Assembly (NCBI RefSeq): GCF_008107635.1
Contig: NZ_SDGZ01000017.1
Coordinates: 1 to 41,955, forward strand
Origin: Weissella muntiaci
GTDB lineage: Bacteria; Bacillota; Bacilli; Lactobacillales; Lactobacillaceae
Reading direction: 5' to 3'
DNA: 41,955 bases
Shown: piece by piece, positions 1-41,955 of the stretch
Numbering within the stretch: position 1 is the first letter of the stretch
How the letters are laid out: each line of letters opens with the position of its first letter
Notes under the pieces: generated by a model
Told to the model about the DNA's origin: nothing
The model's input: the letters and a program-made list of their open reading frames with translations, nothing else
Databases searched by the model: none
Made by a program: the position numbers and the translations under genes

Positions 1-60
1 TTCACTATCTGATACTGACTCAGAATCGCTCACTAATTCACTGTCTGACATAGACTCGCT
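1..60 (-). repeat. Start of serine/aspartate (SDSE-type) coding repeat
   Basis: The last 20 visible codons encode alternating Ser, Asp and Glu with occasional Met, Leu and Val (for example SDSESVSDSE). This marks the beginning of a low-complexity stalk repeat of an SRR adhesin. Its true length cannot be judged because the window ends here. Confidence 0.75.
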
Positions 61-945
61 CTGTGCATCATTTAAAGTAAGTACAACATCTACCGTCAGA
101 TTCTTTGCAGCGGTTGGGTCATAATATGTCAGCGTAATTGTATAACTACCTGCCACATTCCAATTAACCTTCGATGTATCGGCAGTAATATTTGCAGTAT
201 CAGGAGCAACGTTACTTCCAGTCGAATTAATTAGAGTGCTTACCATTGATGACGGAACAAAAGTTGCTCCATCAACACTGCCCAAATCCATCGTCTTATT
301 TTGACCAACAAACGAACTATGGTCGGTCCTATAGTAAAAATCAATTTCTTGATCACTCGTTTGATCATCAACGTCAAGGCTACCGATCGCGCCACTATTG
401 ATCCAATCAATCATGTCATTTACAGAATTAGGTTTATGCCCTGTGTCACCCTCATATGCCCCCGCAAAAGTAGACAGACTGATCTCCGAACCTCCTATGT
501 TAATTGTCGTCTTATCAATATCAATTATTTTCCCCGGAATATCCGGTGCTGTAGGGAATTTAAAAGTTCCTCCAGTGAGATAGTAGTCTACAGTCGAAGG
601 CAGTAATTGGGCGTTACCATTTTCCCCGTCCAAATATTTCCCCGTCACCTTAAAATCGGTCACCTCTGCATTCGTAGCTGAATCCGAATTTTGTAAAGTT
701 TGTACTGATGGAATAGTTGTCGAACTCTTGTTTACCAACACGTCCGCGTTGCTCGTCTCAACTGCCTTCTGTGCACCGGCATCACTGGCATCGGCACTGG
801 CCGAGGATAACGTGGCAGAACCACCGAACATACCTACAAAACTAGTTATGGATGCATATATCCATGCTTTATTGCTTTTATATGCTTTGAAGGATTTCTT
901 TTCATCAGCTTTATTCAATTGTTTTAACTTATTCTTTTTTGACAT
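1..945 (-). CDS. Serine-repeat surface adhesin, N-terminal part (runs off left edge)
   Basis: The frame is open from an ATG at 945 to the window edge (315 codons), so the 3' end is missing. The N-terminus is lysine-rich and carries KAYKSNKAW around residues 20-28. This is a KxYKxGKxW-type signal peptide with Asn in place of Gly, followed by a hydrophobic stretch and an Ala/Ser-rich cleavage region. Residues from about 75 to 290 form a non-repetitive region, probably the ligand-binding part, with an Ig-like or beta-rich look. From about residue 296 an SDSES/SDSE-type serine repeat begins and continues to the edge. Such proteins are exported, glycosylated on the serine repeat and wall-anchored; the anchor would lie outside the window. 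A GGGGAG ribosome binding site lies rather far (about 14 bases) upstream, so an in-frame GTG 12 bases upstream of the ATG is a possible alternative start. Confidence 0.85.
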   Translation of the reverse strand, partial: MSKKNKLKQLNKADEKKSFKAYKSNKAWIYASITSFVGMFGGSATLSSASADASDAGAQKAVETSNADVLVNKSSTTIPSVQTLQNSDSATNAEVTDFKVTGKYLDGENGNAQLLPSTVDYYLTGGTFKFPTAPDIPGKIIDIDKTTINIGGSEISLSTFAGAYEGDTGHKPNSVNDMIDWINSGAIGSLDVDDQTSDQEIDFYYRTDHSSFVGQNKTMDLGSVDGATFVPSSMVSTLINSTGSNVAPDTANITADTSKVNWNVAGSYTITLTYYDPTAAKNLTVDVVLTLNDAQSESMSDSELVSDSESVSDSE

Positions 946-1719
946 TGCGACACACACGTCTCCCCATTTAAATAGCCTTCAACTACGCCTAATTAAAGTT
1001 CTCACATATATGAAGTTAATTGCTCAAATTCACCTATCGACCACGTTAATTAAAAATAATTTTAACATACAATCATCAAATGTCTATCTTACAAAAACAA
1101 CTTGCTCTATATTTAACTTGTTAGATTAACTTATTCTAGAATATTAGGGTTTTCGAGAACTATCATTCATCAATCTAATCGGTCTCCAAATACTTACTGT
1201 CCACCAGTTCAGTATCAACAAAGGTTTACCAAACACATTCATTACATTTAATCTTGTCTAATTAACAACCACATTATTAAAATCATGGAATCATCTTGTT
1301 TCACAAATATTTAATTATAAAGTTTTATTAAACCAATGCACTCTGAATAAAATAATGTAATTGAAATACAATTCGATTTTTTTATGAAATGTCGCTTAAT
1401 GATAAAATAAAATATCCTATTGAGATCGAATTTTTTGAAGAAGTGATCTTTTTTATTGATAATGATCAGCTCATTTAAAGAGCAGCCACCATTCTTTTGA
1501 TATATGAGACAAGTTTATTGTAAGTTCTAACTGAACTAGATTTATTTACTACATTAACCAGTAATTATCAGCTAAATCTTTCAATTTATGGACCAATATC
1601 AAATTTTGCTTTACAAATGATCAACTTTGAACAGCTTTTCTGAGCATTTATCCCCTTGAATCAAACTTAATCAAATATAATTAATGGATAGACCAAACCA
1701 ATCAAAAGGAGATCCATTC
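946..1719. other. AT-rich intergenic region between divergent surface-protein genes
   Basis: About 770 bases separate the divergent starts of the serine-repeat adhesin and the WxL protein. The stretch is very AT-rich and full of stops in all frames. I see no RNA gene, terminator or conserved ORF. It probably holds the two promoters and regulatory sites. A TGATAATGATCA-type element near 1457-1468 recurs almost identically near 3752-3763, upstream of the dehydrogenase, but I cannot assign it to a regulator. Confidence 0.5.
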
Positions 1720-2457
1720 ATGAAAAAGAACAAACTACTTATCAGCTCAATCTTACTTGCATTCATTACTCCTTTTGGATTAACAGTTGTATCAGCCGCC
1801 GAATTCTCTTCTGTCTATGATTCGAATGCCTCAATTAAATTTGAGGAAAACACTGATCCAACCAATCCAGTCGACCCAACCAACCCGGACAACCCTTTTG
1901 AGCCGGATAATCCCGCCCAACCTGGAACAAATGGTCCTTTATCAATTGACTATGCTTCAAATCTTGATTTTGGAACTCGGAAAATTACAACTCAAGACTC
2001 CTTTTATTTTGCAAAGCTGACCAAAGGAATCGACAGTACTGGGCAAGTAAAGGAAGTGCCTAATTATGTTCAAGTAACCGATAACACTGGTTCTAACAAG
2101 GGGTGGAATCTAAAGGTTACACAGATGAATGATTTTACCAATACGTCTACTGGCCATAAGCTAAATGGCGCAAGACTATATTTCAATGGTCCAACGGTGT
2201 CAACATTAACAAACTCAGATGCCGGCACCCCAACGCAGGAAGCTCAGATTACACCAGAAGTTGGCCAGGCCTCCCGCGTTGTGACTGCGTTTGAAAATCA
2301 AGGACAAGGAACTTGGGTCACCAGTTTCATCGGCGATGATAGTAACGGAGCAGAATCAATTGCACTATCAATCCCCGGTTCTTCAACTAAAGAAGCTGGC
2401 GTATACACAACTACCTTGAAGTGGACATTAGGCCAAACTCCAGACATCGAAAACTAA
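1720..2457 (+). CDS. WxL domain surface protein
   Basis: A 245-residue secreted protein. The start at 1720 is preferred over an in-frame ATG at 1684 because AAAGGAG lies just upstream and the signal peptide (MKKNK, hydrophobic core, VSAA cleavage site) begins there. A Pro/Asn/Asp linker (PTNPVDPTNPDNPFEP) at residues about 40-65 precedes the WxL domain. The two diagnostic motifs are present: WNLKVTQ in the middle and TLKWTLG near the C-terminus, with the conserved opening SIDYASNLDFG. WxL domains bind peptidoglycan non-covalently and display the protein on the wall. Usually they sit in csc clusters with DUF916 partners and LPXTG proteins; here the gene is solitary. A hairpin terminator follows at 2495. 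Confidence 0.9.
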   Translation: MKKNKLLISSILLAFITPFGLTVVSAAEFSSVYDSNASIKFEENTDPTNPVDPTNPDNPFEPDNPAQPGTNGPLSIDYASNLDFGTRKITTQDSFYFAKLTKGIDSTGQVKEVPNYVQVTDNTGSNKGWNLKVTQMNDFTNTSTGHKLNGARLYFNGPTVSTLTNSDAGTPTQEAQITPEVGQASRVVTAFENQGQGTWVTSFIGDDSNGAESIALSIPGSSTKEAGVYTTTLKWTLGQTPDIEN

Positions 2458-2494
2458 AGAAGATCCATCAAAACTTCACAGATTGAATTGCTAT

Positions 2495-2529
2495 AAGCTT
2501 CTCACAAAGATGAGAAGCTTCTTCTCTCT
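2495..2529 (+). terminator. Terminator after WxL gene
   Basis: A perfect 10-bp stem (AAGCTTCTCA / TGAGAAGCTT) with a 6-base loop starts 38 bases after the WxL stop codon. It is followed by a pyrimidine tract (CTTCTCTCT) rather than a pure T run. Confidence 0.7.
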
Positions 2530-2601
2530 GCCGATTTTCTAAGAAACCTTTTTGAAGATCACTATAATATCAAAAGAATTACGTTAAACCGCATCAAGCA
2601 C

Positions 2602-2635
2602 AAAAAACGTCTGGCCACATTCCTGCGGTCAGACG
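2602..2635 (-). terminator. Terminator of the 2709-3209 gene
   Basis: Read on the minus strand, a 9-bp stem CGTCTGACC / GGCCAGACG (one G-U pair) is followed by TTTTTT. It lies about 75 bases past the stop of the deoxyribosyltransferase-like gene. Confidence 0.8.
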
Positions 2636-2708
2636 AAGAAATCGAAATATAATTAATTAATGAAACACATTTTTTCAACAAGACTGCTAGATTTCTTAGA
2701 CATACCAA

Positions 2709-3209
2709 TTACTGAATCTGTTTGTCGATCCTAACAAGGAAATCTGTAAGTGGTCCGCGAACTTCCTCAGGATCATCAAACTCGACATATGTAACATCCA
2801 GTACATCATCAAGCTGCCGTAACAGGGTGGTTTTAATCGGTGCACCCTTCCATATTGCGAAGAACATTGGCGCCTTTGGTCTAGCGTTAACGTTGTATGA
2901 AATCTCGAATGCGCCACTTTCACTCATAGCCGTTCGAATATAAAGGAACGCATCCGCCTGGTCAAGTTGCCCTAACCGGTAATTCCGGAAATTAACTGGG
3001 TTAAACTCTACGCCTTGATTATTTTCAAAATTTTCACGGAAAGTCTTTTCAGATAGCGGTGTTATTCCTGTCAGATAATCAATATTGATATCATTCTGCT
3101 GACGAATATCCTCCACAATCTTTTCTACAGCCCCAACAATCGCCTTACTTTCCTCACCAGACTGGGTAAGTGGCTGACGAATAAATAGCTTTACGTCCTT
3201 TTTGCTCAT
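2709..3209 (-). CDS. Nucleoside 2-deoxyribosyltransferase-like protein
   Basis: A 166-residue soluble protein. The start at 3209 (MSKKDVKLF) is chosen because AGAGGA lies 5 bases upstream; a longer frame to 3233 lacks such a site. Residues about 86-120 (ADAFLYIR, then SESGAFEISYN, then PMFFAIW) resemble the core of the nucleoside deoxyribosyltransferase/DUF4406 fold. In that fold an Asp-rich strand is followed by a Gly/Glu motif, here with Glu102 as the candidate catalytic residue, and then the next beta-strand. The match is by motif pattern only. The N-terminal half (residues 1-80) is not recognised. It is a stand-alone gene with its own terminator. The true substrate could be a nucleotide, a nucleoside or something unrelated. 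Confidence 0.5.
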   Translation of the reverse strand: MSKKDVKLFIRQPLTQSGEESKAIVGAVEKIVEDIRQQNDINIDYLTGITPLSEKTFRENFENNQGVEFNPVNFRNYRLGQLDQADAFLYIRTAMSESGAFEISYNVNARPKAPMFFAIWKGAPIKTTLLRQLDDVLDVTYVEFDDPEEVRGPLTDFLVRIDKQIQ

Positions 3210-3307
3210 ATCGATCCTCTTTTCTGGCATCATTTCTGCCTAGCAACCAACTCCAAGAGTTGGCAAATGATATTTCGAGTTATCGGAAATGTCATTACAA
3301 ATAAAAA

Positions 3308-3343
3308 ACGTAACAGGGACATCAATTCCTGTTACGTTTTATT
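3308..3343. terminator. Bidirectional terminator-like hairpin
   Basis: CGTAACAGG / CCTGTTACG form a perfect 9-bp stem around a 10-base loop, with A-runs on the left and TTTT on the right. It reads as a terminator on the minus strand (CGTTTTTTAT) just upstream of the 2709-3209 gene. It could therefore be an attenuator for that gene or mark the end of a short minus-strand transcript. Confidence 0.6.
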
Positions 3344-3560
3344 CTACATCTCATTCTTTTAAATTAATCACCAGCACCAGCAATTCAGTCCGCCCGTACG
3401 AATTGATATCATTTCTACGTTAACTACAAAACTGTTTGAAAACATTCGACAGAATTTCAATTTTCTATCGGAATTCCAAAACATGCTTTCCACAATTGAG
3501 TCTTTAACATTATTAATTTTTAGTATTCTAATTCAGTTAAATATCTGCTATAATACAATT

Positions 3561-3641
3561 TGTGTGTAGTCCAAAAACTCTCTGACAGGAGTTTTCAACA
3601 GCAATCTCATTAGGTTTACTCCTAAGGATTGCTGTTTTTTT
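3561..3641 (+). ncRNA. Candidate small RNA with own promoter and terminator
   Basis: An extended -10 promoter (TGC-TATAAT, 3546-3554) predicts a start near 3561. The roughly 80-nt transcript would form a first hairpin (AAAACTC, 8-base loop, GAGTTTT, 3574-3595). It then forms a two-part terminator stem (CAGCAATC with GATTGCTG, and inner TTAGG with CCTAA, 3599-3634) followed by seven T. There is no ORF of note inside. It is unlikely to be a leader of the dehydrogenase gene at 4080, which has its own promoter at 4027-4055. I do not recognise an RNA family. Confidence 0.5.
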
Positions 3642-3838
3642 GTGCTAAAAATCCAATATTTCGTATTCATAGATCAATGCTCAATAAATTATTCGTATCT
3701 TCTTGATTGATATATCATCAAATGTAACCACTTCTATCCATGGTAATTTTTATGATAATGATCAGGTAACCCTCAATTCATTAAACTTTTAATACCCATA
3801 ATCTATTAGACAATATAGTGGTCTAACTTCAAGAAACA

Positions 3839-3943
3839 TTATTCCACCACTGCTTCAGACCGGCGATTCGCTTCTACATGCTCCATCAACTTATCTTGTA
3901 CTTGAATTATCAATGAATAATATTCAGGATTAAGCTTCCTTGC
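3839..3943 (-). pseudogene. Short gene remnant, function unknown
   Basis: An open frame of 34 codons reads KLNPEYYSLIIQVQDKLMEH and on to a stop, with a composition like real protein. It is preceded by an in-frame TGA with no start codon or ribosome binding site. It looks like the C-terminal tail of a decayed gene, but it is short enough to be chance. Confidence 0.25.
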
Positions 3944-4026
3944 TCATTCCATTATCTATTATCGCTTAGGATTGTATCTCCCATCGTAATTGTCGCTCAA
4001 GTTGACCAGCGCGTTATTGTCTGTAT

Positions 4027-4055
4027 TTGCTTTAAGCAGTAACATACTTTATATA
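4027..4055 (+). promoter_or_regulatory. Promoter of the dehydrogenase gene
   Basis: TTGCTT (4027-4032) and TATATA (4050-4055) are separated by 17 bases. Transcription would start about 18 bases upstream of the ATG at 4080, with AGGAGG at 4066-4071 as ribosome binding site. Confidence 0.55.
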
Positions 4056-4079
4056 CACGTACATTAGGAGGAAATAAGC

Positions 4080-5042
4080 ATGTCGAAACTATTAATCACA
4101 GCGAAGTTACCAGAAAGCGTCTACCAACGTTTTAATGATACAGATATCGAGCTAGCCACCTACGATGATGACAAACTTATTAGCCATAAAGAATTGTTAG
4201 AATCTGTAAAAACAGTCGATTACTTAATCACAGCACTATCGACCGTCGTTGATCGAGAGATTATCGATGCAGCTCCAAATTTAAAATTCATCGCAAATTT
4301 TGGGGCTGGCTTCAATAATATCGACGTTGAGTATGCTAAGCAAAAGTCAATTCTTGTTTCTAATACACCAATTGTCTCCACAAATTCGGTTGCTGAGACA
4401 ACGATCGGATTAATCCTTGCACTAAATCATCGCATCGTCGAGGGTGACACAACTGTTCGCCAAGGGGAATTCAAAGGTTGGGCCCCCACCTATTTCCTAG
4501 GACATGAGATTGCCGGTAAGAAATTGGGTATTCTGGGATTTGGAAATATCGGCAAGGAAGTTGCTAGAAAAGCTCAGGCACTATCGCTTGATATCCAATA
4601 CTGGCAACCACATCAGTTATCTGACCCAGAGGAACGTAGTTTGAACGCAAAGTACGTCAGCTTCGATGAGTTAATCACAACTAGTGATATAATCAGCGTC
4701 AACGCACCGCTAACAGAATCAAATCGCCATTTGTTCGACGAGATTGTATTTAAGAAAATGAAATCCACAGCACAACTTATTAACGTCGGCCGTGGACCAA
4801 TTATAGACGAAAATGCCCTAGTTAAAGCACTTAGGGATAACGTAATTGGTGGCGCCGCCTTAGACGTATACGAAAATGAGCCCGCTCTTGCAGTTGGTTT
4901 GACTGAACTTACTAATGTTATCTTAACTCCACATATTGGAAATGCGACTGTTGAAGCTCGTGACGCGATGGGGAAGATCGTGTCAGAGAACATCTTGCTT
5001 GCCGATCAAAATCTAAACACAAAATATGTGGTCAATAGGTAA
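4080..5042 (+). CDS. D-isomer specific 2-hydroxyacid dehydrogenase
   Basis: A 320-residue NAD(P)H-dependent oxidoreductase of the glyoxylate/hydroxypyruvate reductase and phosphoglycerate dehydrogenase superfamily. It would reduce 2-oxoacids to D-2-hydroxyacids, or the reverse, in the cytosol. The N-terminal catalytic domain includes NFGAGFNNID. A central Rossmann fold carries LGFGNIGKEVARKA (GxGxxG, about residues 151-165). The catalytic Arg is in NVGRGPI, the Glu in YENEP and the His in TPHIGN. Length is normal for the family. Strong AGGAGG ribosome binding site and monocistronic. Substrate cannot be fixed from sequence; it differs in motifs from classic ldhD, so hydroxypyruvate, glyoxylate or branched 2-oxoacids are possible. 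Confidence 0.9.
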   Translation: MSKLLITAKLPESVYQRFNDTDIELATYDDDKLISHKELLESVKTVDYLITALSTVVDREIIDAAPNLKFIANFGAGFNNIDVEYAKQKSILVSNTPIVSTNSVAETTIGLILALNHRIVEGDTTVRQGEFKGWAPTYFLGHEIAGKKLGILGFGNIGKEVARKAQALSLDIQYWQPHQLSDPEERSLNAKYVSFDELITTSDIISVNAPLTESNRHLFDEIVFKKMKSTAQLINVGRGPIIDENALVKALRDNVIGGAALDVYENEPALAVGLTELTNVILTPHIGNATVEARDAMGKIVSENILLADQNLNTKYVVNR

Positions 5043-5062
5043 ACTTCATCCGTAAATTTTAG

Positions 5063-5098
5063 AAAAGGAGCAGACAAATTTATCGTCTGCTCCTTTTT
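5063..5098 (+). terminator. Terminator of dehydrogenase gene
   Basis: A 13-bp stem (AAAAGGAGCAGAC / GTCTGCTCCTTTT) with a 9-base loop and trailing T run, about 20 bases past the stop codon. Confidence 0.9.
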
Positions 5099-5207
5099 CA
5101 GACTTCATAATTAATCAGATCAACCCCTCACTTTATAATTAACAGTCCTATCATACGGTCTAAAAAAGTTCTAATCCATTCCAAATTGACTGATATCAAA
5201 TAAGGCA

Positions 5208-5234
5208 GAAAAAGGCTAGCAAACTCTGCTAGCC
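5208..5234 (-). terminator. Terminator of the 5273-6265 gene
   Basis: On the minus strand, GGCTAGCA / TGCTAGCC (8 bp, 5-base loop) is followed by TTTTT, about 40 bases beyond the stop codon. Confidence 0.85.
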
Positions 5235-5272
5235 TCTGCATAGATATACCAAGTCCATTCATATTTAAGCGA

Positions 5273-6265
5273 CTATTGCGCACCTAGTTGACTGTTAATT
5301 TCACCCCCTAAGTTGCTTAAATTACTTTCAAAATTAGTCGTTAACTGATTCAAGGTCGTCCCTTGAGACATGGTTGGTTGTAGTGTCGAATTCTTGTCCT
5401 GTGACTTCTTACTATCAGCGACAACATCAAATTTGATTGTCGCATGATTTTGCTTATCAACTACAGTACCGCTAACTTCATCATGTTCGGTCAACTTCTT
5501 TGCATTAATTGTTGATACTATTTTCAAACTCTTAATCGTAACAAACTCGTTTAAAGTACTTTTCACAGCGCTTTTGCTTTCACTACTTGCATTACTCATA
5601 AAATTGGTCACAAGGTTGGTTGCATTTTGGCCTGTTCCTGATAAAGTAAGTGTACTTTCATCACCATTTGTTTTAAAGTCACTTGTCGAAAGCTTGCTCA
5701 ATCCAGTGTAATAGTCCATGGTCGTACCTGTCTTTGACTTCACTAGGTCATTTATCACACTTTGCCAATTCTTCGTTGAGTTACTAAGATCACTTGGTGT
5801 CAAAAGCAAGTACGGTGTTGCTAAACTATTTGCATACATTCCAATAATCCCAGTGGTAATTTGATCTTGGCCAGTTGTGGTACTTGTTAGCAATGTCTTA
5901 AATGTATCACTAGCAATGAACGCCCCCTCCTTATCGAGGATCATTTTATAACTTTGATTCTTACCCGCAAGAGTATAGCTACCCTCCTCGTTAATTGTCT
6001 GGTTCTTTTGGTCAACAGTCCCCTTGTTACCAATAGTCAATCCTTGATATTGGTTAAGATCGGTGTCACCACCGTCAGCAGATAACTGTTTAACCTTAAT
6101 CGTCATTGTGTTTTTGTTATTTGCATTTAAATCCGTTATTTTTTGTACTGCATTGGCGTAATTATACTTCGGAAGCAAGGGCAAAATAATCGCTCCCGCA
6201 ATCAAAATTAATATAACAACAAATCCAGCAACAGACCCAGCAATTATTTTAGTCTTCTTACGCAT
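5273..6265 (-). CDS. Membrane-anchored extracellular protein, function unknown
   Basis: A 330-residue protein with a short basic N-terminus (MRKKTK) and one transmembrane helix at about residues 8-30. The remaining 300 residues are Thr/Ser/Asn/Lys-rich and predicted outside. There is no LPXTG motif, lipobox or recognised catalytic motif. The repeated beta-strand-like pattern (TMTIKVKQLSADG, STLTLSGTG, HATIKFDVV) could be a LolA/LppX-like or DUF-type beta-sheet domain, but I cannot name it. GGAGAGATGGG precedes the ATG. It is a single gene with its own terminator. Confidence 0.7.
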   Translation of the reverse strand: MRKKTKIIAGSVAGFVVILILIAGAIILPLLPKYNYANAVQKITDLNANNKNTMTIKVKQLSADGGDTDLNQYQGLTIGNKGTVDQKNQTINEEGSYTLAGKNQSYKMILDKEGAFIASDTFKTLLTSTTTGQDQITTGIIGMYANSLATPYLLLTPSDLSNSTKNWQSVINDLVKSKTGTTMDYYTGLSKLSTSDFKTNGDESTLTLSGTGQNATNLVTNFMSNASSESKSAVKSTLNEFVTIKSLKIVSTINAKKLTEHDEVSGTVVDKQNHATIKFDVVADSKKSQDKNSTLQPTMSQGTTLNQLTTNFESNLSNLGGEINSQLGAQ

Positions 6266-6545
6266 ATTCCCATCTCTCCAACATCTCCTAAACCATTCAC
6301 TCGTTCATGTATATATGATTAAATATATATTATTATAATCAATTAATTTTAAGTTATTTTTAATTCAATGTAAAGAAATTCAAAAAAGATCCACAATATC
6401 CTATCATATAAAGGTTCTTTCTTACACACAGACTTTCTTGAATCGTTGTAGAAATTACAACCTCTATATACTTTGCAATGCTACATTCATATAGACTATT
6501 AACTCCAACAACACAAAAAAACTGAAACTCATTAAAAAGCTCCAG
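6266..6545. other. AT-rich intergenic stretch
   Basis: Upstream region of the 5273-6265 gene. It is strongly AT-rich around 6310-6370, where the promoter probably lies. I find no convincing hairpin, ORF or RNA gene. Confidence 0.5.
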
Positions 6546-6737
6546 TTAATTTATAAATTCGCCTATGAATAACTCATTGTTGATAACAACGAGAACATCC
6601 ATATCACTTTTCATGCTATTGGCGAATTTTCCCGTCCCATCCGCACCCGCTCAGTCAAAAGCGCCCGATGTCATAAGTAATTCGCCCATCTTATCGTTCG
6701 AACTCTCTGATGGTGAGATAATCATCCATTTGCTCAT
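6546..6737 (-). pseudogene. Small ORF interrupted by an in-frame TGA
   Basis: A 64-codon frame begins MSKWMIISPSESSNDKMGEL, meets TGA at codon 29 (6651-6653), and continues in the same frame as AGADGTGKFANSMKSDMDVL to a final TAA. Composition on both sides of the TGA is protein-like, which suggests one decayed gene with a nonsense mutation (TGG to TGA would restore it). There is no clear ribosome binding site. The family is not recognised. The plus-strand ORF over the same bases appears to be its shadow. Confidence 0.35.
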
Positions 6738-6814
6738 ATTAATCTATTTCAATCACTGCTTTTAACCTAGAATCTTTTCAGCTAAAATTCCGGCTCGCTG
6801 TTTATAAACGGACG

Positions 6815-7711
6815 TCAACTTCTCATAACCTTATACTGTTTAGTAATGAATACACAGCCCAGCATGACCCCACTAGCCAATGCTGTATACAGAACAAGGT
6901 TTGGCAACATCGCCTTCGGTAATATCAGCATCAGTGGTGGGAACGCATATACAGCTGGTAACTCCAATTTCATAATCTGCAACAAAACAAAAATCGTCGG
7001 TAAAGTAATCGCCATATCAAGCACCCAATTATTCGTCAAAATTACGCCTAATACACCTAGCGCCGCCGCCAATGTTAGTGCAAGAACATGTTTTCCCCAC
7101 ATATATAATGGGTATTTCACCTGCTGAACCGCCTCTAATAATAATACAGATACAGGGGGAATTCCGACCATAATATCTTGACCAAGCCCATGTACAAGCA
7201 GCACCCAAATTGCCGTAATCCAGATATACTGCCAAACTGCTACACTGCTGATTGGTTTCAGTTCAAAAGAGATTCTCTTATGACTGCCATGAATTAAAAC
7301 ACCAACCAATAAAATGCCAGTTAGCAAAATAATTATCAGGATAAAAGTCCAATGGTGAGCATCCGTAATAATTGGCAATAAGCCGGTTGCAAATGCGGGT
7401 GCCAGACGCGATCGTGTCAATTTAAGTAAAACCAGCATTAGGAATAAAACAAGTCCAATTTTAAAGATATATGCTAACGGCAGTAAATTAACCAGATATC
7501 CGATCAATGCTGTCATTACCGGTGTTGCGACAATTTTATAGGGCTGTTTAATCCAGTTCATTTCACGCAACGCCAGCATCCCCACGCTCATTACCGCAAA
7601 CTCAGGTAAAATTATGCGTTCTGTTTTAAAATGCGCTGACACAGCCACCATCACAATAATGGCGATGTACCCAAATAAGTAGTCGCGTATTTGAATCTTT
7701 GTTAAATGCAT
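6815..7711 (-). CDS. Multi-pass membrane protein, HPP-like
   Basis: A 298-residue integral membrane protein with roughly 10-12 hydrophobic segments and almost no soluble part. Two regions, at about residues 30-75 and 180-220, look alike. Each pairs a Pro-containing helix (ILPEFAVMSVGMLAL; VGIPPVSVLLLEAVQQ) with a following P...H/A...G helix (TPVMTALIGYLVNLL; KHVLALTLAAALGVLG), a pattern typical of HPP-family proteins. The family call is by pattern only. GAGGGGG precedes the ATG. It lies 143 bases downstream of the histidine kinase gene on the same strand and could be co-transcribed with it. Role unknown; transport or stress sensing is a guess. Confidence 0.6.
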   Translation of the reverse strand: MHLTKIQIRDYLFGYIAIIVMVAVSAHFKTERIILPEFAVMSVGMLALREMNWIKQPYKIVATPVMTALIGYLVNLLPLAYIFKIGLVLFLMLVLLKLTRSRLAPAFATGLLPIITDAHHWTFILIIILLTGILLVGVLIHGSHKRISFELKPISSVAVWQYIWITAIWVLLVHGLGQDIMVGIPPVSVLLLEAVQQVKYPLYMWGKHVLALTLAAALGVLGVILTNNWVLDMAITLPTIFVLLQIMKLELPAVYAFPPLMLILPKAMLPNLVLYTALASGVMLGCVFITKQYKVMRS

Positions 7712-7854
7712 TTATGCCCCCTCTTCTTCAACTAAAAAATCACAAATTCCATTATACAGAGTTACGCTTTCTGAAAATAATGTAATTTGTGAACTTATAA
7801 AAACTTATTATTTTGCTAAGTGGATTTTAACTGGTTCCAATCACAGCTGACTAC

Positions 7855-8910
7855 CTATACAAATAGCCTTTTGGGCAGATGCAACATAAAACTGGTCTCG
7901 ATCTCAGAAGAATGTTCAAGAGTCAGCACTCCACCAATCTCGCTGGCTAACCTTTTGGCAATGTACAATCCCAGCCCATGACCACCAGTTTTCGAATTTC
8001 GAGAATGATCTATCCGATAGAATCGGTCAAAGATTTTATTAGCATCCTCCTCAGTAATAATTTCACCTGTGTTTCTAATCCGCACATTGTATTCATCAGC
8101 TTCTTGGATAATTTCAATTCCGATTGGTGTACCATGTTTTGAATACTTAAGACTATTTCCAATCAAATTTGTCATAATCCGTGTCAGCTTCATTTTATCC
8201 GTTTGCATTTGTAAGCCGGTATTAACGCCTTTCAGATCCAATTTATGTTTCCCCATCTCGAGCTGGGTCTGAAACTCGCTCAAAACATCTAACAAAAACT
8301 GATCAAGAAAGAACACTTCATTTCTTGATTGAAGCTTCCTTTTGTCCGTATTTACTGGCCCATCAATTTCAGCCACTGTACTTAATTCTTCAACGAGCGC
8401 ATTTAAATGCCCGACTTGCCCACCAATTATTTCGAGATAATCACCTTGTTGCCCCTTAGGGATGATGCCATCATTAAGTGCTGTAACTGTTAAAGAAATT
8501 GATGTAATTGGCGTCTTAATGTCATGAGCCAGTTGTGCGATCATCTCATTCTTTTCCTGCTCACTTTCCTCAAGCCTTGTGAATGTGCTCTGCAAGCTCT
8601 CAGTCATCTGATTAAAATCAGTTGCTAAATCGCTCAGTTCCTTGGGACTGTTGATCCCGTTAATTGGAGTAAAATCATTCTTTGCTACTGCCTTACTCAT
8701 CATCTGTAATTTATCAAGCGCCGTGAAAGTGCTTCTAAACATAAAAAGATTCAGACCGAAACCTGCTAGAAGCGCAACAATCGTTGTACTAATCAGTAAA
8801 TTGACTTCCTTAGCATTCAACAGCATATATCTAACCGCAAGATAAATCGTGGACAAAATAATCAAGGCTGCCATTAAATAACCAATTATTAATATGCTTC
8901 TGAATTTCAT
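7855..8910 (-). CDS. Sensor histidine kinase of two-component system
   Basis: A 351-residue membrane kinase. The start at 8910 (MKFRSIL) overlaps the response regulator stop as ATGA, implying translational coupling; a longer frame to 8946 would run into the regulator. Two transmembrane helices (about residues 5-27 and 36-58) are joined by a loop of fewer than 10 residues, so there is no real extracellular sensor. A HAMP-like linker is followed by the H-box with phospho-acceptor His129 (AHDIKTPITS). The HATPase domain has the N-box (NLIGNSLKYSKHG, Asn252) and G-box (GGHGLGLYIAKRLA). The signal is probably sensed in or at the membrane, or through a partner such as the neighbouring membrane protein. 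Confidence 0.93.
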   Translation of the reverse strand: MKFRSILIIGYLMAALIILSTIYLAVRYMLLNAKEVNLLISTTIVALLAGFGLNLFMFRSTFTALDKLQMMSKAVAKNDFTPINGINSPKELSDLATDFNQMTESLQSTFTRLEESEQEKNEMIAQLAHDIKTPITSISLTVTALNDGIIPKGQQGDYLEIIGGQVGHLNALVEELSTVAEIDGPVNTDKRKLQSRNEVFFLDQFLLDVLSEFQTQLEMGKHKLDLKGVNTGLQMQTDKMKLTRIMTNLIGNSLKYSKHGTPIGIEIIQEADEYNVRIRNTGEIITEEDANKIFDRFYRIDHSRNSKTGGHGLGLYIAKRLASEIGGVLTLEHSSEIETSFMLHLPKRLFV

Positions 8911-9605
8911 GATAGATTTGTCCCCAGCTTGTATCCCATCCCCCAAACAGTTTCAATCATTGGGGTGCTATCTGTCGCCCATTGTTTGATTTTTTTCCGC
9001 AGTTCGTGAATATGCACGTTTAGTGAATTATCATCCTCCATAAACGTCTCATTCCAAACTTTCGAATATATTTCCACTTTTGATAAAATCTTGTTGTTAT
9101 GACTGACCAACAAACTCAAGATATCAAATTCTTTTAATGTCAGAATTAACTCATGATCATTGATTGATACCAATCGTTGATCAAATGAAATCTTCAGGTC
9201 GCCGATTTTTTGGTCAGTCTCTCGTTCACCTTTGGCATTTCTAATCCGGTTCAAAATATTGTTGACTCGTAGGACCAGTTCACGTGGATTAAAAGGCTTG
9301 ACAATATAATCGTCAGCTCCCATCCCCAATGAATAAAATTTATCCTGGTCGTTGGATTTAGCAGTTATGAAAAGAAAAGGTTGATTTGGCTCAATTTCTA
9401 ATACCTCATCAATCAATTCATAGCCATCCACATTCGGCATCATAATATCGGTGATAATCAAGTCAAAACTAATGTTAGAAGTATACAACAACAAAGCCTC
9501 ACGACCGTCATGTGCAATGTACACATCATAACCTTCCCTAGTTAGATAACGCTCGTTTATATCCGTAATGGTGTTCTCATCATCAACCAGCAATATTTTA
9601 TCCAT
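8907..9605 (-). CDS. OmpR/PhoB-family response regulator
   Basis: A 232-residue regulator. The receiver domain (1-120) has the acidic pair Asp8/Asp9, phospho-acceptor Asp53 (IITDIMMPN), Thr in FITAK and Lys in VKPFNP. The C-terminal winged helix (about 130-232) shows ELILTLKEFDILSLL, SLNVHIHELRKKI and the final WGMGYKL, typical of OmpR/PhoB DNA-binding domains. It is the first gene of the pair and directly precedes the kinase. It lies just downstream of the SSURE surface-protein gene but is separated from it by a terminator, so surface-protein control by this system is only a possibility. Confidence 0.95.
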   Translation of the reverse strand: MDKILLVDDENTITDINERYLTREGYDVYIAHDGREALLLYTSNISFDLIITDIMMPNVDGYELIDEVLEIEPNQPFLFITAKSNDQDKFYSLGMGADDYIVKPFNPRELVLRVNNILNRIRNAKGERETDQKIGDLKISFDQRLVSINDHELILTLKEFDILSLLVSHNNKILSKVEIYSKVWNETFMEDDNSLNVHIHELRKKIKQWATDSTPMIETVWGMGYKLGTNLS

Positions 9606-9652
9606 TTTCCCCGCTCCAAAGAAATCAATTTTATTAAATACTATAACACCAT

Positions 9653-9678
9653 AAAAAGGGAGTCAGCTAAACTCCCTT
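9653..9678 (-). terminator. Terminator of SSURE protein gene
   Basis: On the minus strand AAGGGAGT / ACTCCCTT with a short loop is followed by a T run. It lies between the SSURE gene stop (9712) and the response regulator start (9605). Confidence 0.85.
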
Positions 9679-9711
9679 AAAATCTCTATTATGATGAACC
9701 GTATACCAATT

Positions 9712-12018
9712 CTAGCGTTGAGTAAATTTGAATGCCAGACCGACTGTACTAATCAACGTTGTGATTATGCCGGCAAATGTAATCCAAAGCGTCGACTTCT
9801 CACCCGTTTCTGGCAACGTTCCTTGCTTGCTTTGACTCTTTGTCATGCTACCATCGTTCTCAGCTCGCGTTGCCAACATTGGCTTCTCAGTTGTTCCTTG
9901 ACCGTTGTTTGTGTTTGTTGATCCAGCCTTGACGGCCATATTCTTTGCAACGTCCTTATTTGCCATTCCAGCAATGTTACCCGAGTTATTTGAAGAAGGG
10001 TTACTTGGATTGATCGTCATGTTTGAATCATTTCCACTCACTGAGTTATCACCGTGCAAGTTAATAGTTACATCCTTGCTGGCAACCAAACTCCCGTCGG
10101 CTTTGTTGTATACCTTAACGGTTGCGTGGTAGGTGTTTGTCCCATGATCCTTCAAATACGTTAGCAATTCTGAACCACTTAACTTGGTTGTTTCACCGTT
10201 CAAATCAACCTCATAAGTGTAATCACCGTTGGTCAAATTTTCAACTGGCAATAGTGCCGGATTCATTGCCGTGCCATTATCTGACCATGGTGCTCCATCA
10301 GATGAGTTCAACAACAATCGTGTCAACATTCCATCACCACCAAATGCCTCGAATGGAATTACTTGATTCACGCCTGCCAAGAATGGATCAGCCTTATCGG
10401 CGTTCTTCAAATAAGAGGCCGGAACATCAATAGTGTCCTTGATATTCTGATTAACCGCTGACTTAACAGTATCAACTGACGTCTTCGTCGCTGACCCATG
10501 CAAGTTAATTGTTACATCTTTACTAGTAACAAGGCTGTTATCGGACGCGTTATAAACCTTGACCGTTGCTTGGTAGGCCTTCGTGCCCTGAGCCTTCAAA
10601 TAATTCAACAAATCGTTTCCACTCAACTTTGTTGTATCACCATTTAGATCAACCTCATAAGTATAAGTACCGTTGGCCAGATTGGCCGCTGGCGCCAACG
10701 CTGGATTCTTAGCTGTACCATTATTTGACCATGGTGCCCCGTCAGATGAGTTCAACAACAACCGCGTTAACATTCCGTCACCGCCAAACGCCTCGAATGG
10801 AATCACTTGGTTGACACCTGCCAAGAATGGACCTACGCCATTGGCGTTCTCCAAGTAGTCTGCCGGTACATCAATGCTGCTCTTGATGTTTTGATTGACA
10901 GCTGATTTAACATCATCCTTGGTTGCAGTTCCATTCAGATTGATTGTTACATTTTTGCTGGTAACCAAACTGTTATCGGACGCGTTGTATACCTTTACTG
11001 TCGCTTGGTATGATTTAGTACCCTGAGCCTTTAAGTAATTCAACAAATCATTTCCACTCAACTTTGTTGTATCGCCATTTAGATCGACCTCGTAAGTATA
11101 AGTACCTTTGTTCAGATTAGCCGCCGGTGCCAATGCTGGATTTTTAGCTGTACCATTATTTGACCATGGTGCTCCGTCAGAAGAATTCAATAGCAAACGT
11201 GTTAGCATTCCGTCGCCACCAAATGCCTCGAATGGAATTACCTGATTAACACCTGCTAAGAATGGGCCTACGCCATTAGCGTTCTCCAAGTAGCCCATCG
11301 GTACATCAATGCTGCTCTTGATGTTTTGATCAACAGCTGCCTTAACATCGTCTGTCGTTGCAGAAGTATTGGCAGTTGCTCCATGTAAGTCAATTGTCAC
11401 ATTCTTGCTTGCAACAAGACTGTTATCAGCCTTGCTATATACCTTTACAGTCGCTTGATATGTTTTCGTGCCTTGGGTCTTAAGATAACTTAATAGATCA
11501 GCGCCACTCAATTTTGCTGTGTCACCATTTAAGTCAACTTCATAAGTATAATCGTGGGATAAATTAGCTAAGGGCAACAATGCTGGATTCATTGCTGTAC
11601 CATTATCTGACCATGGTGCGCCGTCAGAAGAATTTAGTAGCAATCGAGTCAGCATTCCATCACCACCGAATGCCTCAAATGGAATCACTTGATTAACCCC
11701 AGCCAAGAATGGACTTGCCTGGCTTGCATTTGCCAAATAGCTCGTTGGAACGTCAACATGATCTTTAATGTTCTGCTCTACGGCCGTCTTAACTGCATCA
11801 ACAGAAGTTGTCTGTGCCGCAGATCCAGCACCGTTCTCGGTTAACGCCATCGAATTTGTATTCGCAGTGTTGACGACATTTGCAGGTGCTTGAACCGCAC
11901 TCGCTTGTTGGGCAGAGCCTTGTGCGCCCATGCTTTGAACCTCAGCGGCAGATACCGCTGGTGCCAAGGCAATTGTACTAAATAACGCCGTAACAAAAAT
12001 TTTATTCCTAATAACCAT
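9712..12018 (-). CDS. LPXTG surface protein with four SSURE repeats
   Basis: A 768-residue wall-anchored protein. The signal peptide (residues 1-24) ends in VSAA. Four repeats of about 140 residues lie at about 73-213, 222-362, 365-505 and 515-655. Each holds the SSURE signature FLAGVNQVIPFEAFGGDGML, then LLLNSSDGAPWS and Y.YEVDLNG..TKLSG. A Ser/Asn linker leads to LPETG near residue 735, then a hydrophobic helix and a basic tail. In streptococci (PavB type) SSURE units bind fibronectin and plasminogen. A host or matrix adhesin role here is inferred from that. Repeats 2 and 3 are almost identical, showing recent duplication. GGGGGAT precedes the ATG. Confidence 0.92.
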   Translation of the reverse strand: MVIRNKIFVTALFSTIALAPAVSAAEVQSMGAQGSAQQASAVQAPANVVNTANTNSMALTENGAGSAAQTTSVDAVKTAVEQNIKDHVDVPTSYLANASQASPFLAGVNQVIPFEAFGGDGMLTRLLLNSSDGAPWSDNGTAMNPALLPLANLSHDYTYEVDLNGDTAKLSGADLLSYLKTQGTKTYQATVKVYSKADNSLVASKNVTIDLHGATANTSATTDDVKAAVDQNIKSSIDVPMGYLENANGVGPFLAGVNQVIPFEAFGGDGMLTRLLLNSSDGAPWSNNGTAKNPALAPAANLNKGTYTYEVDLNGDTTKLSGNDLLNYLKAQGTKSYQATVKVYNASDNSLVTSKNVTINLNGTATKDDVKSAVNQNIKSSIDVPADYLENANGVGPFLAGVNQVIPFEAFGGDGMLTRLLLNSSDGAPWSNNGTAKNPALAPAANLANGTYTYEVDLNGDTTKLSGNDLLNYLKAQGTKAYQATVKVYNASDNSLVTSKDVTINLHGSATKTSVDTVKSAVNQNIKDTIDVPASYLKNADKADPFLAGVNQVIPFEAFGGDGMLTRLLLNSSDGAPWSDNGTAMNPALLPVENLTNGDYTYEVDLNGETTKLSGSELLTYLKDHGTNTYHATVKVYNKADGSLVASKDVTINLHGDNSVSGNDSNMTINPSNPSSNNSGNIAGMANKDVAKNMAVKAGSTNTNNGQGTTEKPMLATRAENDGSMTKSQSKQGTLPETGEKSTLWITFAGIITTLISTVGLAFKFTQR
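10054..11802 (-). repeat. Four tandem SSURE coding repeats
   Basis: Units of about 420 bases lie at approximately 11380-11802, 10933-11355, 10504-10926 and 10054-10476. The two middle units are nearly identical in protein and very close in DNA; the outer two are more diverged. This arrangement favours recombination and copy-number change. Confidence 0.85.
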
Positions 12019-12221
12019 TCTTTAATCCCCCATGTTTCTTCGAAAACATTTACTTTACATAAGTGACTATACACTTCAGCTTCTTAACCAAATCTGTCTA
12101 GTTCCTTAAATAAGTCTTAATTGGGCATAATGATTTAATAATTAGTATTTTATTCTGTAAAATTCAACTTTTTGTATTACTATTTCGGTCATCAAAAACA
12201 TCGAATAATCCCCTGACTCAA

Positions 12222-13355
12222 TCAATCGTTGGCTAATTTCATTCCAAAATAAATCACGCCAATTTCCATAACAACAATCATCAATAACGTGACATTCCAT
12301 TGCCCAAATAATTGATGTACATAATTCAACGAAAGAGGTGCTAATGATGCAAACAAGTAGCCAAATGTCATTGTGATGCTTGAGTTAGCCGCCACTTCTG
12401 CCAGATCTGCACTACTGTTCGCAATAAACAGGAGTGATAAAGTGAACACAATCGAAGTTGATATCCCAAGCGTCACAGCGGCTATCATATTTAGAACTAG
12501 TCCATGCTGAAATAACGCGTAACTCCCAAAGGCGAAAAGAATTCCTGCCAAATATAAATTGTGCTTAGCTTTTCGAATGATCAGGAATATAATTGTCGCC
12601 AAAATTCCACTTAACTGTAAAATTGACATCAAAAGACCTGATATTGCTTCGGATACACCTGTACTTTCAAAGATTGTTGGTAGCCATGTGTTTAATCCAT
12701 AGAATATGAAGGATTGTAGCGCCGTAAATACAATCAAGAATCCCAACTTCCTATCGACCCTGATTTTAGGATTAGTCATTGTTCGAGTTGGAGTAATTTC
12801 AATATAGTGTTCATTAGCATTATTGGGTTTGATAATTAACCAAAGCCATAATGCTAACATCGCTGGGATAACAAATGTTTGCAAAGTTATTTGCCAACCC
12901 AACCAATTAGCAAGCATCGGAGCAACCAACAATCCAACTGCCGTGACCACTGATGTTGTTAATGAGTAATATCCTGTTATCCGCTGAATATCATCTTTGA
13001 ATTTAGCTCGAACCATCAATGGTAGAACAACATTCAAAATTGCAATCGCTAAGCCGATCAATGCTGAACCAAATAGCAAGCTTGCCTTACCACTAGGCCG
13101 AATAATGGTTGCTAAGATTAATAAAACCAGTGCCCCCGTCATTACATTATTAAAGTTATATTTCTGCAAGAGATATTTTACAAAAATTGGCGTGATTGCA
13201 AAAAGTATTAAGGGAACCATAATCGTTAACGATAGATAAGTCTCCCCAATTCCTAAAGTTCGCTGTATCTGACCAAACAATGGTGTGATCGCCGTCAGCG
13301 ATAATCTCAAATTAGCAGCCACAAGTAAAATAAGTAAAATGTTTCGATTGCGCAT
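12222..13355 (-). CDS. MFS transporter, CynX/NimT-like
   Basis: A 377-residue, 12-helix major facilitator. The N-terminal pattern (LLVAANLRLSLTAITPLFGQ) and the short length match the cyanate/nitroimidazole (CynX/NimT) branch, whose members export or import small anionic or amphipathic compounds. The substrate is unknown. The start is placed at the ATG at 13355; an in-frame GTG at 13364 overlaps the ribosome binding site (AAGGGG) and is unlikely. That site lies in the 3' arm of a 14-bp hairpin directly before the start codon, so expression is probably controlled at this structure. It is a single gene. Confidence 0.85.
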   Translation of the reverse strand: MRNRNILLILLVAANLRLSLTAITPLFGQIQRTLGIGETYLSLTIMVPLILFAITPIFVKYLLQKYNFNNVMTGALVLLILATIIRPSGKASLLFGSALIGLAIAILNVVLPLMVRAKFKDDIQRITGYYSLTTSVVTAVGLLVAPMLANWLGWQITLQTFVIPAMLALWLWLIIKPNNANEHYIEITPTRTMTNPKIRVDRKLGFLIVFTALQSFIFYGLNTWLPTIFESTGVSEAISGLLMSILQLSGILATIIFLIIRKAKHNLYLAGILFAFGSYALFQHGLVLNMIAAVTLGISTSIVFTLSLLFIANSSADLAEVAANSSITMTFGYLFASLAPLSLNYVHQLFGQWNVTLLMIVVMEIGVIYFGMKLAND

Positions 13356-13396
13356 AAAAAGCACCCCTTCTATTTTCCAGCCTAGAAGAAGTGCTT
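13356..13396 (-). promoter_or_regulatory. Leader hairpin sequestering the ribosome binding site
   Basis: In the minus-strand RNA, AAGCACUUCUUCUA pairs with UAGAAGGGGUGCUU (14 bp including two G-U pairs, 10-base loop). The AAGGGG ribosome binding site lies inside the 3' arm, and the stem is followed by U residues and the AUG. The structure could act as an intrinsic terminator (attenuator), as a translational block, or both. Confidence 0.6.
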
Positions 13397-13455
13397 GCTA
13401 GTATCATGACGAAATAAATCGCTATCGGAATTTTTATTAATTAAAACATATCAGC

Positions 13456-13484
13456 TCATTAAAATCAACTAACCTATTTGACAA
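13456..13484 (-). promoter_or_regulatory. Putative promoter of the CynX-like gene
   Basis: On the minus strand TTGTCA and TAATGA are separated by 17 bases. Predicted transcription starts about 95 bases upstream of the ATG, giving a leader that contains the hairpin at 13359-13396. Confidence 0.4.
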
Positions 13485-13728
13485 CCTAATGATTTATAAA
13501 ATTCAACCAGCCATTCTGAACTGATGGCTTTTAAATCGAGGTAAGTATCTGCATCCTTAGTAAAATTTTATCAATATTTAATGTTACATCGTTCTTAATA
13601 CGAGTTAATAGGCGCAAAGATACATCCGCTAATAACTGGTCATGCAATATGCTTTTAATCTGTAATGGCTCAGGCATATTCAATATGATTTGCAGACACA
13701 ACTCGGCAAATTTCAGATAGAATGAACT

Positions 13729-13789
13729 TGTGTCCCCCCGGACACTACGAAAATCACCAGAGCCATTTTTGGCTTTTGGTGATTTTTTT
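13729..13789 (+). ncRNA. Candidate small RNA with C-rich loop
   Basis: A TAGAAT -10 box (13718-13723) predicts a start at about 13729-13730, although no good -35 box is visible. The transcript would begin with a hairpin GTGTCC-CCCC-GGACAC (13730-13745), whose loop is all C. It continues into a strong terminator (13750-13789) ending in seven T. A short RNA with a C-rich loop plus terminator is the usual form of Firmicute regulators that pair with ribosome binding sites. No family is recognised. The element could instead be only a pair of hairpins within decayed DNA. Confidence 0.4.
13750..13789. terminator. Bidirectional-looking terminator
   Basis: AAAATCACCA-GAGCC pairs with GGCTTTTGGTGATTTT (one bulge) around ATTTTT. 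On the plus strand the stem is followed by a run of seven T. It would end the candidate small RNA. Confidence 0.7.
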
Positions 13790-13934
13790 GTTCAAAGACT
13801 AGCTTCATAACATGCATACTGAATAATTGGAATTTCTGCTGTCCTTCCGGTACATTCAAAGACGTAACAAAATAATAATTAATCATCGGGTGCTTAATTA
13901 TCGTCAGATTTCCATTATTCAACCCCTATACACT

Positions 13935-13972
13935 AAAGGTCGTGCTTTCTAGATAGAAAGCACGCCCTTTTT
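13935..13972. terminator. Terminator after endonuclease IV gene
   Basis: A CGTGCTTTCT / AGAAAGCACG stem with a 4-base loop, flanked by AAAGG and CCTTTTT, abuts the nfo stop codon at 13971. It can work on both strands. Confidence 0.8.
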
Positions 13973-14927
13973 AATCGTATAATCGTTCTGAACGAACATA
14001 TTCATCAAACGATAATCCGCCTCGTAAAACTGCAATTTCTTCACCATAAGGTGGGTCAGCGTACTTATTATCACCATGTCCTGGTGTTTCAAGCAACTTA
14101 GGCACATTTACAAAGCGTGCATCATTTGAAACCTTACTCAAAGTCTCGAAACCAATTTTTCCTAACCCAATGTTCGCATGTCGATCCTTATGTGATGCAA
14201 GACCGAATTTTGAGTCGTTCAAATGAATTGCGCCGATCTTATCTAAGCCGATTCTATCGTCAAACTCGCTAAGGACATCCTCATAATGCTCTTTAAGATC
14301 ATATCCACCATCAAACACATGACACGTGTCCAGGCATATACCAACATTTGAACGGTATTGCTCCTCGACTCCATCCAAAATGGTCGCAAGTTCCACAAAA
14401 TCTTTGCCGACCTCTGTTCCTTTGCCGGCCATTGTCTCGATTAGAATTCTTGGGATCTTATCCACTGGCAATTCAGTATATAAATTCTTCAAAACACTGT
14501 TTAGCCCGCGAATTACGTTATCAATCCCTGCCTCCGAGCCAGCTCCTACATGTGACCCAGGATGGAACACAAAGGTTTGCGCTCCAATTGCACTAGTTCT
14601 GATCACTTCACTGGTAAAAAGTTCAACACTGTATTCCCATTTATGATCGTCTGCGGATGCTAAATTAATTAAAAATGGCGCATGGACCGAAATCTCCCTG
14701 ATCCCTTTTTCGTCCATTAACTCATGCGCCTCTTGAACGTGAAACTGATCAATTGGCACTCGAACTGAATTATGTGGCGCCCCAGTGTAAACAAGCATTG
14801 CACTAGCATCATATTGCAACGCTTCTTCAACTGCTGAATACAACTTAGCCTTCCCACCGACTGATACATGGGAACCGAGTAAAGCCCTATTCACAGGGTG
14901 ATTAGATTGTTTCTGTTGTGACAACAC
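13971..14927 (-). CDS. nfo: Endonuclease IV (AP endonuclease)
   Basis: A 318-residue TIM-barrel, zinc-dependent enzyme of base excision repair that cuts 5' to abasic sites. Family motifs and metal ligands are visible: LLGSHVSVGGK at the start of the barrel, SVHAPFLINLAS, FHPGSHVGAG, ILIETMAGKGTE, GICLDTCHVFDGGYD, IHLNDSK, HKDRHANIGLG and LLETPGHG. The chosen GTG start at 14927 gives a 15-residue extension before the usual start of the domain. It is supported by GGGGTGAT upstream. The gene overlaps the preceding HesB-like gene by 26 bases, so the two are probably co-transcribed and coupled. Confidence 0.95.
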   Translation of the reverse strand: MLSQQKQSNHPVNRALLGSHVSVGGKAKLYSAVEEALQYDASAMLVYTGAPHNSVRVPIDQFHVQEAHELMDEKGIREISVHAPFLINLASADDHKWEYSVELFTSEVIRTSAIGAQTFVFHPGSHVGAGSEAGIDNVIRGLNSVLKNLYTELPVDKIPRILIETMAGKGTEVGKDFVELATILDGVEEQYRSNVGICLDTCHVFDGGYDLKEHYEDVLSEFDDRIGLDKIGAIHLNDSKFGLASHKDRHANIGLGKIGFETLSKVSNDARFVNVPKLLETPGHGDNKYADPPYGEEIAVLRGGLSFDEYVRSERLYD

Positions 14928-15246
14928 TATCGATCACCCCGCTATTATCACCCAAACGCAAGTTATTGTTCTCGAAGGTCAGGTAAAGCCCCTCCCCAAG
15001 GAAAATTAACTCATATTCGGATGTCAGAACATTTAATCCAGCATTGTTCTTCAATTCCAATGTGTGCTTGCCATCTTTACCCTTTTCAGCAAAAACAATT
15101 TTGAATTTGTCACCAAGCGAGCAAGCTCCGCCGACTGGCGAAAAGTCACTTGAACCATCATCGGCTACCAAAATAACATCCTTGTTCGCTCCATCAAGCT
15201 TTAGTAGTTTCTCTTCTGCAGCATCACTGATATTAATCTTCAACAT
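14902..15246 (-). CDS. HesB-like (Fe-S biosynthesis domain) protein
   Basis: A 114-residue protein resembling the FeS-biosynthesis/HesB fold family common in lactobacilli. It begins LKINISDAAEEKLLKL and has the glycine-rich GGACSLGDKF segment. The start at 15246 is favoured by AGGAGA upstream; the longer frame to 15303 lacks a site. Only one cysteine is obvious, and the C-terminal Cys-Gly-Cys of true A-type carriers is missing, so classic cluster transfer is doubtful. It overlaps the nfo start. Confidence 0.75.
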   Translation of the reverse strand: MLKINISDAAEEKLLKLDGANKDVILVADDGSSDFSPVGGACSLGDKFKIVFAEKGKDGKHTLELKNNAGLNVLTSEYELIFLGEGLYLTFENNNLRLGDNSGVIDSVVTTETI

Positions 15247-15321
15247 AATTAATTCTCCTGTCGTTTTCCAATTTCGCCAAATAATTTGAATAATCTGATC
15301 CACTTTGCACCCACTATCAGA

Positions 15322-15471
15322 TTAATAACTAACATTCACCTCTGTTATAAGAATGTCCATAAAACCCTCCATTCTACAAATCAGCGATTGATTGCCAAAG
15401 CGAACTTTGCCATCTGAGTAATCCTTCCCATGCAGCTGGCTCAGGCTCTTTTCAATAATCAAATCGTTCAT
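15322..15471 (-). CDS. Possible 49-residue protein upstream of HesB-like gene
   Basis: An ATG at 15471 opens a 49-codon frame (begins MNDLIIEKSLSQLHGKDYSD) that ends 76 bases before the HesB-like start. An extended -10 box (TGC-TAAAAT) sits about 25 bases upstream. The ribosome binding site is weak (AAGATGAAA). Composition is protein-like but no family is recognised. It could be the first gene of the HesB-nfo operon, a leader ORF or chance. Confidence 0.4.
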   Translation of the reverse strand: MNDLIIEKSLSQLHGKDYSDGKVRFGNQSLICRMEGFMDILITEVNVSY

Positions 15472-15545
15472 GATTTCATCTTACACGATATATTTTAGCA
15501 CAACACTTATTTTTTTAATAGTCTTCCGCTTCAAAATATTTGCCA

Positions 15546-15582
15546 ATAAAAAACACGCCTCTCAATTACTGAGAAACGCGTT
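15546..15582 (-). terminator. Terminator of the DinJ-type operon
   Basis: On the minus strand AACGCGUUUCUCA pairs with UGAGAGGCGUGUU (13 bp with G-U pairs, 5-base loop), followed by TTTTTATT. Confidence 0.8.
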
Positions 15583-15634
15583 AATTATTTGAATTCAGGA
15601 TTATCAAACGCTGTAATGCATTCAGCAATCTGAA

Positions 15635-15799
15635 TTAATCAATTATGAGTTGCCGTTGAGCTTTTACAGCTCCATTTTTCGCCGCAATTGTTGCAGTTTT
15701 AATTGAGACTGTATGCCCAGCGCTCTGGTACCAATCAAGTAAAATATCCTCATTTTCAGGATTATGAATGATTCTAGCCGGCTTCTTTAGTTTAACCAC
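15635..15799 (-). CDS. Unknown 54-residue protein paired with DinJ-type antitoxin
   Basis: A GTG start at 15799, five bases after the antitoxin stop and 7 bases after AGGGGAT, opens a 54-codon frame. It contains KKPARIIHNPENEDILLDWY and a basic tail (AKNGAVKAQRQ). Position and spacing make it the second gene of a two-gene operon, the place normally held by a RelE/YafQ toxin. It is about half the length of those toxins and lacks their recognisable core. I do not know its family. It may be a replacement partner, an accessory protein, or unrelated to toxin function. Confidence 0.6.
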   Translation of the reverse strand: MVKLKKPARIIHNPENEDILLDWYQSAGHTVSIKTATIAAKNGAVKAQRQLIID

Positions 15800-15804
15800 T
15801 TTGA

Positions 15805-15969
15805 TTATCCCCTAAACAAATTATCAAATGGCGTTTGCCCAGTATTTGCGACCTGCGTCAGAAATACTTTAATCGCCATTTGAGTTGTTAAACCTTGTTT
15901 CATAAAAGTTTCGTCGGCTTTAACCTTAACCTCTGATTCAACACGTAATTGAATTAGCTTATCACTCAT
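15805..15969 (-). CDS. RelB/DinJ-family antitoxin (copy 1)
   Basis: A 54-residue protein with the ribbon-helix-helix pattern of RelB/DinJ antitoxins: an N-terminal strand (KLIQLRVESEVK) followed by helices, and a C-terminal end TPFDNLF. The start at 15969 is preferred over upstream codons because AAGGA lies at the right distance. Normally such proteins repress their operon and neutralise a RelE/YafQ-type RNase. No such toxin is adjacent, only the unknown 54-residue ORF. It is about 75% identical to the second copy at 19442-19612. Confidence 0.85.
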   Translation of the reverse strand: MSDKLIQLRVESEVKVKADETFMKQGLTTQMAIKVFLTQVANTGQTPFDNLFRG

Positions 15970-16157
15970 CACTAAAATCCTTTTCCCCACCATTCTTTCA
16001 ACTTAACAAGTATTGTTTAATCATATTAAGTCAGCCTTAGGATAAAAAGACCAAAGTTCGATGAAATTTTGACCATATTGTGAATTCGCCAACTTCAAAA
16101 GACGATATAAGAACCACTAAGGCCTTTTAAACGCCGTAGAAACAGTGTTTAAGTTCC

Positions 16158-17834
16158 TTATTTACTTGCATCAAAGATGTAATTGCTATCATAAAATGCC
16201 TGGCGATAAGCACGATAAACATATGCTTTCGCTGCAACATTCTTAATCGTAATATTAAATACTTGCGTCCCATCCTCGTCTACTTCAATAATGTTGCTTT
16301 CGGCACCACCGTTCTTATATCCAAAGTCAATTAAAGTATTACCATTTGACTGGCGTTCAGCATAGCCAATTACGTTAGTGAAGTTCGCCCTACCTAATGA
16401 TTTACCATAAGCCCAACTCTGACTAATCTTCATTGTTTTAGTGTCAATGTGATATTGGACCGCCTGCGAATATTTCTTCGATGTTTTCTGATCGCCATTC
16501 GTGACGCTAACATTGTTATCGTACAATAAAATATTTTCTTTACTTGAATCGCTATTTTGGTCGTTCAATAAAGTTAAGCCATGCTGACCGCCGGTAATTG
16601 TTGTCCCCTTTGTTGGTGTCAGAACATATTTCTGTAATTCTTTAGGCCAGCTTGATTTTGCTTTTCCACTATACAACCAAACAAATTTTTTCGTCTTGGG
16701 ATTCAACTTCATAATCAAATCTTGATTACGATTCGAAATCAATAATGTACCATCTTTCTCGTCGTATTCAAGTGAATTCATATGAAGCCAATCGACCTTT
16801 TTATCTGAGCCTGCCTGATAATTTAGATACATTAAGCTTGGCAGTAACTTCTTCATATCAATTACGTTTACGATTTTCCCTGTTTTATAAGAAATCTCAA
16901 CAATTGTATCCTCTTTATAAGTTGAGCCATCAGACACAGTTGCCAAAATATTACCGTTTGGCAACTCAAGTAGATCATGATGGATCACGGTTGTCTCAGT
17001 CCCACCATCGTTGCCGCTTGTCTTAGAAGAGAACGTAAATTCTTTATAGACTCGTCCAAGTAAATCAACTTCCTCTAAATCATTGTATACCAATGAATTG
17101 CTCTTTTGCTTGGTGAGGATCATGTAATGCCCGTTACTCCATTTTTCAATTGTATGTTGCGAGTAATCGGTTGAATACCAGCGAACTTCACCATCAGCAT
17201 CAACTGCAAAAGGTTCCTTAGTTGTGCGGTTAATGATTGTTAGTTTATTATCGCCGATTTCCATCTTAGATTTATCAGCCGTTTTGACTGTAATTTTAGT
17301 ACCACTGATATATTTAGGGAGCGCTGATGTCGTCAGGGTCAACGTTTTCGTTTCACTCGTACCATCCTCATACTGAATTGTCATATTTACTGTATTATTG
17401 TAGGCAGCATACAAACCAACAATTGGAACTTGATGGACTGTTTGATAGCCCCCATTTACAGTATTTGTAATTGACGTTCCGTCCGACTTGCCTACAACGG
17501 TGTAGGTTACTTTAGCCTTTTGCGAGGTCGTAAAAATTGCTAATGCACTAAGCGGTGACGTTCCGTACGGATTAACTTTCACGAAGGGGCTTCCAACTGT
17601 ATAAGAAGTGTCCTTCGTTGCCGCCGCATATTCAGCAGTCTGCTTTGCTTGCGCTGTCTGCCGAGTAGTCACAACTTTAGTTCCCAAATTTTCCTTGATT
17701 TGCGCCGTTGTTAATAACTTTTTGGGATTTGCGGTTCGATTAGCTTGATAAAAATACGTTCCAGCCAAGACAATCAAAATTAATATTAGTCCCCCCAGCC
17801 AAATAAATTTCCGTTTATGTATCCTTTGTAACAT
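16158..17834 (-). CDS. Membrane-anchored arylsulfate sulfotransferase
   Basis: A 558-residue protein with a basic N-terminus and one transmembrane helix (about residues 10-29); the rest is outside the membrane. The N-terminal ASST domain shows NPYGTSPLSALAIF and a beta-sandwich. The following propeller carries residues corresponding to the PAPS-independent AssT active site: His285/His286 (VIHHDLLELPNGN), His351 (DWLHMNSL), Arg369 (LLISNRNQD) and His418 (TGGQHGL), the probable sulfo-histidine. AssT enzymes move sulfate from one phenolic ester to another phenol. No dsb partner is present in the window. The gene is single, between two DinJ-type antitoxin genes. Confidence 0.9.
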   Translation of the reverse strand: MLQRIHKRKFIWLGGLILILIVLAGTYFYQANRTANPKKLLTTAQIKENLGTKVVTTRQTAQAKQTAEYAAATKDTSYTVGSPFVKVNPYGTSPLSALAIFTTSQKAKVTYTVVGKSDGTSITNTVNGGYQTVHQVPIVGLYAAYNNTVNMTIQYEDGTSETKTLTLTTSALPKYISGTKITVKTADKSKMEIGDNKLTIINRTTKEPFAVDADGEVRWYSTDYSQHTIEKWSNGHYMILTKQKSNSLVYNDLEEVDLLGRVYKEFTFSSKTSGNDGGTETTVIHHDLLELPNGNILATVSDGSTYKEDTIVEISYKTGKIVNVIDMKKLLPSLMYLNYQAGSDKKVDWLHMNSLEYDEKDGTLLISNRNQDLIMKLNPKTKKFVWLYSGKAKSSWPKELQKYVLTPTKGTTITGGQHGLTLLNDQNSDSSKENILLYDNNVSVTNGDQKTSKKYSQAVQYHIDTKTMKISQSWAYGKSLGRANFTNVIGYAERQSNGNTLIDFGYKNGGAESNIIEVDEDGTQVFNITIKNVAAKAYVYRAYRQAFYDSNYIFDASK

Positions 17835-18016
17835 GAAAAATTCCTTCCAATAAAAAAATATAATTTGGCTTTAACCAATGTTTTTCATTGTAATAGAATT
17901 TAGATAAATGAAACTTAGTTTTAAAGCATAATGAATAATCTAAGAATATTTAAATGATCATTATATCAGTCATATATATTGTATTTGATAAATCTGAATA
18001 AAATTATTTAGATTTA

Positions 18017-18052
18017 ATAAAAAAAGGCCAACTTTACAAGTTGACCTTTTTC
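18017..18052 (-). terminator. Terminator of the 18062-18793 gene
   Basis: On the minus strand GGTCAACTT / AGTTGGCC with a short loop is followed by a run of seven T, just after the stop codon. Confidence 0.9.
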
Positions 18053-18061
18053 AACTGATAC

Positions 18062-18793
18062 CTACTCATCCTTTCTTTTATGAATCGACCATGGTACATA
18101 TAAAATCACCCAAAGAATCGAAACCAATCCAATTAACGTTGGAATATACCAAGTACCAGTCATTGTCTGAATTGGAGCAAGGGGGGATCCCGGTGATCCA
18201 ACACTTAAAAAAAGAAAATTAGTCTTTAATAATCCATTAATCATCATTGTCGCTGGAACAAGCACAATCAAGAACAGAACTACTCGCCATAAATTATGAA
18301 CGTTAGGTCGATATTCTCCCGCAAAGAAGATCATCAAGCAGTACGCAATCAACAGGGCATGAATGATAATACTTTGTAGTACCCACTCATTTAAAATCGG
18401 ATAGGCCGTCCAGTTTGGAAAAACTTCTGCAGCTAATGCAGCCCACCAAGTCAACGCATAAAAGGATTCGCGCGTAAACTTAGAAGGATGGACAGCATCA
18501 ATCGCAACCAAGATCAATCCCCAACCACACAAGTCTAATGGCAAGATTTTAGGAGTCCAAACTCCAGCTGCCGATAAATAAATTTGCCGAAAGAGTTCTA
18601 GCCCCACTAGGACTCCAGCAATCGAATAACGTATGTTCTGCCGCTTACTTTCTGTTCCGCCACGATAAACTATGATTATCGTCACGACCAGAATTCCCAC
18701 TAGTAACAACGTCACCAAATGTCGCGTTCCAAATAATGAAAACCCCATTCCTGCAGGGAGTTGGTCTTCGTAAGTAAAATAATATCTAAACAT
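18062..18793 (-). CDS. TIGR02206-like integral membrane protein
   Basis: A 243-residue protein with about seven transmembrane segments. The opening MFRYYFTYEDQLPAGMGFSL, the FGTRHL motif, the LPLDLCGWGLIL segment and C-terminal TMTGTWYIPTLIG match the YwaF/TIGR02206 family seen in bacilli and lactobacilli. Function is unknown for the family. It lies between the arylsulfotransferase and the DUF5808-like gene, each with separate signals, so no operon is evident. Confidence 0.75.
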   Translation of the reverse strand: MFRYYFTYEDQLPAGMGFSLFGTRHLVTLLLVGILVVTIIIVYRGGTESKRQNIRYSIAGVLVGLELFRQIYLSAAGVWTPKILPLDLCGWGLILVAIDAVHPSKFTRESFYALTWWAALAAEVFPNWTAYPILNEWVLQSIIIHALLIAYCLMIFFAGEYRPNVHNLWRVVLFLIVLVPATMMINGLLKTNFLFLSVGSPGSPLAPIQTMTGTWYIPTLIGLVSILWVILYVPWSIHKRKDE

Positions 18794-18941
18794 AGCCGCC
18801 TTCTAGTTAAAAAGAATTAAATTTAATACCATAACTAATATAGCAACTTTGCTAGGTATTTAAAATACTTTCGCTAAGCTAAATGATTAAATCCACGGGC
18901 AAGCTTAACTGAGCGCTTTGTCCTTTAGAACTTAGCGTTTA

Positions 18942-19277
18942 TTACGACTCATTTTCTGCTAAATCCTTAACATCCTTAATTACTCTACCTACATTTGGCG
19001 TCCATCCAACACCTAAGATATGCGGTGTCAATACAGGCCCCGCTGGATCCCAAACGCGTTCCTTAACCATTTCAATCGTTGGAATTCGGAAGTCATAAGG
19101 GACAATTCCAATAAAGCCATGCCATTCACGTTCTGATTCAGGCTTTTTAAGTTCCTTTGTAATCGCGACTGCTGTTAAACCTAGTGCAACTGTTGTACCT
19201 GCAATATGGACAAACTTATGCATTCGACTGCGCCGCCCATCCTGACAATTGTGACCATTGGTTGATTGTTTTTTCAT
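18942..19277 (-). CDS. DUF5808-like small membrane-associated protein
   Basis: A 111-residue protein. The start at 19277 (MKKQSTNGHN) has AAAGGAGG upstream; the longer frame to 19397 would overlap a terminator. A hydrophobic segment (about residues 25-43) is followed by a soluble tail with VPYDFRIPTIEMVKERVWDP and HILGVGWTPNVGRVI. The last resembles the G.GWT.N signature of DUF5808 domains, though I base this on pattern alone. No function is known. Confidence 0.65.
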   Translation of the reverse strand: MKKQSTNGHNCQDGRRSRMHKFVHIAGTTVALGLTAVAITKELKKPESEREWHGFIGIVPYDFRIPTIEMVKERVWDPAGPVLTPHILGVGWTPNVGRVIKDVKDLAENES

Positions 19278-19394
19278 TATGCTATCCTCCTTTTGATATA
19301 AATTATACAAGCCAATTATGAAGTTACCAAGATTTTTCCTGAAACTAATAATTACATATATCAGCTCAAAACGTCGCTTCCTAATACTTTTTGA

Positions 19395-19432
19395 CAAAAA
19401 AAGAACCAGCGGCCTAAAGCCGTTGATTCTTT
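19395..19432 (-). terminator. Terminator of DinJ-type copy 2
   Basis: On the minus strand AAAGAATCAACGGC pairs with GCCGCTGGTTCTTT (13 of 14 positions, 5-base loop) and is followed by a T run. It begins 10 bases after the stop codon. Confidence 0.9.
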
Positions 19433-19441
19433 CAAATAACT

Positions 19442-19612
19442 TTACTTTGTGTTCAAGAACAAGTTATCAAATGGACTTTTACCCGTATTAGCAACTTGAG
19501 TTAGCATCATCTTAATTGCCCCTTGGGTTGTAAGTCCTTGCTGTGCAAAAGTGAGATCTGCCTTGTCCTTGATTTCACCTTCTACGCGTAATTGAATTAA
19601 TTTTTCAGCCAT
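19442..19612 (-). CDS. RelB/DinJ-family antitoxin (copy 2)
   Basis: A 56-residue ribbon-helix-helix type protein (begins MAEKLIQLRVEGEIKDKADL, ends SPFDNLFLNTK), with AGGGGGAAG in front of the ATG. It is about 75% identical to the copy at 15805-15969. A strong terminator follows at once, so there is no second gene in this transcript. It is a solitary antitoxin-like regulator; it may act on other operons or on a distant toxin. Confidence 0.8.
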   Translation of the reverse strand: MAEKLIQLRVEGEIKDKADLTFAQQGLTTQGAIKMMLTQVANTGKSPFDNLFLNTK

Positions 19613-19773
19613 TTTACTTCCCCCTTGACTATTTTTAATACAGAAGATTATTACACATCTTTATTAAGGAAAGCTTACACAACATGTCAAAGAATAGCAA
19701 ATCCTGTATATATAATCTGTAAATTACAGCTAATATTATTTAGCTTGCATCAAACGTATTTTCAATTACCGCA

Positions 19774-19815
19774 ATAAAAACGTCTCAACAAGGATATTCT
19801 CTGATTGAGACGTTT
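19774..19815 (-). terminator. Terminator of pump-TetR operon
   Basis: AAACGTCTCAA / TTGAGACGTTT (11 bp) with a 16-base loop; on the minus strand it is followed by TTTTATT. It lies 13 bases after the TetR stop. Confidence 0.85.
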
Positions 19816-19827
19816 AATTCAACGTGG

Positions 19828-20421
19828 CTAAATATTCTTTAGAAAAATTGGCAATAATACTTCATCTACAAAAACACTCATTTCCGCATCAGTCATCTTA
19901 TTTTTCATTAAAGTCATATTATAACGAACATAACTAAACATAATTGTTTTTGCCATATCTGAGATTTGCTCACGAACTTGTTCACCGCGCTCTTTAGCTC
20001 GTGCAAGCGCATGATCGACGGTTGCGACATCAATTGTCAGAGCCAATTCATTAATATCGTTGCGCAAGCGATCACCCTCACTAAATTCAATCAACATCGC
20101 TCGTAAAACTGGCGCTCCCATCTGCTCACCAATTAAATTAAAGCGAGTCAACATCTGTAATAGATCTTCCCGCAGTGAGTCTCCTGATAAAACGATGTCT
20201 CTGAACTTGCCGAACTTTTGATGTACACCATATCGCCAAGCATCCAAGATCAAATCAAATTGCTGCGACCACCGTCGATAGATCACCGACTTGCTGGTTC
20301 CAGCAACTTCTGCAACTCGTTGAAAGGAAAGTTTTTCTAAACCATCGGTATTAAGAATTTCCATCGTTGCTTCGAAGATCGCCGCCTCTAGCTCTTCACC
20401 ACGTCGCCTTGTATTAGCCAT
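19828..20421 (-). CDS. TetR-family regulator of the DHA2 pump
   Basis: A 197-residue repressor. The start at 20421 (MANTRRRGEEL) follows GGGAG at 8 bases; the frame to 20466 is less likely. The N-terminal helix-turn-helix is clear (ILNTDGLEKLSFQRVAEVAG followed by TSKSVIYRRW). The C-terminal ligand-binding region is helical. It is the second gene of an operon with the efflux pump at 20488-22029 and probably represses it through the palindrome at 22051-22069. Confidence 0.9.
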   Translation of the reverse strand: MANTRRRGEELEAAIFEATMEILNTDGLEKLSFQRVAEVAGTSKSVIYRRWSQQFDLILDAWRYGVHQKFGKFRDIVLSGDSLREDLLQMLTRFNLIGEQMGAPVLRAMLIEFSEGDRLRNDINELALTIDVATVDHALARAKERGEQVREQISDMAKTIMFSYVRYNMTLMKNKMTDAEMSVFVDEVLLPIFLKNI

Positions 20422-20487
20422 CACGATACTCCCATTTATAATTATATATTCATTATAACAGTTCACCGATCTGTGCTAAATCGTCAC

Positions 20488-22029
20488 TTATGCAGAATGT
20501 TTATTTGACATGAACATTGCCGGAATCGCAATCACGACCAATACAACCGAACTAACCAAAAATCCCATCTGATAACCATTTAACGTAGCAACTTTAGTCA
20601 AGTGTTCTCCGTAGCTCATAACTTGCATTTTTAGATTTGCTAAGGCCGTTGTAGTAGGCATTGTATGAGTTGCAGCCGCCTGTGTCATCAACTGATCAGA
20701 CAATACCTTCGCGTGTGCTGTAACCTTAGTTGTAATATGGTTTGAAAGTACGACACCTGTCACCACGGCTGAAATCACAGCTGATCCAAAACTAGCGCCC
20801 ACATTTTGAATAATTCGGTTTCCGACTGAAGCACTAGCAATGTCTGATTTTGGAAGTCCAACAAAGATTTCAGTCATCATTGGCATCTGTAATCCACCAA
20901 TTCCTAACCCACGAATAAATAAAATTACTCCCAACAACCATAAATTAGTATCGGCTTGGATAAAGACAAACGGTAGTGTTCCAGCTAGCGAAACTACTAA
21001 ACTAACCAAGACCACAGGGCGCGCCCCTAGCTGATCAATCAACTTGCCAAGCATCGGACGTACCAAGAACATGCCTAGACCTTGTGGTAGTAATATCAAT
21101 CCAGCATTCATAACCGAAAAATCACGAATATTCTGAAAATATAATGGTAACAACAACATTGGACCATTTGAAGCAATCCCTGCTAAAAAGATTCCCGCAT
21201 TTGCAGCCAAATAGCTCTTCGTCTTGAAGAAACGCATTGGGAGCACTGTGTCGCCTTTCCGCAATCGATCATAAATCGCATAAATTACAAAACTGAGCAC
21301 ACCAAGAGTCACAAATATCAGCATTTCGCGATTAAAGAAATGTTGTGCATTCTCTGACCCCCGCATTAATCCATAAATCAAGCCAGTTGATCCACCCGCC
21401 AATAATAAAGTCCCAAACCAATCCAACCTGCTTTTGGGATTCATCGGTTCAAAATCCTGTAAAAATTTAATATTCAGAAGCAAAGAGATAATACAGAAGA
21501 AAACGTTAATGTAGAAAATCCATTGCCAGCTCGCATATTGCACGATTGCGCCACCAATAACTGGTCCGATAATTGGCCCAATAATGATTGGCGTTGAGAC
21601 AACCGCCATTAATTGGCCAATTTGATCACGTGGCGCTAATCGCATCAATAGTGTTGACATTAACAAAATCACAAAGCCAGCAGAGAACCCTTGAAATATC
21701 CGGAACAAGATAAATGTTTGTACATCCCATGCCTGTCCAGACAATAAACTAAAGATTCCAAAACTGACCGTTGCCCACTGTAGAACTTTCTTACCATTAA
21801 AATGATTTACAAAATATCCACATATCGGCACCGCGATTGCTAGTGCTAATACATAACCTGTAATCGCCCATTGAATCGTATTCAACGATGTATGCAAATC
21901 ACTTTGGAGTTTATTAATTGCAATATTCACCATTGTCGAATCTAACATCGGCGCGACTGCCCCAAATGCTAAAACCCATGCTGAGGCCATCAATTCTTTT
22001 GGTAGCTTATTTTTGGCTTGCTTTGCCAT
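20488..22029 (-). CDS. DHA2-family (EmrB/QacA-type) drug:H+ antiporter
   Basis: A 513-residue protein with 14 predicted transmembrane helices. The start segment includes APMLDSTMVNIAINKLQSDL (family Asp in helix 1) followed by WAITGYVLALAIAVPICGYF. Motif C is seen as PIIIGPIIGPVIGGAI. These proteins export lipophilic drugs or toxic compounds. The C-terminal region has a soluble loop (about 430-480) before the last helix. AGAGGG precedes the ATG. Its leader holds a perfect inverted repeat, and the downstream TetR gene is the likely regulator. Confidence 0.92.
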   Translation of the reverse strand: MAKQAKNKLPKELMASAWVLAFGAVAPMLDSTMVNIAINKLQSDLHTSLNTIQWAITGYVLALAIAVPICGYFVNHFNGKKVLQWATVSFGIFSLLSGQAWDVQTFILFRIFQGFSAGFVILLMSTLLMRLAPRDQIGQLMAVVSTPIIIGPIIGPVIGGAIVQYASWQWIFYINVFFCIISLLLNIKFLQDFEPMNPKSRLDWFGTLLLAGGSTGLIYGLMRGSENAQHFFNREMLIFVTLGVLSFVIYAIYDRLRKGDTVLPMRFFKTKSYLAANAGIFLAGIASNGPMLLLPLYFQNIRDFSVMNAGLILLPQGLGMFLVRPMLGKLIDQLGARPVVLVSLVVSLAGTLPFVFIQADTNLWLLGVILFIRGLGIGGLQMPMMTEIFVGLPKSDIASASVGNRIIQNVGASFGSAVISAVVTGVVLSNHITTKVTAHAKVLSDQLMTQAAATHTMPTTTALANLKMQVMSYGEHLTKVATLNGYQMGFLVSSVVLVVIAIPAMFMSNKHSA

Positions 22030-22050
22030 AATACTTCCCTCTTTCTGAAT

Positions 22051-22069
22051 AAGAGACCAAGAGTCTCTT
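22051..22069 (-). promoter_or_regulatory. Inverted repeat, probable TetR operator
   Basis: AAGAGAC-N5-GTCTCTT is a perfect 7-bp inverted repeat, 22 bases upstream of the pump start codon and downstream of a TTGACA-containing promoter region. Position and symmetry fit the operator of the co-encoded TetR protein. Confidence 0.65.
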
Positions 22070-22153
22070 AATTGATGATTATAACTCTAATCCACAAAGT
22101 TCATCCTGTCAATAAGATACTTTCAGTCCTTTATTTTAAAGGTCATTCACACG

Positions 22154-22190
22154 AAAAAAGGATGCCCATTATTAAAATGGATATCCTTTT
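22154..22190 (-). terminator. Terminator of alpha/beta hydrolase gene
   Basis: On the minus strand AAAAGGAT..CCATT pairs with AATGG..ATCCTTTT and ends in a T run directly past the stop codon. Confidence 0.8.
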
Positions 22191-22192
22191 AA

Positions 22193-22927
22193 TTAATTGT
22201 TATTTTGACTAACGATCCACCGATCAATTTCTGTACTAATCTGTTTCTGCTGGTTCAAGTTACTAATATTAGCTGACTTGTCACCCTTTTGTTTACCATA
22301 GCTTCCAAAGCCACCATGGTTCCCGCCTGCAATCGAATAACTCGTAGTATTCTTAGGCAAATATTTTTTAGCTTCACGGTAGTTTTTCCAATTTAATACG
22401 CCGTCATTCGAAGCAGTTATAGACAAAACTGGTATATTTTTCTGAGCTAAACTACCCTTTTTATCTGGATAACTTGCCAGATAGATCATTCCAGCAATCT
22501 CCTTTGGATGTTTGCTAGCATAACGACTAGCAATTACTCCACCCAAGGAATGTCCAGCTAAATAAAATCGTTCGCCTTTATTTTGGCTAATAACTTTATC
22601 CGCCTGATTCGCATCTAAAATCGCTAAGGAAAAGGGGGCCTTTAGCAAATATACTCGATAACCCTGCTTTGCCAACTGCTCCGCCCAAATTCCATAACTA
22701 CCAGAATCAACCAATGCTCCTGGATAAAGAATTATTGACTGCTTCTTTTTAACTTGCTTATCCTCCAATAGGTAGTAATCCGATTTACTCTGGGCTGTTG
22801 ACAGTGCCAGCTGCGCGGATTTACTTGGTTGATAAATTGAGGTTTGTAACCATACCATCCCAATCCCTACGATTACAAGTAAGCCCAGCCCCAATGCCAA
22901 TAGTCGTCGAATCCATTTTCTATTCAT
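22193..22927 (-). CDS. Membrane-anchored alpha/beta hydrolase
   Basis: A 244-residue protein with a basic start and one N-terminal transmembrane helix (about residues 8-28), so the catalytic domain is outside the membrane. The nucleophile elbow is AGHSLGG, the acid is probably in TASNDGVLN, and the His is in GNHGGFGSYGKQ. This fits the Abhydrolase_5-type families; esterase activity is likely, substrate unknown. The start at 22927 follows GGGGAG; an ATG four codons earlier overlaps this site. Confidence 0.85.
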   Translation of the reverse strand: MNRKWIRRLLALGLGLLVIVGIGMVWLQTSIYQPSKSAQLALSTAQSKSDYYLLEDKQVKKKQSIILYPGALVDSGSYGIWAEQLAKQGYRVYLLKAPFSLAILDANQADKVISQNKGERFYLAGHSLGGVIASRYASKHPKEIAGMIYLASYPDKKGSLAQKNIPVLSITASNDGVLNWKNYREAKKYLPKNTTSYSIAGGNHGGFGSYGKQKGDKSANISNLNQQKQISTEIDRWIVSQNNN

Positions 22928-23001
22928 ACTACTCCCCATTCAATCGTCTAAATACCCAACTCGTGACAAAAACAGATAATCTTCAAGCTTATATGTCTCT
23001 G

Positions 23002-23391
23002 TTACTTTTTCTCAAGTTCATGTAATTCATCTTCTGTCGCCCGCATATGATCATCATAGTGTTCAAGTTTATATTTCAAATGGTTAATTGCAAACTGAAT
23101 ATCATCTCGCCGTTCTTCCATTTCAGTTAATTGATCATTTAAAAGTTGCTTCTGTTGCTCGGAATTATCCTCTGCATCATCAACCAAATCGACATATTCC
23201 TTGAGTGCTTTTACAGCCATCCCCGCGGCTCGCATTTGTTTAGCAAAATTAATTCGTCGAACGATTTTTTCATCAATCTCGCGATTCCCAACATTATTCC
23301 GTTCGATCACGGGGATCAAGCCTTCCTTTTCATAATAACGGATTGTATCTGTCGAGACTCCCGTCAAAATACTAGCTTCCTTAACATTCAT
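23002..23391 (-). CDS. MerR-family regulator of the oxidoreductase/MFS operon
   Basis: A 129-residue regulator. The N-terminal winged helix is typical (VKEASILTGVSTDTIRYYEK, then EGLIPVIERN and the conserved R.I...ID region). A long C-terminal coiled coil (about residues 70-129, Glu/Gln/Lys-rich) mediates dimers. No cysteine is present in the effector tail, so it is not a thiol-metal sensor of the classic type. It is the last gene of an operon (MFS, SDR, AKR, MerR). It probably acts at the 19-bp spacer promoter at 26334-26364. Confidence 0.92.
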   Translation of the reverse strand: MNVKEASILTGVSTDTIRYYEKEGLIPVIERNNVGNREIDEKIVRRINFAKQMRAAGMAVKALKEYVDLVDDAEDNSEQQKQLLNDQLTEMEERRDDIQFAINHLKYKLEHYDDHMRATEDELHELEKK

Positions 23392-23408
23392 ATGACTTCC
23401 TTTCCTCT

Positions 23409-24260
23409 CTACAATTCAATATGACGTTGAGCCATCCATTTAATCATCACTGGATCCTCGTGTGAGAAGAACTGACTTTCTCCAGTATCCAAAGTTTTAA
23501 TTAAATCCAACTCATCCTTTGAAAGCTCAAAATCAAGTACCGCTAAGTTTTGTGCCATTCGATCTCTTTTAACGGACTTAGCCAGTGGAATTATTCCATT
23601 TTGCACTAACCATCGTAACACAATTTGAGCAACTGATTTGTGATGATCAGCCGCAATTCCCGTTAAAATGTCATTTGTAAATAAACCATGCTTGCCTTCA
23701 GCAAAAGGTGCCCACGCCTCAACTTTCACTCCATAATTCGCAAAATATTCGACTGCGACTTGATTTTGGTTAAACGGATTCACCTCAATTTGGTTGATTT
23801 CTGGTTTAATTCCCGTAAATTCAGCCAAGTTTGTTAACTGAGCAATCGAGAAGTTTGACACACCGATCGACTTGATCAATCCAGCTTCCTTGGCCTCATT
23901 CATGGCCCGCCATGACCCAAAAATATCACCATATGGTTGATGGATTAAATACAAATCCAAATAATCTAACTGTAACCTTTCAAGCGAACGTTTAAGTGCT
24001 ACCTTTGTCGCATCATATCCGGTGTCTTCAACCCATAACTTTGTCGTGATAAACAACTCATTTCTTGGTACATCAACCTCCTGCAACGCCTCGCCAACAG
24101 CACGTTCATTCCCATAGCTGGCTGCCGTATCAATTAAACGGTATCCTTGCCTCACTGCATCAATTACCGCCTGTTTCGCATCGCCTTGATCAGTAACCTG
24201 AAAAACTCCAAATCCAAGTAGTGGTATGTTTGTATTTTCATTTAATGTAATTGTGCTCAT
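23409..24260 (-). CDS. Aldo/keto reductase
   Basis: A 283-residue NADPH-dependent TIM-barrel reductase of the AKR5-type (2,5-diketogluconate reductase-like) group. Catalytic tetrad positions are visible: Asp in LIDTAASYGNE together with its Tyr, Lys in FITTKLW and His in YLIHQPYG. IGVSNF and the cofactor-binding IPLAKSVKRDRM are also present. It would reduce reactive aldehydes or ketones. It is the third gene of the MerR-controlled operon, with GGAGGAAG before the ATG. Confidence 0.93.
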   Translation of the reverse strand: MSTITLNENTNIPLLGFGVFQVTDQGDAKQAVIDAVRQGYRLIDTAASYGNERAVGEALQEVDVPRNELFITTKLWVEDTGYDATKVALKRSLERLQLDYLDLYLIHQPYGDIFGSWRAMNEAKEAGLIKSIGVSNFSIAQLTNLAEFTGIKPEINQIEVNPFNQNQVAVEYFANYGVKVEAWAPFAEGKHGLFTNDILTGIAADHHKSVAQIVLRWLVQNGIIPLAKSVKRDRMAQNLAVLDFELSKDELDLIKTLDTGESQFFSHEDPVMIKWMAQRHIEL

Positions 24261-24288
24261 TATACTTCCTCCATATTCGTTTGGTCGA

Positions 24289-24888
24289 TTATTCCGGTCG
24301 ATTAATCCCTAGCGATTGATTGGTTCCATCAATTTCTTGATTGATCACTTTTTCAACCAAATCTGCAATCGCCGCTACTGATACGTTATGCCCAGCAAAA
24401 GGCATACCCTTTCTAGTGATTTCATATTCACCGCTCCCCCTGTCAAACCAACCCGGTCGAATAACTGTGTATGTAAGTCCCGAATTCTCAACAATATCCG
24501 CGCTAATTCGATATTTCGACAATCCCGAGTTATATACAAGATTACCATTTAGACCGATCTCGGCCGGAATCTCATTATAAATTCCCATTGAACTAATAAA
24601 GATTATTCGGCCAACTCCGGCTAATCGCATGCTTTTAACCAAAGTTGTGATCATCTTGGGTAAATCACCAGCCAAGCTAGCAAAAACTAAGTCAACACCT
24701 CGCAAAGCTGCTGTTAAACTAGCTTGATCTGTAATGTCGCCGGTAATTGCCGTTTCACGTCTTTGCAAATCATTTAATTGATTTGCATGTCGCGAATAAT
24801 GCACTAACTCATAGTCAGTCCGTTCTAGTAAAGTTCGCCGAACTTCACCACCAACAGTTCCGGTCGTTCCAATCATCATAATTTTCAT
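24289..24888 (-). CDS. NAD(P)-binding atypical SDR (NmrA-like)
   Basis: A 199-residue Rossmann-fold protein with a GTTGTVGGEVR nucleotide-binding loop at the start, VDLVFASLAG, the active-site-region FISSMGIYNEIP and a YTVIRPGWFD motif. It is related to NAD(P)H-binding epimerase/NmrA-type proteins, which are often found next to aldo/keto reductases and MerR or HxlR regulators in lactobacilli. It is the second gene of its operon. Enzyme activity is uncertain. Confidence 0.88.
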   Translation of the reverse strand: MKIMMIGTTGTVGGEVRRTLLERTDYELVHYSRHANQLNDLQRRETAITGDITDQASLTAALRGVDLVFASLAGDLPKMITTLVKSMRLAGVGRIIFISSMGIYNEIPAEIGLNGNLVYNSGLSKYRISADIVENSGLTYTVIRPGWFDRGSGEYEITRKGMPFAGHNVSVAAIADLVEKVINQEIDGTNQSLGINRPE

Positions 24889-24934
24889 ATTTATACCCCC
24901 AAATTTAATCGTTCATACCAATACTTTGCTAAAC

Positions 24935-26254
24935 TCATCGCTTCTCATGGACAGCAATTAATATCGCTAGGCCGATCAATAGGAAACCGCTGATAAACAT
25001 CATCACAACATGATAATATGCGGTTAAATTCACAATCCTAGCAGTAAATAAAACCACCACAGACAATCCCACTGGCCCACCCAACTGATGCATTACATTG
25101 GTCATTCCAGATGCTGCGCCAGCATCTTTTGCATCAACTTGATAAATGCCTGCTGCCGTCAGTGGTGCTAATAACCAACCTTGTCCAATACCAATTAAAA
25201 TCATTGGCAGGCCCATCGTGGTCCAATAGCCTAGCTGAGGGTCTGAAATCGCTGAAATCAAAACTCCCAGCAATAGAATACTTTGCCCTAATAACATAAT
25301 TTTATGATTGCTGATCTTTGCAGATAATCTTGGTAAGTACAAGGCCGCAATAAAATTCACAACTGTTAATGGTAGAAAGCCCATTCCCGATTGCAACGGA
25401 CTGAAATGATACATCTGTTGCATGATTTGCGGCAAAATAAACCAGTACGTTAGCATTGCCATCATAAAAATAAAACGTACAATATATGCACTCACGCGAA
25501 CACGATTAATGAACAAATTCATTGGAATTAGCGGATCCTTGATTCGACGTTCGTAATATATAACCGGTACTATCAAGCCAGTAGCCAAAATAATCATCCA
25601 CAGGTTACTAATGCTAATACCATAAACGAAGATTACCGATAAAATAACTGACATAACGGCACCGACGTAGTCCACACTTTTCTTAACAGTTACATTTGTT
25701 TGGACTTTAAGAACCGTCAAAATTAACAGGAATCCAGCAAATGGTACGTTAATCAGAAAGCCTGCCCGCCATGATATGGTACTCGTTAGCCAACCACCTA
25801 ATAACAGCCCAAAGCTCGATCCAATTCCAGCTGTAGCACCATAGTAAGCAATCGCCCGGCTACGCATATCACCAGTATAATAATCCATTAATAATGCCAA
25901 TGAAGTTGGCGCAATAATTGCAGAACCAATGCCTTGAATTGCTCGTGCCAAAATGATCATTACTGCTGAATTCGCCATTCCAACAGCTAAACTGGCGCCA
26001 CCGAAAATGAGCAATCCGATTACAAAAATACGTCTTCTTCCAAGAAAGTCGCCTAAACGACCAGCTAATAACAGAAAACCACCAAAGGTGATTGTATAAG
26101 CATTCGAGATCCAAGCCAGTGTGCTCTGATTCATACCCAAATCATTTGCTATTTTAACGGTGCTTGTAAAAATAATTGAATTATCCATTAAAATCAAGAA
26201 ATACGAAAATAAAATAATAAATAACACACTGCCAAATTTTGTTCTAGTTTTCAT
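24935..26254 (-). CDS. 14-helix MFS efflux transporter
   Basis: A 439-residue DHA2-like transporter. About 14 hydrophobic helices are present. The helix 1 signature FLILMDNSIIFTSTVKIAND and motif A GRLGDFLGRRR are clear. The start at 26254 is set by GAGGAG; an in-frame GTG four codons upstream overlaps it. It is the first gene of the MFS-SDR-AKR-MerR operon and probably exports the compound that the reductases act on or that MerR senses. Confidence 0.9.
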   Translation of the reverse strand: MKTRTKFGSVLFIILFSYFLILMDNSIIFTSTVKIANDLGMNQSTLAWISNAYTITFGGFLLLAGRLGDFLGRRRIFVIGLLIFGGASLAVGMANSAVMIILARAIQGIGSAIIAPTSLALLMDYYTGDMRSRAIAYYGATAGIGSSFGLLLGGWLTSTISWRAGFLINVPFAGFLLILTVLKVQTNVTVKKSVDYVGAVMSVILSVIFVYGISISNLWMIILATGLIVPVIYYERRIKDPLIPMNLFINRVRVSAYIVRFIFMMAMLTYWFILPQIMQQMYHFSPLQSGMGFLPLTVVNFIAALYLPRLSAKISNHKIMLLGQSILLLGVLISAISDPQLGYWTTMGLPMILIGIGQGWLLAPLTAAGIYQVDAKDAGAASGMTNVMHQLGGPVGLSVVVLFTARIVNLTAYYHVVMMFISGFLLIGLAILIAVHEKR

Positions 26255-26333
26255 TATTCTCCTCACTAATTCTACAAAGATGAATTTTCAATATCCTTTG
26301 AAAATTATTGTGTCTGTTTTTATCAATATCGTG

Positions 26334-26364
26334 AGTATATGCCTTGGAGTTCACACCAAGGCAA
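26334..26364 (-). promoter_or_regulatory. MerR-type promoter with 19-bp spacer and dyad operator
   Basis: On the minus strand TTGCCT (-35) and TATACT (-10) are exactly 19 bases apart. Between and overlapping them lies the dyad GCCTTGG-N8-CCAAGGC (26341-26362). A lengthened spacer filled by a dyad is the hallmark of MerR-activated promoters. It drives the operon that encodes a MerR protein as its last gene. Confidence 0.8.
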
Positions 26365-26376
26365 GCTTTTTATTTA

Positions 26377-26416
26377 AAAAGACTAGAAATTCTGTCAACA
26401 GAACTTCTAGTCTTTT
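26377..26416. terminator. Strong bidirectional hairpin terminator
   Basis: An 18-bp stem (AAAAGACTAGAAATTCTG with its complement, one A-C mismatch that becomes G-U on the minus strand) with a 4-base loop TCAA. It insulates the MerR-type promoter from the upstream helicase-like gene. Confidence 0.8.
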
Positions 26417-26560
26417 GTTTTATATCCCTTGTTGACCATGGCTAATCGATATTGAAGAGTTCGTACTGAACCCTAACACCATTTGAGCTCCATCTAAAGC
26501 AACTGCAACATACTTAATTCTTACTCATGCCGCATAAAGAATTTATTTATTATCTAAATA

Positions 26561-26596
26561 AAAACAGCTCACCTCATCGGCAAGCTGTTTTTTGCT
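26561..26596 (-). terminator. Terminator of the DUF2075 gene
   Basis: On the minus strand AAACAGCUUGCC pairs with GGUGAGCUGUUU around a 5-base loop, followed by UUAUUU. It lies directly after the stop codon at 26597. Confidence 0.85.
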
Positions 26597-27763
26597 TTAA
26601 TCTTGTTTGTTCAGTTCCATTAATCGTTGTCGCAATGCGTCATCATAAGCGGTTAGATACAATCCGTATTTACCACGCTTCATCAATACATTTAGCACGT
26701 TTGCGATAAATTCCTGATATTCAGCCTGTGAAAATTGAATATCCTTACGCTTCTTAAAAATCTCTTTATGCGAATATTTTTCTGGGATAATCGTCATACT
26801 GTCAGTCTTTTCATCATATCCGAACGAAGGTCCGATAATCATTCCAACATAGTTCAAATCAAACCCTTGCAAAGTGTAAATTGTCCCAACTTGTGTGATC
26901 GATCCCTCACGTTTTGCCCAATGGGTTCGTTGTGGATCCCACTCATCCCAAGGTAAGCTGAATGTATCCATCTCAACATTATGACGGCCATCAATGCGTG
27001 GAAAACCTGATGTGGCAACCACACGACTCATTCCAACCTCTTTGTTCCGTAACTTAATGTTTTCAAACAATTCACCCGCAGTATCGAACATCTTAAATTC
27101 AAAATCGCTGTTATTCGGGAAGGACTTCAGCTCCTTTTGCTCAGTCAAATCATCCATCCAGGCTACTTGTTCGTCACTGGCAACCATTCGATATTGGAAG
27201 TTCATATCAAAAAGTTTGTGGGGATGCTGACCAATTGTCTTGTACAATAATTTCTCATCCCAATACATCTTTGACTGAAATACTTGGGCAAAGTCGTAAA
27301 CCACTACAACTACCTTTGCCAGATCCATTAAATCAGTCAATTGGTTTTCACCACGATAATGTGCATATGGTTCAGACTTTGAATACAATAAATGAGCCTC
27401 ATCGACAAAAATCACATCGTATTTCTTATGATTCTTTTGAGCATCATTAATTAGTGCCGTTGGCCGCCGGATTGAATTTACATTCAGATTAGGAATTGAT
27501 TCACCCAAGTCTTGATATGCTTTATATAACTCGGGGTGATTAACGACCAGCGCTGTTTTATAGCGCTTATCAGTCATGTACTGTCGAACTAATTCCATCA
27601 AAACAACTGATTTACCAGTTCCCGCGGCCCCCTGAATAATCGCAACAGAATGTGCATTATCCCGTAGGCCTTCACCAATATATTGATTGATATTAGTGAT
27701 TACACCCTTTTGATCATCTGATAGGTTATCTACAAAAAATTGTGCTTTTAATATTTCGTTCAT
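26597..27763 (-). CDS. DUF2075 superfamily-1-like ATPase/helicase
   Basis: A 388-residue protein with P-loop GAAGTGKSVVLMEL (about residues 45-58), Walker B VIFVDEAHLL, a Q-containing motif (VVVYDFAQVFQ), the motif IV-like FDMNFQYRM, and the C-terminal TLQGFDLNYVGMIIG. This order is that of DUF2075/Schlafen-like helicases. It has no nuclease domain attached, unlike longer relatives fused to GIY-YIG. It is monocistronic with TTAGGAG before the ATG and its own terminator. Role is unknown; nucleic-acid remodelling in repair or stress is possible. Confidence 0.88.
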   Translation of the reverse strand: MNEILKAQFFVDNLSDDQKGVITNINQYIGEGLRDNAHSVAIIQGAAGTGKSVVLMELVRQYMTDKRYKTALVVNHPELYKAYQDLGESIPNLNVNSIRRPTALINDAQKNHKKYDVIFVDEAHLLYSKSEPYAHYRGENQLTDLMDLAKVVVVVYDFAQVFQSKMYWDEKLLYKTIGQHPHKLFDMNFQYRMVASDEQVAWMDDLTEQKELKSFPNNSDFEFKMFDTAGELFENIKLRNKEVGMSRVVATSGFPRIDGRHNVEMDTFSLPWDEWDPQRTHWAKREGSITQVGTIYTLQGFDLNYVGMIIGPSFGYDEKTDSMTIIPEKYSHKEIFKKRKDIQFSQAEYQEFIANVLNVLMKRGKYGLYLTAYDDALRQRLMELNKQD

Positions 27764-27809
27764 TATTACTCTCCTAAGTTATTGATATTTTACCATATCC
27801 GAATTGACG

Positions 27810-27844
27810 AAAAAGCAACCAAAAGGCATATGCCTCTTAGTTGC
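27810..27844 (-). terminator. Terminator of ABC-TetR operon
   Basis: On the minus strand GCAACUAAGAGGCAU pairs with AUGCCUUUUGGUUGC over 15 bp (G-U pairs included), followed by a T run. Confidence 0.85.
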
Positions 27845-27857
27845 CATCATCAATAAA

Positions 27858-28484
27858 TTATTTTAGCGCTGCAATCATCAGATTCGCAATATGAGCTGAA
27901 ACTTCATCAAGGTCATAGTTCTCAGCTGGTGAAAAACGAGTAACCCGCATAAATTCAAATAACAATTGTCCAGCAAGTAACCTAATAAAATTCTCCGGTT
28001 CTAGTTTGATTCCATTAAACATACCCTGCAATGTATCAATTGAATGTAAGAAGACCGGAATCAGCTTTTCTTTAGCCTCTGCTAGCAATTCGTCGTTAAT
28101 CATGATTTCGTTCACAAAGATTGAGATCACATCGTGATTAGTATACATAAACTCCAGCCGATTTCTCACAACAAAGCGGATTAAATCCTCAAACTGTGCG
28201 TCCTTAGGTACCTGCTTTGTTATGAAATCTTGTCCATAGTTGGGAATTAGATTATTAACCAACGGTTCAATAATCGCCTTTAATAAGTCTCTTTTTGTTT
28301 TAAAATATTTGAAGATCGTCCCCTGGCTCATTTCAGACAATTCTGAAATTTGCGCTGTACTTGTACCGTCAAACCCCTGTGTAGCAAATAATTCAACGGC
28401 CGCTTTTAAAACTTTTCGCTTGCCAGGCGTCATGTCCTCATGTTCAAACCAATCGTTTAAATCTTCAAATATTCTTTCCGCCAT
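27858..28484 (-). CDS. TetR-family regulator of the ABC exporter
   Basis: A 208-residue repressor. The helix-turn-helix lies at about residues 25-70 (AVELFATQGFDGTSTAQISE, then MSQGTIFKYFKTKRDLL). It is the last gene of an operon with the ABC ATPase and permease. The perfect palindrome downstream of the operon promoter (30396-30413) is its likely operator, giving autoregulation with ligand-induced export. Confidence 0.93.
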   Translation of the reverse strand: MAERIFEDLNDWFEHEDMTPGKRKVLKAAVELFATQGFDGTSTAQISELSEMSQGTIFKYFKTKRDLLKAIIEPLVNNLIPNYGQDFITKQVPKDAQFEDLIRFVVRNRLEFMYTNHDVISIFVNEIMINDELLAEAKEKLIPVFLHSIDTLQGMFNGIKLEPENFIRLLAGQLLFEFMRVTRFSPAENYDLDEVSAHIANLMIAALK

Positions 28485-28496
28485 ATTACAACCCTC

Positions 28497-29588
28497 TTAT
28501 ACTTTACGATAGCGTTTCAAACCAACTATGTTACCAACTGTAAGAATTACAATAAAAATTACCAGGGCTAGAAGATCGCCCCAGATCGTTGACCAACCTG
28601 CGCCAGTCATAATAACATTCGTTAAACTCTCTCCAGCATACTTCATTGGCATAATATCGGCAATAACCTTGAGCCAATTTGCCATTCCATCCATTGAAAT
28701 TAAGCCAGAGAAAAAAATTTGTGGCACAACGATGATTGGAATAAATTGCATCATTTGGAATTCCGATTTTGCAAATGTTGACATAAAGATTCCAAATGAC
28801 AACGCCAAAGTCGCCAAGAGGATGTTGATTAACACTACCCAAAGTAGTGAACCTGTTACCGTTACCCCCAATACCCAGATTGTAAAGCCGACAATTACAA
28901 GCGTTTGTAGGATTGCTAGTAAGCCATAGCTCAACATGTAACCGAAAACGATATCAGAACGCTTAACTGGAGTTGCCAGTAGCCGATCCAGCGTTCCAGT
29001 TGTTCGCTCACGTAACAAGGCCATTCCAGAAATCAAGAACACAAACAAGAATACAAAGAAGCCCATCAAAATTGGCAAGATTTTGTCAAAGTACGTTGTA
29101 TCTTGATCGCCATAATTGTAAACACTATGCACCTTTGGCTGTGTTTGTGCTTGTGGTTGAATACCCGCGCGTGCTTGCAATGTTGCCAAAGCATTTGACA
29201 TATTATTTACGTTAACCTTAACCTGTGCGGCTGAGAAAGCTGCTTTAACCAAAGCTGTCTTTGAAGCATCAACATTCGCATATGTAATTGTGAAATCACT
29301 ACCATCATAATAAACAACTGCATCCAGTTTCTGGTCATCCAACGCCTTTTGAGCCTGTTTGTTGGTAGAATAGTTATCTATTTCCAAGTTGCCTGTCTTA
29401 TTCATTGCGTTTTTTAGAGACTGCACAACATTCACTGTTCCAACATTCACTGACACGTCAGTACTTGAATTGAAAATAACTTTCATCAAAGAAAGTACCA
29501 ATAATGGTGCCAAAAACATTAGTGCTAATGTCCGCTTGTCACGGAATAGTTCTTTTAAAACTCGAATTGCTATCGACCATACACGCAT
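28497..29588 (-). CDS. ABC-2 type permease
   Basis: A 363-residue integral membrane subunit. The first transmembrane helix (RTLALMFLAPLLVLSL) is followed by a large extracytoplasmic domain of about 150 residues and then five helices. The conserved cytoplasmic RERTTGTLDRLLATPVKRSD stretch is present. This is the YhgE/ABC2_membrane_3-like drug or lipid exporter layout. The start codon overlaps the ATPase stop (TAATG), so the two are translationally coupled. Confidence 0.92.
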   Translation of the reverse strand: MRVWSIAIRVLKELFRDKRTLALMFLAPLLVLSLMKVIFNSSTDVSVNVGTVNVVQSLKNAMNKTGNLEIDNYSTNKQAQKALDDQKLDAVVYYDGSDFTITYANVDASKTALVKAAFSAAQVKVNVNNMSNALATLQARAGIQPQAQTQPKVHSVYNYGDQDTTYFDKILPILMGFFVFLFVFLISGMALLRERTTGTLDRLLATPVKRSDIVFGYMLSYGLLAILQTLVIVGFTIWVLGVTVTGSLLWVVLINILLATLALSFGIFMSTFAKSEFQMMQFIPIIVVPQIFFSGLISMDGMANWLKVIADIMPMKYAGESLTNVIMTGAGWSTIWGDLLALVIFIVILTVGNIVGLKRYRKV

Positions 29589-30310
29589 TATAATTCCCCC
29601 TCAGCTTTCAAAAAGACATCTTCAATACTCGTTACCTGATAAGCGCTCTCAAGTGCTTTTGGACTATCATTTGCAATCAACCGGCCACCTAATAATAGTG
29701 CCACACGATCGACAAGCTCAGCTTCATCCATCACATGCGTTGTGACAAGAATAGTATGCCCTTGATCACGCATTGCCTGTAGTTCAGTCCAAATCTGACG
29801 TCGAAGCGCCGGATCAATTCCAACGGTTGGTTCATCTAGGATCAGCAATTTAGGATTTCCTAAAAATGCAATCGCCAATGAAAGTCGCCGTTTCATACCG
29901 CCTGAATATCCAACAACGTATTTATCTAAATCGGCTGTTAAATCAACAATCTTGGCTACCCGTTCGATTTCCTCAGATAGAACATCCTTCTTAATACCTT
30001 TCATTTCGGCAAAAAATTGTAAGTTCTCCTTAGCTGTTAATTGTTCGTACAACGCATCTGACTGCGCCATGTACCCCATTCGACCAAGAACCTCTCGATC
30101 AGGCATCTTAACGCCAAAAACGGTGGCCACTCCTTCATCTGAGACTTCCATTCCTAAAGCGATCTTGATAATTGTTGACTTACCGGCTCCCGATGGTCCA
30201 ATCAACCCAACAATTTCACCTTGCGAAACTGAGAAAGAAACATTATCCAAAACCGTTTGGGTTCCAAATCTTTTATCAATATCGGTCAACTTAATTATGT
30301 CGTTGCTCAT
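29588..30310 (-). CDS. ABC transporter ATP-binding protein
   Basis: A 240-residue ATPase with Walker A GPSGAGKST, Q-loop region YMAQSDALYEQLT, signature YSGGMKRRLSLA, Walker B LLILDEPTVGID and the H-loop His in VTTHVMDEAE. It is the first gene of the operon, followed by the permease and TetR, and would power export of an unknown toxic compound. Confidence 0.95.
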   Translation of the reverse strand: MSNDIIKLTDIDKRFGTQTVLDNVSFSVSQGEIVGLIGPSGAGKSTIIKIALGMEVSDEGVATVFGVKMPDREVLGRMGYMAQSDALYEQLTAKENLQFFAEMKGIKKDVLSEEIERVAKIVDLTADLDKYVVGYSGGMKRRLSLAIAFLGNPKLLILDEPTVGIDPALRRQIWTELQAMRDQGHTILVTTHVMDEAELVDRVALLLGGRLIANDSPKALESAYQVTSIEDVFLKAEGEL

Positions 30311-30395
30311 TACAATATCCCCATTTCATTTTTTTAAATTGAAGTTCGGTGTTTCGTGCGGTTCTTTCTACCAGTTTAACGGTTAATTTCAATTT

Positions 30396-30413
30396 AGTGA
30401 GTGATTACTCACT
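30396..30413 (-). promoter_or_regulatory. TetR operator palindrome
   Basis: AGTGAGT-GATT-ACTCACT is a perfect 7-bp inverted repeat lying about 10 bases downstream of the -10 box of the ABC operon. It is the usual kind of TetR/AcrR site and fits repression by the operon's own regulator. Confidence 0.75.
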
Positions 30414-30423
30414 CGATAAAGTA

Positions 30424-30452
30424 ATTTTATGTCTTTACCTTCTACATGTCAA
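30424..30452 (-). promoter_or_regulatory. Promoter of ABC-TetR operon
   Basis: On the minus strand a consensus TTGACA is followed after 17 bases by TAAAAT. The palindromic operator sits just downstream. Confidence 0.8.
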
Positions 30453-30520
30453 CTTTTTCTCTCTCTGATTTTTACAACTTTCTTTTTTAACGTCCACAAT
30501 TGCTTTAAGCTGGCTACGCA

Positions 30521-30554
30521 AAAAAACGACTACCTACTAGGGGTAATCGTTCTT
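30521..30554 (-). terminator. Terminator-like hairpin downstream of xyloside operon
   Basis: On the minus strand AACGATTACC pairs with GGTAGTCGTT (one mismatch) and is followed by a long T run. It is the first terminator past the GH31 gene, about 190 bases beyond its stop. Confidence 0.7.
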
Positions 30555-30586
30555 TGCAATCAATATTTTCTAATTCCTTATTCTAT

Positions 30587-30709
30587 CTAAGCAATCATAA
30601 TCCCGTTAAAAGCAATCCCAACAAAACATTCATAGAGTGTCTTTCCCATACTTTGTTCGAAACCATTAATAACTCTTTCCACCTGATGACCTATAAGGTA
30701 GCAGTCCAT
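30587..30709 (-). CDS. Possible 40-residue ORF after GH31 gene
   Basis: An ATG at 30709 opens 40 codons (MDCYLIGHQVERVINGFEQS, ends GIAFNGIMIA) between the GH31 stop and the terminator. Composition is protein-like, but no ribosome binding site is visible and no family is recognised. It may be a gene remnant. Confidence 0.25.
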   Translation of the reverse strand: MDCYLIGHQVERVINGFEQSMGKTLYECFVGIAFNGIMIA

Positions 30710-30740
30710 AATGCAAGTTGATTCCGGATCAATTCAAAAT

Positions 30741-32858
30741 CTAAATCCGCCTAAACAAAGGTAAGCTATGGAAGTCATAATTCTCGGCAAACCACTTTCC
30801 ACCCTGCGCAACTGTAACAACTCGATGATCAATTACATGCTCCCATGTTCCGGCAGGCAAGTAATAATCAACATCACCATTCTCAGTCATAACCGGAGCA
30901 ACCATAATCTCGCTACCAAGCATATATTGTCGATCAAGTGGCGCACAATTAGGATCATCTGGGAATTCAAGATACATTGGTCGCATCAATGAGATTCCTT
31001 CAGCAACTGCTTGCTTTGCTTCTGCATAAATATAGGGCATCAGTTTTTGCTTCAGTTTAGCGAATTCACGTGTAACCGCCACTGCTTCCTCATCAAACAA
31101 CCACGGAACCCGATATTCAATGTTTCCGTGATAACGTGAATGAGATGATAATAGACCAAACTGCGTCCAACGCTTATAAATCGACGCTGATGCATTTTCT
31201 TCAAATCCGCCGATATCATGACTCCAGAAGGTGAATCCTGAAGACAAAAAGCTAAGTCCGCCTCGTAAACTGTCGGCCATTGAATGGAACTGGGACAAAT
31301 TATCACCACCCCAATGGATTGGAAATTTTTGTCCGCCAACTGTTGCTGACCTTGAAAAGACCACTGCGTCATCAGCACCTTTTTCAGCAATTAAAACATC
31401 ATAAACGGCCTCATTGTAACGGTGCGTATAATAATTGTGTTCTCCTTCAGGATTATTACCATTAAAGAAAACAGCATCATGCATTGGAATTCGTTCACCA
31501 AAATCAGTCTTGAAACAATCAACACCCATATCAAGCAGATGCTTCAAGTAGTCTTGATACCACTTAACAGCCGCTGGATTTGTAAAATCTACAAAGGCAT
31601 TTCCTGGTTGCCATAAATCCCACTGCCAAACGTTACCGTCGCCCTGCTTTATGAAGTACCCATGCTCTTTACCAATCTTGAAGAGTGGTGATTTTTGTGA
31701 GATATAGGGATTAATCCAAACACATACTTTTAAGCCACGGTCGTGTAATCGTTTTAACATGCCTGCCGGATCGGGGAATTGAGCTTGGTCCCATTCAAAA
31801 TTAGTCCACTCAAAACCTTTCATCCAAAAACAATCAAAATGGAAAACCGATAGTGGAATGTCACGCTCAGCCATTCCATCAATGAATGACATTACGGTCT
31901 TCTCTGAATAATCCGTTGTGAATGACGTTGATAACCATAAACCGAAAGTCCACTCCGGTGGCAATGTTGACCCACCTGTTAGCTTATTAAACTTGCCAAT
32001 CACTGATTTTGGCGTATCACCAGAGATAATGAAATAGGACAAGTCCTCACCTCTTTTAGAGAACGAAACCCGATCAACAACTTCACTTGCAACTTCAAAA
32101 CTAACCGGCTTGCTTTCGTTCACAAAGACTCCATAATACGTACCAGGTTGGTCTCCCACACCCGCTTTGCCTGCCAAATAGAATGGAATTGACTTATAGG
32201 TTTGCTCAGAACCAGTCCCACCATCTCGATTAATAATATCGATCGTCTGACCATTCTTAACAAACGTTCCAAATTGCTCACCGAAGCCATAGACATTAGT
32301 TCCAGGCAACAGGCTCAACTGCTCACGCATATAGTGATCAGCACGTCGCACCATACCTTGTGGCATCATTGATTGTGCACCTGTGACCGAATTTGCGTGC
32401 ATCACTTCGCCTAACTTTTGACCACTTAGGTCAGCAATTGACGCTTGTGCTTTAATTTGTGAACCAGTAATCCGTTTGTCACGATATAGAACGTCCATGT
32501 TGAACGCATCATGCAACGTAAAATTAAGAGTTAAATCCCCAGAAATATAACTGGCCTGTTGCTGGTCGATCTGAGTTTGTACTTGTGTTGGTGCGGTTGT
32601 CAGTTTATATAATGGTACTCGATCATCTTGGTCAAAATGCATTAACTTAACACCAATGACGCCCTCCATTGGTGAACTCAGAGTAATCGTTGAATTCCCG
32701 ATATCCAACATATTGCTACGTGATTGTAATCTCTGATAACTTGCATACACCGTCATTTTTGTTTGATCAGTTGGATCAACAACAGCTTCATAAGCTTCTA
32801 GTGGTGAGTTAATAATATATTGCTCACGACCTAGCCAATATCCATTAGAAAATTTCAT
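30741..32858 (-). CDS. Alpha-xylosidase, GH31 (YicI/XylQ-like)
   Basis: A 705-residue cytosolic retaining glycosidase. The beta-sandwich N-domain (1-300) is followed by the GH31 barrel: PPEWTFGLWLSTSFTTDYSE, the HFDCFWMKGFEW substrate loop (typical of alpha-xylosidases), nucleophile Asp452 in KTDFGERIP and acid/base Asp519 in HWGGDN. It should release xylose from alpha-xylosides such as isoprimeverose. It follows the GPH transporter gene by 12 bases and forms an operon like xylP-xylQ of Lactobacillus pentosus. It is similar in length to other YicI-type enzymes. Confidence 0.92.
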   Translation of the reverse strand: MKFSNGYWLGREQYIINSPLEAYEAVVDPTDQTKMTVYASYQRLQSRSNMLDIGNSTITLSSPMEGVIGVKLMHFDQDDRVPLYKLTTAPTQVQTQIDQQQASYISGDLTLNFTLHDAFNMDVLYRDKRITGSQIKAQASIADLSGQKLGEVMHANSVTGAQSMMPQGMVRRADHYMREQLSLLPGTNVYGFGEQFGTFVKNGQTIDIINRDGGTGSEQTYKSIPFYLAGKAGVGDQPGTYYGVFVNESKPVSFEVASEVVDRVSFSKRGEDLSYFIISGDTPKSVIGKFNKLTGGSTLPPEWTFGLWLSTSFTTDYSEKTVMSFIDGMAERDIPLSVFHFDCFWMKGFEWTNFEWDQAQFPDPAGMLKRLHDRGLKVCVWINPYISQKSPLFKIGKEHGYFIKQGDGNVWQWDLWQPGNAFVDFTNPAAVKWYQDYLKHLLDMGVDCFKTDFGERIPMHDAVFFNGNNPEGEHNYYTHRYNEAVYDVLIAEKGADDAVVFSRSATVGGQKFPIHWGGDNLSQFHSMADSLRGGLSFLSSGFTFWSHDIGGFEENASASIYKRWTQFGLLSSHSRYHGNIEYRVPWLFDEEAVAVTREFAKLKQKLMPYIYAEAKQAVAEGISLMRPMYLEFPDDPNCAPLDRQYMLGSEIMVAPVMTENGDVDYYLPAGTWEHVIDHRVVTVAQGGKWFAENYDFHSLPLFRRI

Positions 32859-32870
32859 AATCCCTCCAAA

Positions 32871-34268
32871 TTAAGCTTGTAATTCTGCAGCATGCTTGGC
32901 CTTTAAGTCCTTTAGCATCTTCGACTCAAGCTTATCTACATCATTAAACAATAGCGCCACTGCTGATGCAGCGTACCCAATAAATGGAATCCAAATGAAT
33001 CCCATACTAATTGCGTTTAATGCACCGGATCCCTGTGCAGCTGTACCAGCAACATAATGTCCGGCTGCCAAAACAGCGGCTAAAATCATTGATCCAAGTC
33101 CCATGCCTAGCTTGGCCGAGAATGATGAGAACGAAGTTACAAATCCTTCCGCACGTACACCATTCTTCCACTCACCAAAATCAACGGAATCAGATAACAT
33201 TACGGCAATTAGCGCACCAGTTAATCCGTAAGAAATATAGTACAAAACGATTCCCGCCAAAATAATTGGAACCGAGTCGCCCATACGATCTGCCAGATAC
33301 AAAATTAACTGTGAGATTGCTGTCCCAGTCATTCCTAAGAGCATGGTATTCCGCTTTCCAATCCACTTTGAGCACATTGGAATTAGCGCGGTCGATAAGA
33401 CGGTAATAATTGTCCCTGCCAAAACTAATGAACCTAAGGCTTCATTGTGCAGATTATATTTAAAATAATAAGGTAATGCTGATGCTCGAACAGCAAATCC
33501 ACCCCAATAAATGAAGTTTATGAAAATGATAATCGCCCATGGGTAATTTCCCTTGAGCGCCTTGATTGACTCACGCATTGGAATTGCACGCTGTGAATCA
33601 CGCGTTACAACCCTTTCACGGGTTCCAGAAAAGGCCGTCAATAATGCCGCCACTGTAATAACTGCCAGGATAACCGCCCAAATAAACCAACCAATTGGTG
33701 ATGTTGAAGGATCCTTAGTATGCTGATCAAACATTCCGGCAAACAAGATTACAGCCGGTAATGTCAATGGTAAAAAGATTGCAGCTCCAAAATTACCAAA
33801 CAATTGCCGCACCGTCGATAAAGTTATCCGTTCAGAAGGGCTCGATGTCAATGTTGGTAAAATCGAGGTTACAGGAATATTAATTCCTGAATATAGAACT
33901 TTCGCCCCAATATATGCGATATAAATCCAAATGATTTTACCAGTTTGCGACAGTGGCACATCTGTAAATGCCATTACACAAAATAGTCCAAAAGGAATCG
34001 AGAACCACAGCCAATATGGTCGCGACTTTCCCCAACGTGTTTGCGTCCGATCAATAAACTGACCCCAGATTAATCCATCAAAGGAATCAATAATTGCAGA
34101 AATTGCGAACAAACCAGTAACGGCCGCCGCCGCAATTCCCATCGTATCTGTAGCAAATACTAAGAAATAAGTTCCCACAATCTGGAAAATCGTATTACAA
34201 CCAAAATCACTCATGGCATACGAAATCCGCTGACCCCAGGGAACCTGATGATTATTTTCAACGTCCAT
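32871..34268 (-). CDS. GPH-family sugar:cation symporter (XylP-like)
   Basis: A 465-residue 12-helix transporter of the glycoside-pentoside-hexuronide family. The N-terminal signature is clear (GQRISYAMSDFGCNTIFQIV, then FIDRTQTRWGKSRPYWLW). It is first in an operon with the GH31 alpha-xylosidase, so the substrate is probably isoprimeverose or another alpha-xyloside. AAAGGAG precedes the ATG. A cre-like site in its leader suggests carbon catabolite repression, and the divergent AraC protein is the likely specific regulator. Confidence 0.93.
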   Translation of the reverse strand: MDVENNHQVPWGQRISYAMSDFGCNTIFQIVGTYFLVFATDTMGIAAAAVTGLFAISAIIDSFDGLIWGQFIDRTQTRWGKSRPYWLWFSIPFGLFCVMAFTDVPLSQTGKIIWIYIAYIGAKVLYSGINIPVTSILPTLTSSPSERITLSTVRQLFGNFGAAIFLPLTLPAVILFAGMFDQHTKDPSTSPIGWFIWAVILAVITVAALLTAFSGTRERVVTRDSQRAIPMRESIKALKGNYPWAIIIFINFIYWGGFAVRASALPYYFKYNLHNEALGSLVLAGTIITVLSTALIPMCSKWIGKRNTMLLGMTGTAISQLILYLADRMGDSVPIILAGIVLYYISYGLTGALIAVMLSDSVDFGEWKNGVRAEGFVTSFSSFSAKLGMGLGSMILAAVLAAGHYVAGTAAQGSGALNAISMGFIWIPFIGYAASAVALLFNDVDKLESKMLKDLKAKHAAELQA

Positions 34269-34306
34269 GCGTCTTCTCCTTTAAAAATTTACACATAACA
34301 ACTTGC

Positions 34307-34328
34307 TTATCAACATAAATCATGATAA
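34307..34328. promoter_or_regulatory. Dyad between xylP-like and araC-like genes
   Basis: TTATCA-N10-TGATAA is an inverted repeat in the divergent intergenic region. It may be a site for the AraC regulator or a chance AT-rich dyad. Confidence 0.35.
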
Positions 34329-34330
34329 TT

Positions 34331-34344
34331 TGTATGCGCTTACA
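34331..34344. promoter_or_regulatory. cre-like catabolite repression site
   Basis: TGTATGCGCTTACA matches the cre consensus TGWAANCGNTNWCA at 13 of 14 positions. It lies between the divergent transporter and AraC genes, close to the expected operon promoter, and so fits CcpA control of xyloside use. Confidence 0.7.
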
Positions 34345-34429
34345 TTCAAAGGTTTTTCATTGATACTGTAACAAATCGAAAATGAATAGGTAAGAAATTG
34401 AAGTTTTTTAGAAACAGGAACCTCTAACA

Positions 34430-35257
34430 ATGGATAAAAATAATCACGAATTTATACGCTCGAATTATGATGTTTTAATACGTTTTTTTAAGTCTGAAAC
34501 AGACCATTCAGGCTTATTACCACTTCATTGGCATCAAAGCATTGAAATTATCTATGTATTAACTGGCACAGTTACCTTTACAGTTGATTCACGAACTTTC
34601 ACCGTTAATCCGCATGAGATTTTCATCATTCCCTCGAATGTGATTCATTCAGACACCCATACTCAGAATCAAGCTTATGTTATTCAAATCCCACTTAAGT
34701 TTTTCCACAACCTAGGCATCAACGCTGAAAACTGGGAGATTGATTTTCAAAAATTAAAGCATACCAACGATCTTAGCTTTTTCACTCACTTCGATCATCT
34801 GTATCAAATTTATCAGGCAAAGGCAACCGGCTATGTTCTGGCCTTTTATGCAATTCTTCTGATACTAATTCAACAACTTTATGTGCAAAATATTATTACC
34901 GACAAGGAAACGATAACTGTTAATAATGCTCAATTAATTGAGTTAATTAAATTTATTAACGTTCACTTTATGGAAAAAATCACTGTCAACACTTTAGCTG
35001 AACGCTTTGGCTATAATCCTAATTATCTAAGTCGAAAATTTAAACTTGAAACAGGTCATACATTAATCAGCTATTTGTACAGCCTGCGTCTCAAACAAGC
35101 CTATCAACTTTTGGTTGATAGCAACGATTCCATCCAATCAATCTTTAAAAGTGTTGGCCTTTCTAACAATCAAACCACCTACCAATATTTCAAAAAAATC
35201 TATGGCACTAGTCCGCTCAACATTAGAAATTCTCAACATAAAGATACTTTGCAATAG
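34430..35257 (+). CDS. AraC-family regulator of the alpha-xyloside operon
   Basis: A 275-residue regulator. The N-terminal cupin (about residues 20-90) has LPLHWHQSIEIIYVLTGTVT and IIPSNVIHSDTHT. The C-terminal pair of helix-turn-helix motifs (about 170-270) shows NTLAERFGYNPNYLSRKFK and IFKSVGLSNNQTTYQYFKKI with a final YGTSPLNIR. It is divergent from the transporter and GH31 genes, the usual position for a sugar-sensing activator. Lactobacillus pentosus uses a ROK-type XylR instead. Confidence 0.92.
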   Translation: MDKNNHEFIRSNYDVLIRFFKSETDHSGLLPLHWHQSIEIIYVLTGTVTFTVDSRTFTVNPHEIFIIPSNVIHSDTHTQNQAYVIQIPLKFFHNLGINAENWEIDFQKLKHTNDLSFFTHFDHLYQIYQAKATGYVLAFYAILLILIQQLYVQNIITDKETITVNNAQLIELIKFINVHFMEKITVNTLAERFGYNPNYLSRKFKLETGHTLISYLYSLRLKQAYQLLVDSNDSIQSIFKSVGLSNNQTTYQYFKKIYGTSPLNIRNSQHKDTLQ

Positions 35258-35296
35258 TTACGAGCAAGCGGATTTTCATTTTGATTCGCTAAAAAA

Positions 35297-35325
35297 GGTA
35301 CTAAACAATAATATTGTTTAGTACC
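35297..35325. terminator. Bidirectional terminator between convergent genes
   Basis: GGTACTAAACAAT and its complement form a near-perfect palindrome with A-run/T-run flanks. On the minus strand it is followed by TTTTTT and ends the glycosyltransferase operon; on the plus strand it can end the araC-like gene. Confidence 0.9.
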
Positions 35326-35336
35326 TCTCTTTACTT

Positions 35337-36803
35337 TCATCTTTCAATCAGGCTTTCACTTTCAAGAAAACCCCGCCATTTCCTTGCGGTCGCCTGCACA
35401 CCGAAAAATTCAATTGATCGTTCTTGGCCCAATCGCCGTTGACGGTCAAATTCCGCTGAATTGTCCAACAGGAATGCGATTCCGTCCGCTAAGGCATCAA
35501 CGTTTCCAGACTCAACCAGCACGCCACTATCCAACTGTTCATGTATGTAAGATGGCCCATACTTCACGTCATAGGCCACTGTTGGAATACCATGCGCGGC
35601 TGCTTCCAACATCGACATATTAAAGCCCTCATATTCACTAGTGAGTACAAAGACATCCGCATCAGCAAAAAGCCGGTCTTTATCTTCTTGATATGGTAGC
35701 AAAAAGACATTTTCCTCGACTTGTAATTGCTTGATCAATGCCAATAATTCATCGTTATATTGACCATCAGTAACATAGCCATATATCCGTAGTTTAACAT
35801 CCGGATATTTAGTAACCAATTTAGCAACCGCATAAATTGCATCTTGCAGGCGCTTCTCACGTGAGATTCTTGATGCGTAAATTAAGTTATGTGCTCCGCC
35901 CGGGTTTGCTGATAAAGGTAGTTTCTCTTGCTTTACCTGAGCAACCGGAATTGCAAAGGTCTTAATTCCAGTTCGATCCTGATAATCTTTTGCCTGTTGT
36001 GGGGTTGATGCAATATACCCTCGCCAACGCTCCCTATGGTCAAATTCCAATTTGCGCACGTCATTTAGTGGTGAATTTAATGGGTCGTTTCGATCTCTGG
36101 TATGCGCACTATGTAGAACCACATAAGCTGGTACGGATTTATTTTGCATATCCAGCACAATTGCTGTTGCATATTCAGCGCGATCAACATACAAAACCGC
36201 CGCCTGATCCCGGCTAGTTAAATGATCCAACCACGCTACTTTGATCTCATGCCAGTTATAGTAGACGTTCTTTTTTCCAACTGCATACTGTGGGTTGTCA
36301 GGCGTAACAATCAATAAGCCACCAATTTCGTACAACACGACTTTTCCAGCCGGATTATACCAGCTTCTTTTTTCGATATTTGAGCCATTGAACTCTAGTC
36401 GCAACGAAAGAAAACCACGAATATCCCAATGGTCCTCGACGACTAATTGATCTTCTGAATTAAAATATCGAACTAGACTAAGCTTATTTTGGCTTAAAAC
36501 ATAATCAGGGGTTGTCCGCTGACCATAATATTCAAACTTAGTCTTTAAACCATTAAATTCATTTACGAACGGGTAATCCCTAACTGCCCCAGCCAAAGCA
36601 CTCTGCCAGTAATCAAACATGTTTAATGATACGTCACGATTAATTCCATGGCGAAACAAAAAACGATTTAACTCAGGCGTGTAATCAAAGGTCACAATTT
36701 TCGACTCAACCTTCAACTCCGTGAACATCTGCCAACGATAGAACTGTGCATGCTCAATTCCAGATAGATTATATTCAAACTTATTGGTTAAAAAATAATG
36801 CAT
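35337..36803 (-). CDS. TagE/GtfA-like glycosyltransferase 3 of 3
   Basis: A 488-residue GT4-type (GT-B fold) enzyme. The start at 36803 (MHYFLTNKFEYNLSGIEHAQ) matches the two paralogs upstream; an in-frame GTG four codons earlier overlaps the ribosome binding site. The N-terminal half has the family SGIEHAQ start and internal DIRGFLSL. The C-terminal half has HNLIYASRISREKRL and the nucleotide-sugar EX7E motif EGFNMSMLE (Glu392, Glu400), then GIPTVAYDVKYGPS. Relatives glycosylate teichoic acids (TagE/TarM) or, as TagE5/TagE6 (GtfA/GtfB) in L. plantarum, surface proteins. It is last in the operon. Confidence 0.9.
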   Translation of the reverse strand: MHYFLTNKFEYNLSGIEHAQFYRWQMFTELKVESKIVTFDYTPELNRFLFRHGINRDVSLNMFDYWQSALAGAVRDYPFVNEFNGLKTKFEYYGQRTTPDYVLSQNKLSLVRYFNSEDQLVVEDHWDIRGFLSLRLEFNGSNIEKRSWYNPAGKVVLYEIGGLLIVTPDNPQYAVGKKNVYYNWHEIKVAWLDHLTSRDQAAVLYVDRAEYATAIVLDMQNKSVPAYVVLHSAHTRDRNDPLNSPLNDVRKLEFDHRERWRGYIASTPQQAKDYQDRTGIKTFAIPVAQVKQEKLPLSANPGGAHNLIYASRISREKRLQDAIYAVAKLVTKYPDVKLRIYGYVTDGQYNDELLALIKQLQVEENVFLLPYQEDKDRLFADADVFVLTSEYEGFNMSMLEAAAHGIPTVAYDVKYGPSYIHEQLDSGVLVESGNVDALADGIAFLLDNSAEFDRQRRLGQERSIEFFGVQATARKWRGFLESESLIER

Positions 36804-36822
36804 ATTAACTTCCACTCAACTC

Positions 36823-38337
36823 TTAGATTTTCTCTAGCAGAGCTTTCCAACGCTCAGCGCTGGCTTTCAAATCAAACGCTCTCATCGCATCAACACCAAA
36901 GCGTGCAAAATCAACACGTTTTTCATCATCTGCCAATAATTCTAAACTCTTACTTGCCATTGCTTGGTAATCACCCTGTTCAACAATATAACCATCTTGG
37001 TTATCCGTGACGACTTCACTTGGACCATACTTAGTATCATATGATACAACTGGAACACCATATGTGAATGCCTCATTAATTACCATGCCCCAACCTTCGT
37101 TCCGACTTGTTAACAATAATAATTGTGCATTCTGATAAATTTCATCTTTTGAGAGAGTATAAGCTTTAAAGATAACACTGCCTTCTAACCCTAAATCTCT
37201 AACCTGGTCTTGCAAACGCTCATTCAGCTTAATATCCAAGATATAGCCATAGACATACAACTTCAACGTTGAACGCTGATCGCGCATGATTTTGAATGCC
37301 TTTAATGCATCAGAGATATTCTTTTGTTCTTCAATTCGAGCAACTAAAATTATCTTGTCAGGGTCGCGCTGTTCAAATGGTAATACGGTTGGCATTTCAT
37401 CATTTAAAGCCACCGAAATATTGTGAACTGGGATGCTTGCTGGTAAGCGTTTTTCCAAGTCGACTGCAGCAGCCCGAGTTGGAACCAAGTAACCATTCAG
37501 TTGTCCAGAATTAATTTCATTTTCCATTACTGGCACTAATGGTCCTTCTGGCGAATAATCAGTTGTGAATGTGTTATGCCAAAACTCGTACTTCTTCACC
37601 GTATTTTTCATTAGGAACAACGGCTTATCAACAAGATATGATCGGTCAGCGATGAAAGTCGACTGCTCACCATTTACAATACTAATCTGATCATAGAAGT
37701 AAGCTGCCAAATGGTCTAGATCAGAAAACATCATCTCCACGTCATTCTGCTTCAAAATCAATAATGTATTACCAATCTCACCATTGGCTTGCTCATGATA
37801 GTAGGAATTAATAACTTCATTACCGGCAATATCATACATAACTTCGTGAGCGACCCCGCCATCTTGTCCAAAAAAGGTCGCAATTGAAAGGAATCCTCGT
37901 GTATCAAATCCATCACGGCGAACAAGGTTGCCATTTCGGTCAAACCACTCAATACTGGTTGCAAGATTGCCATTTCGATTGATTCTGGCCTTTAGTTGCC
38001 GTTGTCTGTCTAAGAAACTTACCGCTCGATCATTTGCTTGTACATCTAATTCGCCATCGTGTTCTTCAATCAAACGTGCTGTGATTTGCTCAACATCGTT
38101 TTGCATTTCAAAATCTGTAGGCAAACTTACCGCATTCTGAAAGAAATCAAACATACTTAGCATGTCCGACTCTGGAATTGACCAATGTTTCATATTTTCA
38201 TGTAGTTGACGATTAAAATGAAAAGTTACAATTTTGGCTGGAACATCCATTTCCCTAAAGATCTTGAGCCGGTTAATCATTGCTATCTCAAGTCCCGCCA
38301 ATTTATCATTAATCGTGTGTGTTAAAAAATAGTACAT
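36823..38337 (-). CDS. TagE/GtfA-like glycosyltransferase 2 of 3
   Basis: A 504-residue paralog with the same layout. The N-terminus (MYYFLTHTINDKLAGLEIAM) has Ala-Gly-Leu-Glu in place of the Ser-Gly-Ile-Glu-His-Ala-Gln start of the others. This may mean a changed donor or acceptor contact, or a non-catalytic partner role as in GtfA/GtfB-type pairs. DTRGFLSIATFFGQDGGVAH, KIILVARIEEQKNI and the EX7E motif EGWGMVINE are intact, so activity is possible. It lies 13 bases downstream of the first glycosyltransferase gene and 19 bases before the third, with AAGGAAA before the ATG. Confidence 0.9.
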   Translation of the reverse strand: MYYFLTHTINDKLAGLEIAMINRLKIFREMDVPAKIVTFHFNRQLHENMKHWSIPESDMLSMFDFFQNAVSLPTDFEMQNDVEQITARLIEEHDGELDVQANDRAVSFLDRQRQLKARINRNGNLATSIEWFDRNGNLVRRDGFDTRGFLSIATFFGQDGGVAHEVMYDIAGNEVINSYYHEQANGEIGNTLLILKQNDVEMMFSDLDHLAAYFYDQISIVNGEQSTFIADRSYLVDKPLFLMKNTVKKYEFWHNTFTTDYSPEGPLVPVMENEINSGQLNGYLVPTRAAAVDLEKRLPASIPVHNISVALNDEMPTVLPFEQRDPDKIILVARIEEQKNISDALKAFKIMRDQRSTLKLYVYGYILDIKLNERLQDQVRDLGLEGSVIFKAYTLSKDEIYQNAQLLLLTSRNEGWGMVINEAFTYGVPVVSYDTKYGPSEVVTDNQDGYIVEQGDYQAMASKSLELLADDEKRVDFARFGVDAMRAFDLKASAERWKALLEKI

Positions 38338-38350
38338 CGTATTTCCTTCT

Positions 38351-39877
38351 CTAATTCAATAATTCAAGCCATTGTTGTGCCATTTGGTTCTTATTATAGA
38401 AACTTGCTTTCAGTTGACTTTCCTTACCAAGTTTTTCTAATGTGAATTGACTCTTTAATAACTCAACTGTTCGTTTTGCGAAATCATCAAGATTATTATT
38501 CTCAATTAAATAACCATTTTTCGCTTGATCAATCAATTCTGCTGGACCATATTTGATATCAAATGCAACTACCGGCACACCATGACTCATCGCCTCTAGT
38601 TGCGCCATATTGAAGCCTTCATACAAACTCAGCATCCAAAACAACTGAGCATTCTCGTAGATCTCGTTCAAATCATTTTGATATGGATGAATCATAATAT
38701 TTGCTTGCAGATTTAAGTCTGCAATCTGTTGTTCAAGTTTTTGACGATTGCCATTTTGGTTATAGCCATAAATATGCCACTTAGCCTGTGGCACTCTTTT
38801 AACGACCTTTGCAAAGATTTCAACACCTAAATCAAGTCGCTTTTCTTCAGAAAGCCTTGCAACCGTTATAATTTCGTACTTATGCCGGCGACTAAACTTA
38901 TTGAATTCCATCGTACGCTCATCGATCAAAGCTGAGTTAATTTTAAAAACTGGTATCTTACCTTCAACCACACGTTGCAAATCTTCCACTTCCGCACTGG
39001 TAGCCGCAATCAGTCCGTCAATTTTATCGGCTGCTTTGATTTCATCAAGTAATGTGTCAAAAGGCTTGGTCGTCAACGGATCCTTACCATTTGGCACAAA
39101 GGTACTATGCCAATAAGCATACATTTTCCTTGCCGTCCGCATGTTCAGCAGCCCTTGATCCGTTTTAAAAGCTCGATCTGAAATGAATATATTTTCTTCC
39201 TGATTTGATTTGTTCAATAGGTCAAAGAAATAACCTTCTAGTTCTGCTTTTTGGCTAAAACTATGCTTAATCGTTCCGTGCCCATCACTAACAAACCACT
39301 GTGTGGCGTTAATTGCCCCATTCGGTTCACGTTTATAGACAGATTCTACTACTGGTTGACCGGCTAAATTAAAATTGATTTCTCTGGCAACGCCACCACG
39401 CTGTCCGTAAATATCCGACATACTCTTGAATCCGCGAATATCATAGTAATCGGTTTTAATTTTATAGCCATTACCATCAAAAAATTCGACATAATTTATT
39501 TGTAAATCAAAAACTGGGTTATTCATTAAATAAATCTTTTTTGTTGTAACGTTACCAATGCCAATGGTCCACATTACTTCATTTTGATCAAGAATCGCCT
39601 CATTCTCAGCAATAAGCTGAGTTGCTGGAATCTGATACGCATAATCCTCTAATGTCGTTACCGAAACGCCTTGTAGAAAATCGTACATATTGATGAATTC
39701 TGCCGGATCAATACCATTCTTCTTTAATGAACGCGTTAAAAACCGATTATACGCCAATGAAACAATCTTATTCGGCGTCACTGTCTTTTCGCGTAAGGCA
39801 CTCATTCTCTTAAGCTGTGCATGTTCAATACCAGATAATTGATCCGCATAATCGTAAGTTACAAAGTAGTTTGCCAT
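38351..39877 (-). CDS. TagE/GtfA-like glycosyltransferase 1 of 3
   Basis: A 508-residue paralog, first of the trio. The N-terminus (ANYFVTYDYADQLSGIEHAQ) is the canonical family start. DIRGFKSMSDIYGQRGGVAR lies in the middle, followed by IITVARLSEEKRLDLGV and the EX7E motif EGFNMAQLE with GVPVVAFDIKYGPAELI. It lies 83 bases downstream of the pentapeptide-repeat LPXTG gene on the same strand, with only a weak hairpin between. Read-through from the adhesin gene is likely and would link the enzyme to that substrate. Confidence 0.9.
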   Translation of the reverse strand: MANYFVTYDYADQLSGIEHAQLKRMSALREKTVTPNKIVSLAYNRFLTRSLKKNGIDPAEFINMYDFLQGVSVTTLEDYAYQIPATQLIAENEAILDQNEVMWTIGIGNVTTKKIYLMNNPVFDLQINYVEFFDGNGYKIKTDYYDIRGFKSMSDIYGQRGGVAREINFNLAGQPVVESVYKREPNGAINATQWFVSDGHGTIKHSFSQKAELEGYFFDLLNKSNQEENIFISDRAFKTDQGLLNMRTARKMYAYWHSTFVPNGKDPLTTKPFDTLLDEIKAADKIDGLIAATSAEVEDLQRVVEGKIPVFKINSALIDERTMEFNKFSRRHKYEIITVARLSEEKRLDLGVEIFAKVVKRVPQAKWHIYGYNQNGNRQKLEQQIADLNLQANIMIHPYQNDLNEIYENAQLFWMLSLYEGFNMAQLEAMSHGVPVVAFDIKYGPAELIDQAKNGYLIENNNLDDFAKRTVELLKSQFTLEKLGKESQLKASFYNKNQMAQQWLELLN

Positions 39878-39917
39878 TTAAGTTATCCTGCTTCCAATAT
39901 TTTATTGTATTATGTAT

Positions 39918-39942
39918 GACGCTGGATTTCCCAGCGCCGTTT
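39918..39942 (-). terminator. Weak hairpin between adhesin and glycosyltransferase genes
   Basis: On the minus strand GCGCTGG and CCAGCG pair around GAAAT, but no T run follows. It may pause or partly terminate transcription, letting the glycosyltransferases be made at a lower level than the adhesin. Confidence 0.4.
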
Positions 39943-39959
39943 AAGATTAGTATTTCATC

Positions 39960-41955
39960 TTAATTTTCTTTTTTCTTGCCAGCTGCTGCCAAGGTTCCTA
40001 GACCGAGTAACATTAACCCGGCAATTGAAACCAAACTCTCTGATGCATAACCAGTTTCAGGGAGTGTATTTGCCGAATCATCCATGTTTCTATGAATAGA
40101 TCCCGAATTTCCACCATTACCATCTAATCCCAAGTTAGTTCCAGAACCATTCCCGCTTTCTGAAACCACTGGTTTTGCTAGAACGGTTATATTAGCCGTA
40201 GCCCAAACCTCATCACCTAGTATACCTGAAGAATTCAAATTCATCATCTTTAATAGGTCTTCTTTTTGTGCATTCGTTAAGCTCAAACTTCCCCACATAT
40301 AAGTAATTGTATACTTTCCGGGAACATTCAAATCGCCTGAAAGAATATATTGAATTACATTTGCTGGAATATCATCACTGAAGTAACCAAATGAAGTCCG
40401 ATCAACAAAAGTGATCTTATTTGCTGTCAAATAATTACCGTGGTCATCCTTCAAACTCACAAAATTATCGCTTGGATTCCAAGTACCAGCAGTAACTGTT
40501 GAATCATGGACTTCCAACTCTGGGCTTGATAGGTTATCACCCTTCAAGTTGTTTCCAACATTACCACTACCGGTGTTATTGTCACCAATATTATTATCAC
40601 CAGTGTTGTTATTTCCAACGTTACTGTTTCCGGTATTGTTGTCACCTGAGTTATCGGTTCCTACATTACTGTTTCCGATGTTATTGTCTCCAGAATTGTC
40701 CGATCCCACATTACTGTTTCCAGTGTTATTATCCCCGAAGTTGTCTGAACCCACGTTACTGTTTCCAGTATTGTTGTCTCCCGAGTTGTCTGAGCCTACA
40801 TTACTGTTCCCTGTATTATTGTCGCCGGAGTTGTCTGAACCAGTATTACTGTTCCCTGTATTATTATCTCCAGAGTTGTCTGAGCCTGTATTACTGTTCC
40901 CAGTATTATTGTCGCCAGAGTTGTCTGAGCCTACATTACTGTTCCCTGTATTGTTATCTCCAGAATTGTCTGAGCCTGTATTACTGTTCCCGGTATTGTT
41001 ATCTCCAGAATTGTCTGAGCCTACATTGCTGTTCCCGGTATTGTTATCCCCAGAGTTGTTTGAGCCCGTATTATTATCACCAGAATTATCGGTTCCAGTG
41101 TTACTGTTCCCTGTATTGTTGTCCCCAGAATTATCTGAACCCGTATTACTGTTTCCAGTATTGTTGTCTCCCGAGTTGTCTGAGCCTGTATTGCTGTTTC
41201 CAGTATTGTTGTCTCCCGAGTTGTCTGAGCCTGTATTGTTATTCCCAGAGTTATTTGAGCCTGTATTGCTGTTTCCAGTATTGCTGTCGCCGGAGTTGTC
41301 TGAGCCGGTATTACTGTTTCCAGTATTATTATCCCCAGAATTGTCTGAGCCCGTATTGCTGTTTCCAGTATTGCTATCCCCAGAGTTGTCTGAGCCTACA
41401 TTACTGTTTCCAGTATTGTTATCCCCGGAATTATCTGAACCCGTGTTACTGTTTCCAGTATTATTATCACCAGAATTATCGGTTCCAGTGTTACTGTTTC
41501 CAGTATTGTTATCTCCAGAGTTGTCCGAGCCCGTATTGCTGTTTCCAGTATTGCTGTCTCCCGAGTTATCTGACCCTACATTACTATTTCCAGTATTATT
41601 ATCACCAGAATTATCGGTTCCAGTGTTACTGTTTCCAGTATTATTATCTCCAGAATTATCGGTTCCAGTGTTACTGTTTCCAGTGTTGTTATCTCCAGAG
41701 TTGTCCGAGCCCGTATTGCTATTTCCAGTATTGCTGTCTCCCGAGTTATCTGATCCTACATTACTATTTCCAGTATTATTATCACCAGAATTATCGGTTC
41801 CAGTATTACTGTTTCCAGTATTGTTGTCGCCAGAATTGTCTGAACCCGTATTACTGTTTCCAGTATTGTTGTCTCCCGAGTTGTCTGAGCCGGTATTGCT
41901 GTTTCCAGTATTGCTGTCTCCCGAGTTATCTGATCCTACATTACTATTTCCAGTA
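39960..41955 (-). CDS. Giant LPXTG protein with XNXGX pentapeptide repeats (5' end outside)
   Basis: The frame is open from the right edge to the stop at 39960 (at least 665 codons). No start codon occurs in the repeat until a GTG at 40754, so the gene surely begins outside. The visible body is about 95 pentapeptides of the form X-N-X-G-X (such as GSDNSGDNNTGNSNT), ordered as a 15-residue higher unit. After it comes an Ig-like domain of about 110 residues (EVHDSTVTAGTWNPSDNFVS, then PGKYTITYMWG). A Ser/Gly/Asn linker, LPETG at 40050-40064, a hydrophobic helix and the tail GKKKEN follow. It is a sortase-anchored surface protein. The Asn/Ser/Thr-rich stalk and the three following glycosyltransferases suggest it is glycosylated. 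Confidence 0.88.
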   Translation of the reverse strand, partial: TGNSNVGSDNSGDSNTGNSNTGSDNSGDNNTGNSNTGSDNSGDNNTGNSNTGTDNSGDNNTGNSNVGSDNSGDSNTGNSNTGSDNSGDNNTGNSNTGTDNSGDNNTGNSNTGTDNSGDNNTGNSNVGSDNSGDSNTGNSNTGSDNSGDNNTGNSNTGTDNSGDNNTGNSNTGSDNSGDNNTGNSNVGSDNSGDSNTGNSNTGSDNSGDNNTGNSNTGSDNSGDSNTGNSNTGSNNSGNNNTGSDNSGDNNTGNSNTGSDNSGDNNTGNSNTGSDNSGDNNTGNSNTGTDNSGDNNTGSNNSGDNNTGNSNVGSDNSGDNNTGNSNTGSDNSGDNNTGNSNVGSDNSGDNNTGNSNTGSDNSGDNNTGNSNTGSDNSGDNNTGNSNVGSDNSGDNNTGNSNVGSDNFGDNNTGNSNVGSDNSGDNNIGNSNVGTDNSGDNNTGNSNVGNNNTGDNNIGDNNTGSGNVGNNLKGDNLSSPELEVHDSTVTAGTWNPSDNFVSLKDDHGNYLTANKITFVDRTSFGYFSDDIPANVIQYILSGDLNVPGKYTITYMWGSLSLTNAQKEDLLKMMNLNSSGILGDEVWATANITVLAKPVVSESGNGSGTNLGLDGNGGNSGSIHRNMDDSANTLPETGYASESLVSIAGLMLLGLGTLAAAGKKKEN
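40530..41955 (-). repeat. 45-bp coding tandem array (XNXGX pentapeptides)
   Basis: About 1.4 kb of tandem 15-bp units, ordered mostly into 45-bp triplets (roles GSDNS, GDNNT, GNSNT/V). It runs to the right edge and shows mixed synonymous changes and a few divergent units near its 3' end. It resembles Pentapeptide_2 arrays. Blocks of several units recur almost identically (for example around 41560-41660 and 41740-41840), indicating recent expansion or contraction. Confidence 0.9.

Follow-up and report, generated by a model that had tools for sequence, protein, structure and literature searches.

A stalked, wall-anchored adhesin of Weissella muntiaci and the three glycosyltransferase (GT) genes directly behind it appear to form a locus for O-glycosylation of the adhesin by its own cytoplasmic enzymes before export; we give this reading a probability of about three in four. 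The dedicated character of the locus, suggested in the initial annotation, is supported by recurrence, since GT genes adjoin the same kind of stalk in all five genomes accepted as carrying it; the four-gene order itself was not conserved. As the pairing recurs in other genera, the locus appears to represent a novel form of an established type of glycosylated bacterial adhesin. The window (the whole stretch analysed) comprises 41,955 nt of contig NZ_SDGZ01000017.1.

Organization of the locus

The adhesin frame (39960-41955, minus strand) is open at the window edge and runs off both window and contig; the contig continues to position 42975, with stretches of N, and ends within the stalk. Sequence coding for the stalk, tandem N-[T/S]-G-x-x (xGxxN) pentapeptides, occupies 40560-41955 (minus strand), with 93 xGxxN units in the window and further ones up to the contig end. 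Pfam model Pentapeptide_2 matched it with 220 bits in 17 stretches. Within the window the register is unbroken (Gly at 94/94 and Asn at 93/93 positions), and residue identity at lag 15 is 0.867 versus 0.465-0.479 at lags 5, 10 and 20. The 467 stalk residues contain 22 SD and no DSD.

The stalk is followed by a domain (40164-40559, minus strand) that starts with a GNNLxGDNL cap and resembles the C-termini encoded on contigs C28 and C23 of the same genome (58% and 67% identity, respectively, over stretches that include repeats). Comparable domains were recognized by eye after the stalks of two other genomes (G105 and G191). An AF2 single-sequence model of the stalk end and this domain was discarded (pLDDT 39.1). 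At the C-terminus (39960-40079, minus strand) an LPETG sortase anchor matches Gram_pos_anchor with 28 bits (cut-off 20); sortase anchor and repeat stalk together make the protein an LPXTG-anchored adhesin. Three candidate N-terminal halves with KxYKxGKxW signals are present on contigs C15, C28 and C33 of the genome; joining N- and C-terminal halves in nine combinations yielded no exact end overlap.

The three tandem GT-B genes described in the initial annotation behind the repeat adhesin on the same strand were confirmed as full-length, tightly packed and located on the minus strand: win3 (38351-39877, 508 aa, SdgB-like GT-B enzyme), win2 (36823-38337, 504 aa, SdgA/SdgB-like) and win1 (35337-36815, 492 aa as listed, SdgB-like). 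With the frames as listed, win3 and win2 are 13 nt apart, and win2 and win1 7 nt; the gap between the adhesin gene and win3 is 82 nt. All three match Pfam Glycos_transf_1 with 118.4-120.3 bits. For win1 the ATG at 36803 is a likelier start than the one listed, because a 63%-identical paralogue starts at the same Met; this paralogue is the N-terminal part of a fused gene at C15:6431-8899. Pairwise identity within the trio is ∼30% and the branches are long, which excludes a recent tandem duplication; by sequence, the members are old and divergent.

A hairpin with an 8-bp GC-rich stem (39918-39938, minus strand) is located between the adhesin gene and win3. Its presence had been noted; the description as weak was not borne out, as a folding energy of −16.1 kcal/mol (z −3.8) was computed for the 82-nt gap. 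The stem has no U-tract, so the hairpin is no typical terminator; it could possibly act as a partial attenuator or an mRNA processing or stability element. Downstream, win1 is separated from a convergent AraC-type regulator gene by a perfect inverted repeat of 14 bp with a T-run behind it on the minus strand (35296-35326, z −4.9), probably the terminator closing the adhesin-GT unit. No Rfam family and no tRNA was found in the window. A plasmid location was rejected: neither megablast of window positions 28000-41900 against 72,556 plasmid records nor tblastn of the post-stalk domain against plasmid records produced a match.

Relationship of the enzymes to SdgA and SdgB

The trio had been called TagE/GtfA-like; the closest named family proved to be SdgA/SdgB, the adhesin O-GlcNAc transferases of staphylococci. 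For each of the three enzymes the sequence ranking is SdgB > TarM > GtfA, with SdgB ahead of TarM by 60-69 bits, and the predicted fold of win3 (27% identical to SdgB) gives the same order. GtfA takes the second place, held by TarM for the trio, in two control paralogues. The best NCBIfam scores, from SdgA/SdgB models, are 191.5, 226.8 (SdgA model) and 242.7 bits for win1, win2 and win3, all below a cut-off of 800 bits that belongs to exception-level models. With the GtfA model, whose cut-off is 574.6 bits, the scores were 94.5, 52.2 and 101.4 bits; the GtfA encoded on contig C16 of the same genome scored 553.6 bits, slightly below this cut-off. In the fold comparison of win3, no SdgA entry was present among the matches listed, which carries no weight against SdgA.

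The GT-B fold with an inserted ten-strand beta (DUF1975) domain, a trait of SdgA/SdgB, was found. The catalytic residues Arg329/Lys334 and Glu406/Glu414 of SdgB correspond to R341, K346, E420 and E428 in win3, and the Arg/Lys pair and the E-x7-E motif are kept in all three enzymes. Substrate-groove residues of SdgB differ in win3, the one enzyme compared in this respect (by eye). The minimal acceptor of SdgB is DSD (section 3.1 of PMC8561734); the stalk contains none, and the specificity of the trio must therefore differ. SdgA/SdgB models are also the best NCBIfam matches for nine of the 10 other family members scanned in this genome, so being ‘SdgB-like’ is not peculiar to this locus.

Recurrence in other genomes

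A stalk model matched six of 397 same-family genomes (W. muntiaci included). One of them (G649) was rejected as a chance frame: the matching 104-aa frame is nested in a same-strand ORF of 861 aa (judged FtsK-like by eye), and the 19.9 kb retrieved from that genome contained no GT gene of the family; this match has the best single E-value of the search (9.2e-8). In each of the remaining five genomes, from four genera, SdgB/GtfA-family genes adjoin a stalk gene at a distance of 3-119 nt. The stalk search alone had led to three of these five genomes. The recurring arrangement is a stalk gene with two to four GT-family genes, the trio itself being seen only in W. muntiaci. Unbroken stalk runs of 146 and 248 units occur in two of the other genomes.

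Conservation of the four-gene order in relatives had been proposed as a check and was not observed. At the cut-offs used, relatives of win3 and win1 were confined to W. muntiaci itself, both among 28 genomes of the genus and in the family (201 genomes searched with win3 and 397 with win1). Among 395 genomes of the order, the cut-offs used left a single relative for win3 (32%) and none for win2. None of the 20 same-genus genomes listed for the stalk search contained the stalk. The absence of both stalk and trio members from the genus relatives searched suggests that they were gained together.

A marked adhesin gene lies within 1 kb in only six of 23 related GT loci; KxYKxGKxW signals (four) and MucBP (three) are among the commonest families of 44 neighbours (19 of the 23 loci). 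Location of the relatives mostly beside teichoic-acid genes, which the initial annotation regarded as speaking against its proposal, was not seen in what is a partial test, with no teichoic-acid family among the 25 of 51 neighbour Pfam families listed for these 44 neighbours. Among the papers listed in a literature search, judged on titles and abstract openings, we recognized none dealing with glycosylated xGxxN/Pentapeptide_2 stalks of lactic-acid bacteria; the pentapeptide protein in an excerpt of PMC3387028 belongs to another family (PF00805).

Other glycosyltransferase clusters of the genome

Further pairs of the GT family are present on contigs C6, C7, C15 and C34. The C6 pair has no marked adhesin gene within 19 kb and may be a general glycosylation pair. 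A SecA2/SecY2/Asp1-3 set is encoded on C32, and an accessory-Sec GtfA/GtfB cluster on C16 is situated ∼0.5 kb from a serine-rich repeat (SRR) adhesin gene; the reported lack of asp, secY2 and secA2 in the window itself stood, none being seen in 30 ORFs scanned with Pfam. One of three stalk C-terminal halves of the genome (on C9 only) adjoins a family GT gene. Adhesin-GT linkage inside the genome is statistically weak: with the actual gene orientations taken into account, three of six GT clusters have a marked adhesin gene no more than 700 nt away (P 0.0098), and two of five when the window locus is removed (P 0.059). The statistic omits seven of 22 LPXTG matches (under the cut-off), the C16 cluster and three weak or broken GT matches (C5, C32 and C15:6042).

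Alternative explanations

Could the acceptor of the trio be wall teichoic acid or some other glycopolymer, as for TarM/TagE-like enzymes, with the adhesin a chance neighbour? We consider this quite improbable. The advantage of SdgB over TarM (60-69 bits for all three enzymes) argues against it, as does the lack of any teichoic-acid family in the 30 window ORFs and among the listed neighbour families (25 of 51); moreover, the stalk-GT linkage in five of five genomes would be a coincidence.

That the trio is a general surface-protein O-glycosylation set, resembling Gtf1/Gtf2 of Lactiplantibacillus plantarum rather than being dedicated to the stalk, is still unlikely to our mind. Gtf1/Gtf2 modify many proteins (excerpt of PMC5796085), and in one genome (G627) the stalk gene adjoins a pair that shares its lineage with the adhesin-free C6 pair; both observations fit a general set. 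On the other hand, with family pairs on C6, C7, C15 and C34 another general set is not needed, and neither the trio members (win3 and win1 searches of the 27 other genomes of the genus, at the cut-offs used) nor the stalk (20 same-genus genomes listed) accompanies the genus.

Proposed function

For dedicated glycosylation of the adhesin we propose the following course. The newly made adhesin would carry a signal of the KxYKxGKxW type, a head that binds a ligand, the N-[T/S]-G-x-x stalk and the LPETG anchor; stalk and anchor are present in the window, while signal and head are postulated from the three N-terminal halves encoded elsewhere in the genome. Ser/Thr residues of the stalk would be primed from a UDP-sugar, most likely with GlcNAc, by an SdgB-like enzyme (perhaps win3), given the relationship to SdgB and the conserved catalytic residues. 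The other two enzymes may act on additional residues or lengthen the glycan, much as SdgA acts after SdgB. The glycosylated adhesin would then be exported and attached by sortase. Probably the trio also acts in trans on the genome's other adhesins with pentapeptide stalks, like SdgA/SdgB on several Sdr-type proteins. Weighing against the proposal are the DSD-free stalk, the second place of TarM (a teichoic-acid enzyme), the SdgB-like character of most other family members, the weak adhesin-GT linkage inside the genome, the two stalk C-terminal halves with no family GT alongside, the scarcity of marked adhesin genes at related GT loci and the E-value of the rejected G649 match.

More tentatively, at somewhat less than even odds, xGxxN stalks could constitute a third dedicated glycosylated class beside SRR and SDR stalks, with a strict N-[T/S]-G register as acceptor and their own SdgB-related enzyme set. 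Unrelated lactic-acid bacteria would have acquired stalk and enzymes together, the enzymes would act in trans on a whole family of stalk adhesins, and the locus would have no accessory Sec genes. Few designs of stalk acceptors for O-glycosylation are known, among them SRR, SDR and the Ala/Ser/Thr-rich region of Acm2. A strictly periodic stalk beside dedicated enzymes would offer a clean, short peptide acceptor with which to study substrate recognition by SdgB-type enzymes, the contribution of the extra enzymes and the reason for maintaining several adhesin glycosylation sets side by side in a single lactic-acid bacterium.

Comparison with known systems

Sdr-family adhesins of staphylococci are LPXTG-anchored, and we know of no accessory Sec genes alongside sdgA/sdgB. 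SdgA and SdgB, likewise GT-B enzymes, share fold and catalytic residues with the trio, and their substrates (Sdr-family proteins such as ClfA and ClfB) have a long low-complexity stalk as well, one enzyme set acting on several adhesins (excerpt of PMC8561734). The stalk there is of Ser-Asp type, whereas here it is N-[T/S]-G-x-x without DSD, and here there are three enzymes.

TarM, a wall teichoic acid GlcNAc transferase, differs in its polymer acceptor and scores below SdgB for the trio, near which no teichoic-acid gene was seen. In accessory Sec SRR systems, glycosylation takes place in the cytoplasm before export, and the adhesins have KxYKxGKxW-type signals. These systems resemble the locus in stalk glycosylation by related GT-B enzymes with several GTs per locus; the Fap1 cluster has six (excerpt of PMC5796085), and the initial annotation was therefore wrong in stating that known systems use two enzymes. 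Such systems comprise GtfA/GtfB, Gtf3/GtfC, Asp and SecA2/SecY2. They differ from the locus, where no SRR, asp, secA2 or secY2 gene was seen and the trio scores low with the GtfA model; W. muntiaci has an accessory Sec system of its own elsewhere (C16 and C32). Gtf1/Gtf2 of L. plantarum (originally GtfA/GtfB; TagE5/TagE6) are likewise DUF1975-type GTs in lactobacilli; they decorate surface proteins with a single HexNAc, probably GlcNAc, and both genes are required (excerpt of PMC5796085). Theirs is a general system, whereas in W. muntiaci three genes stand behind one particular stalk protein.

Organization of the adhesin and glycosyltransferase genes

Four genes occupy the minus strand of the window at 35296–41955. 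The first in the direction of transcription encodes an LPETG-anchored repeat protein, of which the window includes the C-terminal part (39960–41954, a frame still open at the window's edge). After a gap of 82 nt come the genes of three SdgB-like GT-B glycosyltransferases (GTs): win3 (38351–39877), win2 (36823–38337) and win1 (35337–36815, with 36803 the likelier start). At 35296–35326 a perfect 14-bp inverted repeat with a T-run behind it closes the unit; beyond it lies an AraC-type regulator gene in convergent orientation. The hairpin in the gap (39918–39938) has an 8-bp GC-rich stem without a U-tract, so transcription may run on from the adhesin gene into the GT genes. The contig (C9) breaks off within the stalk at 42975 and shows runs of N there; the adhesin N-terminus thus lies beyond this contig. 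This layout confirms the four-gene locus proposed in the initial annotation; its interpretation as a dedicated glycosylation locus proved mostly right, on grounds which that annotation could not see.

Elsewhere in the window are an LPXTG protein that adjoins a two-component system and has its SSURE domains in DNA repeats of 435 bp (9712–12018), an arylsulfotransferase (ASST) gene, here in a lactic-acid bacterium (16158–17834), and a Schlafen group 3-like DNA/RNA helicase domain protein (26597–27763).

Pentapeptide-stalk proteins of the genome

The 467-residue window stalk matches Pfam Pentapeptide_2 (PF01469) with 220 bits. In its five-residue register Gly fills 94 of 94 and Asn 93 of 93 places, 79 of 93 units have Thr or Ser at position 0, and a 15-residue superperiod is visible. 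The stalk has 144 Ser/Thr residues in total and no DSD along its 467 residues.

Proteins of this type number at least three in the genome. The C-terminal halves on C9 (LPETG), C28 (LPETD) and C23 (LPKTG) share 58–67% identity over aligned stretches, repeats included, and three N-terminal halves (C15, C28, C33) have KxYKxGKxW signals. All these halves reach past contig ends, with no exact end overlap in the nine combinations. Among the C-terminal halves only that of C9 adjoins GT genes of the trio family; a gene for a PRK09814-like sugar transferase (171 bits, below its cut-off of 420) is found ∼4 kb from the C28 half. An LPRTD-anchored protein with legume-lectin-type and MucBP domains is situated between two stalk halves on C28 (L067:6216–8084).

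Linkage of stalk and glycosyltransferase genes across genomes

The PF01469 search at E 1e-6 matched 6 of 397 family genomes, own genome included. One match (G649) was excluded before counting, its hit being a 104-aa frame inside a same-strand 861-aa ORF; at 9.2e-8 this single hit had the lowest E-value of any in the search, and no trio-family GT was present in the 19.9 kb fetched around it. In all five genomes retained (four genera) GT-family genes adjoin a stalk gene, with gaps of 82 nt (own genome), 119 nt (G105), 96 nt (G191), 91 nt (G216, by subtraction from listed frames) and 3 nt (G627). The last three genomes were found by the stalk alone; the search had set out from our window, and G105 first came up via its GT.

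In G105, from another genus, a 517-aa GT gene, accompanied by a 320-aa short relative, lies 119 nt downstream of the gene for a >3000-aa surface protein with the same stalk and a similar cap (GDNLxGDNL). Behind the G191 and G216 stalk genes lie a short GT relative, a full GT and, farther on, a convergent pair; given the same layout, these two genomes may represent one event. The G216 stalk gene is broken by a frame change within the repeats, and its two frames were read separately. In G627 a GT pair is located upstream of the stalk gene. Stalk units number 93, 73, 146, 50 and 248 (own genome, G105, G191, G216, G627; G105 and G216 each sum two runs); as units were counted by the xGxxN pattern itself, outside our genome run lengths, not invariance, count as evidence.

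GT genes with 150-nt margins may be taken to cover ∼1.5% of a genome, a rough bound from at most 15 first-look candidates in the genomes other than G191, G216 and G627 that were listed in the trio searches. If this bound holds, two independent linkages would, by hand arithmetic, arise by chance ∼2 times in 10 000.

Short GT relatives of 237–320 aa, without the C-terminal GT-B domain, adjoin the stalk-linked full GTs in three genomes (L088:9915–10634, L087:6109–6822, L072:6139–7101); they are possible non-catalytic partners.

Relatives of the three glycosyltransferases

The trio itself is recorded only in our genome at the cut-offs used. For win3, E 1e-80 gave our genome only among 28 genus and among 201 family genomes, and at E 1e-75 a second genome, G105 (32% identity), joined it among 395 of the order. 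For win1, our genome was the only match among 28 genus genomes (E 1e-100) and 397 family genomes (E 1e-80), the sole other match being its paralogue on C15; for win2, it was the only match among 395 order genomes (E 1e-75).

In the C15 paralogue (822 aa; 63% identity to win1) the GT is fused to a PRK09814-like sugar transferase domain, and the gene stands behind that of a Ser/Glu-rich protein with a KxYKxGKxW signal. GtfC/Gtf3-type enzymes belong to the PRK09814 kind; together with the fusion and its neighbour, this links GTs of the win1 type with adhesin glycans. A broken GT remnant lies directly upstream of the fusion gene (L019:6431–8899).

Adhesin genes near related glycosyltransferases

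Adhesin proximity in our genome, loci of named genomes and plasmid records provide weaker evidence. Of 6 GT clusters in our genome, 3 have a marked adhesin gene no more than 700 nt away (P = 0.0098), a zone making up 8.4% of the genome; without the window locus the count is 2 of 5 (P = 0.059). Within 5 kb the counts are 4 of 6 (P = 0.0082) and 3 of 5 (P = 0.034). Neither LPXTG markers under the cut-off nor the accessory-Sec cluster of C16 entered these counts.

From named genomes 23 loci were fetched with a profile built from win1, win2, win3 and the C15 paralogue, several ending early at contig ends. A marked adhesin gene occurs within 1 kb of a GT gene in six (L036, L038, L041, L042, L043 and L047; three from Secundilactobacillus) and anywhere in the fetched DNA in 13; an 87-aa frame in L035 was left uncounted. 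Omitting proteins of at least 1000 aa, 73 neighbours from 22 loci were listed and 44 from 19 loci scanned, the commonest families being ABC transporters (4), KxYKxGKxW signals (4), MucBP (3) and bPH_2 (3). The initial annotation had named GTs lying mostly beside teichoic-acid genes in relatives as one observation that would count against it; no teichoic-acid family appeared among the 25 of 51 neighbour families listed, the share covered here.

Four plasmid records matched at E 1e-40, and three were examined: on pEM6 an LPXTG protein precedes the GT by 63 nt, on an S. epidermidis plasmid a single gene separates an Sdr-like protein from the GT, and the L. crispatus stretch shown has no annotated adhesin.

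On C34 of our genome (L018:2410–10374) the neighbours of a GT pair of the trio family are a C39-peptidase ABC exporter, an HlyD-like protein and, by eye, a CPBP-type protein. Adhesin markers over cut-off are absent for 33 kb around this pair and weaker ones for 25 kb; a glycosylated secreted peptide is possible there. On C7 (L065:671–12856) a 1153-aa protein without Pfam match separates a 4061-aa LPXTG adhesin from a GT pair. On C29 (L063:1–4603) Asp1/Asp2-like genes, below curated cut-offs, follow a Ser/Glu-rich adhesin end; neither SecA2 nor SecY2 was noticed in the 8 kb fetched.

Proposed mode of action

We consider it probable (roughly 0.77) that the trio enzymes act on the stalk. According to PMC8561734 (section 3.1), SdgB primes Ser in short SD peptides with GlcNAc, SdgA is cited as acting only after SdgB, and an SdgA product was not seen with short SD peptides. 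By analogy, one trio enzyme would prime the stalk at the Ser/Thr of N-[T/S]-G, after which the remaining ones would act on it; this prime-then-extend order, with win3 first, is a doubtful extrapolation. An adhesin with dedicated enzymes of the SdgB/GtfA family is of a kind already known; what is new here is the type of stalk and the number of enzymes that go with it.
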